The notes under the pieces: model-generated
Seen by the model: the letters and a program-made list of their open reading frames with translations, nothing else
Database searches by the model: none
What the model was told of the DNA's origin: nothing
NCBI GenBank assembly: GCA_015075745.1
Contig: JABTTW010000003.1
Location: 1 to 64,000 of the forward strand
Origin: Planctomycetia bacterium
GTDB taxonomy: Bacteria > Planctomycetota > Phycisphaerae > UBA1845 > UTPLA1
DNA length: 64,000 nucleotides
Direction of reading: 5' to 3'
Program-made: the position numbers and the translations under genes
In this document: positions 1-64,000 of the stretch, one piece after another
How positions within the stretch are numbered: position 1 is the stretch's first letter
Layout of the letters: every line of letters starts with the position of its first letter

Positions 1-332
1 TTTGCGAAAGCGATCCGGCCTGTGACGATTGCAACGAGAACGGGATTCCCGACGGCTGCGACATCGCCGCAGAGATTAGCGAGGACACCGACACCAACGG
101 CATCCCCGACGAGTGTGAAGGCGAAAGCCTTATGGGCGGCGGTGGCGAATCGATGATGTCGTCCTCCGAAAGCAGTGAATCTGACTGGTCGGAAGAAGCC
201 GCATGGGAGGCGTTCTACGAGTGGTCAGCCACTCAGTGTTGGGGCCAAGGCTGTGAAGCCGGCATGGACGCGCAGTTTGCGGCCATGATCGATACGTTAC
301 GAGAACTTGGCTTGCCCGCGCAGAAGCCCTGA
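1..332 (+). CDS. C-terminal end of a secreted Ca-binding-repeat protein (5' partial)
   Basis: The reading frame is open from base 3 and ends at a TGA-terminated Ala-Gln-Lys-Pro tail, so this is the 3' end of a gene that starts outside the window. The visible part begins with two D-x-N-x-NGIPD(G/E)C units with paired cysteines, a repeat seen in large secreted planctomycete proteins and resembling calcium-binding loops. A Gly/Ser/Glu-rich linker and a roughly 50-residue helical tail follow. The function of the whole protein cannot be judged from this end. An internal ATG at 132 would cut through the repeat and is not a credible start. A strong terminator lies 34 bases downstream. Confidence 0.7.
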   Translation, partial: CESDPACDDCNENGIPDGCDIAAEISEDTDTNGIPDECEGESLMGGGGESMMSSSESSESDWSEEAAWEAFYEWSATQCWGQGCEAGMDAQFAAMIDTLRELGLPAQKP

Positions 333-365
333 TCAGGCAATAGACATTGTTAAATGTCGAACAAG

Positions 366-396
366 GCGGGCCCGTCTGTTCTACGGACGGGCCCGC
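366..396 (+). terminator. Strong GC-rich hairpin terminator
   Basis: An 11-bp perfect stem (366-376 with 386-396) can be extended inward by three more pairs, including one G-T wobble, to leave a three-base loop. A weak T-containing stretch follows. It sits just after the first gene and separates it from the Qat operon. Confidence 0.65.
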
Positions 397-634
397 TAAC
401 TTTCAGTGACGGAGGAGTGGACACACAACGTCACAAGATCCCGCATTATGGAGATCATCCACTATTCTATAGGCGCAGTCTCATGCCGTCAGGTACATGC
501 CTTCCGGGCAGTTTCCAATGCCCCTAACTTTTCTTTGCTAGCGGCCAGTCCGACCACCGAGTAGTTGGCTTCCCATGAATTCTGGTGGACAATGCCCGTC
601 ATGAGGCAGAGCTCCAAGGATTGGATGAATTCCC
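397..634. other. Upstream region of the Qat operon, no gene seen
   Basis: No convincing coding sequence lies between the terminator and qatA; the open frames here lack homology-like composition or a ribosome site. The qatA promoter should be in this stretch. It is visibly more AT-rich than the housekeeping part of the window. Confidence 0.4.
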
Positions 635-2539
635 ATGTGGTCGGATAACGAAACGTCGGTAGACTTTCTGGGCTTTCAGCATCTCGTCGCGGGACTGACA
701 ACCATAGTCGCAAACGACTCCCTTTTGCCAGCGACCATCGGCGTATTCGGCGATTGGGGCAGTGGCAAGTCAAGCCTACTTCAGATTGCAGCCGAGGAGC
801 TTCGCAAGAATCCGGAGATGCTTGTCCTGACGTTCAACGGTTGGCTCTTCGAGGGCTATGGCGACGCAAAAGCCGCTCTTATGGGCAACATCTTGGATGC
901 CCTTGCCGAAGACGAAACGCTCGAATCCGAGGCCAAGGGATTGGCACTCAAGCTTCTCAAGCGAGTCAATTGGTGGCGTGTCGCCGGAACCGTCACCAAG
1001 GCGGGAATTGGCATGGCACTCGCTGGCCCGGCCGGCCTCGGTTTGGCGTTGGGAACCGACCTCGCCACGGCTAGTAAGGACCTCATGAAGAAAGCGGCCG
1101 ACCTTAAGGAGGAAGACCTTACCAGGTACTTGCGTGAGAGCACCGACCACGAAGAGCGGCGAAGTATCCGTGAGTTCCGCGATGACTTCGCCAAGCTGCT
1201 CGCCCAAACAAAGCGAAAACAGCTTGTCGTCATAATTGATGACCTCGACAGATGCTTGCCGGAGACAATCATTGAGACCCTGGAGGCAATAAAGCTCTTC
1301 CTCTTCGTGCCGCGCACCGCGTTCGTTATCGGTGCCGATGAGAGACTCGTTCAGTACGCCGTGAGACGACGCTTTCCCGAGCTTCCCGGGGAACGAGCGA
1401 ATGTTGGCCGCGATTACCTGGAAAAGCTCGTTCAGTTCCCGATTCGAATTCCTCCGCTCGGAAGAACCGAGACCGAGAGGTTCATTAGTCTGCTACTGGC
1501 CTCGCAGGCTGATATCGAAGTCAAAACATTCGAATCGCTTCGCCAAGCAGCAGTCGGATGCGACCCCAAGTCGTTGCACAGCGTACGGTTTAGCCAAGAT
1601 GTCGCAGCAAAGGTCCTACCGACCATCCCGGAAGACGTTGCGAGTCGGCTGTCGTTGGCAGAGAGAATAGCACCCGTTCTCGCCGCAGAGACCGTCGGGA
1701 ATCCACGCCAGTGTAAACGATTCCTGAACATGTTGAGCATTCGACTTGGTATGGCCGGTGCACGTGGAGTCAAAGACCTGCAACCGCGAATCCTCGCGAA
1801 GCTCATGCTCCTTGAATACTACCGCCCCGAATCGTTTAAGCAGCTAGCCGCAGCACAGGCCGACTCAGAGGGCCGCCCGATTGCACTCGCAGAAGCTGAG
1901 AAACTTAACAGGGCTGCGGTGGTTGCCCACACAAAAGCACCATCGACGAATGCGAAAACGAAACGGGATGATGATGATATACAGGATACGGAGCCGAACC
2001 TACCACTTTGGCTTCTGGACCCGTGGGTTACACGCTGGGTGAAAATGGAGCCAGAACTTGCCGGCGAGGACCTACGCCCATACTTCTACTTCTCTCGCGA
2101 TATTCTGGGGCCGATGGGGGCTGTCGCACAACGAATGAGCCCGGCGGCACAAGAAGCCTTTACACGCCTTCTGAGCCGCAGTGCAGCAGAACGCGGGAAC
2201 GGTATGAAGCGAGCACCCGACTTGTCGCCGGCTGACGCAAGTGCCGTTTTTGAGGGCCTTGCCCAACGAGTCCGTGAGGAGGATGACCACTCCGATGAGG
2301 CCGCGACGATGCCCACTCTTCTCGAATGGACTAAGACTCGACCTGAACTGGCCGGACAACTGGCCGCATTGCTCGCGACCATCCCAGAGGAGAGTATCCC
2401 GCCGGCAACACCTATGAAGCTCATTTCGTTAGGTGCTGCTCACAACACCCCCGTTGGCAAGCTGTTTGAGCAATGGGCGAACAGTAAGAGCGAGAAGCTA
2501 AAGGCTGCGACGATAGCTGCCATGAAGCGACCACGATAG
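635..2539 (+). CDS. qatA: QatA, KAP-family P-loop ATPase of the QatABCD anti-phage system
   Basis: The 634-residue protein carries a KAP NTPase domain. The Walker A motif GDWGSGKSS is near residues 40-48. After a helical insert with a Gly/Ala-rich hydrophobic stretch (about residues 120-145), which is typical of KAP proteins, the Walker B region VVIIDDLDRC appears near residue 200, followed by an IGADERLVQYAV segment. The C-terminal third is helical and of unknown role. In Qat systems this is the ATPase subunit, and all of qatA-D are present here in the usual order. The ATG at 635 has an AAGGA 14 bases upstream, a rather long spacing, but no better in-frame start exists. Family membership is firm; its mechanism in defence is not fully known. 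Confidence 0.9.
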   Translation: MWSDNETSVDFLGFQHLVAGLTTIVANDSLLPATIGVFGDWGSGKSSLLQIAAEELRKNPEMLVLTFNGWLFEGYGDAKAALMGNILDALAEDETLESEAKGLALKLLKRVNWWRVAGTVTKAGIGMALAGPAGLGLALGTDLATASKDLMKKAADLKEEDLTRYLRESTDHEERRSIREFRDDFAKLLAQTKRKQLVVIIDDLDRCLPETIIETLEAIKLFLFVPRTAFVIGADERLVQYAVRRRFPELPGERANVGRDYLEKLVQFPIRIPPLGRTETERFISLLLASQADIEVKTFESLRQAAVGCDPKSLHSVRFSQDVAAKVLPTIPEDVASRLSLAERIAPVLAAETVGNPRQCKRFLNMLSIRLGMAGARGVKDLQPRILAKLMLLEYYRPESFKQLAAAQADSEGRPIALAEAEKLNRAAVVAHTKAPSTNAKTKRDDDDIQDTEPNLPLWLLDPWVTRWVKMEPELAGEDLRPYFYFSRDILGPMGAVAQRMSPAAQEAFTRLLSRSAAERGNGMKRAPDLSPADASAVFEGLAQRVREEDDHSDEAATMPTLLEWTKTRPELAGQLAALLATIPEESIPPATPMKLISLGAAHNTPVGKLFEQWANSKSEKLKAATIAAMKRPR

Positions 2540-2550
2540 GGCGGAAACGA

Positions 2551-3459
2551 GTGGGAACATCAAGTTCATATGGAGGCCCCGGAGATAAGACGCCGCTACT
2601 TCCCGCATGGGCACTTCCGCCTGATGAGGTAAAACAACCTGCACCCGAAGTACCAGCACTGCCGTCTGACGCGACAGACTCCGACATTGACAATCCGACC
2701 GAGCCACCATCAGAAACCAAGCCTCCGGAGAACAACCCCCAAGACGAGATTCCCGGCACCAGCGTCACCGCACCTCCCTCTCGGGCGTGGAAATCGGCTC
2801 GCGGGAGATTCACCCGAGCACTATCGTCTCGAACCTCCTTAGGCTATCAACGAGCGGCCCGTGACTACGTGCGTGCCTCAAGAGCCTCTGGCCGAGCCGC
2901 CGCCGGGGCGATTGCAGGCAGGCGAGCCGTTGCCGCTCTGGGCGGATTCTTCTCGTCGGCAGCGTCCCAGGGCTTGGGGGCTGCTCTCGCTAGCCTTGGT
3001 CTCGCACGAGTTGTCGGAAGGGATGTAAACGAAGTCCTCGCCGCAATTGTTAATGCACTAACGCCAGACGGAGTTACAAAAGAGGAGGTTGCCGCACGAA
3101 AGGCCGTTAGCGATACGCTCGAAAGACTCTACGAGCGTTTTATCGATGAAGGCAGAGACCTATCTGCACTTGAGTCGATGACTCGCGAAGACGCGGCAGA
3201 CGCAATCGCATCCTGCGTCGAAGCATACATCTTCAACCGCTGGCTAGGCGACCTTGGACTAAAGATTGAGGAACGAGCTGTATCCGCGTCGGAAGCAGTT
3301 ACCCTAGAGAGGGAAATTCGAGAGTTCATTCATGCCACGGTCACACTGGACCTGACCAACATAAATGTGTTGACGCTCGATTGGGGTGGGGAGCAAGGCC
3401 GGTCATTTGTTGAGAACATTTATCGCGATGCATACTCGCTCTTTGGAGGTGAAGCGTGA
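2551..3459 (+). CDS. qatB: QatB
   Basis: A 302-residue protein with a GTG start 11 bases after qatA. The N-terminus begins M-G-T-S-S-S-Y followed by GGPGDKTPLLP, the characteristic QatB opening, so this start is well supported. A Pro/Glu-rich, probably disordered linker (about residues 25-90) follows, then an Ala/Gly-rich helical region (about 110-160) and a helical C-terminal domain. I recall recent work on QueC-like defence enzymes describing attachment of a 7-deazaguanine base to the N-terminal glycine of a partner protein; the conserved Gly2 here would suit such a substrate, but that is inference. The stop codon overlaps the qatC start. Confidence 0.85.
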   Translation: MGTSSSYGGPGDKTPLLPAWALPPDEVKQPAPEVPALPSDATDSDIDNPTEPPSETKPPENNPQDEIPGTSVTAPPSRAWKSARGRFTRALSSRTSLGYQRAARDYVRASRASGRAAAGAIAGRRAVAALGGFFSSAASQGLGAALASLGLARVVGRDVNEVLAAIVNALTPDGVTKEEVAARKAVSDTLERLYERFIDEGRDLSALESMTREDAADAIASCVEAYIFNRWLGDLGLKIEERAVSASEAVTLEREIREFIHATVTLDLTNINVLTLDWGGEQGRSFVENIYRDAYSLFGGEA

Positions 3460-4757
3460 CTTGGCATGTAATCACGCTAGTCGGTGAAGCCGACGAATAC
3501 TCTCCCGCACTAAACGCTGCCGCGCCTCGGCTCGTTACCGCGTTCGAACGCCCCACACACCCACACCGAGTTCCCAATGACGTGCTCGCCGTGCTCCGAG
3601 CCGCCCTAGCCGTAAGCCCGCCCGCCCATGCGATGGACTTACTCTACCTTGCAATGACTGTTTACTCTGCCGACCTGAGAGTCAACCGCATTCACGGCAC
3701 AGACAGATGGTGCCGCGACTTCGTCTTACATCTGCCGGTCACCAACGTGGACCGGTGGCGGCACGCTCAAGAAATCCTTATTCGTATGCTCCAATTCTTG
3801 ACCGGAGACCGGTGGCAGGTCGAGTTACGCCCGAGGCAGGTCGCAGACGAGTCCGAACACTCCGCCGAGCACCCCGTTGACGTCGTCAGTCTGTTTTCGG
3901 GAGGGCTCGATTCGCTTGTGGGTGCCATTGACCTGCTAGCATCCGAGAAGACAGTTGCCCTTGTGGGTCACCACGGGGCGGGAATGACCAACGCCATTCA
4001 GGCCGACGTGCTCGCCCGCCTTGAAGAGTTCTACGCGGGCTCGTTCTCCCCATACATGTTCTTTGTTCAGCCATCCAGTTCGGGACAAGACGATGGCGAG
4101 AAGAGCACCCGTTCTCGCTCGCTTCTGTTTCTTGCACTTGGAGTCGCTCTTAGCCAGTCGCTGAGCACGTCGCCCCCTCTCTTCGTTGCAGAAAACGGTT
4201 TGATTTCCTTGAATGTTCCTTTGGTCCCGTCACGTGATGGTAGCTCAAGCACACGCACCACACATCCACATTTCCTCAGCACATACGCAGAGTTCTTGTC
4301 GGCCATCGACCTAACCACGCCCATCGAGGCCCCCTACCGCTTCAAAACCAAGGGAGAGATGCTCAGTGGCTGTCGTTCAGTCGATGCTTTGCGAGCCTGT
4401 GCACCGCTGAGCATGTCTTGCTCGCATCCGGAATCCGGCCGATTTGGAAAAAACTCGCCACGGAATCACTGCGGTTATTGTGTCCCGTGCATCATTAGGC
4501 GTGCATCGTTGCAAGCCGCAGGGTTTCCGCACACTAAGTACAACATCGACGTAGTGACTTCACCACCGAAAGCGAGCTCCAAAACGGGGAGTGACCTCCG
4601 TGCGTTTAGCATCGCCCTGGAACGACTCCGCACCGTTCGGCCGTCGCGATACTTGTTCGATATCCTCGGAACAGGCCCAATACCGCCGTCGGATGCTGCG
4701 AATTACGCCGACGTTTATCGTCGCGGAATGGAAGAGGTGGGGGCATTGCTGAGATGA
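3456..4757 (+). CDS. qatC: QatC, QueC-like ATP-dependent enzyme
   Basis: A 433-residue protein related to QueC, the ATP-dependent enzyme that makes 7-cyano-7-deazaguanine. The PP-loop signature FSGGLDSLVGA is near residues 148-158. A four-cysteine zinc site is near residues 325-350 (one Cys, then CGYCVPC). It is much longer than a housekeeping QueC (about 230 residues) because of an extra N-terminal domain of about 140 residues, as is usual for QatC. The GTG start forms a GTGA overlap with the qatB stop, with a GGAGG ribosome site 6 bases upstream. No other queuosine genes are nearby, so a defence role is far more likely than tRNA modification. Confidence 0.9.
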   Translation: MTWHVITLVGEADEYSPALNAAAPRLVTAFERPTHPHRVPNDVLAVLRAALAVSPPAHAMDLLYLAMTVYSADLRVNRIHGTDRWCRDFVLHLPVTNVDRWRHAQEILIRMLQFLTGDRWQVELRPRQVADESEHSAEHPVDVVSLFSGGLDSLVGAIDLLASEKTVALVGHHGAGMTNAIQADVLARLEEFYAGSFSPYMFFVQPSSSGQDDGEKSTRSRSLLFLALGVALSQSLSTSPPLFVAENGLISLNVPLVPSRDGSSSTRTTHPHFLSTYAEFLSAIDLTTPIEAPYRFKTKGEMLSGCRSVDALRACAPLSMSCSHPESGRFGKNSPRNHCGYCVPCIIRRASLQAAGFPHTKYNIDVVTSPPKASSKTGSDLRAFSIALERLRTVRPSRYLFDILGTGPIPPSDAANYADVYRRGMEEVGALLR

Positions 4758-5503
4758 GTGGCATGCAATCCGAATTGGCGATTCTTGATGCTCATTGCCA
4801 CATTGACTTGTATGACGACCCTCGTACGGTTGTGGCAATGGCTGAGCAGATGCACATTCACACGATTGCTGTCACGAACGCTCCTTCCGTCTTTTTCTAT
4901 ACGCGGGATCTGACTCAGGAGTGTCAGTTCGTTCGTGCCGCTGCGGGCTTTCATCCTGAACTGGTCTATTCCCGCCGGGCAGAGCTTCACCAGTTGTGGC
5001 CATTACTCGAATCAACACGATATATCGGAGAGGTTGGCCTTGATTACGTAACGTCGGACCATGCAGACCGCACGTTTCAGCGGAAAGTATTTAGCGAAAT
5101 TGTTGAGAGGTGTGCGAGTCTCGGCGACAAGGTGCTCACAATTCACTCGCGTCGAGCTGCCGCCGACGTTATCGCGACATTGGGCAATTTTCCGGGAAAG
5201 GCGATTCTTCATTGGTTCAGCGGAACGCTATCACAACTAAAGGCGGCGGCGGATGTTGGCTGCTACTTTTCGGTTAACCCTGCCATGGTTCTATCCGCCA
5301 GTGGACGGAAACTGATTTCCGCAATGCCTAAGGTCCGCGTCTTGACCGAGACAGACGGCCCCTTTGTCCAGGTGGACTCGCGACCTGCCGAGCCGCCCGA
5401 TACGGGGGCGGTCGTGTTCGAGTTAGGCCGACTGTGGAACATCGATCCCAAAGAGGCACGTTCAGTCGTCGCCGAGAATTCTCGAGGTCTGCTGGCCCCC
5501 TAA
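4754..5503 (+). CDS. qatD: QatD, TatD-like metal-dependent nuclease
   Basis: A 249-residue TatD-family hydrolase. Metal-binding motifs are in order: LDAHCHID near the N-terminus, GEVGLDY near residue 95, IHSRRA near 133, LHWFSG near 155 and ETDGPF near 200. All the expected metal ligands appear present, so it should be an active DNase-like enzyme. The start forms an ATGA overlap with the qatC stop, so the four qat genes are translationally coupled. An inverted repeat lies 24 bases downstream. As an isolated gene it could be housekeeping TatD, but the context makes QatD clear. Confidence 0.9.
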   Translation: MSGMQSELAILDAHCHIDLYDDPRTVVAMAEQMHIHTIAVTNAPSVFFYTRDLTQECQFVRAAAGFHPELVYSRRAELHQLWPLLESTRYIGEVGLDYVTSDHADRTFQRKVFSEIVERCASLGDKVLTIHSRRAAADVIATLGNFPGKAILHWFSGTLSQLKAAADVGCYFSVNPAMVLSASGRKLISAMPKVRVLTETDGPFVQVDSRPAEPPDTGAVVFELGRLWNIDPKEARSVVAENSRGLLAP

Positions 5504-5526
5504 CGAATCGTTGACGACCTTCGTAA

Positions 5527-5552
5527 TGCATGATAGAGGACGTTATCATGCA
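5527..5552 (+). terminator. Inverted repeat after qatD, possible terminator
   Basis: A perfect 9-bp stem (5527-5535 with 5544-5552) encloses an 8-base loop just after the Qat operon. No T-run follows, so intrinsic termination is uncertain; it could instead be a protein-binding palindrome. Confidence 0.4.
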
Positions 5553-6022
5553 ATAAAGGGGTCTGTTTGAATGGACACTGAATACCAATTGGCAGGGTCG
5601 TCTATTAGGGAAGCCGCAGTCATGGGTTTACAACTGCGGATTTGGAAACTGGCGTATCGATGTTATGGAATTCGTCGCGTGGGCCAGGGCGTGTCGGGTG
5701 GATACTGTTGTTGCGATAAGGAAGGCGATGGCTTAGGGGCAGTTTGCAATCTTGATTCGTGTTATGGATGTACGCAACCCAGTCATCGCCAAAAACATAC
5801 CCGAAATAGCGAATCAGTGTCCGAACCAGCAGGCTAATATCGATCAGGAACCCCGGGGAAGTGCGGGTGGCAGCCAACTCGTATTATAGTCGACCGATCT
5901 AATCTTCCGGCTTTTTCAAGGGCGGACCCTTAATAGGAGTTGTCATTGGCCTCGAATTGAGCTGGGCTCGTGTAGCCGAATGCTGAGTGCAATCAGGGTG
6001 TTCGATGGATTAGGGCGATAAG
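5553..6022. other. 470-base gap between qatD and the 644-residue gene
   Basis: Short open frames exist on both strands (for example 5571-5837 and 5620-5877), but none has a ribosome site, compositional bias or a recognisable motif. The region is relatively AT-rich and probably contains the promoter of the next gene. Confidence 0.35.
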
Positions 6023-7957
6023 ATGAGTGACAATGCGATCGTCTCCATTCGAGATGTGATATCCGCAATCCTCAAACACGATCACTTCGTTGATGCACTT
6101 GTTACAGCTATGGACGCTGATCCAGCTGCGGTTCCCACAATTACCAGACGAGAATTGCATCGCCAGGACATTTTCCATGGATTGGTGGGACGTGTAGTCG
6201 ATTACGGACGTGGCCATCCACAACAAGCAGCCCTGAAGGCTCTCTTTGAAGATACCGGGATATCTGACGAGGGAGTTTTTGACGCGGTGGAATTCGTTTC
6301 TTCATGCCTCATAAACCATTTCAAGGGAGAAATTGCTGAACTCTTGGCACGCCCACTACTCCATCAATTCGCTTTGCACCTTTCCGAGAATGGTATTGCC
6401 CCTGCTGGTGCCGAACTGATTCTCGGACACGAAATCAGATCGAAACGACTGGACGGAAGTAGCGGGTGGCATAAGAGTGCTGATGCTATGCTACTTACCA
6501 CTACTGACCGATGGGCAACGTGGACCCCGCGTAGGCAGCGCACGCTCCCGTCAGGTCAGTCAATAATCGTTGGACTTGCCGAGATCAAAGCATATCGGCA
6601 GAAGCCTAATAAGTTGTTTGATCAGCTTGCTAATCACGCCAACCGTTTTCAGCGTGGCATGCTGCTTCGAGGCATTGACTGCGATCTTACTGCGACATTC
6701 ATAGCACAGTCAGTGGATTCGCTGACTGCCGACTGTGTTCCATTGACGTCGTCGTATGACGCCCGGGGAGTCTCACGGCTGGCTATTCTGCCGAGAGTCA
6801 CCACCCGCGAGGAGCAATTGATGCACAGATTCGGCCCCAATGCTTGGATATCTGAACTTCCGTTTACTAGCCAAGAAATGCTGGAGGCAGCGTACCGGTT
6901 TTCAATTTGGCTCGCTTGTCTTCTTGGCACAAATGACTTTGGAGTTTCGTTAGCGACGAATACTGCTGAGTCACATGCCCAATTACGCGAGGCGACTCTT
7001 CAAGGAGGGCTACAGGATCGATTTCTCGAAGTGCTTTATCACCTCTGTCATAGAAAGTCAGTCGCAAATGCTAATCCTGAACATTCAGGCAAACTCAGCA
7101 AACTCTACAGGCTCTACAACTCCTTCTCATACGGCCGTCGGCGGGCAGTCGGCTCTCGAATGCAATGGCCTGACGAACACCCGGAATTGCCGCGGGCTGA
7201 GTCGATGTCTGTGTCAGAAATCGCTCAAGACCCTGTTTCGGCGGCAACCGCACAGTGTCTTTTCGACAGCGCTACAGCCTATGGGCACGGCAATCTTCGC
7301 AAGGCACAAGAACTCTTGGAGATGGCGAAGTTGGCAGGCACGCCACCGGCCGTTGGCCGTAAACTGGCCTGGTTGGAGAGTATGATCGCATACCGCGATG
7401 GTCGATTCGCCGTTGCATTAGAGTTATTTCCCGGCCCAAATTCTGACAAAAATCAATTCTGGTGGCCGCGAGATCAGCTGATGTGGGCACGGTTGCATGC
7501 CAGGGCGTGCAATGCCATGACGGCACGAACACTCCTTACTCAGCTCGAACCGCTAGGTCAATGGCCGATCCGAGCGTTGCCAATAGAATATTTCGGTGTA
7601 TCAGCCCTTACATTTCTCGCAGGTCGCGAAAACGAAAGCGCGAAAGGTGAGGCAGATCGGGGAATCGAGATTCTCGAAGCTTTTCGCTATGAGGTTCGAG
7701 AGCGACAATCCAGTGGTCTCGGCGAGCCCGTAAACATTCACACGCAAGTCGTGCAAATGGGAGTATTCGACTTGGTTGCTGTATTAGTCAGGGCACAGCG
7801 AGCTGAAGAAGCCGTTAATCATCTAGTCCAACTCAGTGGCTTTGACGGATGGGAAATTCCGTACTTGATTCGTGACGAACTGTTGGCTGAACTCTTCAAT
7901 AACATCAAGCGTTTCCCAAAGCTTCTTGCTTGGGTTTCGAAGACGAAGGCTTGGTAA
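6023..7957 (+). CDS. Unrecognised protein with PD-(D/E)XK-like signature, putative defence nuclease
   Basis: A 644-residue protein of no family I recognise. The first 130 residues are helical. A candidate nuclease core follows: Asp154 in SADAML, then a strand with Glu187-Ile-Lys189 in VGLAEIKAY, followed by a helix of the form QLANHANRF. This D...ExK order with a downstream Gln/Arg helix is typical of PD-(D/E)XK nucleases. The C-terminal half (about residues 400-640) is helical and resembles TPR-like repeats, with phrases such as LRKAQELLEMAKLAG. It stands alone on the plus strand between the Qat operon and a decayed defence region. The ribosome site is weak, and the start was taken at the first ATG. 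The nuclease assignment is inference from spacing and motif only. Confidence 0.6.
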   Translation: MSDNAIVSIRDVISAILKHDHFVDALVTAMDADPAAVPTITRRELHRQDIFHGLVGRVVDYGRGHPQQAALKALFEDTGISDEGVFDAVEFVSSCLINHFKGEIAELLARPLLHQFALHLSENGIAPAGAELILGHEIRSKRLDGSSGWHKSADAMLLTTTDRWATWTPRRQRTLPSGQSIIVGLAEIKAYRQKPNKLFDQLANHANRFQRGMLLRGIDCDLTATFIAQSVDSLTADCVPLTSSYDARGVSRLAILPRVTTREEQLMHRFGPNAWISELPFTSQEMLEAAYRFSIWLACLLGTNDFGVSLATNTAESHAQLREATLQGGLQDRFLEVLYHLCHRKSVANANPEHSGKLSKLYRLYNSFSYGRRRAVGSRMQWPDEHPELPRAESMSVSEIAQDPVSAATAQCLFDSATAYGHGNLRKAQELLEMAKLAGTPPAVGRKLAWLESMIAYRDGRFAVALELFPGPNSDKNQFWWPRDQLMWARLHARACNAMTARTLLTQLEPLGQWPIRALPIEYFGVSALTFLAGRENESAKGEADRGIEILEAFRYEVRERQSSGLGEPVNIHTQVVQMGVFDLVAVLVRAQRAEEAVNHLVQLSGFDGWEIPYLIRDELLAELFNNIKRFPKLLAWVSKTKAW

Positions 7958-8149
7958 CCGGATAACATCGAAACCGGGGAACGACAGTGGATCGTCTAAC
8001 AAAAGAACTATTGTGAGCTTCATGGTCTTGCACCGTCTTTGACATTAGCGTGGGACTCCTCGCGGAAAACGAGACGAAGGTGTTGCTCATGCAGGCATCT
8101 AAGGGGTGGCCAAAGCGGACTCGTCGTCTGCTGCAGATTGCAGGTGTTC

Positions 8150-8320
8150 TTAAAAAACGGTCAGCGCATGGTTTTCGATCTGCGACTTGATCTCTGTATT
8201 GATTGGCAGGTTCGGCCGTTTCAGCTCAACAAAGTGATGCTCTCGATCATCTGGTCGCGCTTGTGGGATGTGGCGCGACAGCATTAAATCTACGATTGGG
8301 TCTGGCGCATTTGTAATCCG
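8150..8320 (-). pseudogene. Remnant of a VELKRP-type nuclease-like C-terminal domain
   Basis: Reading the minus strand from 8320 gives about 55 residues containing DLMLSR, then HHFVELKRPN and a following QIENHA helix, ending at a TAA inside a T-run (8150-8157). This pattern (DLML..., VELKRP, QI..(Y/H)A) is what I know from the C-terminal domain of GHKL-type ATPases and similar defence proteins, where it looks like a PD-(D/E)XK fold. The frame is closed by a stop at 8321-8323 and has no start codon. It is therefore a gene fragment, perhaps with a frameshift in the T-run. No convincing coding signal was found in 7958-8149. Confidence 0.45.
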
Positions 8321-8775
8321 TCATTTTGTAGCTCCTCCGCCCGACGAAGCGAATGGCGCGCAAGCGTGGATAACTCGACCGCCGCACGTGATGGCTTGGG
8401 AGGGACGCCGGGCGGGGCTGGTCGGATTTCCTTCGGGTAGCAGCAAGAAGTTGCCGGCTGCGTCGGTAGGCTGGCCGGGCGGGCTGGCGAGGCGCGTATG
8501 AAACGCAGCGGTCGGCCGGCGGCTAGCGGACGAGCGCCCTCCTTGGGCTTCCGGCCGAATCGCAGCAACCAATCTCGGGCCGAAGCGGCATAGCCAAGCC
8601 CGGGCTTCTGGACCTGCAAGAGCATAGCGTTGAACGGTGCGAAGTTGCGAAGTCGAACTACGAAATCCAAGAGGTCCTTGTAGTCCTTACTATGCTTGTA
8701 GAGTCGAGACTCGGTGAGCAAATGATCCTGAAAGGATCGGGCGACTTCGGTTTCAAAAAGGGAAAACTTTTCCAT
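8290..8775 (-). pseudogene. Truncated ArdC-N-like protein
   Basis: The minus-strand frame from the ATG at 8775 encodes about 60 residues with the pattern LRNFAPFNAMLLQVQKPG and then RDWLLRFGRKPKEGARPL. This matches the N-terminal domain of ArdC-like proteins and related proteins that usually continue into an ImmA/IrrE-type metallopeptidase (general form: f.pfNa.l...Q.p...a....W...gR..k.ga). After GARPL the frame runs into Pro/Arg/Ala-rich sequence with no domain character, so the conserved part seems broken by a rearrangement or frameshift. It lies downstream of the five-gene operon on the same strand and may be a decayed former member or an unrelated remnant. An earlier ATG at 8844 adds unconvincing residues. 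Confidence 0.45.
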
Positions 8776-8885
8776 GGCGGCTCTTCGACTCCCGATTCGC
8801 CGCGCGAAACGAGTGATTCTGACTCGTCCCGCATCCACCCCCATGATGTGCCATTGGGCGAATGCGCGACTACGCGCAAACTGGG

Positions 8886-11585
8886 TTATTCGCCTGGCGC
8901 GAGCCCAACGAGCCGGCCCTTACCCTTGCGGTCGACATATTTAATCATTAACTCGGTCACATGGGGCAGATTCACAAAACCAGCGACCGCTGTTAGCTGG
9001 CCAGAATTGAATTGCCGAATTGCTCTCCAAAGTGTTTCCTTTATCCGCTTGGCAAGGTTCGACTCAGGGGCCATGTAGCTGTCGTCGCGGCGACGTCGGC
9101 GTAGCAGGTAAACGATGGATAAGCCTGCATGACGGTATAAGTACCTGGCGCTCCCTTCGTCGAGCTGCTGCTCAAGGTATCCCAAGCACTTCTCGGAAAT
9201 CGCAGCACATGTCGTCGAGGGAATCTCATCCGCCGCCTTCTCCCGATACTGGAGAATCCGACAAAGGGCTCGCATCCAGTCATTGGGAGCCCGGGGGGTT
9301 CCGCTTTGAAAGTTTGCATGCAGTGCCTTCGCAAATCTCACAATTTCTTTTGGATCGCGAAGACAATTGCCGATCGCGATCAGGTGATGATTGGCAATCC
9401 GACGGGGATTCCCAAGAAGCGATGACAAACGGCTGTGCAGCCCAGGGGTGTCCGCACTGCAATAGCCCAGTGCCCTGAAGATCCTGTCTTCGGCGGAAGC
9501 GAATCGTCCCGACTCGAGGAGATCGTCGAGTTTCGAAACGAACTCCGTGAGCAAAGTAGAGTCAAGGCAGGCCCCATCAAGGCAACCCTCCGACGAAACT
9601 GCGGTCGCATGGTCGGGGATTTGATGGCTCGAGTAGTCAGGGTCTTTGTCCCGAAGGACCGCGATCAGGTTCATGATTCGGTTCTCGAATTGACGCTCCC
9701 GTAATCGAGGGAGTTCATCCAAAAAGCCCTTGATTAGCGATCTTGCGCAGGGGAGTTGGTAAGTCCCTCCACCTCGCCAGGATGTGTAGCTGGCCAAGCG
9801 AGGATCAAGGGGAGGATTCGTCCTTTCCACATTCGCGAGTTCTTCTTCCCTGCTACGGCCGGTGTCGTGCGCGCGTGACCAGTCCAGGTGAACACGACGA
9901 CCGCCAAACGCGATACGAAGATCGGGAATGACCTCAATCCTGGGATTACCTTGACCCGCTGTTATTCTGATCTGCAGTTTGACAGGGGTGTCCGCGCGAA
10001 TCTGATTGGGGAACTCGACCCTTACTTCGCGAACCGAGTCATGTCCCTCACGCCAGACCGAGAGTGTGAGAAAATTTTCCTCCTGTCGGACTTTCAATCC
10101 CAAACCACTGAGCTCAAACACCTGTTCCTTGCCACCAACGACGTACGGATCCTCTAACCGCAAGATGTTCTCAAATGTAGGTTCACCTTCGCGCACGACG
10201 AGTAATTGGAGCTCGGGGAGGGCATCAAGATAAGATGGCAACCCAGACTGGCACTGCGATGCGTAGAAAGCCGCCCCACGACATAAGATTTCTCCGGAAC
10301 AATCGATCATACTCCTCGGCAAATTCGGTACCTCGGTGATCCGTCGCACCATTCGCTTCGACCAAGGCTCGCCTTCAACATCCAGGTCCGCGAATCCACC
10401 AGTTCCAATCATGCCGAGTATCGGCAGATTCGATTTTGTCATGCCTCGAAGCTCTTCCAGCCACTCATCAAATGAGGCGGCGGCGATTCTTCGCGCGAGT
10501 CGATCCTGAGCGTATGGCCCATCGAGAGGGGCAAAACGCTGACGAGACTTCGTGAGCTCACAGCGAGATTCGGCTGACCTTGACTTCTCTTGGGAAATCA
10601 GCCCGACTAGGTTTCTTGCGAGGTCTTTGCCAGCGTCGACAGCTCTCTCCCCGTGAATTCCTAAAAACGATTCTGAAACCAACAAATCCAGTTTCTTCAT
10701 CTTCGAGGGACATAGGACCTGGCGCAACCATCCCGTTGTCCACAAAAGATTCCAGGCGGTCCCCTCTGGATCGTCTGCATCTCGACATACCCCAAACGCC
10801 AGCTGTTCGGCCCAACTGATTCCTGCGTCGTATAAGCTAGGTAGCACCGGTAAACGACGTGCAGGCAGCAACACCTCAACGCCATCATGTTCCCAGGGGA
10901 TTAGCTCCAGTTCAGTGACTTCGAACGCGTCGAGCCCCATATGGACAGTCCATACCGTACCGACCGGCGTGAAACCCGACGAGGGACGATTGCGAGTTGC
11001 CTTCAGGATCTCAGGACCGTATTTCTGAACCCAGGTCAAGGCTCCGGCAATCGGTCGCCACAGAAGGCTGACATTCCGAAGTTCCAATCGCAGGGCTCGA
11101 AGTAACCGGTCCTGCGACTCGTGATCAAGGGTATTCGGCACGACCAAGCTGACCGTTGGCCGTCCCAACGACCCGGTTGTGGATTCAAGTGCTTTTTTGA
11201 CTGCTAAGACGATGGCATCCGTCGGTGCGCATGACGTTTCGCGGCGTTCAGACGCCTTCCATTTCCACTCCGGAGGGTCGCGGTGATCGAGCATCGGCCA
11301 GGCAAATGCCAGCGGGAAGCGGGCACTCCCCTTGGAGGGACTGAATCTGGAATTGGGGGGCCAGGCGAAACCAGCTCCACGAAGACTCGGCGGGGCTTGA
11401 AGGTCGATGACATTCGGCTCGCCCGCCAGTTCACCCAATACCAACGACGGCGGAATCTCCGGGCCGATCAAACCGACTTGATTCTGAGGATCACCCATCG
11501 GGTGTGCTGAGGCCGTTGCCACAGCAAAATCCCCTAGCGCAATCCCCACGCAGGTGTTTAGATCGTGGGCGTCTTTCCTGCTCAT
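8886..11585 (-). CDS. Hsp70-like NBD/SBD protein, last gene of CoCoNuT-like operon
   Basis: An 899-residue protein with a diverged actin/Hsp70-like ATPase layout. An N-terminal GIALGDF phosphate-loop-like motif is near residue 14. A SLVVPNTLDHESQDRLLRAL segment is near residues 144-163 and LLWRPIAGALTW near 174-185, equivalent to the Hsp70 segment that ends in EPTAAAL. Where DnaK has GIDLGTT, the Asp is replaced by Ala, so hydrolysis may be weak or absent. The last 300 residues are helical. The start overlaps the stop of the McrC-like gene by 4 bases. I recall Hsp70-like proteins with a degenerate substrate-binding part as companions of some CoCoNuT systems; the role proposed there, controlling effectors or sensing RNA, is unproven. 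Confidence 0.6.
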   Translation of the reverse strand: MSRKDAHDLNTCVGIALGDFAVATASAHPMGDPQNQVGLIGPEIPPSLVLGELAGEPNVIDLQAPPSLRGAGFAWPPNSRFSPSKGSARFPLAFAWPMLDHRDPPEWKWKASERRETSCAPTDAIVLAVKKALESTTGSLGRPTVSLVVPNTLDHESQDRLLRALRLELRNVSLLWRPIAGALTWVQKYGPEILKATRNRPSSGFTPVGTVWTVHMGLDAFEVTELELIPWEHDGVEVLLPARRLPVLPSLYDAGISWAEQLAFGVCRDADDPEGTAWNLLWTTGWLRQVLCPSKMKKLDLLVSESFLGIHGERAVDAGKDLARNLVGLISQEKSRSAESRCELTKSRQRFAPLDGPYAQDRLARRIAAASFDEWLEELRGMTKSNLPILGMIGTGGFADLDVEGEPWSKRMVRRITEVPNLPRSMIDCSGEILCRGAAFYASQCQSGLPSYLDALPELQLLVVREGEPTFENILRLEDPYVVGGKEQVFELSGLGLKVRQEENFLTLSVWREGHDSVREVRVEFPNQIRADTPVKLQIRITAGQGNPRIEVIPDLRIAFGGRRVHLDWSRAHDTGRSREEELANVERTNPPLDPRLASYTSWRGGGTYQLPCARSLIKGFLDELPRLRERQFENRIMNLIAVLRDKDPDYSSHQIPDHATAVSSEGCLDGACLDSTLLTEFVSKLDDLLESGRFASAEDRIFRALGYCSADTPGLHSRLSSLLGNPRRIANHHLIAIGNCLRDPKEIVRFAKALHANFQSGTPRAPNDWMRALCRILQYREKAADEIPSTTCAAISEKCLGYLEQQLDEGSARYLYRHAGLSIVYLLRRRRRDDSYMAPESNLAKRIKETLWRAIRQFNSGQLTAVAGFVNLPHVTELMIKYVDRKGKGRLVGLAPGE

Positions 11586-13294
11586 TCAAAGCTCCCGGAT
11601 TGAAGCCATGGCACTAACTGACCCAGAAGCCAATCCAAGTGTGCCGCGACGGGAATTGGGAGCTCGATGTTGACCATTGTCATTCCGAGATATGTGGCTC
11701 GGCCCTGCCTCGGAATCTGATCGTCATTACCATCTGAGGTACGCGGCACGATGAGGAGCGGAGTAATGCGAAGAGTCGTTGGCGAGAAAAGGGTTGAGGG
11801 GAGTGCCCGACCCCAATCCACAGAAACCGAATTCGGGTCGTCACCGAAGCCACGCAGTGATGTCCAGATTGCGAGAACGCGCACAGGCGAACGCCGGAGA
11901 GGGGACCGCACAATAATGAGAAGATCGCAACCCAAAGTGAGTAAGGGCTCTAATTCCGGGGAAAACGTGGTAGCGAGAGGTAACTGATCACCCTGAATTG
12001 CTTCAACAAGAAGCAATTCATTTCCCCGATAGATCCAGGTGCCAACCGATGAACGCGAATCGAAAAACCTCCCACAGTCGGGGTCGGATCTCAGAAGCAC
12101 ACGCCCTTCGTACCGAGGGCCGCCCTCCTGAAGACTGCTGAGAACGTGTAGGATTGAGAGCGAAACGTGCTCCGCCCAGGTTCGGTGTTGCCATCGCCAC
12201 ATCTCATCCTCGGAAAGTTGCTTGCGCCGTAGACGCTCGTACCAGTTCCAGATTTGTCCGTAGCGCTCGTCATATTGCAGGACGTAGTTGGCTCGTGGAA
12301 CTCCGGTAGGGAGTGGGACGCGCGAGATTTCGGAACGCGATAGCCAACTCTGCAGTAACGATCTAAAACGCAAGACGAGCAGAACGCGGTAGGGTCTTGA
12401 TACCGCGTTCTTGAGGTGGGATGCACACTCGTGAAGATATGCGTTACACTCGCGAAGACATCGCCGAAGAAAGTCATGTACGACACGGTTTTCCGGCGTA
12501 TCGGCAGTATCCTGTCGAATAACGCATAGGACTCTCTGCCGTGGGCCGGCCTTTTGGAGAATGGTCCGACCGGGTTGGCGCACAAACCATCGCAGGCAAG
12601 CCTCGTCCATTTGCTGGACGCGATCGAGCCGTTCTAGAGATCGAATTCGACGCAGGGCTTTTCGAGGGCGAGAGCAGATATCCTCCAAGGGGCCCCGACA
12701 CGCTTCGGCGATGCGCACAATCATGCGAAGCGGTCCGAGATCTTCCTTGTCGCGCAACCAAAAGAGCTGATCGAAATCGCTCCAGGCGCAGACGGTTAAG
12801 CCTTCAGCGCGCTGTGGGCGTCGCCCCCCTTTTTGTCGCGGAAAGGTGATCTCATTGATCGACTCGGCATGCTGGGAGATCAGCTCCGCTGCCTTGGCCC
12901 CAATTCCGTCTGATCCGAGGATTGGCATCGAACCCACGCCTACAGATTCTCCACTCTTCGAATCAAGTGGTCGCGGCACACCGCCACTCAGTAACGACTC
13001 GGCGTATTTTTCGACGCCATTGGCGTCAAAAAGAGACAGGGTGACGTGTTGAAAGGCGGGATCATCCTCGCTGCCCTTCGGCGACGGGAGTTCAAAACAG
13101 GAACACTGCTCGCTCCGCCAAACCAATGGCAGATTTGTCGGAGGAGGGGAGATTCTCACCTGCCTGATCGCGCTTGGGACAACCAAGAAGGGGCGTCCGA
13201 GGCACTGAGTTCCCGGGCTCAGAGTCTTCCAAGGGGCCCAGTTGTTGGGCAACGTATTGAGGTCGAGCGGTCTGTCTTGCGCCATCGCATTCAC
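11582..13294 (-). CDS. McrC/DUF2357-like protein, nuclease site apparently degenerate
   Basis: A 570-residue protein with a DUF2357-like layout. The N-terminal beta-rich part is followed by RPGRTILQKAG, DTADTPENRVVHDFL (about residues 237-275) and then the C-terminal region where McrC-type proteins carry a PD-(D/E)XK nuclease. The expected (D/E)xK strand appears as ELLLVEAIQGD near residue 440: Glu-Ala-Ile in place of Asp/Glu-Ala-Lys, so the catalytic Lys is missing. It directly follows the McrB-like gene with a 4-base overlap, the standard McrB-McrC pairing. It is probably the partner that stimulates or positions the McrB-like NTPase (CnuC in CoCoNuT terms). The alignment of the dead site was made by eye. 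Confidence 0.65.
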   Translation of the reverse strand: MNAMAQDRPLDLNTLPNNWAPWKTLSPGTQCLGRPFLVVPSAIRQVRISPPPTNLPLVWRSEQCSCFELPSPKGSEDDPAFQHVTLSLFDANGVEKYAESLLSGGVPRPLDSKSGESVGVGSMPILGSDGIGAKAAELISQHAESINEITFPRQKGGRRPQRAEGLTVCAWSDFDQLFWLRDKEDLGPLRMIVRIAEACRGPLEDICSRPRKALRRIRSLERLDRVQQMDEACLRWFVRQPGRTILQKAGPRQRVLCVIRQDTADTPENRVVHDFLRRCLRECNAYLHECASHLKNAVSRPYRVLLVLRFRSLLQSWLSRSEISRVPLPTGVPRANYVLQYDERYGQIWNWYERLRRKQLSEDEMWRWQHRTWAEHVSLSILHVLSSLQEGGPRYEGRVLLRSDPDCGRFFDSRSSVGTWIYRGNELLLVEAIQGDQLPLATTFSPELEPLLTLGCDLLIIVRSPLRRSPVRVLAIWTSLRGFGDDPNSVSVDWGRALPSTLFSPTTLRITPLLIVPRTSDGNDDQIPRQGRATYLGMTMVNIELPIPVAAHLDWLLGQLVPWLQSGSFE

Positions 13295-15330
13295 TCATCT
13301 TCGGATCGTTCAACGCCCAACCAGGTAAATAAGTGACCCCCTTCAGCTTTGGCTCCTTGATCAATTGCGCTGAGCAGCGGACCATCGCCAAGTCGGTCAA
13401 CAATTCGTCGGACCTCGTCAATCGCCCGGTGTCCGGCATCCTCCGCGACGTCAACCCCGCGAAGTTTGGGCAGGATCCTTTGCTCGATCTGATCAGCAAA
13501 GGGGATCTGAATCCCCTCTCGCGACTCTGGATGCTGTTGAACATAGGCCAAGATCGCGTCCCGCGTACGATAGCCAAAGGGCCGCCCTATCCGAGCAAGG
13601 ACATCGTTGAGTTCCTGAATCCACTCCAAGAGGGTGTTGCGCTCAGAAAGATCCTGCGACCGGGCGGAATCAATCCACCCGTCCCAAGTGTCGCGATGCA
13701 AGAACGATTCGGCTCGGAGGCGACGAGCATCCTCGGGGTGATTATCGTCTTGAGATCCCAAGATGGGAGGACGTCCAAATCGCATGACGTTCGCGCGATC
13801 GATGACCTTATCGGAGAGGGTCAATGTTGATTCATCTTCGTTCATCGTTCCGACGAAAAGAACATTGGTGTCAACAAAGACCCGCAAGTCGCCCTCGCGA
13901 ACAAACCGGCCGGCATCGAGGAGAATTTCCGCCTTTGACCGATCAGCAACTTCTTCCACGTTCATGATGTCTCTTCGCGTTTCCAAACGGCTCAAGAACT
14001 CGCTGAAGTAGTACTCGACCCGGGCCAGATTCATTTCGTCAAGGAGCACCATCAGCATCCTGTCGTCGATGAGCTGATCCCCAAGTTTTTTTTGGACCAG
14101 CTTGTGGTTGTATGCACTCATCTGCAGAAGCGCCCGAACCAATTCCGTGGCCTTGTAACGATTCTCCAAGTAATTGAAGAAGCCGATCAGGTCCTGGGGG
14201 CCATCCCATCGCGGCTGCACCGGGATATTCAGAAAATGAAATCCCATTGCCTCGGCGTAGCGGCGCGGAAGAAGACTTTTTCCGGTTCCGCTGATTCCAG
14301 CGAGCACCAGGAGTGGTGCGTCCTCGGCCACCTTCAGCGCGGTGTGGAAGCTGTTGACGGTTCTTCTCGAAAACTTGAGCCCCAGGGTCCGTAGGTACTC
14401 TCGTACGTTTGCGATCGCCTCATCTTCCGCGATTTCCTCGCCATCTCCCTCAGAAAATTCCTCGACATCGATGACCGGCTGCCACAGCTCAGACATAGCC
14501 TCTTCCTCAGTCGCGAGATTGCGATCCCGGACCTTTGTCTCTTGGCGAAGTTCGTCGAGTCGGGAGGAACTCTGCTCAATGCTCGTTTCGAGTGCCGCCT
14601 TCTTTTCCCTGAGCTGCGCCGCGGCGACCTTGATGGCGTTGGCCTCTTTCTCTAGCGAGTCTCTTGCTGACTTTACTTCGTCGCGGCGCTTGGTCAGGTC
14701 GGCGATTTCGCGTTGCAGAGATTCGAGCCGCTGCTGCTCCTTGGTAATGGCCTCTGCCAGCCCCGCGAGATTGCCTCGAGCAACTCCCAATCGAGACTCC
14801 GCGTCGGCTGCATCCTTTAAGAGCTTGTCCAGTCGCGTCTCCAACCGCTCGAGTTCTTTTTTCTTCCCTGAAATCTGCTCAGTCAAAGAACTGGCCTGTT
14901 CATTCAGTTGCAGTCGGGAAAACTCGGCCTTCTGGGCCTCGAGTGTCAGACTCTCTAATCGCTGTCGCGCATCGCCCAACTGTTCCAGTACCTGCTGAAG
15001 TTCCAAGCGGACCTGCTCAAGTTGCTCCCTCTCCTGCTTCATCTGTGCGATCTCGGCTCGATTCTGTTCCAGCCAGTCGCGTTCTCGTTGTGCTTCGTCA
15101 ATGATGAGCTTGGCCTGCTGCAATTCATCTCGGAGATGATCTCGTTCCGCTTCAAGATCGTGTACACGCTCACTGAGGTCTTCCCAGCGGACGGCTAGCG
15201 GGAGTCGCTCCTCCTTTCGAGCGTATTCGAGGGCACGTCGGTAATTGACAATAAAGGCCCACAGTGCGCACAAGAGAACAATGATCGTAGAGAGCACACC
15301 CACGAGATACGGATACAATAGTTCTGGCAT
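13291..15330 (-). CDS. McrB-like NTPase with N-terminal membrane segment and coiled coil
   Basis: A protein of about 679 residues. A hydrophobic segment (about residues 5-27, with STIIVLLCALWAFIV) is followed by about 240 residues of heptad-rich coiled coil. The NTPase domain then has Walker A GISGTGKS near 344, a Walker B/sensor block LLDEMNLARVEYYFSEFL near 428 and GTMNEDES near 491. DEMN...YYFSEFL and the TMN motif mark the McrB branch of AAA+ proteins, although the usual MNxxD is MNEDE here. Fusion of an McrB NTPase to a long coiled coil is the defining feature of CoCoNuT CnuB proteins. The ATG at 15330 has a GAGAG-like site; an earlier ATG at 15360 would overlap the upstream stop. Confidence 0.75.
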   Translation of the reverse strand: MPELLYPYLVGVLSTIIVLLCALWAFIVNYRRALEYARKEERLPLAVRWEDLSERVHDLEAERDHLRDELQQAKLIIDEAQRERDWLEQNRAEIAQMKQEREQLEQVRLELQQVLEQLGDARQRLESLTLEAQKAEFSRLQLNEQASSLTEQISGKKKELERLETRLDKLLKDAADAESRLGVARGNLAGLAEAITKEQQRLESLQREIADLTKRRDEVKSARDSLEKEANAIKVAAAQLREKKAALETSIEQSSSRLDELRQETKVRDRNLATEEEAMSELWQPVIDVEEFSEGDGEEIAEDEAIANVREYLRTLGLKFSRRTVNSFHTALKVAEDAPLLVLAGISGTGKSLLPRRYAEAMGFHFLNIPVQPRWDGPQDLIGFFNYLENRYKATELVRALLQMSAYNHKLVQKKLGDQLIDDRMLMVLLDEMNLARVEYYFSEFLSRLETRRDIMNVEEVADRSKAEILLDAGRFVREGDLRVFVDTNVLFVGTMNEDESTLTLSDKVIDRANVMRFGRPPILGSQDDNHPEDARRLRAESFLHRDTWDGWIDSARSQDLSERNTLLEWIQELNDVLARIGRPFGYRTRDAILAYVQQHPESREGIQIPFADQIEQRILPKLRGVDVAEDAGHRAIDEVRRIVDRLGDGPLLSAIDQGAKAEGGHLFTWLGVERSEDE

Positions 15331-15346
15331 GATCACTCTCGGATAA

Positions 15347-16786
15347 TCACGGACGATCATTTCGATCGACGGGCTGAGTCGTTACTGGCGTGCCGGACCC
15401 TGCATTGATTGCTGAGAGCACACCCTCCAGGGACCCGAGCAAATCCTTCAGTGTTCCAAAGTGGCGAGATTCCTCTGAACGAAGGTCGTCCAACCGTATG
15501 TTCAACTCCCTCAGTTCACGCCTTCGGATCTCCGTTTGGGACTCCAGCTTCGCAATCGTGTCTTTCATCTCCTTTTGGGTCGCCCTTGCCGCAGCGGCCT
15601 CCGTTGTAGCCTTTTCCCCTTCCGCACGAGACGTCTCTAGCTGTTTGAGGTATTCGCCACTCTGGGCCACTCGACCCACCAATGATGCCAAGTCGTCTCT
15701 CTTGCTGCCCAGCTCTGCATCGAGCCGAGTCACCTCATTGGTGCGGACCTCCAATTCGGCCTTTTTCGCGCGGAGTTCCGCCTCGGCAGAGGCGACCATG
15801 GCGGTAAGCGATTGCACACTTTGGTTAAGCGTTTCCTCGGCTTGATCGAGATTTGTGACCTTGGCGGAGGCGGCTGCAAGGGCGTTTCGTGCAGACTCCA
15901 GCTCACGAGTGAGAGAGACCACTCTTTCGCGCGCGGTCGCCTCCTTTTTCTTAAGGTCTTGAACCCCGCGCTCCAAGTCATTCCGTCGCTGTTCCAAGGT
16001 TGAGATCTCCACGCTCACTTGATCTTGAGAATCTTGGCGTGCCTGGAGGGCATCGAGTTTTGACTGTAGCTCCTGAAGCTGGCTCTCCAAGTCACGGACT
16101 TCATTTCTTTTCGAGGTGACCAGTTGACTCACTTCGTGGAGCGAGTCTGTCTCCTTTCTAAGTTGGGTGAGGGTCCCATCGAGCTCTTCTCGCGTACCGC
16201 GAAGCGAACCTACCGCTTGTTCTAGCGTTTCCTGTTCACTCGTCAGCGTCTTAATCTTCCCTTCGAGCTGCCCTGCACTCTTTCGGGCCGTATCTCGTTG
16301 CTTGATAGCAACATCGCGCTCTTTGCTTGCGGATAGCTGTTCAGCTTGGACCTTCGCGAATTCCTCCTGGGCCTTGCGAGCACCATCCAGCGAAAGCTCC
16401 TCGGCACGTTTGGCCTCCGTCAGACGTAAGCTGATCCGATTTGATTCCTCCTTTGCCTTCACCGTCTCCGCTCTAAGTGCGGCGAGGTCCTTGTCAAGGA
16501 CAGAAATCTCCATGCCAAGTCGAGCGTGTTCATTCTGCGCCCCGAGCAGTTGGCCTCGAATCCGGGAGTAGGCATCGATACTCTTCAGGCCTATGAACTG
16601 TCCGCCGACTCCGATCACCGCAAGGAGAACCAAAGCCGTCGTACCAAGCCAGAATCCCTTGGTGCTCAGGGTAGTGGTGGATGGAAGCCGAATGTCGGAA
16701 GCAGGATTGCTACCAGTCGAACTACTCGGCTGGTCCGATTCCATGTCATCCGGCAAACTCGGCTCGAACTCTTGTGATGCATGCAT
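15347..16786 (-). CDS. Membrane-anchored long coiled-coil protein
   Basis: A 479-residue protein. After a Ser/Pro-rich cytoplasmic start, one transmembrane helix is seen (about residues 44-66, GFWLGTTALVLLAVIGVGG). Nearly 370 residues of uninterrupted Glu/Lys/Leu/Ala heptads follow, ending in a short Pro/Thr tail. No catalytic motif is visible. It overlaps the helicase gene by 41 bases and the McrB-like gene by 14 bases or less. Both this protein and the McrB-like protein are single-pass with long coils, so they could form a membrane scaffold together. CoCoNuT operons contain such coiled-coil proteins (I recall the name CnuE for one), but sequence alone does not give a function. Confidence 0.7.
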   Translation of the reverse strand: MHASQEFEPSLPDDMESDQPSSSTGSNPASDIRLPSTTTLSTKGFWLGTTALVLLAVIGVGGQFIGLKSIDAYSRIRGQLLGAQNEHARLGMEISVLDKDLAALRAETVKAKEESNRISLRLTEAKRAEELSLDGARKAQEEFAKVQAEQLSASKERDVAIKQRDTARKSAGQLEGKIKTLTSEQETLEQAVGSLRGTREELDGTLTQLRKETDSLHEVSQLVTSKRNEVRDLESQLQELQSKLDALQARQDSQDQVSVEISTLEQRRNDLERGVQDLKKKEATARERVVSLTRELESARNALAAASAKVTNLDQAEETLNQSVQSLTAMVASAEAELRAKKAELEVRTNEVTRLDAELGSKRDDLASLVGRVAQSGEYLKQLETSRAEGEKATTEAAAARATQKEMKDTIAKLESQTEIRRRELRELNIRLDDLRSEESRHFGTLKDLLGSLEGVLSAINAGSGTPVTTQPVDRNDRP

Positions 16787-19700
16787 CCATATCCTCCTTC
16801 AATTGATAGACCCAAAAGCGCAGGACCTTCCAGCCTGCCGCCTCTAGGACGAAGTCGCGGTAGATGTCATCAACGCGCCGTCCACCGCCCGGAGCGCGAT
16901 GGTAAGTTTCTCCATCAATTTCAATGGCGAGCTTTCGACCTGCCGGAAACAGGGCGAAGTCTAGATAGTATCCACAAGTTGGGTACTGTTGTTCAAACGG
17001 CAAGTTGGCGGATCGAAGGACGTCGGCAAACCGCGGCTCCCAAACCGGTCCGATAAGGTCGGTCCGACATGCCGTTTGAGAGGCACTACGACCCGAGCGA
17101 CAAGAATGCAGGAGGTGAGTCACGAACGGGATGCCACAAGACTCCGCCCATTCCTCGTCGCCGATTACCGTCAGCGCGACCCTGGCCCGACTGACGGCGA
17201 CGTTGAATCGATTTGGAGTAGATCCTAGGAAATAGGCCGAGCCTTGCGGCATATCTCGACTTCCGACCAATGAGAACAGGACCAAGTCGCGTTCATCCCC
17301 TTGGAATCCGTCGGCCGTGTCCGCCAAGAAACGCCACGCCGCCAGCCGGTCCGAAGGAAAACGCTGATGAACCGCGTCTCTAATTCGATCGGCCTGTACC
17401 CGAAACGGTGTGACCACGCCCACCGATCCCGGGAAGCGGATTTCGGCGAGCCGGGTCAGCTCCTTCAAAACGAAATCCAGCTGAGCGGGACTGTGACAGC
17501 CGCGGGAACCTGAGACGGCATCCCCCGGAACGTGACACCACGAAAATGCCCGCGCGGTGCGAGTCATCCCGACGCGGGCAAAAAGAGCGTCGGCATCCGT
17601 CATGACGCGAAGCGTTCCGCTGTAAAAAGCGCTGTTGCAGAATTCCGCGATGGTTGGATGGCAGCGATAGTGGTTCTGGAGTTGGACGGATACGCCATTC
17701 CGGCTTGAGGCTGCCAATTCAAACATGGAGTTCGCGGCGAAGGTATGGCGTTCAAACTCGAAGGCAGCTACGCCGAATTGTTCCCGCACCCGCATTTCGG
17801 TGTCGCGGTTGATCTTGGTGACATGGGAAAGCTGCATCGGATCGCCGACGATCATGGCCCGCCGGGCACGAAAGAGCAGCGGAACAACCGAAGCAATGTC
17901 GCACTGACTGGCCTCATCAATGACCACCAGATCAAAGACTGCCGGAGCGAGCGGAACAGCCTTGGCAACCGACAGGTTTGAGACTGCCCAGAGCGGAAAG
18001 TGCTTCATCAGCTCCGGCATCGCGCGCCGAAACGCCTCCGCCGCTGCCGAATTTGACGTCGAGTCATTCAACTCCTGAGGGCGATTGCGCATCGCAGCAC
18101 GCAATGCGGCGAACTGTTCTCGCTGCTCAGGTGAAATCCGAGAACCGGCGGACTCAGCGGCAATCTTTAGAAACGCTTGAGTTGCGGCCTCGACCCTGGA
18201 CTTAATCCCGCGAAGCTGGTCGAGGAGATCGGAACGGTTCGGCATGCTCTGGAGCCGCTTCTTGATTTCCTCCGATTTTTCAGACGCCTCCAAAAGATCA
18301 ATCACCGAAAGCCACGACCTACAGACATCTCGAATCCGATCCGGCTTCAAGTGCATTTCGCCCGTCGGTGAAATGGCATGCCGGCCCAGGCATTCTTTCA
18401 TCGTTGACATTAGCAAGCGGAACTGCTGCCGAGCCGATCGGATTCGTAGATACCGCAGGGGGTAGGTGATCGCCCGAAGCAGCCAGGAGCTTCGTTCAGT
18501 ACACAGAGAGGAGGCAGTTTCGAGAAGCTTGAGGATCGGAGCGCGATCTGGAGCCTTCAACTTACGCTTTACGAATTCCATCCAGTCAGGGGGGCCCTCC
18601 GAAAGAATCCGCCGCAGCTTCGCCTCCGCGTCAACCAAGCCCTCCTCAAGACCCAGCAGATTGGACATCAACGATTCCGTCCCTGTCCGATCTGCGAGCG
18701 CGTTCTGCAGTCGATCCAAGGCCGCCGCCCGCTCCTCTTCCACCCCTTCGCGGTGAGGTCGCGAGAGTAGGAGGGTCATTCCTCGATACCACTCGAATTG
18801 GGCGGCCTGATCACGAAAGGGCCGGCTCGGCCTTAGGATTAGGGCCTCAGGCTCTGTCATCGCGTTAAGTCGCGGCTCGACGGCTTCGATGGCTTGATGA
18901 TTCCGACTCGCGAACAAGGCTGGCCGACCCTGAACGACGGAATTGGCTAGGACGTGTGAAACCACCAATGACTTGCCCGTACCCGGAGGACCGGTGACCA
19001 CTGTCAGGGGCTGGGTCAGGGCCTGCTGGCAGGCGCTTCGCTGGGCGTCGTTCAGCAGACAATATTCAGCGAGCTGATCACGACCATTGGCAACCTCATC
19101 CGCGCGGTGCATATCTTCGGAAGCGGACTTGTGTGGAAACAGAGCGGTCAGTGCTGATCGGTCGAGATCCTCATCAGCTACCTTGAAGGCAAGTCGGTGA
19201 AGCTCATCATGTAGTCGCTTGGTGAACTTCAGACTTGGCTGGGCCATTAGAACGGCGCGATTGCGAAGTCCCGATTCTGTAACCTCCGACAGCGGCGGCT
19301 TCTGGGTAAGATTCCGGAGATCTGCAAACTCGCGCCACCAGTCCCGATGGGATGAGAACAACAATCGAACGGTCTCTTCGAATCCGCTGACTGTCCAAAG
19401 GTCATCTTGCTCATCATCCTCCGAAAGGTTGGGGGACAATCCGATCTCATCGAGGAATTCCCTGCGTTTCTGCGCATTGGGTAGTCGGCGTTCCAGCCAC
19501 CCATGATTGATCTCAATGAGATTGGTGGGCTGAATCTCGAGATTGCCGCCGGAGATCGTCGCGATCGCGGGAGTGACCAATACGGGTGAGACGATACGAT
19601 AGGTGGATCCGTCCGACTTACTCTCCCCCACAAAAACATCAATCGGTGCACCGAGATACAGAGTCATGCAACCCCGGCGGCCCCGCGATTGTCGAATGAA

Positions 19701-20213
19701 GTCCTCAAAAGCGGAATCCGGAACCAAACGCACGCGCTGACCCGAACTGACCGCCCGCCAGTCGATCGGTCCGGGGAGCGTGATGAACTGTTTGCCCTCT
19801 TTGTCGGAAAACTCTGAGATGCATGCCCGCTCCTCTAGGCGAACACATTCGGCGTAGTAAAGACAGAGCCGTCGAAAATCGGCCCATCGGGAGGCGGGGT
19901 CGATCTGAAGGTGACCGGTCGCATGCGAATTCGCACGCCCGCCGCCTCCTCTTGCCCCCACTGGATTGTGCTGTGGGTCTGTGAGGACATCCGCGTTGGG
20001 CCCTGTAGTCCAGGAACTGGAATCAACGGGGCCGTTTGCCCGCCAACCGGATTGAGTCTTGGCGACAAGCTTTCGCTCTTGGAGCTTGAGTAGGGTCCGC
20101 GAGACTTCCTGGCCCGGAATGCGCGTCGCGGATGCGATCTGAGCAGCAGTGCGCGAGGCATTGGTCGACCTCAGGTACTGCAAGACTCGCGATTCCTGAT
20201 ACGTGCCAGGCAC
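16746..20213 (-). CDS. UPF1-like SF1 helicase with C-terminal Vsr/DUF559-like nuclease
   Basis: A protein of about 1155 residues. It has an N-terminal winged-helix-like segment (QESRVLQYL...EVSRTLLKL) and a long helical region. The SF1 helicase core has Walker A TGPPGTGKS near 408 and a DEASQ motif near 761. Further motifs include GDPMQLSHV, LQNHYRCHP, a VGVVTPF segment, TADGFQGDERDLVLFSLV and VAVSRARVALTVIG. The C-terminal 100 residues hold YLDFALF, LAIEIDGETYH and a GWKVLRFW strand, the Vsr/DUF559 PD-(D/E)XK pattern with acidic residues intact. I chose the GTG at 20213, preceded by GAGGGTGG; an ATG at 20390 adds 59 non-domain-like residues. It is the first gene of the five-gene operon and may be its main effector. 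Confidence 0.8.
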   Translation of the reverse strand: MPGTYQESRVLQYLRSTNASRTAAQIASATRIPGQEVSRTLLKLQERKLVAKTQSGWRANGPVDSSSWTTGPNADVLTDPQHNPVGARGGGGRANSHATGHLQIDPASRWADFRRLCLYYAECVRLEERACISEFSDKEGKQFITLPGPIDWRAVSSGQRVRLVPDSAFEDFIRQSRGRRGCMTLYLGAPIDVFVGESKSDGSTYRIVSPVLVTPAIATISGGNLEIQPTNLIEINHGWLERRLPNAQKRREFLDEIGLSPNLSEDDEQDDLWTVSGFEETVRLLFSSHRDWWREFADLRNLTQKPPLSEVTESGLRNRAVLMAQPSLKFTKRLHDELHRLAFKVADEDLDRSALTALFPHKSASEDMHRADEVANGRDQLAEYCLLNDAQRSACQQALTQPLTVVTGPPGTGKSLVVSHVLANSVVQGRPALFASRNHQAIEAVEPRLNAMTEPEALILRPSRPFRDQAAQFEWYRGMTLLLSRPHREGVEEERAAALDRLQNALADRTGTESLMSNLLGLEEGLVDAEAKLRRILSEGPPDWMEFVKRKLKAPDRAPILKLLETASSLCTERSSWLLRAITYPLRYLRIRSARQQFRLLMSTMKECLGRHAISPTGEMHLKPDRIRDVCRSWLSVIDLLEASEKSEEIKKRLQSMPNRSDLLDQLRGIKSRVEAATQAFLKIAAESAGSRISPEQREQFAALRAAMRNRPQELNDSTSNSAAAEAFRRAMPELMKHFPLWAVSNLSVAKAVPLAPAVFDLVVIDEASQCDIASVVPLLFRARRAMIVGDPMQLSHVTKINRDTEMRVREQFGVAAFEFERHTFAANSMFELAASSRNGVSVQLQNHYRCHPTIAEFCNSAFYSGTLRVMTDADALFARVGMTRTARAFSWCHVPGDAVSGSRGCHSPAQLDFVLKELTRLAEIRFPGSVGVVTPFRVQADRIRDAVHQRFPSDRLAAWRFLADTADGFQGDERDLVLFSLVGSRDMPQGSAYFLGSTPNRFNVAVSRARVALTVIGDEEWAESCGIPFVTHLLHSCRSGRSASQTACRTDLIGPVWEPRFADVLRSANLPFEQQYPTCGYYLDFALFPAGRKLAIEIDGETYHRAPGGGRRVDDIYRDFVLEAAGWKVLRFWVYQLKEDMDACITRVRAEFAG

Positions 20214-20666
20214 TAGCCACCCTCGCTTGGCGGAATACGTCCGATTACGCAGTTGCTGGGCTCTATTCGAGCTTCGCGCGATTCGGCAGCATTCTTGCGG
20301 CCCGACCACCCGGCGCGACGAAAAGCGTTTATCGAAACTCAATTGTACTAGGTCCGAGTGCCAAGCGAAACTGCACCGCGTGGGGGCCAAGTGGCGGCAA
20401 CAGGTCTATCCCTCACCTGGTCTCCATCAATGTTCAGGTAAAGGACCTGCATGAGCCGAACCAGTTCACCGGTGGTGATCAGATCCGCCGTCATGTTGCG
20501 TCCGATGAAGGTCACGAGCGCACCGGTTGTTCTCACCGCGTTCCTGTCCGGCATTATTCCCATCGTCTCGTCATTCGTCTCACGAATCTTCCTGATCGGC
20601 TTCGGCGAAGCGATGCTCGCGCTTGCGGGACATCGCAATCAAAACACATTGGATCGCGGAAAAACA
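20214..20666. other. Upstream region of the CoCoNuT-like operon
   Basis: About 450 bases without a supported gene. A 96-codon frame on the minus strand (20348-20638) has fairly protein-like composition after its second or third Met but no ribosome site, homology or coupling. The promoter of the helicase-first operon should lie here. Confidence 0.3.
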
Positions 20667-21356
20667 TTAGATGAGCGGATCGGCATCTGTCATCGCGAAA
20701 TCACAAAGCGCCTTTCCATACGAAGTGATCAAGTCTCTGGCCGTGACGTACGCCTCGCCGACTATTGTGAATCGTCTATCCATGAGACCCTTCTTCGCAA
20801 GCTCACCGCAATGCACGTCTGTCAATCCCGAGTGTTTCAGACCGGATTGCCCGGCTAGTTGATTGTGCCAATACAGTAGTTTTCTCGCCTCATTCTCTTT
20901 GGACACATCGAGGGTATCGTGCAAATGGCATCCAGCTCGCAAAACAAGAATCTCGCCAGCGCTTAGCGACCTTGCTGTCCTTATGAATTCAAGTGGTAGA
21001 TTGTCCCGACGAGTTGACTTCTCTTCAGTCGCTGCTGCTAGGAATATACGTTTAATGAGCTTCATTCGCTCGTGATCTACTGAGTCTTTTTCGAGTGATT
21101 CGAGAAGCTCATATAAGCATGCGCCGCATTGTTCGGTGTTCTGGTAATCGCTCTTGATGCGGCCTTCGTCCCTAAGCTGCCTCCACTCTTTCGCAGTTGC
21201 TTCAACGACGTTCGAGCCAACACACCGTTGGAGAAAACTTCCGCCACGCCGCATCCAATCGCGGCGACTCATTCCAATCGCGCACGTCCCCGCCTCAAGA
21301 ATCTGCAATACTGGATTATCTTTTTCCTTCTCAATCTCCGACTTTTTGTCACCCAT
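20667..21356 (-). CDS. Unrecognised 229-residue soluble protein upstream of the defence operon
   Basis: No family recognised. The protein is mainly helical, with Cys and His residues scattered through it (CGACL near residue 98, a CHLHDTLD segment near 147). It contains a segment, DNLPLEFIRTARSLSAGEILVLRAG (about 119-143), of the kind seen in helical abortive-infection or sensor proteins (hydrophobic helix, then Leu-Ser..Glu turn). It lies on the same strand as the CoCoNuT-like operon about 450 bases upstream, so it may be transcribed separately. The start Met-Gly-Asp-Lys-Lys is plausible. A link to defence rests only on its position. Confidence 0.55.
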   Translation of the reverse strand: MGDKKSEIEKEKDNPVLQILEAGTCAIGMSRRDWMRRGGSFLQRCVGSNVVEATAKEWRQLRDEGRIKSDYQNTEQCGACLYELLESLEKDSVDHERMKLIKRIFLAAATEEKSTRRDNLPLEFIRTARSLSAGEILVLRAGCHLHDTLDVSKENEARKLLYWHNQLAGQSGLKHSGLTDVHCGELAKKGLMDRRFTIVGEAYVTARDLITSYGKALCDFAMTDADPLI

Positions 21357-21359
21357 GGC

Positions 21360-21845
21360 CTAGCCCTCCGCTGCAGCCCCGCACTCCGAACACCTGCCCG
21401 ACTCGTTGCCGGTTAGGTCATACCCGCACACTAGGCAAAGGCCCTCGGCGATGCGCCGCCGGGCCTTACGCAGCGTGAACCATGATATCGCGGCCAGGAT
21501 CGCCACGGGCAGACCGAACGGGATGAACGTGGAGCCCGTCCCCATCCCTCGCGGGAACATGAACCAACCGCGCAGGCGAGCGCCGAAGCCCTTGCTTGGA
21601 ATCGTTGCGTCTGCCCATTGAAGCCCACCGTTCACAGGCGCGGGGCTCGGCTGAACCAAAAGCCCGCCGCCGATGAACATGACGTGATAGCTCGGCCCGA
21701 GATAGACCAGTGCCTTCGTAATCGACGCCATGCTCGCCAGAGTCAACACCGCAGCGCAAGCAAAGCCGAGCCCTGCCAGCCGCCTGAGCCATCGCCGTCT
21801 ATTGTCGGGTAGTCCGGCCACGGCGTAGCATATTACTCGATGCAC
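21360..21845 (-). CDS. Planctomycete membrane protein with C-terminal zinc ribbon
   Basis: A 161-residue protein with two probable transmembrane helices (about residues 22-48 and 112-125). It ends in a short zinc ribbon, CLVCGYDLTGNESGRCSECG. This CGYDLTGN...CPECG tail is common on small membrane proteins of planctomycetes and little known elsewhere, and it is one of the better lineage markers in the window. Function unknown. It ends 3 bases upstream of the 229-residue gene's start region on the same strand. Confidence 0.7.
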   Translation of the reverse strand: MHRVICYAVAGLPDNRRRWLRRLAGLGFACAAVLTLASMASITKALVYLGPSYHVMFIGGGLLVQPSPAPVNGGLQWADATIPSKGFGARLRGWFMFPRGMGTGSTFIPFGLPVAILAAISWFTLRKARRRIAEGLCLVCGYDLTGNESGRCSECGAAAEG

Positions 21846-22070
21846 AATCCCCGCCTATGCTCGGTCCTGCTCGACCATATCCGGGGCCTCGGCTACCACG
21901 TTTGCCGGGCCTGTTACTGTGATATCCGGCTGGGGCACCTCATGATCTGCCTTGACGCCGTGGACACCCTCGACGGCCATTCGTGGGTTGTCCGGGCTCC
22001 CGTCGAAAGGGAATATGATGGCATCATGGAGTTGTGCAAGGTGCTGGCGATTGACTTGGAGGACGGTTAG
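21840..22070 (+). CDS. Small conserved-type planctomycete protein
   Basis: A 76-codon frame whose C-terminal half reads WVVRAPVEREYDGIMELCKV and then LAIDLEDG. I recognise this ending (WVVR...Y.av.eLa...g.dLEDG) as a recurrent small hypothetical protein of planctomycetes. It overlaps the start of the divergent zinc-ribbon gene by 6 bases. The start codon is uncertain and there is no clear ribosome site. Function unknown. Confidence 0.5.
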   Translation: MHNPRLCSVLLDHIRGLGYHVCRACYCDIRLGHLMICLDAVDTLDGHSWVVRAPVEREYDGIMELCKVLAIDLEDG

Positions 22071-22190
22071 GGTTGCAGGGATTTGCCTAACGACGATGGG
22101 CTTCTTGTAGTGCATGGGTGTGGTGCCAATGCGGCCGAGATTTGGAATCTGCGGGCATATTCCGCAATTATGGCTTGGAGCAATCGAGAG

Positions 22191-23018
22191 ATGAATTCAA
22201 TCGTCCTTGAACTTCAGCAGAAAGCTCTAGATAAGGACGCCGACGTTGCAGAACTCGTGCGGACGGCACTTCTCGTGGCTCGAAAACTCGGAATCAACGA
22301 CTTTGCTGAGTGGGCTGAACTTGAATTGCGAGGATACAAGAACGAAGAATTGCCTGACTATCGTAAAGTGCAAGCCGAGGTAAAGGCCTTCAACCCTTAT
22401 CGAGGGTGGGTTCCGTTTATCTTCGAAGACCCTGACCTTGACGAGGCGGCACACATTGCGCCATGCACTAATCCAATTGGTGAGCTGCAGTTCATGCTTG
22501 GAAAAATGGGGACTGAGCCGATGCAATTGGCGTTCAGCCAACAATTGTTACTCAAGTTAATGAAGGAGTTCGGGACGAACCTGATTCCGACTCGGCTGAT
22601 TGGAGTGGGCCAAGTCGCTGGAGTCCTTGAAGCAGTCCGAAACCTAATACTCGAATGGTCCTTAGAACTTGAACGCCATGGGATTCTTGGAGACGGACTT
22701 CGATTCTCATCCGAGGAACACGCAAAGGCAGCTTCAACATCTTCGATTCACATTTCTAACTTTCAAGGCGTTCTCGGAGATATTCACGGAGGACAAATCC
22801 AAATAGGTGACTTCAATTCCATCAACGCGCAGCTTGAACAGCAGGGTGTCTCGAAGAAAGCACGCACTGAACTCGAACAAATCGTTAGGGATTACTCGGC
22901 GACTTCCGAGCAGAAAACGAAGGCGTCATTGGCCAAACGAGCCTTCAATTGGCTCGCCGACAACTCCGAGAGATTGGGAAAGCTAGGGGGTGTCATAGCA
23001 GCTTGGTTCTCTCGTTAG
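22191..23018 (+). CDS. AbiTii-domain protein, putative abortive-infection component
   Basis: A protein of about 275 residues. The first 60 residues match the AbiTii pattern: VLELQQKALDKDADVAELVR, then TALLVARKLGINDF and AEWAELELRGYK. A helical middle part follows. The C-terminus has a beta-rich repeat-like piece (SIHISNFQGVLGDIHGGQI and IGDFNSIN), a helix and an amphipathic end, NWLADNSERLGKLGGVIAAW, an arrangement common to AbiTii proteins. I chose the ATG at 22191, with GGAG about 10 bases upstream; the earlier frame from 22083 adds residues absent from the domain. AbiTii is known from predicted phage-defence genes; its mechanism is not established. Confidence 0.75.
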   Translation: MNSIVLELQQKALDKDADVAELVRTALLVARKLGINDFAEWAELELRGYKNEELPDYRKVQAEVKAFNPYRGWVPFIFEDPDLDEAAHIAPCTNPIGELQFMLGKMGTEPMQLAFSQQLLLKLMKEFGTNLIPTRLIGVGQVAGVLEAVRNLILEWSLELERHGILGDGLRFSSEEHAKAASTSSIHISNFQGVLGDIHGGQIQIGDFNSINAQLEQQGVSKKARTELEQIVRDYSATSEQKTKASLAKRAFNWLADNSERLGKLGGVIAAWFSR

Positions 23019-23027
23019 GTCGGCGCT

Positions 23028-23318
23028 TCAGGTTAATACCCCGCTCTCCCGCCGTCCGGGCGCACAATACCCGCGAAACCGAAGCTCGCCCGCCCTGTCG
23101 CCTGGACCGTAGTACGCCAGGATCGGCCCGATGGATGTCGGCATGGACCAACCGACGATAATTGTCCGGCTTTGGGATTCATGCGGCGCGAGACGGAGGG
23201 GCAGTCCCGCGAGCGGGCCGTCCGTGCATCGGGCGAGCGTGAATCGCCTGTCTGCCCGTTGACGGTTGGCCTTCTCGACTTTGCCGCGCAGCTCCGTCAC
23301 CTGATCGTTCGTCAGCAT
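23028..23318 (-). CDS. Small hypothetical protein
   Basis: A 96-residue product starting at an ATG with a very good ribosome site (GGAGG, 9 bases upstream). A helical first third (LTNDQVTELRGKVEKANRQR) is followed by a beta-rich part with GPLAGLPLRL, then TIIVGWSMPTSIGPILAYYG and GELRFRGYC. Similar short proteins occur in planctomycetes, but I know no function. The longer frame from 23651 is composed of low-complexity Arg/Pro sequence and was rejected. It converges with the AbiTii gene, 9 bases apart. Confidence 0.55.
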   Translation of the reverse strand: MLTNDQVTELRGKVEKANRQRADRRFTLARCTDGPLAGLPLRLAPHESQSRTIIVGWSMPTSIGPILAYYGPGDRAGELRFRGYCAPGRRESGVLT

Positions 23319-23486
23319 GGCGATACCCTCCACGCTGCGATTGTATCGCCGAGCCTTGACTTCCCGATTGCCCGCTTGATTTGGCTGGTTTCGGTCCCCT
23401 TGAGAACCTCCTTTCTCTACTCTTCGGTCCGAGAGTTGGGGATCCTGGGCCCGCCTCACCGGTGGGCTCAGTTTGTTGAGGCGCAG

Positions 23487-23526
23487 AAAAACGGCCGTCC
23501 GTGTGGTTGGGCGAATCGGACGGCCG
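23487..23526 (-). terminator. Hairpin with T-run, reading on the minus strand
   Basis: A 10-bp perfect stem (23492-23501 with 23517-23526) has a 15-base loop. On the minus strand it is followed by TTTTT (23487-23491). It would end transcripts entering from the 24-25 kb minus-strand genes before the small gene at 23318. Confidence 0.5.
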
Positions 23527-23678
23527 CACAGAGAGAGGGTCAGTCCCCCACCTCGGTCTGATCGCCTCGGGCCATTCGTTCCAAACTCTCGGCCGGTAAT
23601 CGGTCCCCTCTGGCCCGGAGCGGTCTGATACAATGCCCGGGCCTTGCCCATTCCGGGCAGGCGAGGAGGAAATCAAAG

Positions 23679-24104
23679 ATGATGCGAAACATGAATCAGT
23701 GGTCGGGAGTCGTTGCGCTGATCGCCGTCGCCTGCCTTGTGGCCTTCGGATCGGCCGGGGACAGGATCGTGACGGCTGCCCCGGGGCAGATCGGACCAGC
23801 CGGGGATACGGGAGAGGCAATCGCCATCGGGGGGTGTAATCGGTGCGCTTGGTCCGCCTTTCCTACAAACGGTGTCGGCACCTTTCAGGTTGCCCCGATC
23901 GGGACCGGAGGGGTTTTCCACGGCATGACTAGCAACGATTTCATCAAAGTATATAACGGCCCCGCTCTACCAGAGAATTTTCTGTTGCAACTTGGCATAG
24001 GAGATTATCCGAGACTCGGATTCGATGTTCGATTTACCAACGGCCTGACTATTCAAGTTATCAATGGATCATCTAGCCCAACGTTTCTCTACCGCCTCGA
24101 CTGA
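23679..24104 (+). CDS. Small secreted protein of unknown function
   Basis: A 141-residue protein with an N-terminal signal peptide (hydrophobic residues 8-24, cut probably after GSA or similar). The mature part of about 110 residues is Gly-rich with two cysteines, followed by beta-strand-like sequence. An excellent AGGAGG ribosome site is present 10 bases upstream. No family was recognised. It lies between the AbiTii region and a possible integrase remnant. Confidence 0.6.
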   Translation: MMRNMNQWSGVVALIAVACLVAFGSAGDRIVTAAPGQIGPAGDTGEAIAIGGCNRCAWSAFPTNGVGTFQVAPIGTGGVFHGMTSNDFIKVYNGPALPENFLLQLGIGDYPRLGFDVRFTNGLTIQVINGSSSPTFLYRLD

Positions 24105-24218
24105 CGGCCAACGTCGCCGCCCCCTGCGATGTATCGCTCCGAGCCTACCCCCGGTTAGGTCCGCGCCCGTTGCGTTCGTCCTGGGGCATCCTCGGCGTTT
24201 CTTCGGTTTCGGTAAGGG

Positions 24219-24494
24219 TCATGCCTGTGACTCTTGGATGATCGCCATGATGCGACTGCGCTGATCGTCAGACATTCGACGCCACGAATCGACAATCGCC
24301 GCCAAGTCGCCATCCAGACCGTGCGGGCGACTGGGTTTGTGTACGATATTTTCCCCGGACCCCCCTGCCTGATCGCTAAGTCCTTGCGGGGTAACGTCCG
24401 GCGCTATGCCGTCCGAGGGATTCGACTCCTCTCGGCCGCAGTGTTGAGTTTGTTCGGGCCTGACGGCCGATCTGGGGGGCGGCCGCCGCGCACT
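24219..24494 (-). pseudogene. Gene fragment resembling the C-terminal tail of a planctomycete integrase
   Basis: The minus-strand frame is open without a start codon and ends at 24219. It encodes a Gln/Ser/Gly-rich linker, then GLDGDLAAIVDSWRRMSD and a helix ending in IMAIIQESQA. The pattern (.dLA.iV.aW..(l/m)....R..I.AmI...) is what I recall from the extreme C-terminus of many planctomycete tyrosine recombinases, where it follows a disordered linker. The catalytic domain is absent: upstream the frame is closed by the stop of the small lipoprotein gene. This is weak, partial evidence of a former mobile element next to the defence region. Confidence 0.35.
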
Positions 24495-24782
24495 TCATCC
24501 GCCGAATAGCGCGTCGAAGAAGTCTTCAAACGCCTCATCGATATCGTCACCGTCGTCCGCGTCTTCGAGGTCCTCGTCAAGATCTTCCGCTGCTTCCGCA
24601 AAATCCTCCGCGCCGTCGGAGATGCCCGAGAGGAAATCCGCCAGGAATTGGGCGGGCCCGGCTCCGCAGCCAATCGGCCCCATTGCCGTGAGGAGCGCCA
24701 GCGCCGTCAAGCAGCTCAGTAACCCCGGTTTCTTCTTCACTCTTCGACTCCCTGATCCGCCCGCAAATCCCTTCTTAACCAT
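24495..24782 (-). CDS. Small acidic lipoprotein
   Basis: A 95-residue protein with basic residues, a hydrophobic stretch (LLSCLTALALLTAMG) and a lipobox-like PIGC near residue 39. The mature part is extremely Asp/Glu-rich (AAEDLDEDLEDADDGDD). It overlaps the end of the sigma-factor gene by 8 bases and is probably co-transcribed with it. The true start may be later than the first ATG. Function unknown; an envelope-anchored acidic peptide is what the sequence shows. Confidence 0.55.
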   Translation of the reverse strand: MVKKGFAGGSGSRRVKKKPGLLSCLTALALLTAMGPIGCGAGPAQFLADFLSGISDGAEDFAEAAEDLDEDLEDADDGDDIDEAFEDFFDALFGG

Positions 24783-25404
24783 CGTGAGTAATGCCGAGCT
24801 TTTCCGCCTGTTCGCGCAGTTGACGCAGCGCCCGATGGCATATCATGTGGATCGACCCAATGGACCGGTGGAGTCGACTCGCGACTTCCGAAACCGGCAG
24901 CCCTTCAATAAATCGCATCTGAATGACTTCGCGGTAGTGATCCGGCAAGGTCGCCACGCAGGCTGCCAGGACGCCGAGGGCCTCATCCTTTCGGACAATC
25001 TGGCTCGGCGTCGTGCCGCCCGCGGTAATGCGCGTGAGCAGGTCAATGTAGGTCGTCTGGCCCGACGACGCCGCGGCCTGTTTGACCTCGCGTCGCACAT
25101 CCCGCCGCTCCGCCCGCAAAGCGCGATGCTCGTCGATCAATTTGCGGTCTAAAATGGCGTACATCCACCGTAGAAACGAATCCGGCCCCTGGTATTCGAA
25201 CTGGCCGATCGCGCGAAACGTCTCCAGATAGACTTGTTGAAGCAGATCCTCCGGTTCGAGTTTCGATCGCATGACCGGGTCCATCTGCCGCAGAAGTCTA
25301 GCTCTAAGCCGAGGATGGTAGAGCACGAGGAGCCGCCGGACGGCCTGCTCGTCGCCTCCGCGAGCGTCCTTGATGAGAATCTGCGTCTCTGTTGAATCCG
25401 GCAC
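24775..25404 (-). CDS. ECF-type RNA polymerase sigma factor, planctomycete class
   Basis: A 209-residue sigma-70-family protein. Region 2 is at about residues 25-95 (LEPEDLLQQVYLETFRAI, FLRWMYAILDRKLIDEHR) and region 4 at about 145-200 (LPDHYREVIQMRF, GLPVSEVASRLHRSIGSI). There is an unusually long region 2-4 linker (about 100-140). It is divergent from a Ser/Thr kinase, a pairing very common in planctomycetes, where kinase and sigma factor are thought to form a signalling unit. No anti-sigma factor is adjacent, so control by phosphorylation is a reasonable inference. Confidence 0.85.
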   Translation of the reverse strand: MPDSTETQILIKDARGGDEQAVRRLLVLYHPRLRARLLRQMDPVMRSKLEPEDLLQQVYLETFRAIGQFEYQGPDSFLRWMYAILDRKLIDEHRALRAERRDVRREVKQAAASSGQTTYIDLLTRITAGGTTPSQIVRKDEALGVLAACVATLPDHYREVIQMRFIEGLPVSEVASRLHRSIGSIHMICHRALRQLREQAEKLGITHDG

Positions 25405-25744
25405 GATCGGCTATCCCCGGGCTTTTTGCGGCGTAACTGACGAAAACTTTGTTGGAATCATGAGCGAGCTTACCCCAATACCGTACTAGTCTAACGGCAA
25501 ATCGCCTCTTTGGGAGGCGATTGGAATATGCGTCCGAGATTGTAATAGTCACATAACCTGTTTGTGGTAATCTAGATAAGGGCGGATTGTCACCCTCAGC
25601 CGGCCGGGTGCTTCAAGGCCGACGCTATGCTGCCAGGCAGGGGTTTTCGCCTTGCAGTTCCTTTGGAAAATCGACGGAGGCAACGAATGGGACGTCCTGG
25701 CAGGCCTGCACACCGTGCGGTCCTGAGTCCATGACCCCCTCCTG
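25405..25744. other. Divergent promoter region between sigma factor and kinase
   Basis: A 340-base intergenic region, distinctly AT-richer in its centre (25430-25580), with no supported gene. It must hold the promoters for both divergent genes; autoregulation by the ECF sigma factor is plausible but no motif was identified. Confidence 0.4.
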
Positions 25745-27565
25745 ATGACCCGATCGGACTCCAATCAGAATGAATCGTTCGCGGAAGATCCCCGCGAGGT
25801 GCGAATTGGCGAATTGATCAATGAGTTCTTTGATCGGCGTCAAAACGGAGAGTCCCTGTCCGAAGAGGCATTTCTGGCGGCCAATTCCGAGTATGCGAGG
25901 GAATTGCGCGAGCACCTGGGCGGGTTGGACCTCATCAAGGACCTCGGTTCCTCAGGCAGCGATGTCACGCGTGAGGCCCCGGTTCGGCACGGCAACGGCA
26001 GCTCGGCCGTGGACCCGTTGGCTCCGGCATCCGCTCCGCCTCCCGAGATCCACGGCTATCAAATCCTCAAGCAGATCGGTCGCGGGGGCATGGGAGTCGT
26101 CTTCAAGGCGATCCAGCTCTCCACCAAGCGCGTCGTCGCGCTGAAGCTCCTTTTGGAAGGCCCGCTGGCGTCGGAATCCGCTCGCAAGCGATTCGAGCGC
26201 GAGATTGCCCTGGCGGCGCAGCTCCGACATCCCGGCATCATTCCGATATACGACAGCGGCGAGGCCGACGGCCGCATGTATTATGCGATGGAGCACGTCT
26301 TTGGTCTGGCGCTGGGCGATCACGCGCGCGCTCACAACCTGGACATCAAGTCCAGAATCGACTTGTTCGTGAGAATCTGCGAGCCGATCAGTCACGCCCA
26401 CATGCGTGGCGTGATCCACCGCGACCTGAAACCGTCAAACATTCTCATCGACGGAGGCGGAGACCCGCACGTCCTGGACTTCGGACTGGCCAAGGCCGGA
26501 TCGCTCGAAGAAAACGTGAATACCTCGATCACCGCGCAGATCGTCGGTACGCCCGCCTACATGTCGCCGGAACAGGCGTCCGGCGACCCCACGGGCATCG
26601 ACATCCGCGTTGATGTCTATGCCCTCGGCGTGATGCTCTTCGAACTGCTCACCGGGCAGATGCCATACGATACGAACGGCCCCATCGGCAAGGTACTGCA
26701 CAACATCGCCCATAGCGAGCCCATATCTCCTTCAAAACTAAACCCAAAGATCGACCCGGATTTGTCAACAATCATCGTGAAGGCCCTGAGCAAGCGCAAG
26801 GAAGATCGCTACCAATCGGTCGAGTCGCTGGCCGGAGACCTTAAGCGATTCCTCGCGGGAGAGCCGATTACCGCGAAACCGGTCAGCAGCATCTACCTGC
26901 TCAAGAAGATCATCTTTCGGCACAAGCTCGTATCCGCCGTCGGCGCGGCCGCCATCTTCTTTGCAGCCTCTATTTTTGCGGTCGTTGGATATTTCTCCCG
27001 TCAACTCGAGACCAAAGCGGTGATTCTTGAACAGACCGTACAGAGTGCCCGACGCTCTGAAGAAAAGCTGGCGGTCATGGAGGAAGAGGACAAGCAAAAA
27101 GAGGAGAAACGTCTGAAGGCCAAGGCGGCATATGAATCCGCACTGCGAAGGCTCGAACCCGATGCCGCGAGGGCGATCGACTCTTTGGCCAATACCGTTG
27201 CGTCCAGCGAGGATGCGCCGATCATCGGATTGAAACTGATCGCCGAAATGGCCGGACTCGCCATGGAGAATGTGAAAGTGGACAGCCCGGAGAAGGCAAG
27301 CACGGTCGATACGAGTGCTCCGCTGTTCAGCAAGCGACCCGATTATGTCCCCCCCCCAGCGAAGTCGAAGGAGGACAAGGAAATTCTGGGCGCCTCTCTG
27401 CTTCGCGAACTCTCGAAGTTAGTCATGATGCCGGCCGCACCTGAGGCCGCGCCGGCTTCGACTCAACCCGCGGCAAGCCAGCCGACCACGGATGTGGCCG
27501 AAGCGCCGGCCGACCAAATCAGCACTTCATCACCGTCGCCGGCAGATCCTGATCAGCCGTCCTGA
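25745..27565 (+). CDS. Membrane-bound Hanks-type Ser/Thr protein kinase
   Basis: A 606-residue protein. An N-terminal 95-residue helical extension (with EAFLAANSEYARELREHLGG), common in planctomycete kinases, is followed by the kinase domain at about 100-370. Visible motifs are GRGGMGVVFKA near 112, VALKLL with the catalytic Lys, HRDLKPSN near 224, DFGLAK near 243 and the GTPAYMSPEQ activation segment, so it should be active. One transmembrane helix is near 394-416. A coiled-coil external part and a Pro/Ala/Ser-rich tail follow, with no recognised sensor domain. It is divergent from the ECF sigma-factor gene. No ribosome site precedes the ATG. Confidence 0.85.
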   Translation: MTRSDSNQNESFAEDPREVRIGELINEFFDRRQNGESLSEEAFLAANSEYARELREHLGGLDLIKDLGSSGSDVTREAPVRHGNGSSAVDPLAPASAPPPEIHGYQILKQIGRGGMGVVFKAIQLSTKRVVALKLLLEGPLASESARKRFEREIALAAQLRHPGIIPIYDSGEADGRMYYAMEHVFGLALGDHARAHNLDIKSRIDLFVRICEPISHAHMRGVIHRDLKPSNILIDGGGDPHVLDFGLAKAGSLEENVNTSITAQIVGTPAYMSPEQASGDPTGIDIRVDVYALGVMLFELLTGQMPYDTNGPIGKVLHNIAHSEPISPSKLNPKIDPDLSTIIVKALSKRKEDRYQSVESLAGDLKRFLAGEPITAKPVSSIYLLKKIIFRHKLVSAVGAAAIFFAASIFAVVGYFSRQLETKAVILEQTVQSARRSEEKLAVMEEEDKQKEEKRLKAKAAYESALRRLEPDAARAIDSLANTVASSEDAPIIGLKLIAEMAGLAMENVKVDSPEKASTVDTSAPLFSKRPDYVPPPAKSKEDKEILGASLLRELSKLVMMPAAPEAAPASTQPAASQPTTDVAEAPADQISTSSPSPADPDQPS

Positions 27566-28190
27566 GCAGGGAGCAGAGCGCTTGAGCCTCCCCGGCAAGC
27601 TCCATCATCGCCGATTCACCCGGCGACCCGGGATCGTAACCGACCACGTATTCGGGCAGCACTTCCCAGCTTCTCGCCGGGGGCTGGCGCTCCAACCACG
27701 GCCCCAACTGCCGGCCGAGCAGCGCTCGCCAGGCTTCTTCGTCCTCGACGATGATGAGGCCGTTGGTTCCCGTGGAGCGCCCCCAGGCGCCCGTGATCGT
27801 CTTACGGGCCGGCAATTCCGCCGTTGCCGCGAGCCAGTCTTCGGCCGTGATGACGGCAGTACCCAGGGCATGTCGCAGCGGCGCCACAATGACGGACCAG
27901 CGATGGGTCTTGCGGCGATGTTCGAATCCCGTTTCGCACAAGTATTGCAACAGGTAAAGCGGCCCCTCGCGGCGATAGGCCCACTCGACGCGTCGTGAGT
28001 GACCGACTTCAAAGAGGGTCAGGCCGGCCAGGCGTGCCCGAAGTTCCGGGCCCAACTGCTCGTCGAGCGTCCAGCCAAATCGCCGGGCCTGGGCGGCGCG
28101 CGAAGAGCGCTCATGGTGACGCAGCAAAACGATCGACGACGCAGCGACACCGGCCAGTGCCGTACCTGCGACGAAAACGCCGAGACTCAT
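27519..28190 (-). CDS. Membrane-anchored hypothetical protein
   Basis: A 223-residue protein with an N-terminal membrane anchor (residues 3-22) and a soluble domain of alternating strands and helices (for example RVEWAYRREGPLYLLQYLCE, RWSVIVAPLRHALG). No known motif was found. Its 3' end overlaps the convergent kinase gene by 47 bases. Codon use matches its neighbours, and GC-rich third positions support it as coding on this strand. Confidence 0.6.
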   Translation of the reverse strand: MSLGVFVAGTALAGVAASSIVLLRHHERSSRAAQARRFGWTLDEQLGPELRARLAGLTLFEVGHSRRVEWAYRREGPLYLLQYLCETGFEHRRKTHRWSVIVAPLRHALGTAVITAEDWLAATAELPARKTITGAWGRSTGTNGLIIVEDEEAWRALLGRQLGPWLERQPPARSWEVLPEYVVGYDPGSPGESAMMELAGEAQALCSLLRTADQDLPATVMKC

Positions 28191-28232
28191 CGACGACTCC
28201 TTTGGCCGCCTCGATCCTGCCCCAAGCAGCGC

Positions 28233-29138
28233 TTAGGGCTCATCGGGTTCCGCCGGAAGCGGGGTCGGGTAGCGGTTGATCATGCTGACACCGTATGACG
28301 GCGCAGGCTGACGAAGGGAAGCAATCCAACGCTCGATGCGCTTGTAATTCGGCGCCGCCCGCGATTGGAATAGGGGCTTGAGCTCAACCGCCCCGGGATG
28401 TCGCATCGATTCTTTGACTTCCTTCGCCGGCAGCATGTAGGTCAGTAGCAGCGAATTATCCGGCTGCGTTCGATTGATGACCGACATGCCGTCATATTGA
28501 AGCTCGCTCAACAAAACAAAATTCGCGTAAACCTTCTCATTGGGTCTTTTGGGGTCCTTATAGAGGCCGAACCGGGTGCTCTCGTCGTAACTCATATTGT
28601 GGCAACCGCTGGTCGCGCAGCCCCGCAGGACCGTCGGAAGAATTCGCCTGCGAAATTCCAGGAAGACCTCGGGGTCCGATTCGATCTTCACCCGGTCGAT
28701 GAAGGCGTCGCCCTTATACTTGGCGATGTAGTGGAGTTTCTGAGGGGGCGTGAGTTTTCGGAATTCCCGACGACTCGGCTCGCCCAGAAAATCCTTGTGG
28801 CCCTCCATTTCGAGCAGGAAGTCATCCACGGTCTTCCTGGGGATCTTGACCGTCACCCGATCGGGCGTGTCCGTTGCTGCAAGGCGAAATGCCCGCAACT
28901 CCAGGAAGCGGATTCGGTTGATCTCCTCGGGCGTCAACTTCCGCATGATCACCGGACCCGAAGGCACGACTTCGTGGTCGCGATCGTCATGGGGTCCCCC
29001 GCCGCTCGTGTCCGGCGGGTCATCCGGCGGCTCGGGTTGGTAAACCGCCTGAGGATCGGCCATCGGCGGGCCCGCGCCGGCGAAGACGCATACGATTGCG
29101 ACCATCAAACCGGCAGCCAGTATTTTCTGATACGTCAT
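28233..29138 (-). CDS. Secreted protein with atypical c-type haem motif
   Basis: A 301-residue protein with a signal peptide (residues 1-22), a Pro/Asp-rich linker and a soluble domain. One haem-attachment-like motif, CATSGCH, is near residue 178. The spacing is C-x4-CH rather than C-x2-CH; the former is known in cytochrome c3-type proteins. Other features (IGVGSP-like spacing absent, LLTYMLPAKEVKESMRHPG) resemble planctomycete cytochrome-like domains that accompany secreted carriers. It may bind haem or use the Cys pair for a disulfide. No partner oxidase is nearby. Confidence 0.6.
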   Translation of the reverse strand: MTYQKILAAGLMVAIVCVFAGAGPPMADPQAVYQPEPPDDPPDTSGGGPHDDRDHEVVPSGPVIMRKLTPEEINRIRFLELRAFRLAATDTPDRVTVKIPRKTVDDFLLEMEGHKDFLGEPSRREFRKLTPPQKLHYIAKYKGDAFIDRVKIESDPEVFLEFRRRILPTVLRGCATSGCHNMSYDESTRFGLYKDPKRPNEKVYANFVLLSELQYDGMSVINRTQPDNSLLLTYMLPAKEVKESMRHPGAVELKPLFQSRAAPNYKRIERWIASLRQPAPSYGVSMINRYPTPLPAEPDEP

Positions 29139-29300
29139 GGATTACTCACCTGGTCCAATTCGATTTAATCGGTGCTGACAAGCCCTGCGAGTCGTCGCCC
29201 GCTTGATGTGAGACTCTGATGCTCATAACCTTCGCGTAGTTTAGCCCACGCCGCTGGAACGGCCAACCCGTCCTCGTTCGCCCGACGGTCGCTCGACATC

Positions 29301-29648
29301 ATGAAAAAACCCGCGAAAAGACCATCAGCCAAGGGCTCCAGGCGGCCGGCGAAAACGAACCGATCGGGGTTTGCGGAATTGGTCGGTCGTAAGGTGATCC
29401 TGGATACAGCCGGCCCCATCACTTTCCTCGGCACCCTCGTCGAGTTGCGCCCGGACGGCCTTTGGCTTGAAGAAGCCGACATCCGCGATCGCAACGAGGG
29501 CCACGTGAGCAAGGAGCGGTACGCCTGCGAGGCAAAGCTCAGCGGCATTCGCGCGAATCGACAGCGCATCTTCGTGGCGATGAGCGTCGTGATCAGCGCG
29601 TCGGCGCTCGATGACGTGGTGGTGGACTTCCCCGGCGATACCTTATGA
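29301..29648 (+). CDS. Small basic/beta protein, planctomycete conserved type
   Basis: A 115-residue protein. A Lys/Arg-rich start of 20 residues is followed by a compact beta domain: GRKVILDTAGPITFLGTLVE, then LRPDGLWLEEADIRDRNEG and IFVAMSVVISASALDDVVV. The pattern of five short strands with a G-rich turn suggests an Sm-like or SH3-like fold; that is inference. Similar small proteins are known to me from planctomycete genomes without assigned function. It is flanked by divergent and convergent secreted-protein genes. Confidence 0.6.
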   Translation: MKKPAKRPSAKGSRRPAKTNRSGFAELVGRKVILDTAGPITFLGTLVELRPDGLWLEEADIRDRNEGHVSKERYACEAKLSGIRANRQRIFVAMSVVISASALDDVVVDFPGDTL

Positions 29649-29663
29649 GTTCCGGTATCCGGC

Positions 29664-31127
29664 CTATGGCGCGTTGAGCAGCACATCCACCATTGCGTCG
29701 ATGTCTTCCGTCCCCATGACCCCGTTGCCGGAAAAATCACCGTGCGCCAGGTGGGTCGGATTCGTCGATGACGACTTTACCGCATCCGTGAATATCTGAA
29801 GATCAGCGCCGTCGACGACTGAATTCACATTCATGTCGCCGTCCGGCGCTTCGCAGGCGTCGGCCGTGCCGTTCATATTGCCATCGGCGCAGGTCGTACC
29901 TTGCCCCTTCCAGGTATGGCCGAATCCCTCGCACAGGGACTGAGAGGTCACGGTGCATCCGCCGCTGGTGAGGCAGCAGGCGCCCTGAGGCTGCGGACAA
30001 GATACCTGCCCGCACGTCGAACCGGTCCCCTGATAGACGCCACTCTGCGCCGCGCACTGCGCCGGCGTGAGGGTTGGTGAACAGGTGCCATTCGGGAGAC
30101 AGCAGGCCCCCGTGGGACATTGATTCGCCGATGGCCCCACACAAGTCGTACCCGGACCCTGCGGAACGCCGCCAAAGCCCTGGCACGAGACTGGATCGAG
30201 CATGAAACAGAAGCCGGACATGGCATTGCAACAGGCCTCGGCCGGCTGCGGGCAGGTGACACCGCTACAGAGTGTATCGTTGCCCTGATAAACGCCGCTC
30301 ATGTTCACGCATGCATTCGAGGTCAGGCCGTCCTGACAAGTGCCGTTTGATTTGCAGCAGGCACCGACGAGCACCGGGCAGTTCGCCTCCGAACACAATG
30401 TATCATCACCTTCGTATAACCCCCCGCTATTGGCGCAATCTTCCTCGGACACGTCGGGCACGCAGGCTCCTGAAGGCACGCAACATGCCCCCGTGCCCTG
30501 CTCGCAATTGACAACCGCGCGGATCATGAAGTCTCCGCTGACGCCGAGGGAGCAAGCGCTGACCCAGCCAAGCCCGATCGCCTGAATCGCATTCTTGCCC
30601 GGTTGACAGCCATTCGAATCGGTTACCACACTGGGACCGTTGAATGGGCTGGGGTTGGATCCGAACTTCAGCGCAACAATGAAGACTTCGCCCTGGCTGA
30701 CGGGCACGTCAAGCGGGATGGTGTTCAACTCATCGAGATACCGAAACTCATTCAGGACGCCGTCGGTCATGACCGGCCCTTCCAGGAAGGCATGGATGAT
30801 CGGTCCCGGATTGGGAAAAGTGCCCTGACTGTAAATGGTGATGTTGTCCTCCAGCGTAGGAAGCGCGCCGCCCACGAAGGATCGCCAAAAGACCTGAACG
30901 GCGACGATCCTCCCGGCGCAGGGCGAAGTGAGCCACACGGCCGCTGTCTCGCCTTCGTCAAACCCCGCCTGAATCGCCGCGGTCGAACCGTCCACGACGG
31001 AGTCGTTCTTGACGACCGTCTCCTGCGCGGAGGCGGAATCAATCAGCGAAAACATCGCAACGGTCGCCAGGCTGACCGCCCGCCAGCATCCGAGGAACGT
31101 ACCCGTGGATCGTCTGCAATTCATCAT
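29664..31127 (-). CDS. Secreted GACC-repeat protein with dockerin-like tail
   Basis: A 487-residue secreted protein. A signal peptide ends near ASAQ (residue 35). A beta-rich domain of about 180 residues is followed by five tandem Cys-rich repeats of about 45-50 residues, each opening with (G/E)ACC and containing a C-x(10)-G-x-Y-x-G type core (about residues 210-420). The end is a dockerin-like pair of calcium-loop motifs (GDMNVNSVVDGADLQIF and GDFSGNGVMGTEDIDAMV). This combination is typical of planctomycete extracellular proteins. The repeats are probably disulfide-rich spacer modules. Surface attachment through the dockerin-like tail is possible, but no cohesin is visible here. Confidence 0.75.
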   Translation of the reverse strand: MMNCRRSTGTFLGCWRAVSLATVAMFSLIDSASAQETVVKNDSVVDGSTAAIQAGFDEGETAAVWLTSPCAGRIVAVQVFWRSFVGGALPTLEDNITIYSQGTFPNPGPIIHAFLEGPVMTDGVLNEFRYLDELNTIPLDVPVSQGEVFIVALKFGSNPSPFNGPSVVTDSNGCQPGKNAIQAIGLGWVSACSLGVSGDFMIRAVVNCEQGTGACCVPSGACVPDVSEEDCANSGGLYEGDDTLCSEANCPVLVGACCKSNGTCQDGLTSNACVNMSGVYQGNDTLCSGVTCPQPAEACCNAMSGFCFMLDPVSCQGFGGVPQGPGTTCVGPSANQCPTGACCLPNGTCSPTLTPAQCAAQSGVYQGTGSTCGQVSCPQPQGACCLTSGGCTVTSQSLCEGFGHTWKGQGTTCADGNMNGTADACEAPDGDMNVNSVVDGADLQIFTDAVKSSSTNPTHLAHGDFSGNGVMGTEDIDAMVDVLLNAP

Positions 31128-31293
31128 TTGCTCCCTTAGCTCCAGCTCGATCGAAGGCTTTGCCCTCGAATCGGGAAGCGCGGCGGCCCTCCGTGCATCT
31201 TCTCATTGTTTCATGCACCAATTGGCTAATCAATAGTTTGAGAGGGATTCGCAGGGAAATATCTGTTCGCCCCCCCTTGTGCCCGACATTCCC

Positions 31294-31977
31294 TCAAAGA
31301 ATGCCGGCGCTAAACGGGTCCTCGTCAGTCGGAGGTCGTCGATTCGCCCCCCGCTCGACGGGTTCAATGGGCCGGCCGCCGCAAACCGCGTTTGCATCAG
31401 CCTTTTGTCGTCCCCCAGGACGATCGTGCCTCTTATCCTGCGCGGGTCGGGTCACCCGCTGGCTGCCTGATTGTGCCTCGGCGTCGGCGCCGGCGCCGGC
31501 CCGGCGCATTTGCATGGACTCGCTGATTCCGGCGACAAACTCGTCAAAGCCCGGCTCGCGCAGATCGTCGAAATCCACCTCGCGAGATTCGTAACCCGGC
31601 TCCTCGGCCGCCTCACACTCTCGCTCATAGGCCTCGATGACCTCTCGCTGAATCTGCTCGCGCCCTGCCGCGTTGATCGGGTGGGCCACGTCGGCGTGCA
31701 GCTTGATCCGCCCTTCCTCGTCGCGCGGAGCGCGATTGGGATCGAGTCTTGCGCCGCATTCGTTACAGAACTTTGCCCGGAGGTGGTTTTTTCCGCTGCA
31801 TTTGGGACAGCGATCGGAGAGCTTGCGGGAGGGCATCGCGACAAACGGGCCGCTGGCGCCGTCAATCACCTTCAAATCGCGGATTACGAAACATCCTTCG
31901 AGGGTGACGCTGCAAAACGCCCGAAGCCGTTCCTCGTTGCTCCCGACCAACTTGACGCGGATTTCGGTGATTGTCAT
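31294..31977 (-). CDS. spoVG: SpoVG-family regulator with inserted zinc ribbon
   Basis: A 227-residue protein. The SpoVG core is at both ends of the first half: [40 protein letters not shown] and, after the insert, [20 protein letters not shown]. Between them, near residues 57-78, sits a four-cysteine zinc ribbon (CPKC...CNECG), absent from Bacillus SpoVG (about 97 residues). The C-terminal 100 residues are acidic, then Arg/Pro-rich and probably disordered. SpoVG is a nucleic-acid-binding regulator. The gene follows ispE by 70 bases on the same strand; spoVG lies in the same neighbourhood as ispE in Firmicutes, which supports the call. Confidence 0.85.
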
Positions 31978-32047
31978 TCGCCAGGCTCCCGACCGTCACG
32001 AAGTACATCATGGATGTCCGTCTGGCTACCTACGCTCGCTCTGTAGT

Positions 32048-32974
32048 CTACCCTATTCCGTCGCCGGCATCCACTCGCGGACTCGCCACGGTTGCTGCGA
32101 TCTGAATGCGAACGCCGCCTGACACGCGATTCAACGCCGCCTCACGCCACGCTTCGGCTTCGGCGAGCGTATCAAAGAGCCCAAAGAGGCAGCTCCCGCT
32201 CCCGGTCATCCTGACGTGACACCCACCCAGCCCGTCAAGCCTGGCGTGAAGCGCCCCCAGGCGTGGCTCGCAGTCAAAAGCCGCGTACTCCAGGTCGTTG
32301 AATAATGCGGAGGCTACCTCGTGCGCGTCCATCGCCCCGTTTACCTCACTCAGCGCGACGGATGACTGGCTTGGAGGGACCTCCGTGGTGTGCCCATCGC
32401 GACGGGCCGCGTGGCGTTGGTATACCGCCGCTGTCGCAACACCGAACGGCGGAATAATCACGGCAGCCCACATCTTCTTCATGGCTGGGCCCGGCTCCAC
32501 GCGCTCGCCTCGACCGCGAATGATCACGCTCGAACCGTGAAAGAACAGTGCGATGTCCGAGCCGATTTCCGATCCGAGGGCGGCCAGACGCTCGATGGTC
32601 CAGTTAAGGTTCCACAAGTCATTCAGGCAGGCTAGTGCCGTCGCCGCGTCACTGCTGCCGCCGCCGAGCCCTCCCCCGGGCGGGATGCGCTTCTCCAGCA
32701 CGATTCGCGCGCCGCCGCGATGACCTGCCGCGTTGCGCAGTTTGTTGGCAGCGAGGAAAACGAGATTCGTCGCATCTGCCGGGACGCCCGTTGAGTCACC
32801 TTTCATTTCCAGTTGCAGCTCGTCTGAGTCGCTGACGGTTACGGTGTCTCCCCAATCCAGTTTGACGACCCACGAGACAAGCTCGTGAAAGCCGTCGGGG
32901 CGGCGGCCGAGAATGCCCAATGTGAGATTGAGCTTGGCTGGGGCGGGCAGTGAAATGGTGCGCGTGGATGACAT
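32048..32974 (-). CDS. ispE: 4-diphosphocytidyl-2-C-methyl-D-erythritol kinase
   Basis: A 308-residue GHMP kinase of the non-mevalonate isoprenoid pathway. The N-terminal APAKLNLTLGILGRRPDGFH and the ATP-binding loop PPGGGLGGGSSDAATAL (about residues 95-111) are characteristic of IspE. A C-terminal MTGSGSCLFGLF glycine loop completes the active site. Length is normal. It is followed by spoVG and is probably co-transcribed with it. Confidence 0.92.
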   Translation of the reverse strand: MSSTRTISLPAPAKLNLTLGILGRRPDGFHELVSWVVKLDWGDTVTVSDSDELQLEMKGDSTGVPADATNLVFLAANKLRNAAGHRGGARIVLEKRIPPGGGLGGGSSDAATALACLNDLWNLNWTIERLAALGSEIGSDIALFFHGSSVIIRGRGERVEPGPAMKKMWAAVIIPPFGVATAAVYQRHAARRDGHTTEVPPSQSSVALSEVNGAMDAHEVASALFNDLEYAAFDCEPRLGALHARLDGLGGCHVRMTGSGSCLFGLFDTLAEAEAWREAALNRVSGGVRIQIAATVASPRVDAGDGIG

Positions 32975-33032
32975 GCCGCGGATTGTAATTGTCGGATGGC
33001 GACGAGGCGCGTCTATTCAGAAATCGAAGTGA

Positions 33033-34490
33033 TCACTTGCTGCCGGTCAGCAGATTGACCAGCGCGGCGATGTCGTGTCCGTCCACCACGCCGGATTCGT
33101 CGATGTCCGCCGCGAGTGTGGCCTCCGGCGCTTCCTGCCGGCCGAGGATGACATCAACGAGTGCCTGCACATCGGCCTCATCGACAGTTCCATCGAGACT
33201 CACGTCGCCCGGCAGGCGATCGGGCTGCACCAACGCCGCCTCGCAGGAAAAGTCAGTTGGCTCCGACTGGAGGCAGGGATCGCCGATCGTCGGTCCAATC
33301 ACCTGAACCACGTAGGGATCACGATGCGGCGAGCGGAACAAGTGAATCGCCGCGGCCCCTTCGCAGGTCGGCGGCGCCTGGACATCAAATCGGAAGTTGT
33401 AAAGAGTGCCGAATCGGATGGCGTTGGCATTGGGCACTTCGGCGAATGGATAGGTCTCCCACCGGATCTCGGAATCGGTCCAGCTATACATCCACGAGAA
33501 CGGCAGGTACGGCTCTCCGCTGTGATACCTGATGCTGCGTCGTCCGGCCCAACTCGGCGTAACGCCGCCGGGCAGACTCACGGAAAATGCGCCGCACGCC
33601 TGATGCGAGTTCAAATTCTCGACGGCGTACTCGTATCGCCAGGTGCAATTACCCCGATACGTCGCTTTCGAGGCGACCCAGAAGTATCCGAAGTAGCCGG
33701 GGCCGCCGTCGTTCTCTATGACCACCTGCTGAATCTGCACCGTGGGATCGTTCGCCTTCCATGCGAAGACGGCGGGCTCCTCTCGCACGGTGCTCCCGGC
33801 CGGCGTCAACTTATACCCCAGCGGTTCGCTTGTGACTGTCACGCGACGCCACGACGCGTTATTCGCGGCGTTGTTGAAGATCGACTCGTGCGCGGAGATG
33901 TAGAACGCCTCCAGGAAATAAAGCGCCCCCGGGTTTTGAATCGGGTCGAGGTCGCGGTTTTTCACCTGAATTCGCCGCCCGATGATCGGCTGAATCGCCG
34001 GCGCCGTGAATGGATACGGAAACTCGCCGCTCGAGGGATTGACCTGCGACCGCGGCCCCAGGAGACCCTGAGCGCCGTTGAGGGTCGCCTCGTAGGTGTC
34101 AGAGCAGCCCGGCCCAAGCGTCTGCCCGTCGGTCGGCTGGCAGGTGCCGCATCCCGGCAATTCGTCGTTGAGGGTGGCGAAGCCGTGCTTGAGCCATGCC
34201 ATACCGATCTGCTCGAACCGGCCTGCTTTGAGACGGTAGATGTTCTGAGCGATGACCGGGTGGTCGGGGGTGTTGGAGAACCACGCGGCCTCCATGTCAC
34301 CGATGTTGCACGAGGTCGTCGCGAAGGAGAAGGCGGTGATTCGGCCGAGCGGTCCGTAGCGGTTGATGTTGTTGAGGATGGCGATTTCGCCGACGATGAT
34401 ATCCGGGCCCGTTGCCAATACGGGGGCGGAACCCGTGACGATGACTCCGGCAAGCAATGCCGCGAATGCGAATTTCCGCCCCAAACCCAT
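33033..34490 (-). CDS. Secreted protein with C-terminal dockerin-like repeats
   Basis: A protein of about 485 residues from the ATG at 34490, preceded by AGGGGAG. A signal peptide (FAFAALLAGVIVTGSAPVLA) is followed by about 390 residues of beta-rich sequence of unknown fold containing paired cysteines (CGTCQ, CSDTYE, CTWRYEY). It ends in two calcium-loop motifs, GDVSLDGTVDEADVQALV and DIDESGVVDGHDIAALV, a type I dockerin-like tail. The longer frame to 34736 would read through the tRNA-Leu gene on the other strand and was rejected. Extracellular; substrate unknown. Confidence 0.75.
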   Translation of the reverse strand: MGLGRKFAFAALLAGVIVTGSAPVLATGPDIIVGEIAILNNINRYGPLGRITAFSFATTSCNIGDMEAAWFSNTPDHPVIAQNIYRLKAGRFEQIGMAWLKHGFATLNDELPGCGTCQPTDGQTLGPGCSDTYEATLNGAQGLLGPRSQVNPSSGEFPYPFTAPAIQPIIGRRIQVKNRDLDPIQNPGALYFLEAFYISAHESIFNNAANNASWRRVTVTSEPLGYKLTPAGSTVREEPAVFAWKANDPTVQIQQVVIENDGGPGYFGYFWVASKATYRGNCTWRYEYAVENLNSHQACGAFSVSLPGGVTPSWAGRRSIRYHSGEPYLPFSWMYSWTDSEIRWETYPFAEVPNANAIRFGTLYNFRFDVQAPPTCEGAAAIHLFRSPHRDPYVVQVIGPTIGDPCLQSEPTDFSCEAALVQPDRLPGDVSLDGTVDEADVQALVDVILGRQEAPEATLAADIDESGVVDGHDIAALVNLLTGSK

Positions 34491-34625
34491 GCGCTGGCTC
34501 CCCTCGGCTCTTCGCTGAAACGACAAGGGTCGGTGATGCGACCAGGTGCGGGGTCGGTCGCCCGAATCGTCTGCTTCAGTATAATCCCCCGGGCCGCCCG
34601 AATCCACCGGACGGCCGCGGTTATT

Positions 34626-34708
34626 GGGCGTGTGGCGGAATGGCAGACGCTGGGGATTTAAAATCCCTTGTCCGTAAGGACGTGTGGGTTCGAGTCCCAC
34701 CTCGCCCA
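34626..34708 (+). tRNA. tRNA-Leu (TAA)
   Basis: An 83-base cloverleaf: acceptor GGGCGTG with CTCGCCC (one T-T mismatch at the sixth pair), D-arm GGCGGAATGGCAGACGC, anticodon loop TTTAAAA with TAA, a long variable arm of the class II type (TTGTCCGTAAGGACG) and T-arm GTGGGTTCGAGTCCCAC. CCA is not encoded. It lies in the gap between two divergent and convergent protein genes. Confidence 0.93.
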
Positions 34709-34986
34709 TCAATTGGCATTTTTTTTTCGGGAGCATCGCTGGGGTTTGCTGGTGCGATGCGCCCCGGTTGCGTCAGCGCGGGGCGAGGTCGTCGGTGAGC
34801 CAGGCGACTGACGATTGCTCCACTTGGTTAAATCGCTCGGCGATCCAGCCGAGCATTGAGCGTTCAAGCCGCCGTTGGAAACTGCTTTCGAGTCGCTTGA
34901 CCTGGAAGCGGCCCGATCGTTGATAGTCGAGGCCGCGATTGAGGCCAGCGGCGCAGCAGAAACGCTACGACCGAACGAAATCCGCT

Positions 34987-35574
34987 CTAATTCGGATTCC
35001 TGAAGAACATTGCCGTCCACCAGCTTGTGTCTCCGCTCTTGCGCACGCCGATGCCGCAGTGCGTCCAGGGTGGCATCGTTTGTGCGCCGGTGACGGGCAT
35101 CGGCGCGTCGATCTGGGTGTGATGGCCGGGCGAGCCGACCCAGGCGTCGGTCGCGGTCTGGCCGGTGGCGCTGCCGTCGGTGGTCATGTAGAGGTTTTCG
35201 CCGACGAATGGATTACCGCTGGTGGGGTCGATGGAGCCCTGCGGGTCGTGCATGATGCCGGCATTGAGGGCGCGGGTGGCGGGGTCGGTGCCGGTTGTCG
35301 GGTTTACGTGCGCGAAGAAGTTACCGTTCTGCATGGCGAGGCTGTGCTGGAAGGCGGTCTGAGCGCCGACGGCGTGCCAGGTGAGTGCGGCGAGGCCCTT
35401 GCCGGCGCGATGGGCGTTGATGGCGGTGAGGGCATCCATGGCGAGCTGCATTTCGGCGGCCGACATGGTGGTCGTGCCGCCGGTGGTTCCGCCGGTTGTC
35501 TGACAATTTCCCATGCCCATGGTGAAACAGCAGGTCAGCAGGACGATCGCGATTTTTGCGGAGATTTTTTTCAT
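34987..35574 (-). CDS. Secreted CAP (SCP/PR1)-domain protein
   Basis: A protein of about 195 residues from the ATG at 35574, preceded by AAGGAG. The signal peptide KKISAKIAIVLLTCCF is followed by GMGNC, a lipoprotein-like cysteine, and a Gly/Thr linker. The CAP domain has ALTAINAHRAGKGLAALTW, FFAHVNPTTGTDPATRAL, GENLYM and WVGSPGHHTQID, the usual His/Glu signature motifs. Bacterial CAP proteins are extracellular and of varied, mostly unknown function. The frame extending to 35895 crosses the dispersed repeat and is not the gene. Confidence 0.8.
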   Translation of the reverse strand: MKKISAKIAIVLLTCCFTMGMGNCQTTGGTTGGTTTMSAAEMQLAMDALTAINAHRAGKGLAALTWHAVGAQTAFQHSLAMQNGNFFAHVNPTTGTDPATRALNAGIMHDPQGSIDPTSGNPFVGENLYMTTDGSATGQTATDAWVGSPGHHTQIDAPMPVTGAQTMPPWTHCGIGVRKSGDTSWWTAMFFRNPN

Positions 35575-35699
35575 GGGCGGGCTCCTTTCGAGATTGGGGC
35601 GAGTGCTTTGTGCATGATACAGGGCTGGGGGCGTGATTCCAGCGCGTGCGACAGAGCGGGCTGGGGGCGTGTGACGAGGTGCGATTTGCAAGATGACAA

Positions 35700-36050
35700 T
35701 AGGCGAAAAAAAAGGGGCCACGGGCGCAGGGGCCGAGCGATCGAGGGTGAAGACAAGGGCGATGATCGCGCGCAAGTACTGCAAAATCGAAGGTGACATA
35801 AGGTGACACACGCGATTTTTTTGGTTTGCAAGTCTTGTGGCGGGCATGTGTTGGGGCATGTCGCGTTTTAGGTGGTTTTTGGGTGAAAATGGCATGAGCC
35901 TGCGGCATGGGGCCCAGAGGCGCGGTGGGGCCGAGGCGTCGTGGGGTCAACTGGGAGCGGGGGTTTTGGTTTTGCCCGATGCACGGCCTCGCGGATGCAT
36001 AGTCAAATTGATCTCCATTTGAGCATTCTTGCTCCGCGCTCGCGCGGGGA
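35700..36050. repeat. Dispersed repeat, copy A
   Basis: This noncoding stretch shares long similarity with 49187-49610. Both begin with an A-run and AGGGGCC blocks. Both contain the identical 23-base stretch at 35788-35810 (49364-49386 in the other copy), which itself is a doubled AAGGTGACA unit. Both then continue with GCAAGTC, GTGGCGGGC, TGTGTTGGGGC and GGTGGTTTTTGG, and end near CTTGCTCCGCGCTCGCGC. No transposase or terminal inverted repeat is seen. Confidence 0.65.
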
Positions 36051-36136
36051 ACGATGATCGCGCGTGCCGAGATGCAACCCCGATGGGGTTGGTTTATTCG
36101 AGGGGGCTCATTAACAGGGGCGGTGCCCCTGCCTAC

Positions 36137-36778
36137 TTAATGTCGGCCCTTCAGGCCGAACGGGGTGCAGAGAACCCTGCCGAACGGGACACGACGGTGT
36201 CGCCTGAGTAGTGCGATAATGAACAGCAGCGTGAGCGTGGTGGGCTCGGGGACCGGCGTGCCCCAGAATTCGTAGGAAACGGATGCAATGACGTGAACAC
36301 GCTGGCCGAATTCCGGATGGACAAACGGGGTGATGGTGATGTTGTCGACGATGAAGCGGATGAAATCGATTTCATTGCCAAACAGATCGGGAGCGATTCC
36401 ATGTTGAATAGACTCGGGCTGAGGAGAACCGACGCCGGACGATCCCGCGATGAGCATTGAAAACAACTCTTCATCCTGGCCATCCGTTAGCCGTGCTGCC
36501 ATTTCCAAGAAGTCTGAATCGTTGGACTCGTTGAGGTCCAGGCTTCCTGGCTGATTGTCAATCCACGAAACACTTTCGCCGATTGTGAATGGAAAGATCT
36601 CTCCCGCATGTAAATGGGCCAGCGGAAATTCGACGCGATCCGTCGGCGGCCCCCCGGAAGGGCCTCCCGGCCAGTCTTGATGATAGATTGCAAGCAGTAT
36701 TGGCGATCCCGCAGAGTGGTTTGTAACAAGCATCAGTAAAATCGACGCGCAGAAAATCGTTCTTAGCCAATTCCACAT
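36137..36778 (-). CDS. PEP-CTERM secreted protein
   Basis: A protein of about 213 residues from the ATG at 36778, with AGGGAG 6 bases upstream. The signal peptide (residues 1-24) is followed by a beta-rich domain of unknown fold. The C-terminal sorting signal is VPEPTTLTLLFIIALLRRHRR near residues 181-200, that is VPEP, hydrophobic stretch, Arg cluster. About 17 further residues follow the Arg cluster, which is unusual because the signal normally ends the protein. The protein should be processed by an exosortase encoded elsewhere. Function otherwise unknown. Confidence 0.75.
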   Translation of the reverse strand: MWNWLRTIFCASILLMLVTNHSAGSPILLAIYHQDWPGGPSGGPPTDRVEFPLAHLHAGEIFPFTIGESVSWIDNQPGSLDLNESNDSDFLEMAARLTDGQDEELFSMLIAGSSGVGSPQPESIQHGIAPDLFGNEIDFIRFIVDNITITPFVHPEFGQRVHVIASVSYEFWGTPVPEPTTLTLLFIIALLRRHRRVPFGRVLCTPFGLKGRH

Positions 36779-37123
36779 GAAACACTCCCTCATCAAGGCG
36801 GTTCGTTTGGGTCGGGTGCAGTTCTAAATGTATCGGCTGAATCGTCCGTTATTCCAATCTGTGCTAACACGCTCACATGGAACGAGCCTGTCTGAGTTGG
36901 ACGATAACTCGCCTTCATAGGAGCACAGTTGCTCATGGTGCGAGACATTCTTGGTGAAAAAAAAAAAAACGATTTCCGCGGTCCGGTGAATTGGTCCTGC
37001 ACCGCTACCATGCATTTGAAGTACCGTAGTTCTCAGATGATTGGACGATGCTCCAAGTACGAAGCAATTCGCACCGCTTCCTAAGATGCGCGGCTCTGAT
37101 CGTCCGCTGACCCGGGAACCACT
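36779..37123. other. Gap between PEP-CTERM gene and PEP-synthase-like gene
   Basis: 345 bases without a supported gene. It has a run of 13 A near 36957-36969 and low GC, and likely contains the promoter of the PEP-CTERM gene. No RNA gene was recognised. Confidence 0.35.
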
Positions 37124-39496
37124 CTAATCGTCGGCGAGGTAGGCGAGGGCTCGGTCTTCGTCGCCGTCCATGACGACGCGGACGCTGCGGCCGCCGGTTA
37201 CGGCGGCGATGTCGATGACGCGCACGATGTCCTCCATGTCCTTCGCTTCGGGCAGCAGGTCGAGCAGGATGCTGGGCGAGTCGTGCAGAAACGTCTCGTT
37301 GAAGCGGTTGCGGCGGTCGTTGGGATAGAGCGGCAGGTAGGCGATGTTCGCCTCTACGAGGTCCTGGAAGAAGTGGGTGCCGTAGGAGACCTCGGGCACG
37401 TAGCCGTCGCGCTCGTAGGCGACTTCGATGAGCATCTTTGACTTGTTGATGTCGGCGTAGGTGACCGGGACGCCGAGGCGGATGTCGTTGCTGCCCCACC
37501 TGCCCGGTCCCATGAGGATGAAGTTTCGCGAGGCGAGGGCGTCGTTGACCCGTCCGACGACGCGGGCGACGGCGGACCTCTGGTTTCGCGAGGGCAAGGC
37601 GTCGTAGGCGCGGCCCTCGACGAAGACGATGAACTCCACATTATCGACGACACGCGAGCGCACGAACTTGTTGGCGGTGAAGATTGTTCGCTCGTCGGCG
37701 ACGTCCTGCGGAATGGTGATGTTCTCGAAGACCTTTCCCTGACTGAGGGTGCGGCACTGGAGGAGATAGAGCTTCTCGCCGTCGTGGGCGAACTCGACGT
37801 CGATGGGGACGCCGTAGGCGCTCTCGAGTCTGCGCAGGATGTTTTTCATCTGGGCCGGGAGGCTGCCTTCGGCCATCAACTTGTCGAAGGTGATGCAGAG
37901 CTGCGAGGCCTCGGCGTCGATGAAGGTGCCGGTCGGCGGAGCCAGCATGCCTTCATTACTGACGGAAACGATTCGATCGAGGAGCGGGTAGTCCGCGGCG
38001 TGCTGGAAGGCTTGGGCGAGGGTGATCGACTCCAGACGGTTCTTGTCCATGTTGATGACGTCGAGGGTCTTCTGGGCGTGAGCCTTGATTTCGGGCACGC
38101 TGGACTCGTGGCGGAGGGTCGGCATGCCTAGGGCGACCATGCGCGGGAAGTCGGCCCCCACGCGGTCGACGGCCTTTGTGCCGAGGCCGGCGACGATGCG
38201 CATCAGGCCGTCCTCCTTTTTGATGCGCGGGCTCCAGCGATATTCGTTTCGGCTGAAGGCGACGCCGGCGAAGGCCGGGGCGAAGTACGGGCCGAAGCGG
38301 GAACCGACGACGCGCTGGATCAGGACGGCCATGTCTTCGTCGTAGTCGAGCAGGTCGTGTGCACGACGATACAAGAGCGGGTCGGGGCCGAGGGCGCTGG
38401 CGAAGACTTCGGCGATGGCGCCGAGGAGTGCCTTGAGGCGCTTTTCAATCGTCCCACGATTAGGAACGAAGATGCTCGCGTACTTGCCGCTGAAGGCGGT
38501 GCCGAAGCGATCTTCGAGGAGGCTGCTCGAACGAACGATGACCGGGGCGTCGCCGAGCTTTTGCAGGACAGTGCGCAGACGCTCGACGATTCCGGAGGGG
38601 AACTCGGCGTTGCGGAAGACCGACTTGATCAACGGATATTCCTTGCGAATCTCCTCGGGCGACTTGTACTTTTGATTCTGGTATTCGCCGAGGCGGTTGA
38701 AGGCGATGAAGTCCTCAATCACGTCGGATCGCAGGTAATGCGACTCTGGGATGGCGATCGGCGCTGCCGCGCTTTCGACCGGCGTTGAGAGTCGCGGCAT
38801 GTCGCGGGCGGGCGTCGCGGGTTCCAGGAGCGGTCTGCCCCCCTGCCCACCGACGATGCGGTAGGCGAGGAACATGCCGGAGGCTTTTCCGCCGATGCGA
38901 CCCATTCCGGATTCGGCGCCGATGATGCGCGAGACGATGTCCTCGAAGTCTCTGATTCGCAGGTATTGCTTGGCGATGGCGATGAACTCGAGCTGATCGC
39001 TGATGAGGTGGCGGATGAGGCCGACGCGGACGCCCATTGCTTCGTCGGGGGAGAGCTGTGTTTCGCCTTCCGGCAGTGAGCAGAATCGGCGGATCGTTTC
39101 GGAGAGCAATCGAAAGGAGACGGAGCCGAGGGAGACGATGGCGCGGAGCTTGTCGGCCTCTTCTCTCTTGAGGGCGAGGTTGACGATCTCGTCGATTTCG
39201 TGGGGTGTGAAGTGTTTGCCGGCGCTTTCGCGGGTGCATTGGTTCACATAGTCGCGTTCGCGCTGATCGCCGCGCGGGGCCTCGGCGACGTTGGGATTGC
39301 CGGAATTTTTCTCGACGTTTCCGGCGGATTCGCGGGCTTCGTCGTAAATCTTTTCGATGGAGATGGCGCCGCGTTCGTGGAGCTCGATGAGCAATTGGCG
39401 CAGGATGCGATCGACGAGATGCGGATAGAGCGTCAGATACTCGTCGAGGCGGTCCGCCGATCCGCCGCCTTTGTTTTGGGCACCCTCTGACGTCAT
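37124..39496 (-). CDS. PEP/pyruvate-binding (PPDK N-terminal) domain protein lacking a His domain
   Basis: A 790-residue protein with an ATP-grasp domain like that of PEP synthase and pyruvate phosphate dikinase. Motifs include GRIGGKASGMFLAYRI near 210-225, VIVRSSSLLEDRFGTAFSGKY near 325-345, and late LLQCRTLS. The phosphohistidine domain (GG.TSHAAI type) and the C-terminal TIM barrel of PpsA are both missing. It therefore cannot carry out the complete PpsA reaction alone and may be a stand-alone phosphotransfer module or regulator. The N-terminal 150 residues are helical. Large but otherwise ordinary chromosomal gene. Confidence 0.75.
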   Translation of the reverse strand: MTSEGAQNKGGGSADRLDEYLTLYPHLVDRILRQLLIELHERGAISIEKIYDEARESAGNVEKNSGNPNVAEAPRGDQRERDYVNQCTRESAGKHFTPHEIDEIVNLALKREEADKLRAIVSLGSVSFRLLSETIRRFCSLPEGETQLSPDEAMGVRVGLIRHLISDQLEFIAIAKQYLRIRDFEDIVSRIIGAESGMGRIGGKASGMFLAYRIVGGQGGRPLLEPATPARDMPRLSTPVESAAAPIAIPESHYLRSDVIEDFIAFNRLGEYQNQKYKSPEEIRKEYPLIKSVFRNAEFPSGIVERLRTVLQKLGDAPVIVRSSSLLEDRFGTAFSGKYASIFVPNRGTIEKRLKALLGAIAEVFASALGPDPLLYRRAHDLLDYDEDMAVLIQRVVGSRFGPYFAPAFAGVAFSRNEYRWSPRIKKEDGLMRIVAGLGTKAVDRVGADFPRMVALGMPTLRHESSVPEIKAHAQKTLDVINMDKNRLESITLAQAFQHAADYPLLDRIVSVSNEGMLAPPTGTFIDAEASQLCITFDKLMAEGSLPAQMKNILRRLESAYGVPIDVEFAHDGEKLYLLQCRTLSQGKVFENITIPQDVADERTIFTANKFVRSRVVDNVEFIVFVEGRAYDALPSRNQRSAVARVVGRVNDALASRNFILMGPGRWGSNDIRLGVPVTYADINKSKMLIEVAYERDGYVPEVSYGTHFFQDLVEANIAYLPLYPNDRRNRFNETFLHDSPSILLDLLPEAKDMEDIVRVIDIAAVTGGRSVRVVMDGDEDRALAYLADD

Positions 39497-39797
39497 TCGA
39501 GTTCCACTCCTGCTGAAGTTGGGGCGACCGCCATTCTACGATGTGCTGTCCACGATGCACCGCCCCGGCTGGAGGGGCGTGAGTGAATGGATCGCGGTTA
39601 GAGGCCCCGCCTCTAACATCTTACGGGGACAGACCTTAGAAGTCCCGGTTAAAGGGGGCGGGTTCTGAGGAATCCGTGCGTTGCAAGCAAGCCGATACAT
39701 GTTTACACTGACGGGTCTTGCTGAGTTGGTTGAGTCGCTGGCGTACCACCCTCATCGAGACGAGCACCAGAATCGGGAAGGAGAGCTTCCGGCACAC
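39497..39797. other. Gap upstream of rpsU
   Basis: About 300 bases with the divergent start region of the PEP-synthase-like gene and of rpsU. A frame from 39681 joins in-frame to rpsU but its first 39 codons do not resemble S21. No other gene seen. Confidence 0.35.
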
Positions 39798-39983
39798 ATG
39801 ATTAAAGTTCGACCACGCCCCAATGAGCCCGTTCAGCAGCTGATGCGCCGACTCAAGAAGTTGTGCGAGCGCGAAGGTGTCTTGCGCGAGATGAAGCGAA
39901 CGGCCTATTACGAGAAGCCCTCCGATCGCAAGCGCCGGAGCATGCGAAAGTCCAAGCGGCGCGTCGTCAAAGCCGACGAGTAG
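39798..39983 (+). CDS. rpsU: Small ribosomal subunit protein bS21
   Basis: A 61-residue basic protein: MIKVRPRPNEPVQQLMRRLK, CEREGVLREMKRTAYYEKPS and a Lys/Arg-rich tail match bS21. The ATG at 39798 gives the standard length, with GGAGAG upstream at a somewhat long spacing. S21 helps initiate translation on the 30S subunit. It is monocistronic here. Confidence 0.9.
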   Translation: MIKVRPRPNEPVQQLMRRLKKLCEREGVLREMKRTAYYEKPSDRKRRSMRKSKRRVVKADE

Positions 39984-40265
39984 TCTGCTTGCTCCCGGCC
40001 GGCTAACCCCCATTCACATACCAGTAATTCCAGGCAAATAGAGTGCGCAATTGGGTTCCGCAAGACGGAGCGCGTCTTCCGCTGCGCCAAACGACTTCGC
40101 CAGCAAACTATCTCTTGAAACGACCCAAGTCCGCGGACGCCGCCGAGGCGTTTGTGACCGGCGATGCAGCTACGCGCTTCAAGTCGCCGTACGTCGGTAG
40201 AACGCCGAGAATTGACGGGAGCTATCTCTTGAAGTGTAACAGGTGTGATGAAGCTGAAGGACTGC

Positions 40266-40916
40266 TCAACCCGCCGTTGCAGTACGCCGACGCGGCCGGG
40301 AACAGTAGTAAACCCCGCCGGGCGGGATGTTGAGCCAGACCATGCGGAAGTCCACAGAGTCGAACAATCGACGGTAAAACCGCTGGTAGACGAAGGGCAC
40401 GACGGTGATCTGAATGAAGACGCCGGTGGGCGAAAGTGACTTTTGCAGCCAGCGAAACAGCTCGATCAATGACTTGCGAGGCAGGGCCGGGGTCGGCAGG
40501 CCGCTGAGGACGTATTCGACGCGGTTGACGCCGAGATTCTCAAGCGGCTCGGCGATCTTGGTGGCGTCGGATTGAAGCAAGGTGAGATTCGGAAAGCGGC
40601 GGCGGAGGATGTTGCAGAAATCCGGGTCGTTCTCCACGGCGATGAAGCGATGGTGGGGACGGAGGACTTCCATGATCTGTTCGGTCACCGGGCCCGTACC
40701 GGCGCCCAACTCGACGATCGTGCCGGGGCGACTGAAGTCGATGCGATCGAGAATGCGGGCGACCATGGCCGGGCTGGATGGCACGGCCGAGGAAATCTGG
40801 CGTCCCTTGGCCATGAACTTGCTGAAGAAGAGACCGAAGTCCGAAAGCCGGGCGGACCGATCATCTTGTACAAGGCCGGCTTCGACCACGTTTGCGTTCG
40901 ACGGATCGCTGTTCAC
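40266..40916 (-). CDS. SAM-dependent methyltransferase, phospholipid N-methyltransferase-like
   Basis: A 216-residue Rossmann-fold methyltransferase. Motif I, VELGAGTGPVTEQIM, is near 66-80, followed by FIAVENDPDF and a GLPTPALPRKSL region near 145. The order and the AVPSSP.MVARI preface are like the family of phospholipid N-methyltransferases (PmtA) and distantly KsgA rRNA dimethylases. The substrate cannot be fixed from sequence; phospholipid head-group methylation is the better guess. Confidence 0.7.
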   Translation of the reverse strand: MNSDPSNANVVEAGLVQDDRSARLSDFGLFFSKFMAKGRQISSAVPSSPAMVARILDRIDFSRPGTIVELGAGTGPVTEQIMEVLRPHHRFIAVENDPDFCNILRRRFPNLTLLQSDATKIAEPLENLGVNRVEYVLSGLPTPALPRKSLIELFRWLQKSLSPTGVFIQITVVPFVYQRFYRRLFDSVDFRMVWLNIPPGGVYYCSRPRRRTATAG

Positions 40917-41131
40917 GCGCTCTCCAGATCAAGATGTTCGGTGAAATAGTTGGTCGACAACCGGAATGTATCGACCCGAGACAGGCCGACTCTTCCGGGA
41001 AAGCGGGACATTCTAGAGAAATATCCGGTCAAGAAACCTCGCTGGTCGGCGTGCCTTGATCCCGATTTTTCGGGGGCAAACGCTACTAGCCTCGGGGACT
41101 GTCGCCGCGCCGCGTCAGGTCCCAGAGGGAA

Positions 41132-41205
41132 TGGGCGTTACAGGACTCGAACCTGTGACCTCCTGCATGTCGAGCAGGCGCTCTAGCCAACTGAGCTAAA
41201 CGCCC
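41132..41205 (-). tRNA. tRNA-Val (GAC)
   Basis: A 74-base cloverleaf on the minus strand: acceptor GGGCGTT/AACGCCC, D-arm GCTCAGTTGGCTAGAGC, anticodon stem CCTGC/GCAGG, loop TCGACAT with anticodon GAC, and T-arm ACAGGTTCGAGTCCTGT. Position 33 is C instead of the near-universal T. CCA is not encoded. Confidence 0.92.
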
Positions 41206-41377
41206 TCATTCGGCGCCGAGGCCTTTTGTCCCCGGTTCATCACGGAGGCAATGGTCCTTCCAGCTTGATGGATTGTCAAGCACGCCACGCGCCCCGCTTT
41301 CGGCGGAGCCGATGCCGCCTTGACTCCGCAATGAGCCTAACTATGATAGCCCCTTGACCCTCTAGAGGGGCGTTAAA

Positions 41378-41450
<73 letters not shown>

Positions 41451-41624
41451 TTACTTTTCATTCATCGGGTGGGCATTTCGGCGCTCCCGAGCATGCCCGC
41501 CATTGCAATCAATAGTTGCGAGCCACTCCCGAATTCGTCACAATCGCAGGTCGGCTCAATCACCCGGACTGGCCGCGATTTTTCTGACCTCGACCCGACC
41601 TGATAAAAGAGACAGCGACACCGC

Positions 41625-43001
41625 ATGAAAATCCACAATAGCGTTCTCGAAGTAGTCGGCCATACGCCCCTCGTGCGATTGAATCGGGTGACCGCGGGCC
41701 TCGCCTGCACGGTCGCGGCCAAGGTTGAGTATTTCAACCCAGGCGGCTCGGTCAAGGACCGCCCGGCCATCAAGATGCTGGAAGAGGCCGAGAAGGCCGG
41801 GAAGCTCAAGCCCGGCGGGACCATTGTTGAACCGACCAGCGGTAATACCGGGGCCGCGCTGGCCATGGCCGCGGCGATCAAGGGGTATCGCTGCATACTT
41901 GTCATGCCTGACAAAATGGCGCCTGAGAAGTTTGCGCTTTTGCGGGCTTACGGCGCGGAGACGGTGACCGTGCCGACGGTCGGCGCGAATAATCCCGAGA
42001 GTTATTACAACGTCGCCAACCGACTCACCGCGGAAATCTCCGGGGCTTTTCAGCCCAATCAGTTTGAGAATCCGAACAATCCGCAATCACACTACGAGAC
42101 AACCGGCCCAGAGATCTGGGAGCAGACCGACGGCAAGATCGACTACTTTGTCGCGGGCATCGGGACCGGCGGCACCATCAGCGGGACGGCCCGATACCTG
42201 AAAGAGAAGAACCCGGCGATCAAGATCATCGGGGCCGACCCCGAGGGATCGATCTACACGCCCGGGAGCATGCCCAAGCCCTACAAAGTCGAGGGCATCG
42301 GCGAAGACTTCATGCCGAACACGGTCAATCTCAAGATCGTCGACGAGGTCGTCAATGTCAGCGATAAGGACTCGTTCACGATGGCTCGACGGCTGGCTCG
42401 GGAAGAGGGGCTGCTCGTCGGCGGCTCGTGTGGAACGGCGACCTGTGCGGCCCTGAAAGTCGCCGCGAACCTGCCGGCGGAAAAGCTCGTCGTTGTGCTT
42501 TTGCCCGACAGCGGGCGGGGATATCTGAGCAAGATTTTCAACGACGACTGGATGCAGCAGTTCGGCTTCCTCGCCGTGGCCGGTCAGGGGTCAACCCTGG
42601 GCGATGTCCTTGCCGGCAAGGGTGACGTGCCTCCGCTGATTACCGTCGGCACCAAAGAGTCCGTGCGAAAAGCAATTGACCTGATGCGTCGAAACGGCAT
42701 CTCTCAGGTTCCTGTCGCCGATGCGAACGGCGTGATTGTCGGTTCCATTCAGGAAGTCACGGCCATGCAGCTCGTCTTCGACCACGTAGACATCGCCCAG
42801 AAGCTGGTCGGCGAGGTGATGGGCTCGCCTTATCCGAAAATGGACAAGAACACCGAGATCGAGAAAGGTTTTAAAGCCCTCTCGCTTGGCGCACCGGCTA
42901 TTCTCGTGCGGGAAAACGAACGCTCGGTCGGACTCCTCACTAAGAGTGATTTCATTGCCTACCTCAGCGGCGACATGGCCGACCCGGAGACCGCCGCTTA
43001 G
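41625..43001 (+). CDS. Cystathionine beta-synthase with C-terminal CBS pair
   Basis: A 458-residue PLP-dependent enzyme. The PLP lysine motif NPGGSVKDRPA is near residue 39, the phosphate/substrate motif EPTSGNTGAALA near 68 and the GIGTGGTISGTA PLP-phosphate loop near 175. The catalytic domain ends near 320. A tandem pair of CBS domains (about residues 330-450) follows, which in this family senses S-adenosylmethionine or nucleotides. It joins serine and homocysteine to cystathionine (EC 4.2.1.22); cysteine synthase activity cannot be excluded from sequence, but the CBS pair favours the CBS reaction. Length is as in bacterial and eukaryotic enzymes without the haem domain. Confidence 0.88.
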   Translation: MKIHNSVLEVVGHTPLVRLNRVTAGLACTVAAKVEYFNPGGSVKDRPAIKMLEEAEKAGKLKPGGTIVEPTSGNTGAALAMAAAIKGYRCILVMPDKMAPEKFALLRAYGAETVTVPTVGANNPESYYNVANRLTAEISGAFQPNQFENPNNPQSHYETTGPEIWEQTDGKIDYFVAGIGTGGTISGTARYLKEKNPAIKIIGADPEGSIYTPGSMPKPYKVEGIGEDFMPNTVNLKIVDEVVNVSDKDSFTMARRLAREEGLLVGGSCGTATCAALKVAANLPAEKLVVVLLPDSGRGYLSKIFNDDWMQQFGFLAVAGQGSTLGDVLAGKGDVPPLITVGTKESVRKAIDLMRRNGISQVPVADANGVIVGSIQEVTAMQLVFDHVDIAQKLVGEVMGSPYPKMDKNTEIEKGFKALSLGAPAILVRENERSVGLLTKSDFIAYLSGDMADPETAA

Positions 43002-43259
43002 CTCGATTCCTTCCGGCACATTCGAATGCAACTCCGTTTGGTTTTCCAAAACCATCTGGAGCATTCGTCATTTTTTGCCGGCGCACTGCGTCCACGATCT
43101 ATAACGGGATTGCCATGAAGTTAAGAAATTGGGAGTGCGCTACGCACCCACTGGGGACGGTTTCTGGGGACTTGTTCCCAATCGGGCCCTTTCGCACGGC
43201 GTGCAACAGGACACAGACTTTTCGGAACGCGTCATAACTCACGGTGTGATAATGTTTAA
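43002..43259. other. Gap after cystathionine beta-synthase
   Basis: No gene recognised. A TGTGATAAT stretch near 43240-43249 resembles an extended -10 promoter element for the structured region that follows; the matching -35 box is poor. Confidence 0.3.
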
Positions 43260-43500
43260 GCGGTTGCAAGAATTCTCGCTGAAGAAGGACATCCCCTGCT
43301 GGTACGGCACGTGCTTATAGGTTCCAGCGATGCGGTGACGAAGGCTGCGTCGGGCAGCTTGCTGGGGGAGGCCCGTCGGAGATTCGTGCTCCTGGGAGAG
43401 GGAGTCGCGGGTCTTTCGGAGGGCTTCGCCCAGCGGGTTGCTGCTTTCAGTAGCAGTGGGGCCGTGCCGAGGGGAGTCGGCGCGGCCCCGAATTTTTTTT
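43260..43500 (+). ncRNA. Possible structured small RNA ending in a strong terminator
   Basis: This 240-base stretch has no credible coding frame. It can form several local helices: CGGGC/GCCCG near 43350-43376, CTGCT/AGCAG near 43441-43456, and the final terminator. An extended -10-like TGTGATAAT lies just upstream. The combination of promoter-like sequence, multiple stems and terminator suggests an independent small RNA. I could not match it to 6S RNA, SRP RNA, tmRNA or RNase P. Structure was judged by eye only. Confidence 0.3.
43458..43500 (+). terminator. Intrinsic terminator
   Basis: A 13-bp stem (43458-43470 with 43477-43489), with one G-T wobble and a 6-base loop, is followed by GAA and eight T (43493-43500). 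It is a textbook rho-independent terminator, upstream of the riboswitch leader. Confidence 0.85.
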
Positions 43501-43659
43501 ACATCACAAGTCGCGTCGCGTTCTGGTGTTTAGACTCGATGCGGATCGCGCCTCATGCACTATTAACTTGACACATCATGAGGCAAAGGATTAAAAGGCC
43601 TGCATCGAGTCGGCGGATTCATCGCCTTCAGCGCGTCGGCTGCCGCTCGTTTGACAAGT

Positions 43660-43840
43660 GAATATCGCTCGGCCCTGGCCTCCTGTGTTGGAGTAAAAAG
43701 GGAAGGTGGTGCAAATCCACCGCGGTCCCGCCGCTGTAATCGGGGACGAACGCCGCAAATGCCATTTTCGCCATGTGCGAAGAGAAGGCGCGGTCAGTAG
43801 GACGATCCGAGAGCCAGAAGACCTGCCTGTGCCGTGTTGT
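43660..43840 (+). promoter_or_regulatory. Cobalamin (B12) riboswitch
   Basis: The conserved core is clear: AAAAAGGGAAGGTGGTGCAA then ATCCACC and CGGTCCCGCCGCTGTAAT from 43696 to 43740. The B12-box AGCCAGAAGACCTGCC is at 43812-43827. The stretch between has the expected variable stems. Boundaries are approximate. A terminator hairpin 75-120 bases downstream provides the expression platform, so binding of cobalamin should reduce transcription of the secreted protein and pseudopilin genes that follow. Confidence 0.88.
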
Positions 43841-43915
43841 CGTTTCCGCCCCGGATCTGGGCGTAAGTCGGCGACATCGTGACCGTGCATCTTCTATCGC
43901 ACCCAACGAGTCTCC

Positions 43916-43960
43916 AACCTCCGTCCCGGAACCCATCCGGCTGGCGGAGGTTTTTCTTTT
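43916..43960 (+). terminator. Riboswitch expression-platform terminator
   Basis: An outer 8-bp stem AACCTCCG/CGGAGGTT (43916-43923 with 43945-43952), with an internal CCGG/CCGG pairing, is followed by TTTTTCTTTT (43951-43960). It lies between the B12 aptamer and the GTG start at 43998, as expected for a transcription-terminating riboswitch. Confidence 0.75.
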
Positions 43961-43997
43961 CCGGCGGCGAAAGACGGCCGGAGAGAGGAGATGGATT

Positions 43998-45086
43998 GTG
44001 GTGTCATTTCGTTCGCACCGTGCGAGGTCTCGATTTGCAGGCGGCCTCTTCGCCCTGACGGCGCTGGCCGTCATCCCGATTCCCAACAGCTTTGGCCAAA
44101 GCGTTCAATGGACCGAGACATTCCAGGATGATCCGATTGTCGCGGATCGCTTCTCCGTTCCACCGGGCCACGACGATCTGCGATTCACTTATGACGGCGG
44201 ATCGCAGCGGCTTACGGCGCACTTCGATTCCTTTGAGCCGACGGCGTGGTATGTACGTCCGCTCGACTCGCAAAGCCCCGTTGCCTTCGGTGCCTGCGAT
44301 GAGTTTGAGTTCACGGTCACGTTTCGTGTTCTTTCCGCGGGTTTCTTTGCCGATCCCGATCAGTTCGCTCAGATCGGCTGGGGACTTATCAACTCCGCCA
44401 CGACCGGAACCGATCGGGCCGGCGGCGCGGGACCGGACTTCGCATTCGACAATGTTGCGTTCGATTACTTTCCGAATGTCAGCCCGCTGTTCGGCGGTCC
44501 GACGCTCGGCTCGACGCTGATTCACAGCGATACGGGCGCGGGTTACTTTTCGGAGTTTGAGTTTCCGTTCGGCGCGGAGTCGCGGATCGACACGCCTTTC
44601 GGTGACGAAGACATCGCACTGGATGTCCTGACGACGGCGACCGTCCACTTCAACCCGCAGACGCAGGTGCTGACACTGACCGTCTCTCAAGGCGGCAATG
44701 ACCTGGCGATCAATGCCGACGGCACGGGCGGGCCCGGCGGGACGGACGCGAATGTGACGACAATTCAGACGGCGCTCTTCGTGGACCATCCATTTTCCGT
44801 CGATTCGTTCGCCATCACGCTCTGGCAGGATACGTTCAATCCGTTCGGATCGAGCGTGATCGCAGATGTGGAGTTTTCGGAGATTCAGTTTGCCGGGCAG
44901 CTTCGACCAGCGGGCGATATGAACGGCGACGGCGCTGCGAACGGATTGGACATCGCGCCCTTCGTCGAGGTGCTACTGGGGAGCGTGCCCAGCTCGTGCC
45001 AGACGGCGTCGGGAGACTTTGACGAGAGCCAGAGCGTCACGATTGACGACGTGGGCGGGTTTGTCGCGGCACTCGTGGGATCGTAA
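43998..45086 (+). CDS. Secreted dockerin-type protein under B12 riboswitch control
   Basis: A protein of about 362 residues starting at a GTG (43998, or the adjacent 44001) with a GAGAGGAG ribosome site 7 bases upstream. The longer frame from 43773 would read through the riboswitch and was rejected. A signal peptide ends near FGQS. A beta-rich domain of about 270 residues follows, of the jelly-roll/concanavalin type by its pattern (inference). The C-terminal dockerin-like pair is GDMNGDGAANGLDIAPFVE and GDFDESQSVTIDDVGGFV. The riboswitch suggests a part in scavenging or handling cobalamin or a cobalamin-dependent process outside the cell. No TonB or Btu motif is visible, so the link is regulatory only. 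Confidence 0.75.
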   Translation: MVSFRSHRARSRFAGGLFALTALAVIPIPNSFGQSVQWTETFQDDPIVADRFSVPPGHDDLRFTYDGGSQRLTAHFDSFEPTAWYVRPLDSQSPVAFGACDEFEFTVTFRVLSAGFFADPDQFAQIGWGLINSATTGTDRAGGAGPDFAFDNVAFDYFPNVSPLFGGPTLGSTLIHSDTGAGYFSEFEFPFGAESRIDTPFGDEDIALDVLTTATVHFNPQTQVLTLTVSQGGNDLAINADGTGGPGGTDANVTTIQTALFVDHPFSVDSFAITLWQDTFNPFGSSVIADVEFSEIQFAGQLRPAGDMNGDGAANGLDIAPFVEVLLGSVPSSCQTASGDFDESQSVTIDDVGGFVAALVGS

Positions 45087-45089
45087 GGC

Positions 45090-45998
45090 ATGACGCATCA
45101 CGTACTCAGAAACATGGGGCGGGGTGGACGCGGGAGAGGGGCCGCGTTCACCCTGCTCGAACTATTGGTCGTGACGTCGGTCGTCGGCCTGCTGGCGGCG
45201 GTGCTGATTCCGGCGCTGGGGGAAGCGCGGTCGGCCGGTCGAAGCTCGGTGTGCATCGCGGCGCTGCATCAGGCCGGGCTGGGCATGACGATGTACCTCG
45301 ATGACAACGACGGCTGGTTCTGGCCTTACTACAAGGACGTCAGCGGGCCGGACGGCGGGCGGCGGTGGTGGTTCGGGTTTGAACCGGGCGGGCCGTCGAG
45401 CAACCCACTTCAGACCGGGCGCAGGCTGGATCGTGCGGCGGGATTCCTCGGGAAGTACCTCAGCGCGGGGGCGGAGGACTTTCGGTGTCCGAGCTTTCCG
45501 TCTCAATCGGGCCTCTACTTTCGCAAGTTCGAACCTTCGGCGGGCGGGTTCGGCTATAACACCGGCGCGCTGGGGGGCTACAACTGGATCAGCAGCGCGA
45601 CCTCGGGGACCGGGCGGGCCGCGGAGTTCGCCGGGCGGAGTGCCGACGTCTTTGCACTGGCGGACGGCATTCACTTCGACCGGCTCGATTACTCATCGGG
45701 CGGGACGCTCGATCAGCCGTTCAACGAGCCGGCGTACATCCAGTGGCAGGAGCCTTCGCTTTTCGATCGCAATGTCGGCGTGAACGGCGGCTTTGCGCAC
45801 TTCCGCCACGGCAAGCAGGCGCAGGTGCTGTACCTCGACGGGCACGCGGCGCGGCAGCCGCTGCGGCGAGCGAATCATCCGTACGGCAAAAAGGGCTTCG
45901 GGCCGATCGGCAATCTCGCGGATGAGACTCTCGGCGTGACGGAGATTCGCAAGGGGAATCTGACGCTGCGCGTCGATCGCATATACGGGCTGCGATAG
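45090..45998 (+). CDS. H-x9-DG type pseudopilin
   Basis: A 302-residue protein with a type IV prepilin-like leader: AFTLLELLVVTSVVGLLAAVLIPAL at residues 19-43, with cleavage expected before Phe. A globular domain follows, then the planctomycete C-terminal motif HGKQAQVLYLDGHA (H-x9-DG). It starts 4 bases after the dockerin-type gene, so it is in the same riboswitch-controlled transcript. Such proteins are numerous in planctomycetes and probably form type II secretion-like pseudopili; the particular cargo is unknown. Two B12-regulated, co-transcribed surface genes make a shared uptake role a reasonable hypothesis. Confidence 0.8.
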   Translation: MTHHVLRNMGRGGRGRGAAFTLLELLVVTSVVGLLAAVLIPALGEARSAGRSSVCIAALHQAGLGMTMYLDDNDGWFWPYYKDVSGPDGGRRWWFGFEPGGPSSNPLQTGRRLDRAAGFLGKYLSAGAEDFRCPSFPSQSGLYFRKFEPSAGGFGYNTGALGGYNWISSATSGTGRAAEFAGRSADVFALADGIHFDRLDYSSGGTLDQPFNEPAYIQWQEPSLFDRNVGVNGGFAHFRHGKQAQVLYLDGHAARQPLRRANHPYGKKGFGPIGNLADETLGVTEIRKGNLTLRVDRIYGLR

Positions 45999-46039
45999 CC
46001 GGTTTGGTGCAGTTTGCTTCGCGGCCATACAATCACCGC

Positions 46040-47941
46040 GTGGACGCGCACACGCTGGAAAAACTTGAGTTCGATCAGATCCGACGCATCCTGGCGACCT
46101 GTGCCAGTTGCGCCGTCGGCAAGGAGCTGGCCGCGCGGATCACGCCTTCTCGAAAGGCGTCGCAGGTCGCGCTGTGGCGCACGCAGAACATCGAGTTCGC
46201 GGCGTGGACCGACGCGCACGGGCTTCCGCCGCTGGGCGGGGTTCGAGATGTTCGCGGGCACATTCGCCGGGCGATTCCACCGGCCAAGCTGGAGCCTGAG
46301 GAATTCGCCGAGGTTGCTTCGACCCTTGAAGCGATCATTGCCCTTCGTCGATATCTCGGTGAGGCCGGCGAACCGAACGAGACGATTCAGAAGCTGGCCG
46401 GCCGGGTGGGCGACTTTCAACCGATCGTGGATCGCATTCGCAAGGTGATCGACGATCGCGGCTGCGTGGTGGACCGGGCGAGCGACCGGCTGTGGCGGAT
46501 TCGCCAGGATATTGATGACGCGCGGGTGCAGATTCGCGCGGTCTTCGATCGGATTCTTCGGCAACCGCATGTCAGCCGTTACCTGCAATATCCCAACGCG
46601 ACATTTCACGCCGATCGGATGGTGCTGCCGCTTCGGGCGGATCAGCGCGGGCGGGTGACGGGAATCATTCATCGCAGCAGCGACAGCGGCCAGACGCTTT
46701 TCGTTGAGCCGGCCGAGGCGGTGGAGCTGAACAACACGCGGGTGAATCTGTTGCAGGCCGAGTCGGAAGAGATCGGGCGCATCCTCTGGGAACTGACGCA
46801 TCTGATTCACCTGAATCAAAAGGAACTCCTGCGGACGCTGGAGACAGTGGCGCTGATCGACCTGCTGACGGCGAAGATTCGATTCGCGAAGAAATACGAC
46901 CTTGTCATTCCCGGATTGTCGGAGGAGCCGAAGCTGCTGCTGCGCCGGGCGCGTAATCCCATTTTGTTGACCCAGGGCCAGGATGGGGACGGACAGGCCG
47001 ATCGCGTCAATGTCGTGCCGATCGACGTGCGGCTGGGCGATGACTTCGACATCATGATCATCACCGGGCCCAATACCGGGGGGAAAACCGCGGCGCTCAA
47101 AACCGTCGGACTCATTGTGGTGATGGCCCAGTCGGGTTTACCGATTCCCGCCGATCCGGGCTCGACGCTGCCGGCGTTTGACGGCGTGTGGATCGACGTC
47201 GGTGACGAGCAGAGCCTGCACCAATCTTTGAGCACCTTCAGTGCGCACATGCGGCGCATCCTTGAGATCGTAAAGCGGGCCCGACCGGGGACGCTGGTGC
47301 TGCTGGATGAGCTGGGGGCGGGGACGGACCCGGACGAAGGGGCCGCGATCGGCCGGGCGATTGTCGAGCATCTCGGGCAGACCAAGTGCCTGGCGATGGT
47401 GACGACGCACCTGGGAAGCCTGAAGAGCATGGCGCTGGAGTTGCCGAGAATCGACAATGCCTCGGTGCAGTTCGACCTTGAGACGCTGCGGCCGACCTAT
47501 GAGCTTTGCATCGGCGAGCCGGGGATGAGCAACGCCATTGCGATTGCTTCGCGTCTGGGGATGCCGAAGACCATGGTCGAGCGCGCCAAGCGACACCTGA
47601 GCAGCCAGCATCGGGCTTTGAACCGGGCGATCGGGCAGACGCTTCGGTCGCGGCGCGATGCCGAGCGGTCGCGGAAGGATGCGGAGGCTGCCCGGGCAGA
47701 GGCGGCGAGGGCGACGCTGGCGGCGATGGATCGGGCCAAGGCGCTGGAGAAGGAGCAGCTTCGCTATTCGACATGGCTGGAGCGGGTCTTGACGCTGCGG
47801 CCCGGGGATCCGGTGCGGGTGGCGAAATTCGACAATCCAGGTCGGATTGTGCGCGTGCGGTTGGAGAAGCAGGAGGCGTCGGTCGATCTGGGGACGATGG
47901 AGGTTCAGGTGCCGCTGTCGGAGTTGATTTTTCCGTCTTAG
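46040..47941 (+). CDS. MutS2-like ATPase lacking the Smr domain
   Basis: A protein of about 633 residues. The start at GTG 46040 gives DAHTLEKLEFDQIRRIL, the usual MutS2 N-terminus; a GTG at 46004 adds 12 residues, and neither has a good ribosome site. The ATPase domain has ITGPNTGGKTAALKTVGL near 340 and LVLLDELGAGTDPDEGAAIG near 420, followed by VTTHLGSLK. The helical region of MutS2 follows, then a KOW-like strand region (GDPVRVAKFDNPGRIVRV), but the C-terminal Smr nuclease domain is missing (typical MutS2 is about 780 residues). It probably binds branched DNA or stalled ribosomes without nicking. It lies downstream of the pseudopilin by 41 bases and may share its transcript. Confidence 0.8.
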   Translation: MDAHTLEKLEFDQIRRILATCASCAVGKELAARITPSRKASQVALWRTQNIEFAAWTDAHGLPPLGGVRDVRGHIRRAIPPAKLEPEEFAEVASTLEAIIALRRYLGEAGEPNETIQKLAGRVGDFQPIVDRIRKVIDDRGCVVDRASDRLWRIRQDIDDARVQIRAVFDRILRQPHVSRYLQYPNATFHADRMVLPLRADQRGRVTGIIHRSSDSGQTLFVEPAEAVELNNTRVNLLQAESEEIGRILWELTHLIHLNQKELLRTLETVALIDLLTAKIRFAKKYDLVIPGLSEEPKLLLRRARNPILLTQGQDGDGQADRVNVVPIDVRLGDDFDIMIITGPNTGGKTAALKTVGLIVVMAQSGLPIPADPGSTLPAFDGVWIDVGDEQSLHQSLSTFSAHMRRILEIVKRARPGTLVLLDELGAGTDPDEGAAIGRAIVEHLGQTKCLAMVTTHLGSLKSMALELPRIDNASVQFDLETLRPTYELCIGEPGMSNAIAIASRLGMPKTMVERAKRHLSSQHRALNRAIGQTLRSRRDAERSRKDAEAARAEAARATLAAMDRAKALEKEQLRYSTWLERVLTLRPGDPVRVAKFDNPGRIVRVRLEKQEASVDLGTMEVQVPLSELIFPS

Positions 47942-48068
47942 GTTGCTTCATCCCCCCCACCATGATGGCCGCTACGTTTTGCACACATCGGGGCGACTGC
48001 GCGATATAATCAGTACGCAGCGGCCGACGGACTTCGATGGCTTGGCGAATGAATCGCGGGCGGACTCG

Positions 48069-49160
48069 ATGTCGGCGGACACGCTCGAAGGGGCGACGGT
48101 TGGATCCATGCAGATCACCGTTCTGATTCTGGTGGGAATCGGCTTCGCGGTGGCGATCGCGCGCTATGGCACGCCGCTGTGGGTTGCACGGGTATTGAGC
48201 GCCTCCCCCACTTCTCGTCTGGGGCTTCATGCGCGCGGCGAAGACGCCGTGTGGGTGAATCATTCCTGTCGGCTGATTGCGCGGGGGATTTTCACGCGAC
48301 TGATGCATCCATCGCGGCGATGGATCGACGACTGCGAGGCGGCGGCGCCGGCGCAGCGGGCGCTGGTCGTTGAGGGGGCGACGATGACCGAGGCGGCGCT
48401 GCGGATCGACGGGCGATCGCGATTGCATCAGGCTCCTGAGACGGCCGGGCGATGGGTGTGGCCGGCGCACTTCGGGCTGGGGGTGTGGAGCGCGCTTCGA
48501 TTCGGGAGGAACTTTGAAGAGGTGCTTCGACTGGCGCAGTCGGTCGACGCGTGGCACCGATATCTGGTACTGGACGGGTACGGGTTCAAGTTCGGCCTGC
48601 TGGACTTCATGCATCGGACGACCTCGGTAGCGCACTTCCGGGCGATTCCGGGGTACTATCGGCGCGCGGCCTTTCACGGGCTGGGGCGGGCCATGTACGC
48701 GGGGTTTCTGAGTGATCGGCCGGCGCTGTTTGAGGCGATCGGCGAATTCGCGCCGGACCACGACGGCGATCTGGTCGAGGGCGTGGCCTTTCAGGCGGCC
48801 TATCTGCACATGGACGATCCGCGACGGGCGATTCGGCTTGTGCGGGCGATGCCTTATGAGTGGCGAAACCACGCTCATCTCGGGCTGGTCCTCGGGTTTC
48901 ACGCGCAGCGGACGCTGGATGCGGGGCAATTTGAGAGCGCCATGTCGCGGCTGCCGAAGTCCTGTGCTGAGGCGATTCGGCTGGGGCTGGCGCGATGCGA
49001 CGAGACGCAGAAGCGGGCGCGGGACCATCATCCGGTGAGCGGGTATGGGCTTTGGCGGGAGCTGCTTTCGGCGCAGCTGGAGCGCGAGCAGGTTCTTGAG
49101 CCGATGTACACGGCGTTTTCCGAAGAGGGGCGGGCGGAGAACAAGGGGCTGGTTTCTTAG
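48069..49160 (+). CDS. DUF1702-like protein with N-terminal membrane helix
   Basis: A protein of about 363 residues from the ATG at 48069, with an alternative at 48108. A hydrophobic helix (QITVLILVGIGFAVAI) is followed by a soluble helical domain. AFHGLGRAMYAGFLSDRPAL and FAPDHDGDLVEGVAFQAAYL (about residues 200-245) match the GLGRALW...RxPDLWxGvGlAaaY pattern of DUF1702, a family found near enediyne polyketide genes and in other bacteria without known function. No polyketide genes are visible. It follows mutS2-like by 130 bases. Confidence 0.6.
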   Translation: MSADTLEGATVGSMQITVLILVGIGFAVAIARYGTPLWVARVLSASPTSRLGLHARGEDAVWVNHSCRLIARGIFTRLMHPSRRWIDDCEAAAPAQRALVVEGATMTEAALRIDGRSRLHQAPETAGRWVWPAHFGLGVWSALRFGRNFEEVLRLAQSVDAWHRYLVLDGYGFKFGLLDFMHRTTSVAHFRAIPGYYRRAAFHGLGRAMYAGFLSDRPALFEAIGEFAPDHDGDLVEGVAFQAAYLHMDDPRRAIRLVRAMPYEWRNHAHLGLVLGFHAQRTLDAGQFESAMSRLPKSCAEAIRLGLARCDETQKRARDHHPVSGYGLWRELLSAQLEREQVLEPMYTAFSEEGRAENKGLVS

Positions 49161-49186
49161 AGTCATTTTCTTTTTCGCAAGCGATG

Positions 49187-49610
49187 AAAAAAAAGGGGCC
49201 GAGGGGCTGAGGGGCCGAGGGGCCCAGGGGTCCAGGGTGAATGTAAAGGTGGTGACACGCGGCGATGCGGAGGCCGCTGGTGGTCCATCGCCAACCCACT
49301 TCGCTGCGCTCCATGGGCAAGCCGGCAAGCCTCGTCGTTTCTCGTGCGCAAATCGTGCAAACTCGAAGGTGACATAAGGTGACACAGCGGAAAATTCTCG
49401 ATTGCAAGTCGCGTGGCGGGCGTGTGTTGGGGCGGTTCGTGATTTGGGTGGTTTTTGGTGAAAAGGGACTGAGGCTTGAGACCTGAGGCCTGGGGATTGG
49501 GGGCTGCGGCTTGGAGGCGGATTCCGAGCGTGGCGTGCTCTGATTGTTTGGGCGCTGGGCATGGGTGGATTGGCCTCCATTGATGCACACTTGCTCCGCG
49601 CTCGCGCCTT
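49187..49610. repeat. Dispersed repeat, copy B
   Basis: Second copy of the noncoding element at 35700-36050. It shares the opening A-run and AGGGGCC blocks, the identical 23-base core (49364-49386), GCAAGTC, GTGGCGGGC, TGTGTTGGGGC and GGTGGTTTTTGG, and the closing CTTGCTCCGCGCTCGCGC (near 49586-49606). It is longer than copy A because of insertions near 49250-49345. This accounts for the gene-free region 49161-49650. Confidence 0.65.
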
Positions 49611-49650
49611 TGGGGGGCGCATTTCGCGGCGCGCTATGCAATGGGGCTGG

Positions 49651-49839
49651 TCAATCGGGCCAGAGATTGCCGGCGAGGAGTTCGATGGAGTTTGCGGCGG
49701 GGTCGCGGAAGTAGAGGGACTTGGCGCCGGTGGGCCAGGTGGTTTCGCGCTCGATGGGGACGGCGTGGGCGGCGAGGTGGGTTCGCCAGGCATCGAGGTC
49801 AATGTCCTTTGGTAATGTGACGAAGACGTATGTGCACAT
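49651..49839 (-). pseudogene. Truncated glyoxalase/VOC-family gene fragment
   Basis: A 62-codon frame encoding only the C-terminal half of a vicinal-oxygen-chelate domain: VPIERETTWPTGAKSLYFRD and PAANSIELLAGNLWPD. The SLYFRDP.(G/A)N..EL ending with a metal-ligand Glu is characteristic. The N-terminal half, with the first metal ligand, is absent: upstream the minus strand shows no continuation. It is probably a decayed gene beside the dispersed repeat. Confidence 0.6.
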
Positions 49840-50168
49840 ATAGCTTCACAGTGAATATACGAGAGAACTCGAATAGGAGGCGAGCCCGGTCCTCGCTTGC
49901 GCTTCGGGCTGGTGTGGGCGGCGCTGCCATGTCATATGGTACGGGGGACCGGTTGAACGGCGAATGCGATTCTTCAATCAATGAACGATCGACGGCGGCG
50001 TTAGCGGCGGGCGAGCCCGCCGGCTAAATGGGATGGCAGGATCGTTCACTCAATTGGGAACCGCTCTATGGCAGATTGCGCGTTTATGCAGCGTTGTATA
50101 TCAGGAAATGTTCCTTGCGATTCACGTCCGGCAGAGGCGCCGGACGCTACGCAGATGCGCAGGCCGCT
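49840..50168. other. Gap before methylmalonate-semialdehyde dehydrogenase
   Basis: No gene supported. Two GC-rich hairpins can form: an imperfect 12-bp stem near 50003-50029 and GTCCGG/CCGGAC near 50127-50146, neither with a T-run. They may help end the minus-strand dehydrogenase transcript. Confidence 0.35.
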
Positions 50169-51689
50169 TTAGCCGCGGGTGGTGACGAATTCGCCGGCGC
50201 GGCTGTCGGGGTGCCAGCGGGAGAGGATCATGCGCTGCTGGGTGTAGAAGGCGATGCCTTCGCGGCCCTGCATGTGGAGGTCGCCGAAGAAGCTGCCTTT
50301 GACGCCGGTGAAGGCGAACATGGCCATGGGGGCGGGGACGCCGACGTTGACGCCGATCATGCCTGCGCCGGCGCGGTGCTTGAACTCGCGGGCGACGTGG
50401 CCGTCACGGGTGTAGATGACGGCACCGTTGCCGAAGGGGCTCTGGTTGGTAAGGGCGATGGCCTCGTCGAGCGTTGCCGCGCGGCTGACACTGAGGACCG
50501 GGCCGAAGAGCTCGGCCTGGGAGACGTGCATCTTCGGGGCGACGTGGTCGAAGATGGTCGGGCCGAGGTAGTAGCCCCCTGCCGCGCCTTCGACCTTCAC
50601 GCCGCGGCCGTCGCGGGCGAGCTTGGCGCCTTCCTTGACGCCCTTGTCGATGTTTGTGAGCAGGCTGTCTAAATGCTGGCGGGTGACGACGGGGCCCATC
50701 TGGGCGTCGGAGGCGACGTCGGTGCGGCCGACCTTGAGCCTGGTTGCGGCGGCGGAGAGCCTTTCGACCAGCGGGTCGCCGGCGGAACCGATGGCGACGG
50801 CGAGGCTGCCTGCCATGCAGCGCTGGCCGGAGCAGCCGAAGGCGGAGGACTGGAGGGCGGAGACGGCCTTGTCCATGTCGGCGTCGGGCATGACGAGGAT
50901 GTGGTTCTTCGCGCCGCCGTTGGCCTGACAGCGTTTGCCGTGCTTGGTGGAGGTTTCGTAGATGAGCTTGGCGATGGGGGTGGAGCCGACAAAGCTGACG
51001 GCCTGGACGTGGGGATGGGTCAGCAGGGCATCGACCGCCTCGCGATCGCCGTGGACGACGTTAAAAACGCCCTTGGGGAGGCCGGCCTCGACGAGGAGCT
51101 CTGCCATGCGCATGGCACTGAGCGGGACCTTTTCGCTGGGCTTGAGGATGAAGGTGTTGCCGCAGGTGATGGCGATGGGGAACATCCACAGGGGGACCAT
51201 GAAGGGGAAGTTGAACGGGGTGATGCCGACGCAGACGCCGAGGGGGTGGTGATAGGTTTCGCAGTCGACGTCGACGGCGATGTTATGAAAAGTGTCGCCC
51301 ATGGTGAGGGTGGGGATGCCGCAGGCGAACTCGACCATCTCGATACCGCGGCGGATGGAGCCGACGGCCTCTTCATGGGTCTTGCCGTGTTCGTAGGAAA
51401 TGGTGCGGGCGAGGGAGTCGGCGTTCTTCTCCAGGAGCGCGACGAGGCGGAACATGACGCGGGCGCGTTCGACCGCGGGGGTGTCGCGCCAGGCGGGGAA
51501 GGCGGCGTGGGCGACGTCGATGACGCGATTGACCTCGTCGGCGGTGCAGAACGGCACTTCGGCGATCTGCTCGCCGATGGAGGGGTTGTAGACGGGGCCG
51601 GTGCGGGTGGCCTTGGACTCGACGAATTCACCTCCGACGAAGAGGCGGACCTTCTGGCCCTTGGCGGGAACGGCGGTTGCGGTGGACAT
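50169..51689 (-). CDS. mmsA: Methylmalonate-semialdehyde dehydrogenase (acylating)
   Basis: A protein of about 506 residues from the ATG at 51689, with GGGAG 9 bases upstream. It is an aldehyde dehydrogenase with N-terminal LFVGGEFVES. The cofactor region FNFPFMVPLWMFPIAITCGN is followed by LKPSEKVPLSA and a catalytic-Cys region SSAFGCSGQRCMAGS typical of the MMSDH branch. It converts methylmalonate or malonate semialdehyde with CoA to propionyl- or acetyl-CoA. The gene is divergent from a beta-ureidopropionase-like gene 185 bases away, fitting a pyrimidine/beta-alanine catabolic pair in which malonate semialdehyde links the two. A frame extending to 51881 overlaps that divergent gene and was not used. 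Confidence 0.88.
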   Translation of the reverse strand: MSTATAVPAKGQKVRLFVGGEFVESKATRTGPVYNPSIGEQIAEVPFCTADEVNRVIDVAHAAFPAWRDTPAVERARVMFRLVALLEKNADSLARTISYEHGKTHEEAVGSIRRGIEMVEFACGIPTLTMGDTFHNIAVDVDCETYHHPLGVCVGITPFNFPFMVPLWMFPIAITCGNTFILKPSEKVPLSAMRMAELLVEAGLPKGVFNVVHGDREAVDALLTHPHVQAVSFVGSTPIAKLIYETSTKHGKRCQANGGAKNHILVMPDADMDKAVSALQSSAFGCSGQRCMAGSLAVAIGSAGDPLVERLSAAATRLKVGRTDVASDAQMGPVVTRQHLDSLLTNIDKGVKEGAKLARDGRGVKVEGAAGGYYLGPTIFDHVAPKMHVSQAELFGPVLSVSRAATLDEAIALTNQSPFGNGAVIYTRDGHVAREFKHRAGAGMIGVNVGVPAPMAMFAFTGVKGSFFGDLHMQGREGIAFYTQQRMILSRWHPDSRAGEFVTTRG

Positions 51690-51874
51690 GTTGCTTACTC
51701 CCAATGAGAAATCTAATCCAACCATGATAAAGCGGCTGCCATACCGGCGAAAGCCTGACGTCGGCGGACACGGGTTGACGGTCGGCCATCGGAAGCCCAC
51801 CGAGGGTTTGATAAATTCCCTTGCACGCGAAGTTATGGTAAAAAGCGGGCTTATTACTTGTTCCGGAGGTATCC

Positions 51875-52744
51875 ATGCCACGCATCATTCGAGGCGGTTT
51901 GATTCAGGCGACGCTGTCGGAACCGGGGAACTCCCCTATTGAGAAGATCAAGAAGTCGATGATCGACAAGCACGTCGCGCTCATCGAGCAGGCGGCGAGC
52001 AAGGGGGCGCAGGTCGTCTGTCTGCAGGAGCTTTTTTACGGCCCGTACTTTTGCTGCGACCAGGATACGAAGTGGTACAGCATGGTGGAGAAGATTCCCG
52101 ACGGGCCGACGACGAAGCTGATGTGCGACCTGGCGAAGCGGCTGAAGATGGTGCTGGTCGTGCCGATGTACGAGGAGGATATTCCGGGGGTTTATTACAA
52201 CTCTGCGTCGGTGATCAACGCGGACGGGCAGTATCTGGGCAAGTATCGCAAGATGCATATCCCGCATGTCGCGCCGGGGTTCTGGGAGAAGTTTTTCTTC
52301 CGGCCGGGGAACCTGGGGTATCCGGTGTTTGATACGGCGGTGGGCAAGGTGGGCGTCTATATCTGTTATGACCGGCACTTTCCCGATGGGGCGCGGTGTC
52401 TGGGGCTGAACGGCGCGGAGATTGTGTTCAACCCTTCGGCGACGGTAGCGGGCTTGAGCGAGTATCTGTGGAAGCTGGAGCAGCCGGCGCACGCGGTGGC
52501 GAATCAGTACTTTGTCGGGGCGATCAATCGGCCGGGGGTTGAGGAGCCGTGGCGGATGGGCGAGTTTTACGGGCAGAGCTACTTCTGCGATCCGCGCGGG
52601 CAGATCGTCGCACAGGGGAGCCGGCTGGAGGACGACGTGGTGGTGGCGGATTTGAACCTGGACATGATCCGCGAGGTGCGGAATACATGGCAATTCTTCC
52701 GCGATCGGCGACCGGAGAGCTATGGGGAGATTGTGAGGCTGTAG
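51875..52744 (+). CDS. Beta-ureidopropionase-like carbon-nitrogen hydrolase
   Basis: A 289-residue nitrilase-superfamily amidohydrolase. The Glu-Lys-Cys triad is visible: VCLQELFYGPYF with the Glu near residue 52, GKYRKMHIPH with the Lys near 125, and GVYICYDRHFPDGAR with the Cys near 158. The sequence around KFFFRPGNLGYPVF is typical of beta-ureidopropionases and N-carbamoyl-beta-alanine amidohydrolases. It should release beta-alanine, ammonia and CO2 from N-carbamoyl-beta-alanine; N-carbamoylputrescine amidase is the alternative. GGAGG precedes the ATG. It is divergent from mmsA. Confidence 0.85.
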   Translation: MPRIIRGGLIQATLSEPGNSPIEKIKKSMIDKHVALIEQAASKGAQVVCLQELFYGPYFCCDQDTKWYSMVEKIPDGPTTKLMCDLAKRLKMVLVVPMYEEDIPGVYYNSASVINADGQYLGKYRKMHIPHVAPGFWEKFFFRPGNLGYPVFDTAVGKVGVYICYDRHFPDGARCLGLNGAEIVFNPSATVAGLSEYLWKLEQPAHAVANQYFVGAINRPGVEEPWRMGEFYGQSYFCDPRGQIVAQGSRLEDDVVVADLNLDMIREVRNTWQFFRDRRPESYGEIVRL

Positions 52745-52956
52745 TGCCGGGTACCCAGCGCATCACGATGGTTGATGACGCAATGGCCGAGGTGCTGCGC
52801 CGAAAAAGCGGGCAGGAGCGTCTGCAAATCGCTTTCGGCCTTTACTCGTCCGCGCGGCGGATGCTGCTCTCACATCTTCGCACGCAACACCCTGAATGGG
52901 ACGAGGAGAGAATCAATTGCGAAGTGGCCCGGAGGATGAGCCATGGAGCAATCTGA
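52744..52956 (+). CDS. Small helical partner protein of the nucleotidyltransferase
   Basis: A 70-residue protein starting at a GTG that overlaps the amidohydrolase stop. The composition is helical: VDDAMAEVLRRKSGQERLQI, AFGLYSSARRMLLSHLRTQH and PEWDEERINCEVARRMSHG. The phrase (K/R)S..ERL.i...(m/l)..SAR.M...H.P.W.E..(v/i)...VA.RM(S/L)(H)G is a recurrent short protein that precedes nucleotidyltransferase-like genes. It overlaps the next gene by 14 bases. The upstream extension of this frame (52549) is a shadow of the amidohydrolase and was dropped. Confidence 0.65.
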   Translation: MPGTQRITMVDDAMAEVLRRKSGQERLQIAFGLYSSARRMLLSHLRTQHPEWDEERINCEVARRMSHGAI

Positions 52957-53509
52957 TCTGCTCCGGTTCGTCGTCGGCGTGCTCGATCGACATAAAATCC
53001 GCTATTTCGTGACCGGCTCCGTCGCGGGCATGTTCTATGGTGAGCCTCGTCTTACGAACGACATCGATATTGTCGTTCAACCGTTTCAAAACCAAATTCG
53101 CGGTTTTTGTGATTCATTCCCAGAAGGTGAGTATTATCTGAGCGAAGAAGCCGTCCGCGAGGCCATCACGGCGCGAGGGCAGTTCAACATCATTCACCCC
53201 GCCTCGGGTCTCAAGGTAGACGTGATCGTTGCCGCGGACACGCCGTTTAATGAGAGTCGCTTTTCGAGGTCAGTGCGAATAAAGCCCGGGCCCGAGTTTG
53301 AGGCGGTATTCGCGGCCGTTGAGGATGTCATCGTCAAGAAGCTGGAAGCGTATAAGACCGGCGAGTCAGAGAAGCACCTTCGCGATATTGCAAGCATGCT
53401 GAAAATCAGCGGCGAAAGTGTGGATCGAAGCTATATCACTTCGTGGGCTGTACGACTGGGTCTGGAGAGTCTTTGGAACGCCATTGAGTCTGGGAGCCGG
53501 CCTGCGTAA
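52943..53509 (+). CDS. Nucleotidyltransferase-fold protein of a two-gene module
   Basis: A 188-residue protein. A nucleotidyltransferase-like core has TGSVAGMFYGEPRLTNDIDI then VVQPF near residues 24-48: GS, then an acidic D-x-D pair, as in AbiEii/MenT-like and related families. A third acidic residue may be the Asp in GLKVDVIVAAD near 94. KKLEAYK...SEKHLRDI follows, a region shared with many toxin-antitoxin and abortive-infection nucleotidyltransferases. Translation is coupled to the small helical gene. It may be an addiction or defence module, or a plain hypothetical pair; evidence is motif and arrangement only. Confidence 0.65.
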   Translation: MEQSDLLRFVVGVLDRHKIRYFVTGSVAGMFYGEPRLTNDIDIVVQPFQNQIRGFCDSFPEGEYYLSEEAVREAITARGQFNIIHPASGLKVDVIVAADTPFNESRFSRSVRIKPGPEFEAVFAAVEDVIVKKLEAYKTGESEKHLRDIASMLKISGESVDRSYITSWAVRLGLESLWNAIESGSRPA

Positions 53510-53681
53510 TCTGTCCAGGTCGATATTGGGAGTCGAATGAGGCCTTACTGATGAGCGCTCCAAACTGAGTTGCATCTGTGGTATGATCTGCGTCCGCAGG
53601 GTCGATGGTGAGCCGCGGCGGGTCGGGCATTTCTGACAGGTCGACCGACGCCGAGAACTTTCAGGCAGAGGAGGCGTACAC

Positions 53682-56303
53682 ATGTACACGCGCCCTGCGG
53701 ATCGACCGGACGACGGATTCGGAAAATGGTTCAATTCTCGACGGCGCGGCGCGCTTTGCACGGCGGGCGCGCTCCTTGTCTTCTTATCCTATTGCGAACA
53801 ACGACTGTTGGCGGTTGAGGCCGCGGGCGAACTCGGCGGCGGGTGCGTTCCGGCATCGATCGTCGATTTTCCGGGTGATGTCTTCCCGTGCCTGGGGGAG
53901 ACGATCGTACTTCAGGTGGTCGTGAACGGCGAGCAGCCCATCTCTTATGAGTGGCGGAAAAACAAGGTCACGATTCCCGATGCCACCGGCCCGACACTGA
54001 CGATTGATTCGGTCGGGTACTCCGACGTGGGCGAGTACGACGTATTGGTGAGCAACGCCTGCGGGCAGGATCAGAGCGGCGTGCTGGCACTGGCCCTTCA
54101 GAGCGAAGAGGGCTGGCTGGAGAAGACGCCGCCGCCGGGGCCGCACCGATTTCACTCGATGGTCTATGACACGGGGCGTCAGCGCGTGGTTTGTTTTGGC
54201 GGAAGCGACGACGAGGGTCCGCATCGCGAGACGTGGGAGTGGGACGGCAGCGCGTGGCGGCTGGCTTCGATGTTCGGACCGTCGGCGCGGACGTCTACGG
54301 CGATGGCGTTCGACAGCCTGCGCGGCGTGACGGTGCTGTTCGGCGGTTCGGCGTCGGGGCAGAGCGGCGAGACCTGGGAATGGGACGGGGTGCAATGGCG
54401 GCTGCGCAGCACGCAGGGGCCGCCGCCACGGTCTCGGCACGCGATGGCGTTCGATGCGCAGCGCGGCGTGACGGTGCTTTTCGGCGGGATCGGCGGAACG
54501 ATTTACGACGACACGTGGGAATGGAACGGAGTTTCCTGGCGGCCGATCACTGATGCGGGTCCGCCGGCGCGCTTTCGCCATGCGATGGCCTTCGACGACG
54601 TGACGGGGTCGATCGTCATGTTCGGCGGGGAGTCGTTCGGAGGAACTATTTTGAATGATACGTGGGTGCTTTCGGGCGAATCGTGGCAGCGGCGGACGAT
54701 TCCCGGTCCGACTGCAAGGGCGCTTCACGCGATGGCGTACGACCCGGTGCGACGCGTGGTAATGCTGTATGGCGGCAGCTCGTCGGGAAGCACGCGGAGC
54801 GATACGTGGGAATACAAGCAAGGCGAGTGGGTGCAGCGATTTCCCACGGGACCGCGGGCGCTTGACGGGCACGGTCTTGCCTATGACGCGGCCAGGCAAC
54901 GGATGGTGATGTTCGGGGGCGGCAACGGGACCGAGTACCTCGCGGAGACCTGGCTCTTCGATGACGCGACGTGGAGCAATGCGGGATTGCAATCGCCGCG
55001 TCCGCGGTCCGGGCATGCGATGGTCTTCGATGAGAACCGCGGGGTGACTGTGCTGCACGGCGGCAGGATGAGCTCGGGAGTCAGCCCAGAGACTTGGGAA
55101 TACGACGGATCGACGTGGACCCTGCGAACAAGCCTGGGACTTCCATCGCGAAGGGGACACGCGATGGCGTACGACAGCGATCGTGGGGTTTGCGTTCAAT
55201 TCGGCGGCATGAACTTCCTGGACCAGATCAACGGTGAGACGTGGGAGTGGAACGGGACGACGTGGACGCTCGCGGCGACGACGGGGCCGAGCCCGCGCAT
55301 TGAACATCGCATGGTTTATGACTCTGCCCGCAAGGTGACGGTGCTCTTCGGCGGCAACGATCCGAACGTTCCATTTTCGAATCGAAACGATACGTGGGAA
55401 TGGGACGGTTCAACGTGGACGCAGCGCAGCTTCGCGGGGACGGTGCCGACGGCCAGGAGCTTGTTCGGCATGGCGTACGACGCGGGCCGGGGCCGGACGG
55501 TGGTGTACGGCGGCATTGCGACGCAGATTTATTACGGGGACACGTGGGAGTACGACGGGAATGCGTGGGAACTGGTTACGCTGGCCGGGCCGGGGGTGCG
55601 CAGGTCTCAGGGTATGGCGTACGACCCAACGCACGGGCTGATTCTCATGTTCGGCGGCGGCGGAACGCAGGCGACGGACTCCTTCTGGACGTGGAACGGG
55701 GAGGAGTGGCAGCAGCGGTTCATGGAAGGTCCGGCGGCAGTGTTCGACGGCGCGATGACCTACGACACGGCGCGGGATTCGGCGGTGCTTTTCGGCGGCC
55801 AGGGGTCTTTTGCGCTCTCGGGGCGGACCTGGGATTTCGGATTCCGGGAAACGACCTTCTTCGAAGAGCCCGCATCGCGGCTGGTCTGCGCGGGGCGGAA
55901 TGTCAGTTTCGTTGTTCAGGCGAATGGTCTTGCGCCGCTTACTTATCAGTGGCGAAAGGACGGCGAGCCGATTGACGGCGCGACGCAGCAGGTGCTGCAG
56001 GTGATGTCGACGACGGTAGACGACGCGGGGATGTACGACGCCGTGGTGACGAATCTCTGCGGGACGCCGGCGATTACGCGGCCCGCGACGCTGATCGTTT
56101 TTGAGACCGCTTCGGGCGACGGAAATGTGGACGGCGTGGCGAACGGGCTGGATATCTCACCTTTTATTTCCGCGCTGATGATGGGGGTGAGGCCGTCGGC
56201 GTGGTATTGTGCGCTGGACTTCGACGCCGACGGGGACGTGGGCGTGTCGGATATTGAACCATTTATCGAAGCATTGCTTGTTTCCAACTCGACGGTCCCT
56301 TAG
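53682..56303 (+). CDS. Large secreted protein with Ig-like domains, Kelch repeats and dockerin-like tail
   Basis: An 873-residue secreted protein. A signal-like segment (residues 23-45) is followed by an Ig-like domain with YEWRKNKVTIPDAT near 90-120. About nine Kelch-type repeats run over about residues 155-715, each with (H/R)AMAFD...RGVTVLFGG and (D/E)TWEWDG(S/T)(T/S)W, predicting a beta-propeller. A second Ig-like domain (TYQWRKDGEPIDGATQQVL) precedes a C-terminal calcium-loop pair (GDGNVDGVANGLDISPFI and DFDADGDVGVSDIEPFIE), dockerin-like. An AGAGGAGG ribosome site precedes the ATG. Function unknown; adhesion or sugar binding is possible. Confidence 0.8.
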   Translation: MYTRPADRPDDGFGKWFNSRRRGALCTAGALLVFLSYCEQRLLAVEAAGELGGGCVPASIVDFPGDVFPCLGETIVLQVVVNGEQPISYEWRKNKVTIPDATGPTLTIDSVGYSDVGEYDVLVSNACGQDQSGVLALALQSEEGWLEKTPPPGPHRFHSMVYDTGRQRVVCFGGSDDEGPHRETWEWDGSAWRLASMFGPSARTSTAMAFDSLRGVTVLFGGSASGQSGETWEWDGVQWRLRSTQGPPPRSRHAMAFDAQRGVTVLFGGIGGTIYDDTWEWNGVSWRPITDAGPPARFRHAMAFDDVTGSIVMFGGESFGGTILNDTWVLSGESWQRRTIPGPTARALHAMAYDPVRRVVMLYGGSSSGSTRSDTWEYKQGEWVQRFPTGPRALDGHGLAYDAARQRMVMFGGGNGTEYLAETWLFDDATWSNAGLQSPRPRSGHAMVFDENRGVTVLHGGRMSSGVSPETWEYDGSTWTLRTSLGLPSRRGHAMAYDSDRGVCVQFGGMNFLDQINGETWEWNGTTWTLAATTGPSPRIEHRMVYDSARKVTVLFGGNDPNVPFSNRNDTWEWDGSTWTQRSFAGTVPTARSLFGMAYDAGRGRTVVYGGIATQIYYGDTWEYDGNAWELVTLAGPGVRRSQGMAYDPTHGLILMFGGGGTQATDSFWTWNGEEWQQRFMEGPAAVFDGAMTYDTARDSAVLFGGQGSFALSGRTWDFGFRETTFFEEPASRLVCAGRNVSFVVQANGLAPLTYQWRKDGEPIDGATQQVLQVMSTTVDDAGMYDAVVTNLCGTPAITRPATLIVFETASGDGNVDGVANGLDISPFISALMMGVRPSAWYCALDFDADGDVGVSDIEPFIEALLVSNSTVP

Positions 56304-56445
56304 CCTAGAACCATGATTCCACCGAGGGCTGTCTGCGCGAAGGGTGGCGTGGCGACTTCGGAGTGACACCTCAAGCCGACACTGCGCCGACCGCGCAAGT
56401 GCCCGGCGACGAAAATGGAGGCTGTGGAAGGCCTCCGAGGCGAGC

Positions 56446-59400
56446 ATGGGTTCTGAGGCATTGCCGGCGCGCCGAGTGCGCGCGGGGGCGAACGCTGCAT
56501 CCGCTGCGCGAGCAACGGTCTGGGACCAGCGGTTCCTCGCCGTGCTGGGGTGTTTCTTTCTATCGGGTTTTGCGGGCCTACTTTACGAGACGGCGTGGAC
56601 GCGGCAGTTCGCGCTGGTGTTCGGCACGTCGGAGCTGGCGGTCGTCACGGTCCTGGCGGGGTACTTCGGCGGTCTTGCGCTCGGGGCGGCGCTGGCGGGG
56701 CGCTACATCGACCGAATCACGCGACCGATACTCACTTACGGGCTACTCGAACTGGGCATCGCTGTTTCGGCGATCGGGCTTCCTTATGCGATCGGCGCTT
56801 CGACTCGGCTGTATGTTTCGATATTCGGGGGCGCTGCCGATTCGATTGAAACGGGCGGGCTGGTGACTGCGGGGTTTTACCTCGTCTGCTCGTTTGTCAT
56901 TCTGCTTGTGCCGACGGCGATGATGGGGGCGACGCTGCCGCTTTTGGCGCGCTATGCGGTGACGGACGAACGGCAGATCGGTCCGCGCGTGGGACTGCTG
57001 TATGCGGTGAACACGCTAGGGGCGGTGGCGGGCACGCTGGTGGCGGCGTTCATGCTGCTGCCTTCGATGGGCCTTGCGCGCACGATCTGGGTCGGCGTGG
57101 CGGCGAATCTGCTTGTGTTTCTTGTTGCGGCGTGGATGGCGAGGCAATCCACCGGGGCGACGATGCAGCGTCCATCACCGGTGAAGGTCAAACCGGGCGC
57201 TATCAGCGATAGTGAGCTGCCGCGGGCCAAGCTCATCCTGCCGATCATGCTGGTGTCGGGCGCTGCGTCGTTTTCATATGAGGTGTTGTGGACGCGGCTG
57301 CTCGGGCATGTGCTGGGGGCGAGCGTGTTCGCCTTTGCTACGATGCTGGCGAGTTTTCTGACGGGGATCGCGCTGGGGTCGGCCGCGGGGTCGCGGCTGG
57401 CGCGATCGCGCCGCGGGAGCATGATTGCCTTCGGCATCGTGCAGTTCTGCATTGCGACGGCCTCGCTTCTTAGCTACGCGCTGTTGGCGCAGTTACCTGA
57501 CCTTGCGAGGACGACGGGGGCGGGTGTCCATGCGGGGCTGGCAGCGAACGCGGCGATCTGCGCGATGATCCTTCTGCCGGGGGCGTTTTTCATTGGGGCG
57601 ACATTTCCGCTGGCGGTTCGCATCCTGGCGCGCGAGGCCGGTGACGCCGGGCCGTCGAGCGCGCGGGTTTATGCGTGGAACACCATCGGGGCGATTCTGG
57701 GATCGATCGCGAGCGGATTTCTGCTGCTGCCCATGCTTCACTTCGGCGGGACGATTGTGGCGACAGTCGCGGTGAATCTGGGCCTCATGGCGATAGTCGC
57801 CCTGCTGATGAAGCCGGTGGGCAGGCGGAGCCTGGCGGTGTGCGCGGCGGGCGTCGCGCTGCTTGTTTTTGTGCGCCCCGATGAGCCGTGGGATGTGCTG
57901 CGCAACTCGGCGCTGGGCCGCGACGCCGCCGGGGGCGAGGTGAGCTACTACGGCGTCGGGCGCAGTACGACGGTGCTGCTGGTTGATGACGGCCTCGGGT
58001 GGGACCTGCGCACGAGTGGACTGCCGGAGGCGAACATTCGGCGCAGGGGCGTGCCGCTGGGACGGGTGCTGATTCAGCAGTGGCAAAATGCGCTGCCGGT
58101 GCTGGCGCGGCCGAACGCCAGGACGATGATGTTCGTGGGGCTGGGCGGCGGGGTGGCGGTCGAGTCGGTGCCGAGTTCGATCGAGCGCATCGACGTGGTT
58201 GAGTTGGAGCCGGAGGTGATTGCCGCGAATCGCTTTGTCTCGGATCAACGGGCGATTGACCCGCTGGCGGATCCGCGCGTTCGACTGATGACCAACGATG
58301 CCCGAAACGCCCTGCTGCTTTCGGAGAGTCAGTATGACATCATCGTGTCGCAACCGTCACACCCGTGGACGGCGGGCGCGTCGCACCTGTACACGCGCGA
58401 GTTCATGTCGATGGTGCGGGACCGATTGGGGGCGGAGGGCGTGTTTCTGCAGTGGATGTCGCTTGCGTTTGTCGATGAGCCGCTTCTGCGGAGCCTGGTT
58501 GCGACGCTGAGCGATGTGTTTGCGCAGGTGGAGATGTATGCCCCCTATCCCGGGGCGGTGCTTTTCCTGGCGTCGTCCGGGCCTTTGCGGGCGTGGGAGA
58601 GCGCTTCGGCGGCGATTGCGGGGCGGCCGGGGGGCTTTGCGGCGGCGGGCATTGTTTGCGCCGAGGACGTGCTGGCGGCGTTGGAACTGGATGCGGATGC
58701 CGCACGGCTGTTTGCGGACGGGGCGATGCTCGTAACCGACGACTTCAATCTGCTTCAATTGCAATCGCGGAGACTGGAGAGCGAGCCGCGATCGAGCTGG
58801 CAGATCACCGATGCGGCGCTGGCGGCGTCGGACCCGGCGACGAACCCCGAGGGGCGATTCGATGCGGCTTATCTGGTGCGGAAGCTGATGACGCGGACGA
58901 ACTCGCCGCGGGCGCTGCGCGTGGCGGAGTCGGTGAAAGACCCGGCGCTGCGGGCGCTGTGTCTGGGTCATGTGCGCGACTGGGAGGGGAAGACGGCGGA
59001 GTCGATCGCGCAGTTTGAGACGGTTTTGCGCGAGAGGCCGGATTTCGCGCCGGCGGTTTTTGGAAAGCTGCGTGCGCGATCGGCGGAGCTGCTGCGACGG
59101 CACCCGGCGGAGACGGCGCTGGCCGAGCGTCTCGGCGATCCTGCGCGGGCGGTGATCGACGGGTGGCAGGCGGGGTCCGGCGGATCGTGGCAGGCGCTGC
59201 GGGCGCTGGACGAGCGGCTGGCCCTTGCGGGGCCGACCGAGGACTGGTACGTCGATGCTCAGCGACTGCGGGCGCGGTGGCGGATTCAATCGGGGGAGCC
59301 GGCGCTTTGCCGCGAGGCGATGGGCATTCTGGACGCGTTCATTCCGCGTTTCGGGAGCGCGGATGACTTTCTGACGCGAGCGGATGCGTCGCTGGGGGCG

Positions 59401-59613
59401 GGCGAGGAACTCGGGGCGCTGGGGGCGCTGCACGAAGCGGCACAGATGCTTCGCAAGAACAGCGCGGGGACAGCGCTGGCCAAGAGGATCCAGAAGAAAC
59501 TCGACGGACTTGCCCCGCACGTGCGCGCCAGCGAGGCGGGACGCCGCACCGTGGCGGCGATTTCGCTGATTCCGGGGATGACGCCGAGCCTGCCGAAGTT
59601 TTACGGGAAATAG
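56446..59613 (+). CDS. Fused multi-pass membrane spermidine-synthase-like protein with TPR tail
   Basis: A protein of about 1055 residues starting at the ATG 56446 (GAGG just upstream); the frame from 56344 adds nonsense-like residues. Ten to twelve transmembrane helices span residues 25-485 (for example LAVLGCFFLSGFAGLLYETA and FVILLVPTAMMGATLPLLA), resembling the membrane part of large planctomycete spermidine-synthase homologues. A spermidine-synthase-like Rossmann domain follows (about 520-740: VGLGGGVAVESVPSS, VVELEPEVIAANRFVS, DIIVSQPSHPWTAGASHLYT). The last 250 residues are helical, TPR-like. Polyamine synthase activity is not shown; the YD.I motif is replaced in places, so substrate is uncertain. 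Confidence 0.75.
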   Translation: MGSEALPARRVRAGANAASAARATVWDQRFLAVLGCFFLSGFAGLLYETAWTRQFALVFGTSELAVVTVLAGYFGGLALGAALAGRYIDRITRPILTYGLLELGIAVSAIGLPYAIGASTRLYVSIFGGAADSIETGGLVTAGFYLVCSFVILLVPTAMMGATLPLLARYAVTDERQIGPRVGLLYAVNTLGAVAGTLVAAFMLLPSMGLARTIWVGVAANLLVFLVAAWMARQSTGATMQRPSPVKVKPGAISDSELPRAKLILPIMLVSGAASFSYEVLWTRLLGHVLGASVFAFATMLASFLTGIALGSAAGSRLARSRRGSMIAFGIVQFCIATASLLSYALLAQLPDLARTTGAGVHAGLAANAAICAMILLPGAFFIGATFPLAVRILAREAGDAGPSSARVYAWNTIGAILGSIASGFLLLPMLHFGGTIVATVAVNLGLMAIVALLMKPVGRRSLAVCAAGVALLVFVRPDEPWDVLRNSALGRDAAGGEVSYYGVGRSTTVLLVDDGLGWDLRTSGLPEANIRRRGVPLGRVLIQQWQNALPVLARPNARTMMFVGLGGGVAVESVPSSIERIDVVELEPEVIAANRFVSDQRAIDPLADPRVRLMTNDARNALLLSESQYDIIVSQPSHPWTAGASHLYTREFMSMVRDRLGAEGVFLQWMSLAFVDEPLLRSLVATLSDVFAQVEMYAPYPGAVLFLASSGPLRAWESASAAIAGRPGGFAAAGIVCAEDVLAALELDADAARLFADGAMLVTDDFNLLQLQSRRLESEPRSSWQITDAALAASDPATNPEGRFDAAYLVRKLMTRTNSPRALRVAESVKDPALRALCLGHVRDWEGKTAESIAQFETVLRERPDFAPAVFGKLRARSAELLRRHPAETALAERLGDPARAVIDGWQAGSGGSWQALRALDERLALAGPTEDWYVDAQRLRARWRIQSGEPALCREAMGILDAFIPRFGSADDFLTRADASLGAGEELGALGALHEAAQMLRKNSAGTALAKRIQKKLDGLAPHVRASEAGRRTVAAISLIPGMTPSLPKFYGK

Positions 59614-60084
59614 CTACTCGGGATCGGCGGCGGACATGTCGTAGATCCACTTTTCGCCGGCGCGGTCGAAGCGGAGCAGCTCGTCGGACTTGAAGTAGAG
59701 GCCCATTTCGAAGGCCGCCGCCTCGGGGGAGTCGCTGCCGTGGATGAGGTTGAAGCTGTTGGAGAGGCCGAAGTCGCCGCGGATGGTGCCGGGCTCGGCC
59801 TTGGAGCCGAAGGTGGCGCCCATCATTTTGCGTGACACGGCGATGGCATTGACGGCCTGGAGGACCATGACGAGGACCGGGCTGCTGGTGATGTAGCTGA
59901 CGAGCCGGGGGTAGAAGGGCTTCTCCTTGTGGACGGCGTAGTGCTTCTCGGCGAGTTCGCGGGGCACCTGCATCATCTTCATGGCGAGGATTTGAAAGCC
60001 CTTCTCCTCGAAGCGGGTGATGATGCGGCCGGTGAGACCGCGCTGGAGGGTGTCGGGCTTGAGAATGATCAGCGTCTTTTCCAT
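59614..60084 (-). CDS. ndk: Nucleoside diphosphate kinase
   Basis: A 156-residue NDK: EKTLIILKPDTLQRGLTGRI at the start, RGDFGLSNSFNLIHGSDSPE with the catalytic His in NLIHGSDS near residue 118. It transfers the terminal phosphate between nucleoside triphosphates and diphosphates. Length is standard. It is convergent with the membrane synthase-like gene. Confidence 0.93.
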   Translation of the reverse strand: MEKTLIILKPDTLQRGLTGRIITRFEEKGFQILAMKMMQVPRELAEKHYAVHKEKPFYPRLVSYITSSPVLVMVLQAVNAIAVSRKMMGATFGSKAEPGTIRGDFGLSNSFNLIHGSDSPEAAAFEMGLYFKSDELLRFDRAGEKWIYDMSAADPE

Positions 60085-60243
60085 GTTGCACGTCCTTGGG
60101 TGGGTTTGTTTTACCGTTTGATCTTTATTCCATCATCGGGCGCACGGGGCGCCGAAATCGTCATCAATCGAGACCCGTCGATCGGAGCCGCAAAGGCCCA
60201 TTCCCGCAAAGACAATCTGAGGGAGACGGATGAGTCGCAGAGT

Positions 60244-61347
60244 TTAAGGCGCTGGGGCCTGGCTATCAACCTGCTCCTGGAGCGTGGCGGCGATCTGCCG
60301 GTGGCGCGGTGCGTCGGGCGAGCCCTGATCGGCGAGGATGTCGTGGAGGGTGGCGAGATAACGCAGCAGCGATTCGTCACAGGGAGAGAGCTCGTTGGCG
60401 ATGCGAAGGGCGTCAAGGGCGGCGCGGTAATCTCCGGCGACGGCGCGTGCGATTCCGAGATTGAGGAATGCGTCGGCGTCGTCGGGCGTGATGGTGGTGA
60501 CGGCCTCAAATGCGTAGGCGGCCTCGAGCGGCAAATCGAAGTCTACATAGGTGACGCCGAGATTGAACCAGGCGCTGGCGACATTGGGGCGAAGGCGGGT
60601 GAAGGCTTCCCAGGATGCGCGGGCCTCGTCGATGCGGCCCTCGCGTTGGGCGAGGCTGGCGAGATTGTAATGGGCGTTGGCGTGGCCGGGATCGCGGCGG
60701 ATCACCTGGCGAAGCTGATGAGCGGACTCCTGAAAATCGGAGAGGCGATAGAGGACGACGGCGTAGTTGTAGCGCACTTCGGGGTCTTTGTCGTTCGCCT
60801 TTAAGACCTGTTCGTAGGCGTCGCGGGCCTCGAGGAATCTGCCCTGGGCGACGAGGACATCAGCCTTGGCGGCGAGGGCGGCATGGCCGGCGGGATTCCT
60901 TTTGAGGGCGTTATCGAAGTGTTCAAGGGCGGTGTTGAAATTTCCTTCGCGGGCGGCGAGCGCGCCTTTTGAATAAAGGCTGACGAAAGAGGCGTCCGCA
61001 TCGTGGCGCAGTTCGACGGATGCCTCGTCCAACCGGCGGGCGACCTGATCGATGATCTGACCGAGGGCGGGACCACGAGGGCGGGGCTTCAGATTCGTCG
61101 TTCGATTTTGCGTATGGGAGCGGGCATCAGAAGGAGGAGCTTGCAGGCGCAACTCGCGTTTGGCGGGCGATGTTCTCTCGGCCAGGTGCACGAAACCGGG
61201 ATCGTCGAGGACGTCGAGCCGCCCCACCGGAGATGGGCGCAACGTGGATTTCTCGGTCGCGGAGAGATAGAGCCATGCGCCGCCGACGAAGACGACGAAG
61301 ATGCCGAGGCTGATGGGAATGAACGATCGGGGCGACATGCCGACCAT
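60244..61347 (-). CDS. Membrane-anchored TPR protein
   Basis: A protein of about 367 residues from the ATG at 61347 (61338 is also possible). One N-terminal transmembrane helix (ISLGIFVVFVGGAWLYL) is followed by a linker. At least five tetratricopeptide repeats span about residues 100-330 (for example ALEHFDNALKRNPAGHAALA, EARDAYEQVLKANDKDPEVR, EAAYAFEAVTTITPDDADAF). It probably acts as a periplasmic scaffold. It is divergent from trkA; no specific partner can be named. Confidence 0.75.
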   Translation of the reverse strand: MVGMSPRSFIPISLGIFVVFVGGAWLYLSATEKSTLRPSPVGRLDVLDDPGFVHLAERTSPAKRELRLQAPPSDARSHTQNRTTNLKPRPRGPALGQIIDQVARRLDEASVELRHDADASFVSLYSKGALAAREGNFNTALEHFDNALKRNPAGHAALAAKADVLVAQGRFLEARDAYEQVLKANDKDPEVRYNYAVVLYRLSDFQESAHQLRQVIRRDPGHANAHYNLASLAQREGRIDEARASWEAFTRLRPNVASAWFNLGVTYVDFDLPLEAAYAFEAVTTITPDDADAFLNLGIARAVAGDYRAALDALRIANELSPCDESLLRYLATLHDILADQGSPDAPRHRQIAATLQEQVDSQAPAP

Positions 61348-61499
61348 CGTGCGACCGACACAGGCTTGTGTCAATTCGGTATCGCCGCGCCAAGGTTTGG
61401 ATGGAACGGCGCGCGGGGGTGACGGGCGCTGGTGCGTCGACAAAGGTAAATTGTCCGATGTCGCGAACTTCGGTACGATCCGAGGATGGATCGCAGCGG

Positions 61500-62849
61500 A
61501 TGAAGAAATCGATGAATATTCTGATCATCGGCGCGGGGCAGGTGGGCAGCCATACCGCGGAAGTGCTCACCGGTTCGGGCCATGACGTCACGATCGTCGA
61601 TGTGGATGACGTCAAGCTGCAGACGGTGACGGACACACTTGACGTACGCACCCTGGAAGGGAACGGCACCAACGTCGACGTGCTTCGCGAGGCGGGGGTC
61701 CGTGAATCCGACCTTATCGTCGCGGCGACCAGCTCCGACGAGGTGAACATCGTCTCCGCCTCCATCGGCCGGGCCCTGGGGGCGAAGGCTTCGATCGCCC
61801 GGGTGCATCACAGCGCCTTCATCGGTCACGCCGAGCTGCGCTATGAAACGCATTTCGGCATTAACAAGCTGATTTGTCCGGAGTATTCGACGGCCAAGGC
61901 GATCGCGCGGTCGCTGCGGAGTCCGGCCGCGCTGGAGATCGAGGAGTTCACCGGCGGGCGCATCGAGATGCACGAATTCCCGGTGGCGGACACGGCGCCG
62001 GCGATCGACTGCACCTTGTCATCCATCGCGATGCCGCCGGGCACGCGGCTTTTGGGCGTATCGCGCGGGACCGACTTCATTGTCCCGGCTGCGGACACGG
62101 ACATTCTTCGCGGCGATCGAGTCGTGCTCATCGGCGACAACGATGTGTTTGAGGATGCGCGCAAGCTATTCCGGGTGGAGAAGCCGGGCCGCAAGTCGGC
62201 GGTGCTGATGGGCGGCTCGGCGATGGCGGTGTGGCTTTGCAAGGCGCTGAAGAGCCGGGCGTGGTCGATACGGGTCTTTGAGGCGAATCGCGCGCGGGCG
62301 GAGGAACTTGCGGAGAAGCTTGAGGGGGTGACGGTTCTGAACGCCGATCCGACGGACAAGAGCGTGTTCGCCGAAGAGCGGATCGGCATGGCCGACGCAT
62401 TTGTGGCGCTGCACGACGACGACGAGGACAACATTGTCGGGGCCGTGCTCGCCAAGGCGGGCGGCGTCAAGGAGGCGATCGCCGTGGTGCAGCGGCCGAG
62501 ATACCTGGACCTTTTGTATCACATCGGCGTGGATCGATCTTACAGCCCGGGCATTTCGGCGGCGAAGGAGATCGCCGCGCAGATCGACAAGAGTCCCATC
62601 CGTCAGTTGGCCACGCTGGTGACGGGGCTGTCGACGGTGCTGGTTACGGTGGCGGCGGGCGCGGAGGGCTGCGAGAAAAATCTTCAGGAATTGCCGCTTG
62701 CACCGGCGTGGGTGGTCGGGGCCATTCGCCGAGGCGACCGGGTGTTCGTGCCGGGGGCGACGAACCAGATCGAGGCGGGTGACGTGCTTCTGGCAGTGGG
62801 CAAGGAATCGGATCAGGGCGTCCTGGAAGACATCTTCGTGAAGACCTGA
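61500..62849 (+). CDS. trkA: TrkA, cytoplasmic potassium-channel regulator
   Basis: A protein of about 449 residues from the ATG at 61500, with a second in-frame ATG at 61512. Two NAD-binding RCK-N Rossmann domains are visible: MNILIIGAGQVGSHTAEVL with VDVDDVKLQTV at the N-terminus, and VLMGGSAMAVWLCKAL with FEANRARAEELAEKL near 240-280, each followed by a TrkA-C-type domain. Two-domain architecture is that of full-length TrkA, which gates TrkH-type potassium uptake. trkH starts 4 bases after its stop, so the two are co-transcribed. An earlier frame from 61368 has no homology-like residues. Confidence 0.88.
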   Translation: MKKSMNILIIGAGQVGSHTAEVLTGSGHDVTIVDVDDVKLQTVTDTLDVRTLEGNGTNVDVLREAGVRESDLIVAATSSDEVNIVSASIGRALGAKASIARVHHSAFIGHAELRYETHFGINKLICPEYSTAKAIARSLRSPAALEIEEFTGGRIEMHEFPVADTAPAIDCTLSSIAMPPGTRLLGVSRGTDFIVPAADTDILRGDRVVLIGDNDVFEDARKLFRVEKPGRKSAVLMGGSAMAVWLCKALKSRAWSIRVFEANRARAEELAEKLEGVTVLNADPTDKSVFAEERIGMADAFVALHDDDEDNIVGAVLAKAGGVKEAIAVVQRPRYLDLLYHIGVDRSYSPGISAAKEIAAQIDKSPIRQLATLVTGLSTVLVTVAAGAEGCEKNLQELPLAPAWVVGAIRRGDRVFVPGATNQIEAGDVLLAVGKESDQGVLEDIFVKT

Positions 62850-62853
62850 ATTC

Positions 62854-64000
62854 ATGAATCACCGAATCATCATGCAATACGGCGGCGTCGTCATGGTTCT
62901 CGTCAGCGGGATCATGATTCTGGTCGCCGCGGGTGTTTACCTGATGGCGCTGATTCGGGGTTCGACGCTCGACGCCTTTGCGCATCAGGCGCTGTCGATT
63001 ACAGGGCTGGGCGGGCTGCTGATCGGCGTGCCGACCTGGCTGCTCAATCGCGGCGGCTCGAAGTTTCTCTCTCGGAAAGAGGCGATGCTGCTGGTGGCGG
63101 GCACGTGGGTCGTCGGCGCGGCACTTGCGGGCATGCCTTATTACCTCTGGGCGAAGTGGAAGGCCACCGGGGTGAATCGCCACGTTTTCCAGCATTTCGT
63201 CAGTTGCTACTTCGAGGCGATGAGCGGCCTGACGACGACCGGCGCGACGGTGCTGAGCGACATCGAGTCCATGCCGCGTTCGCTATTAGTCTGGCGGGCG
63301 ATCACGCACTGGCTGGGCGGGCTGGGCATCGTGGTTTTGTTCGTGGCCGTGCTGCCCGGGCTGGGGGTGGGCGGGAAGCGCATGTTCATGATTGAGGCGC
63401 CCGGCCCGGCGCCGGAGGGTCTTGTTCCGAAGATCCGCGAGACGGCGAAGAGCCTTTGGTACATCTATCTGGGATTGACGGCGGTGCAGGTGCTGGCGCT
63501 GCTGCCGTTCATGAGCCTTTACGAATCGATCTGTCATACATTCGCGACCCTGGCGACGGGTGGATTCAGCACGCGGAACGCCAGCATAGGGGCGTTTCAC
63601 GATCAGCCGATGGTGGATGTGATCGTGGTGTTTTTCATGATTCTGGCGGGCGCGAATTTCGGGCTTTACTACCGGATCACCCACGGCGACTGGCGGAGCG
63701 TGCTTCGAGATCCTGAGCTCCGCCTTTATCTTCTGGTTCTCGCCGTATCCGCGGGCATCGTGTCATCGGTCGTTTACTTCGATCGTCAGCCCATCGAGCT
63801 TACGGACGGGACGGTTCTCGAAGCCACCGCGATTGAGGCCGCCCGGCAGGGTGTGGTGACGACGGTCTCCGTCCAGACGACGACCGGTTTTTGCACGAGC
63901 AATTACAACGGTTGGCCGTTTCTCGCGCAGGGGATGCTGGTGCTGCTCATGTTCATCGGAGGCTGTAGCGGCTCGACGGCCGGCGGGATCAAGGTCGTTC
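62854..64000 (+). CDS. trkH: TrkH-type potassium uptake channel (3' partial)
   Basis: The gene starts at ATG 62854 and runs off the window after about 382 codons. Multiple hydrophobic helices are seen, with selectivity-filter segments FEAMSGLTTTGATVL near residue 121 and TLATGGFSTRNASIGAF near 231, and a later one, VQTTTGFCTSNYNGW near 346. The final GGCSGSTAGGIKVV is the conserved region before the last helices. It forms the membrane channel of the Trk system, regulated by the TrkA encoded just upstream. Confidence 0.88.
   Translation, partial: MNHRIIMQYGGVVMVLVSGIMILVAAGVYLMALIRGSTLDAFAHQALSITGLGGLLIGVPTWLLNRGGSKFLSRKEAMLLVAGTWVVGAALAGMPYYLWAKWKATGVNRHVFQHFVSCYFEAMSGLTTTGATVLSDIESMPRSLLVWRAITHWLGGLGIVVLFVAVLPGLGVGGKRMFMIEAPGPAPEGLVPKIRETAKSLWYIYLGLTAVQVLALLPFMSLYESICHTFATLATGGFSTRNASIGAFHDQPMVDVIVVFFMILAGANFGLYYRITHGDWRSVLRDPELRLYLLVLAVSAGIVSSVVYFDRQPIELTDGTVLEATAIEAARQGVVTTVSVQTTTGFCTSNYNGWPFLAQGMLVLLMFIGGCSGSTAGGIKVV

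What the first reader, a model, noticed from the sequence alone, without database searches (positions are those of the whole stretch)
6023..7957. Possible new defence protein: 644 residues with Asp154 and Glu187-x-Lys189
The protein belongs to no family I recognise, lies between a Qat operon and a second defence cluster, and has a D...ExK arrangement followed by a Gln/Arg helix, as in PD-(D/E)XK nucleases, plus a helical repeat-like C-terminus that could sense a target. It is the best candidate in the window for an undescribed single-gene system.
Basis: partly seen in the sequence, partly recalled or inferred. Interest (0 to 1): 0.72.

Follow-up and report, generated by a model that had tools for sequence, protein, structure and literature searches.

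The report
Unnamed nuclease-like protein with TPR tail
A bacterial gene between two antiviral gene clusters encodes a protein from an unnamed family that looks like a DNA-cutting enzyme fused to a helical sensor arm, and is a good but untested candidate for a one-gene phage defence.

Summary
The 644-residue ORF at 6023-7957 is real, and no Pfam, PADLOC, NCBIfam or PHROGs model matches it. The D...ExK motif alone is at chance level (65% of shuffles have one). Relatives make it evidence: I found 14, in several phyla, down to 17% identity. Over 15 aligned sequences 14 columns are invariant; the charged or amide ones are exactly E106, D154, E187, K189 and Q201, the PD-(D/E)XK set. The AlphaFold2 model places them in the expected order, and residues 404-644 form a TPR-like solenoid. 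No solved structure or profile confirmed the nuclease fold, so it rests on motif and topology. Thirteen relatives are short (about 410 aa) and lack the TPR arm; only one Phycisphaerae relative shares it. Short forms are rare, up to 78% identical across phyla. One lies between two attC-like sites; others lie beside SIR2-HerA, HEC-07 with type I restriction, a terminase or an integrase; five of 11 have no such neighbour. Best reading: a stand-alone, horizontally moving PD-(D/E)XK-like nuclease, here with a TPR sensor, probably anti-phage. Activity is untested.

The parts
6023..7957 (+). whole gene, 644 aa, ATG start to stop
   Evidence: one copy in its genome; relative of the same architecture at 46% identity over 7-643
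6023..6250 (+). N-terminal helical region, residues 1-76
   Evidence: AlphaFold2 model of the full protein, helices 9-17, 20-31, 40-63, 68-76
6269..6667 (+). PD-(D/E)XK-like core, residues 83-215: helix 83-108, strands between 131 and 160, strand 180-188, helix 195-211
   Evidence: model, pLDDT of the blocks mostly 80-93; invariant residues
6338..6340 (+). E106, invariant Glu of the first core helix
   Evidence: invariant in 15 of 15 rows
6482..6484 (+). D154, catalytic Asp candidate, immediately before strand 155-160
   Evidence: invariant in 15 of 15 rows; model
6581..6589 (+). E187-I-K189, the ExK motif at the end of strand 180-188
   Evidence: E and K invariant in 15 of 15 rows; model
6623..6625 (+). 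Q201 in the helix after ExK
   Evidence: invariant in 15 of 15 rows
6668..6931 (+). residues 216-303: beta-rich part and helix 283-302, shared with the short relatives
   Evidence: alignment and model
6932..7231 (+). residues 304-403: low-confidence stretch between the two halves
   Evidence: pLDDT 32-57 in the blocks of 10 residues from 301 to 400
7232..7954 (+). residues 404-644: TPR-like helical solenoid, the probable sensor
   Evidence: model helices; VIA-align Z about 11-13 to many TPR chains over 385-644; present only in this protein and L020
635..5503 (+). upstream neighbour: QatA (635-2539), QatB (2551-3459), QatC (3456-4757), QatD (4754-5503)
   Evidence: PADLOC and NCBIfam matches

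Best explanation
The gene encodes a one-protein sensor-nuclease. An N-terminal module (residues about 1-303) is a PD-(D/E)XK-like, metal-dependent nuclease with E106, D154, E187, K189 and Q201 as its active-site set. A C-terminal TPR-like solenoid (404-644) is the likely sensing or regulatory arm. Most likely mechanism: the TPR arm holds the nuclease inactive until it binds a phage-made or infection-induced protein or peptide, and the nuclease then cuts DNA and stops the infection, possibly by killing the cell. Relatives without the TPR arm occur as solitary genes in distant bacteria, so the nuclease module probably works without a dedicated partner gene. Shown: the ORF, the family, the invariance of the motif, the predicted topology, the TPR-like fold, the sparse cross-phylum spread and the neighbourhoods. 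Inferred: nuclease activity, DNA as the target, TPR as sensor, anti-phage role.
For: Only 14 columns are invariant over 15 sequences; the charged or amide ones are exactly E106, D154, E187, K189 and Q201, although residues 9-268 hold 12 E, 19 D, 8 K, 11 Q, 5 N, 21 R and 12 H. The full-length model gives helix 83-108, strand 155-160 starting after D154, strand 180-188 ending in ExK and helix 195-211, the alpha-beta-beta-beta-alpha-beta order that I recall for the PD-(D/E)XK core. TPR: Z about 11-13, about 150-240 residues aligned within 367-644, against many TPR chains. Both halves are conserved against L020: 50% in 81-215 and 50% in 401-644. Context: Qat on one side, a DUF2357/AAA_5/helicase cluster on the other; relatives beside SIR2-HerA and beside HEC-07, an integrase and type I restriction with PrrC. 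Mobility: short forms 62-78% identical between loci labelled Planctomycetota, Deltaproteobacteria/Desulfobacterales, Firmicutes and Ca. Tariuqbacter; gene GC3 0.60 in L021, where three of five other ORFs have 0.27-0.46.
Against: No solved structure matched the nuclease half. The full-length searches filled with TPR hits, and the domain-only model (pLDDT 65.5) gave no meaningful match. No sequence or profile match to any PD-(D/E)XK family: Pfam none, PDB profile search none, hhalign to Mrr_cat and SduA_C below 1% probability and no better than a reversed control. Five of 11 relatives with readable flanks have no defence or mobile marker that I saw (L022, L023, L030, L013, L014), and in L023 the neighbour is housekeeping YebC. 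The TPR arm is known in only 2 of 15 sequences. No relative was found in the viral, phage or plasmid collections. No experiment shows activity.
Confidence: 0.6

Rival explanations
1. A stand-alone restriction-like nuclease that cuts foreign or modified DNA directly. The TPR arm serves for oligomerisation or positioning and not for sensing a phage protein.
For: Thirteen of 14 relatives lack the TPR arm yet conserve the active-site set (one of them, L029, is frameshifted and was compared only up to its break). By eye no DNA methyltransferase is the direct neighbour of the short genes, as expected for a modification-dependent enzyme.
Against: No match to Mrr_cat or any other restriction family. 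No recognition domain identified.
Confidence: 0.2
2. A nuclease that serves mobile elements (integron, prophage or island competition or maintenance) and not the host's defence.
For: Relatives lie between attC-like sites, 0.6 kb from a phage terminase (L011) and near phage integrases (L012, L044).
Against: In the window and in L025 and L044 the company is defence genes. Defence genes themselves commonly ride on such elements (PMC12409362, passages).
Confidence: 0.15
3. A housekeeping DNA repair or RNA-processing nuclease.
For: Some relatives sit beside housekeeping genes (L022, L023).
Against: Very sparse: 6 of 397 genomes of the class sample, own included, absent from both same-genus genomes searched, and up to 78% identical between phyla.
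Confidence: 0.05

Closest known systems
PD-(D/E)XK nuclease superfamily (general)
   Same: Invariant Glu in the first helix, Asp before a strand, ExK at the end of the next strand, Gln in the following helix; predicted order of elements
   Different: No detectable sequence or profile similarity to a named family, and no structural hit for this half
Shedu (SduA, PF14082)
   Same: Single-gene defence protein with a PD-(D/E)XK effector (recalled)
   Different: No SduA_C match; hhalign below 1% probability, no better than the reversed control
Avs / STAND-type sensors with N-terminal nuclease and C-terminal TPR-like sensor (recalled)
   Same: Order nuclease first, TPR-like repeats last
   Different: No STAND NTPase: no Walker A motif and no NTPase model matched
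Defence genes carried as integron cassettes (reviewed in PMC12409362, passages seen)
   Same: One short relative (L024) is a solitary ORF between two attC-like sites; compact single-gene unit
   Different: The window's own gene shows no attC-like site; no integron integrase above cut-off in the L024 genome
Rap/NprR/AimR TPR receptors and LGN
   Same: Best fold matches of the C-terminal half
   Different: TPR solenoids match one another readily, so no shared function follows; those proteins carry no nuclease (recalled)

Membership tests
PD-(D/E)XK nuclease superfamily | conserved D and (E/D)xK catalytic residues | tested here: met
   D154, E187, K189 invariant in 15 of 15 sequences
PD-(D/E)XK nuclease superfamily | alpha-beta-beta-beta-alpha-beta core with D and ExK on neighbouring strands | tested here: inconclusive
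   order of elements fits in the full-length model; domain-only model weak; no fold match; coordinates not available for distances
PD-(D/E)XK nuclease superfamily | profile similarity to a member family | tested here: inconclusive
   none in Pfam or PDB sequences; hhalign to Mrr_cat and SduA_C negative; other families of the superfamily not compared
PD-(D/E)XK nuclease superfamily | metal-dependent nuclease activity | not testable with these tools
   needs a bench assay
TPR proteins | tandem antiparallel helix pairs forming a solenoid | tested here: met
   model helices 404-640; Z about 11-13 to TPR chains; sequence-level TPR hits only weak and below cut-off, in L003/L020
Shedu | SduA_C (PF14082) domain | tested here: not met
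   no Pfam match to P0001; hhalign negative against 3 SduA_C rows
Avs | STAND NTPase domain | tested here: not met
   no Walker A motif; no NTPase model matched
Known anti-phage systems of PADLOC-DB 2.0.0 | match to a system model | tested here: not met
   P0001: 0 families; 0 of 11 members of A5
Anti-phage defence gene | defence or mobile-element neighbourhood | tested here: inconclusive
   window: Qat and DUF2357/AAA_5 cluster; relatives: 6 of 11 with defence, mobile or attC-like markers, 5 of 11 without; selected neighbours only, no background rate measured
Anti-phage defence gene | protection against phage | not testable with these tools
   bench assay needed
Integron gene cassette (L024 relative) | flanking attC sites in direct orientation | tested here: inconclusive
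   attC-like sites at L024 7801-7894 and from 9218; pattern occurs 2 times in the 5.5 Mb genome, 0 on the other strand, 0 for the reversed control; the second site has a degenerate 3' box, no attC model was available and no integrase passed its cut-off
Integron gene cassette (window gene) | flanking attC sites | tested here: inconclusive
   no hit in window 1-20000, but the scan is home-made and of unknown sensitivity

The most novel reading that the evidence does not exclude
A previously unnamed PD-(D/E)XK-like nuclease family spreads between phyla as a compact single-gene unit, in at least one genome as an integron-type cassette. In Phycisphaerae it has become an NTPase-free, one-protein immune receptor by fusion to a TPR sensor.
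Probability: 0.3. Interest if true: 0.7.

Novelty: new variant of a known kind. Interest (0 to 1): 0.52.

Why it matters
If right, it adds an undescribed nuclease family to the defence repertoire, with short and TPR-bearing forms that allow a direct test of what a TPR arm adds to a bare nuclease. Such a receptor would combine sensor and nuclease without the NTPase module of Avs-type receptors. It would also point to integron-type cassettes as a source of candidate defence nucleases in Planctomycetota and Desulfobacterota.

Tried and rejected
Motif alone as evidence: rejected, since 65% of shuffles have a D at 10-40 residues before an ExK. Known families: Pfam, PADLOC, NCBIfam and PHROGs gave nothing for P0001; PADLOC gave nothing and NCBIfam one chance-level hit at E 0.094 for the 11 members of A5. 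L010 was dropped as a false positive: by its translation it is a sigma-54-type regulator. Scans of viral contigs found no relative; phages and plasmids none; the first scan of genome contigs, with P0001 alone, none.

Fold of the nuclease half: the domain-only model (residues 66-303) came out weak (pLDDT 65.5), with no useful fold match (best row PNP-oxidase at Z 2.7, rmsd 3.9, 75 aligned, which I take as noise). No PD-(D/E)XK chain appeared among the rows listed, which were TPR and similar repeat proteins or glycosyltransferases. hhalign against Mrr_cat (28 of 30 loci used; L057 and L074 left out) and SduA_C (3 of 7 loci; L076 and L078 dropped for stops at the assumed position, L080 and L081 not used) was negative; the first attempt had strand errors and is discarded.

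attC sites: a first strict scan found none. The second, with separate outer and inner boxes, found one site in L024 (read on both strands) and none in the other 14 sequences scanned. Its folding energy is not unusual (z -0.44), although the predicted pairing is the attC pattern (the pattern itself is recalled). The second L024 site was noticed by eye, and the genome was then searched with a pattern that I derived from both sites, so that count is partly circular; the informative part is the absence of any third copy. L021 and L028 share 149 bp directly downstream of the gene (86%), but that stretch has no attC boxes that I could see. Integron integrase: none over the cut-off in G570; of 15 genomes only G217 and G327 have one, on contigs other than the family gene's. 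Rfam: no match in 8 loci.

Literature searched. I saw listings, and passages of PMC12409362 and PMC11090510; no paper was read whole. None of the listings named this family; that is not proof that it is unpublished.

Full report
Observation. The ORF 6023-7957 (+) codes for 644 residues from ATG, and the frame closes 9 bases upstream. It is single copy in a 5.0 Mb genome. D154, E187 and K189 are as described. Pfam, PADLOC, NCBIfam and PHROGs give no match. Upstream lie QatA, QatB, QatC and QatD (QatA scores 546 bits against an NCBIfam cut-off of 600, the other three pass theirs). Its GC3 of 0.49 is the lowest of 46 mechanically listed ORFs of the window, as one would expect of a recent arrival.

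Relatives. A search of 200 genomes found 5 with a match, own included. The order gave 4 of 114, own included. A sample of the class gave 6 of 397, own included. A phylum sample, queried with a short relative, gave 4 of 392, own included and one of them (L010) a false positive. A phylum sample around G571 gave 3 of 297, all known already. With L008 and L041 that makes 14 distinct relatives. Both same-genus genomes searched lack it.

Two forms. All 13 rows of alignment A4 share the first 300 or so residues, as far as each row goes. Only P0001 and L020 continue into the TPR region; L020 is 46% identical over 7-643, with 50% in residues 81-215 and 50% in 401-644. The other 13 relatives are of about 400-425 aa, depending on the start chosen; one (L029) is broken by a frameshift and was compared only up to it.

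Catalytic set. The D...ExK arrangement occurs in 65% of shuffles of P0001. Conservation is what counts: in 15 aligned sequences, down to 17% identity to P0001, the invariant residues are L17, F91, F100, G102, E106, L108, P127, G135, G145, D154, E187, K189, Q201 and G212. The charged or amide ones are exactly the helix Glu, the Asp, the ExK and the helix Gln that I recall as the PD-(D/E)XK signature.

Structure. The full-length model (pLDDT 75.4, pTM 0.58, 13 sequences) has the nuclease half mostly at block pLDDT 80-93, residues 301-400 low, and the C-terminal half mostly 71-95. Helix 83-108 carries E106; strand 155-160 begins right after D154; strand 180-188 runs into ExK; helix 195-211 carries Q201. 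Fold searches found TPR matches for 385-644 (Z about 11-13 to Rap, LGN, NprR, AimR and others) and nothing for the nuclease half. hhalign to Mrr_cat and SduA_C was negative. The fold assignment therefore rests on motif and predicted topology.

Neighbourhoods. Eleven of the 14 relatives have more than 6 kb to read (and for L044). Firm defence neighbours in two: L025, with SIR2 and HerA starting 0.47 kb downstream; and L044, with a HEC-07 homologue 0.86 kb away, a phage integrase, and HsdR, HsdS, PrrC and HsdM further on. A weaker case: L021, followed by an SMC/RecF-like ATPase of the same GC3 (0.59 against 0.60), while three of five other ORFs there have 0.27-0.46. Mobile-element markers in three more: a terminase in L011, a phage integrase in L012, attC-like sites in L024. 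No marker seen in L022, L023, L030, L013 and L014. Only selected neighbours were scanned with family libraries, and no background rate was measured, so this is a lead and not a statistic.

Mobility. The short forms are 62-78% identical among eight loci (L021-L025, L027, L028, L030) labelled Ca. Tariuqbacter, Deltaproteobacteria, Sedimentisphaerales, Planctomycetota, Desulfobacterales, Firmicutes, Phycisphaerae and an unnamed bacterium; L023, L027 and L028 lie on contigs under 7 kb, where misbinning is possible. In L024 the gene (7908-9179) lies between two attC-like sites in the same orientation (7801-7894 and from 9218). The first folds with outer CTAAC/GTTAG pairs, unpaired spacers, and an inner stem with one bulged base. 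The shared pattern occurs 2 times in the genome, both times here, with 0 on the reverse strand and 0 for the reversed control. L025, from another phylum, shares with L024 the 19 bases before the gene, starting at the TTAG of the attC boundary. L021 and L028 share 149 bp directly downstream and then diverge. These fit a compact single-gene unit. No integron integrase above cut-off was found in the L024 genome, and the window's own gene shows no attC-like site. Integron cassettes are known to carry defence genes: the review PMC12409362 reports at least 16 of 179 Vibrio cholerae cassettes with anti-phage activity (passages).

Mechanism. I take the protein to be an autoinhibited nuclease released by ligand binding to the TPR arm. 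The nuclease step is supported by the active-site set; the sensing step is inferred from architecture alone; the anti-phage role is inferred from context. The short forms must be controlled in another way.

Verdict. The defence role is a reasonable inference. The family appears undescribed in the libraries searched. It is a new variant of a known kind of protein, a stand-alone PD-(D/E)XK-like effector, and its interest depends on a phage assay.

Noticed in passing
window 8886-20390 (-): The second defence cluster fits the description of a Type III-B CoCoNuT (PMC11090510, passages): UPF1-like helicase with N-terminal winged helix and C-terminal Vsr-like nuclease (16746-20390), coiled-coil protein (15347-16786), coiled-coil AAA_5 protein (13291-15360), DUF2357 protein (11582-13294), and an 899-aa protein without Pfam match (8886-11585) in the place of CnuD..
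   Followed up: partly
window 8290-8844 (-): 184-aa ORF whose middle part resembles, by eye, an ArdC-type antirestriction domain; no Pfam match, possibly a remnant.
   Followed up: partly
L044:7008-8627 (-): HEC-07 homologue next to a short family member, followed by an integrase and type I restriction genes with a PrrC homologue: a defence island in a genome of the same class.
   Followed up: partly
L021:3120-3265 and L028:1957-2104: About 149 bp shared at 86% directly downstream of the family gene in two distant genomes, ending in a hairpin without attC boxes. What this unit is remains unexplained.
   Followed up: partly
L024:7078-7806 (+): DUF5677 gene upstream, whose end overlaps the first attC-like site (7801-7894): a possible neighbouring cassette.
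   Followed up: no
L029:7725-8981: Family member broken by a frameshift after about 280 codons; the rest of the family profile continues in another frame. Decay or assembly error.
   Followed up: no

Follow-up and report, generated by a model that had tools for sequence, protein, structure and literature searches.

Capture of vitamin B12 at the cell surface under riboswitch control is already known from Bacteroides, whose B12 loci comprise BtuB-BtuG, BtuH and BtuJ/DUF4465 (PMC6143338, PMC10404256, PMC8941943, PMC12751083, PMC13398666). The Bacteroides B12 proteins 8BLW and 7BIZ have been solved (PMC8941943, PMC10404256), and B12 binding by DUF4465 has been shown in several phyla, including Mucisphaera of the Phycisphaerae (PMC13398666); BtuH-like and DUF4465 proteins are thus families with experimentally shown B12 binding. 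The locus described here lies in a window of 64,000 nucleotides, the whole stretch of DNA analysed, from a planctomycete, and consists of a cobalamin riboswitch followed by a gene for a secreted protein (gene 1) and a gene for a pseudopilin (gene 2) (Table 1). The operon contains no TonB receptor and BtuB is absent from all 61 riboswitch loci of the focal order, in keeping with the statement of an earlier note on this DNA that the controlled genes are not TonB or Btu transport genes.

The riboswitch and the two genes behind it

The aptamer matches RF00174 over the full length of the model (1-189) with 117.9 bits and an E value of 6e-29, the gathering score being 31.5 bits, and it is the only cobalamin aptamer detected with this model in the 5.0 Mb focal genome. 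The intrinsic terminator that follows predicts that gene expression is OFF when B12 is plentiful. Its form, CCTCCG...CGGAGG followed by a T-run, is conserved in the four closest relatives that share this operon (G001, G002, G009 and G010). Of 60 leaders, 40 have a terminator-like hairpin after the riboswitch and before the first gene, compared with 9 of 60 shuffled leaders. The aptamer core, B12 box and terminator platform described in the earlier note are all present. A separate strong intrinsic terminator at 43457-43490, 5' of the riboswitch, closes an earlier transcript.

Translation of gene 1 most likely starts at the first of two adjacent GTG codons, the alternative being GTG 44001, and the signal peptide of its product was judged by eye. 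The AlphaFold2 model of this protein is a beta-sandwich with a mean pLDDT of 69.6, in which the core strands reach 80-94 and the stretch 158-204 is of low confidence. Foldseek places the model in the legume-lectin/concanavalin fold (E 1e-8), and comparison with VIA gives a Z score of 15.2 and an rmsd of 3.1 over 204 residues. The C-terminal tail scores 15.3 bits against Pfam Dockerin_1, under the cut-off of 22.9, and the profile of its family, A4, matches solved dockerins in the PDB (E 2.5e-5); dockerin-type tails give 21 matches in the focal genome. The secreted beta protein with signal peptide and dockerin-like tail that had been read from the sequence agrees with the predicted beta-sandwich and the dockerin-like tail.

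Three known B12 binders were considered for gene 1 and rejected on sequence. In the PDB, up to an E value of 10, the A4 profile matches nothing but dockerins and EF-hands, which speaks against BtuH; no match to PF14717 appears up to the same value, which speaks against DUF4465 (BtuJ); and there is no sequence match to BtuG. None of BtuH, BtuJ and BtuG is among the fold matches listed for the model, the top ones being legume lectins. On these sequence and profile comparisons, the focal protein is best described as a family apart from BtuH and DUF4465, with a predicted legume-lectin-like jelly roll. Five polar or aromatic residues conserved in 11 A4 members (Q124, N131, T135, R139 and Y156) may form a putative ligand face.

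The stop codon of gene 1 and the start of gene 2 are 3 nt apart, not 4 as given in the earlier note, and gene 2 has an alternative start at ATG 45114. The N-terminus of its product is GspG-like and matches the prepilin model TIGR02532 (17.1 bits, cut-off 16.3), and the protein carries the exact H-x9-DG motif (Table 1). R231, H232, D242, G243 and H244 are invariant in 53 aligned riboswitch-linked pseudopilins, of which the H-X9-DG family model TIGR04294 matches 21, the focal one not among them. In the structural model the helix 14-64 is mostly above pLDDT 90; the globular part is of low confidence, and a fold search gave nothing useful past the N-terminal helix. A MutS2-like gene lies closely 3' of the pseudopilin (45998-46040), here and in several genomes of the family; transcripts of the operon may extend into it, and the arrangement is probably only synteny.

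Table 1. Features of the riboswitch-controlled operon (positions in the window)
Feature	Start	End	Strand	Basis
Cobalamin riboswitch aptamer (RF00174) with B12 box GCCAGAAGACC	43659	43844	+	cmscan
Intrinsic terminator as expression platform, GC-rich hairpin and U-tract	43916	43960	+	RNA fold, z -2.9
Gene 1, secreted protein: signal peptide, predicted jelly-roll, dockerin-like tail	43998	45086	+	ORF, translation; family A4
Predicted legume-lectin/concanavalin-A-like beta-sandwich domain of gene 1	44094	44909	+	AlphaFold2, Foldseek, VIA comparison
Dockerin-like tail of gene 1, two EF-hand-like loops	44910	45083	+	Dockerin_1, family profile
Gene 2, dedicated pseudopilin, DUF1559/H-X9-DG type, 302 aa	45090	45998	+	start ATG 45090
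H-x9-DG motif of gene 2 (RHGKQAQVLYLDG)	45807	45842	+	sequence, exact motif

Recurrence of the pseudopilin and its partners

The riboswitch is present in 58 of 61 related genomes of the focal order. Its surroundings were collected as loci, in which genes were called with a home-made model and the products clustered. An orthologous pseudopilin lies on the same strand within 5 kb downstream in 55 of the 61 riboswitch loci of the order (window included), and contig ends cut two of the six loci in which none was detected. The chance expectation for a random same-strand stretch of 5 kb is about 1%, so the pairing of riboswitch and pseudopilin is not a matter of chance. No other member of the operon is as constant as the pseudopilin.

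With the focal protein as sole query, 84,980 species' genomes yielded nine loci of family A4; RF00174 lies immediately 5' in eight of them, and the ninth begins near a contig end. The recurrence behind B12 aptamers, whose absence the earlier note had named as refuting its interpretation, is clear. One Lentisphaeria and one Verrucomicrobiia genome are among the A4 loci, each with an adjoining pseudopilin, the order of the two genes being reversed in the Lentisphaeria locus; the planctomycete-specific path envisaged in the earlier note does not hold in that respect.

Riboswitch-linked pseudopilins form a distinct group within a large paralogue family, which counts 8-43 H-X9-DG pseudopilins per genome and 34 in the focal one. 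They score 237-317 bits with the family profile and any other pseudopilin at most 139, a separation that is partly circular, since riboswitch-linked members had supplied the profile. The focal pseudopilin scores 237 bits and its best paralogue in the same genome 139; the pseudopilin of G017, which was outside the building set, reaches 249 bits. In a quick maximum-likelihood tree, which has several long branches and weak deep splits, these pseudopilins form, for the most part, four clades, which track the type of partner protein rather than the host family. All ten rows of one clade (SH-aLRT 99) have a lectin-fold partner, and this clade takes in Lentisphaeria, Phycisphaeraceae and two families of the order; one further lectin-partnered pseudopilin, the eleventh, is a long-branched Verrucomicrobiia row outside it. 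A propeller partner accompanies all 24 rows of another clade and is absent from every other row. Pilin and partner are thus inherited together, and we argue that they are a functional unit.

The partners carry signal peptides and dockerin or PEP-CTERM tails. The profile of the commonest family, A1, matches the H-domain of BtuG1 (8BLW, E 6e-11) and BtuH2 (7BIZ, E 6e-6), both from Bacteroides, and DUF4465 (PF14717) matches proteins in the secreted slot of some riboswitch loci. As an independent test, 198 genomes of the focal class were searched for DUF4465, which added 22 loci. A riboswitch lies just 5' in 20 of these, the remaining two ending at contig borders; a pseudopilin is on the same strand in 21, the last one reaching a contig end; a BtuH-like gene is present in 21 and BtuB in none. 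Other riboswitch loci add a PQQ-type propeller protein, which was considered as BtuG and rejected: its profile matches BamB/PQQ propellers, not BtuG, and the likeness to BtuG is one of placement only. The cluster-3 partner family, A6, consists of small secreted PEP-CTERM/dockerin proteins behind B12 riboswitches (for example L082:12173-12769, L194:8042-8749 and L240:8071-8622) with a conserved GxGxN...VVDF...GYRWDG pattern; no relatives were found in Pfam or the PDB, and we regard A6 as a candidate new B12-binding family. In two operons (L072 and L097, from G011 and G013) the gene order is cobalamin adenosyltransferase (PF01923), BtuH-like, propeller, pseudopilin, so that a salvage enzyme shares the unit with the capture genes; the adenosyltransferase-like first gene is Pfam-confirmed in one of the two and assigned by clustering in the other.

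Inner-membrane transport genes join the riboswitch in several arrangements. The order is riboswitch-DUF4465-BtuH-pseudopilin-BtuF-BtuD-BtuC in G117, and riboswitch-BtuF-BtuC-BtuD-pseudopilin, with the secreted partner absent, in G153. A second operon type dispenses with the secreted partner: in G197, G147 and G084 (L189, L200 and L213) the pseudopilin directly follows the riboswitch. All three also have a small membrane protein, in two of them a PP-loop ATPase resembling DUF71/COG2102 comes next, and L213 has a BtuF-like protein. In L063 (G024) the riboswitch and pseudopilin are followed by what by eye resembles an S-adenosylhomocysteine hydrolase, which would be a link to the methionine cycle. 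Among 60 riboswitch loci sampled across the phylum, 16 have BtuB, a lower bound because the BtuB profile was derived from 12 of the same loci, 10 have the pseudopilin and none has both. In four loci from other classes of the phylum (L203, L191, L214 and L237) the riboswitch precedes a gene for a secreted, beta-propeller-like protein some 470-490 aa long; these loci have neither BtuB nor pseudopilin, and their propeller-like proteins are candidate BtuG-like binders.

Possible roles of the operon

We propose, as a moderately probable account, that the operon serves B12 acquisition induced by B12 starvation, and that the capture protein and the dedicated pseudopilin carry out the outer-membrane step instead of BtuB. 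When B12 is scarce the terminator would not form and the operon would be on; the secreted, surface-displayed protein would capture B12; the pseudopilin would join a type II secretion/type IV pilus-like apparatus built on the secretins of the genome; this apparatus and the capture protein would carry out the outer-membrane step that BtuB performs elsewhere; and BtuFCD, encoded elsewhere in the focal genome (a BtuC-D-F-like cluster at about 875-879 kb of G000:C2), would move B12 across the inner membrane. The cell-surface path for cobalamin capture put forward in the earlier note is, as far as gene content can tell, strongly supported by the BtuH-like and DUF4465 proteins in the same slot and by BtuFCD in some operons; its restriction to planctomycetes is the part that falls.

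The demand for the cofactor fits the gene content. B12-binding enzyme domains were found in all 21 genomes tested, as were secretins, and FecCD permeases in 20 of them, while CbiC of corrin synthesis was found in none of the 21; the focal planctomycete accordingly appears to require B12 and to be devoid of corrin-ring synthesis. Searches whose positive controls worked detected the TonB-receptor barrel in only 23 of 61 genomes of the order, or in 18 of the 47 good-quality ones, while the plug was present in 4 of 21 genomes. The focal genome does carry one TonB receptor, which counts against our reading; this single receptor (G000:C1:813103-814812, L144) has no riboswitch, is away from the Btu genes and adjoins a substrate-binding-like protein and a histidine kinase. 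Cobalamin has a mass of about 1,355 Da. For ordinary porins a limit of about 600 Da is quoted (PMC5394234), and the excess of cobalamin over it was counted in favour of a dedicated outer-membrane step. In planctomycetes, pili-like fibres bind dextran during uptake (PMC5394234). Also against our reading, the focal protein has no sequence relation to known B12 binders and its predicted fold resembles sugar-binding lectins. In our reading the focal protein would nevertheless bind B12.

The strongest competing explanation also makes this an operon for B12 acquisition, with a pseudopilin that only assists in exporting the B12 binder, by way of a type II secretion-like system, while B12 enters by some other channel. 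Type II secretion systems contain pseudopilins, the partners bear signal peptides and dockerin or PEP-CTERM tails, and clades that track partner type are what an export adaptor would produce. Pseudopilins also occasionally adjoin other dockerin proteins (3 of 30), which together with the abundance of H-X9-DG pseudopilins makes a general export role possible. Export alone nevertheless leaves G153, with its BtuFCD genes, and G084, G197 and G147 carrying a pseudopilin that has no secreted partner; the pseudopilin recurs more constantly than any other member and never stands alongside BtuB; and a TonB receptor is absent from most genomes, so the importer would be missing. We consider this explanation unlikely, since partnerless pseudopilin operons, together with the lack of a TonB importer in most genomes, tilt the case towards a pseudopilin that serves import and does not simply export the binder. 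More tentatively, and with somewhat less than even confidence, we suggest a TonB-independent importer in planctomycetes and relatives without BtuB: a B12-repressed pseudopilus-type machine that would be loaded by interchangeable B12 binders at the surface (BtuH-like, DUF4465, propeller and lectin-fold) and would pull B12 across the outer membrane.

A B12-dependent surface change without uptake, which the earlier note had also raised, is less likely. The lectin-fold protein and the pilin would then form a B12-repressed adhesin tying starved cells to B12-producing neighbours, as the predicted legume-lectin fold, the dockerin tail and the pilin partner might suggest, but the BtuH-like and DUF4465 loci would be left unexplained, lectin-like folds are known with many kinds of ligand, a BtuH-like gene precedes the lectin-fold gene in one operon (L124), and operons include BtuFCD and cobalamin adenosyltransferase; we judge the adhesin quite improbable. 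That the riboswitch regulates something else, or that a generic dockerin-pseudopilin pair merely sits behind it, draws on the commonness of such tails and pseudopilins in the focal genome and is refuted, to a negligible residual probability, by the 55 of 61 loci against the chance expectation and by recurrence in other classes and phyla.

Relation to known B12 uptake systems

No earlier report of a link between a pseudopilin and B12 was found in the open-access literature searched, and the same literature gave no precedent for a pseudopilin at the BtuB position, for the lectin-fold partner or for the spread over Planctomycetota, Lentisphaeria and Verrucomicrobiia. Pilus-driven import, if true, would be a new category, and it would say what one branch of the very large family of DUF1559/H-X9-DG paralogues does. 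In Planctopirus limnophila, transposon data mark two of 68 DUF1559 paralogues as essential (PMC10632474). It bears on the open question of how a 1.35 kDa cofactor passes the outer membrane in Gram-negatives without BtuB and on the long-standing question of large-molecule uptake by planctomycetes; the riboswitch-marked pseudopilin is a concrete candidate for both. The acquisition reading also predicts new B12-binding protein families.

With the Bacteroides loci the planctomycete operons share riboswitch control, BtuH and DUF4465 surface proteins in related loci and BtuFCD in some operons. They differ in having no BtuB or TonB receptor and a pseudopilin instead, and in proteins that end in dockerin or PEP-CTERM tails, whereas the Bacteroides counterparts are lipoproteins; the focal protein, moreover, is of another family, and probably of another fold, than the Bacteroides binders. 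The pseudopilin resembles GspG, GspH, ComGC and the planctomycete DUF1559/H-X9-DG proteins in its prepilin N-terminus and H-X9-DG motif; unlike other pseudopilins of type II secretion, type IV pili and competence, it belongs to the riboswitch-linked group. Classical operons of other classes, such as riboswitch-BtuB-BtuC-BtuD-BtuF in G120 (L187), have the same riboswitch and the same inner-membrane transporter family, but in them the TonB receptor does the outer-membrane step, and in the 60-locus sample it is never accompanied by a pseudopilin.
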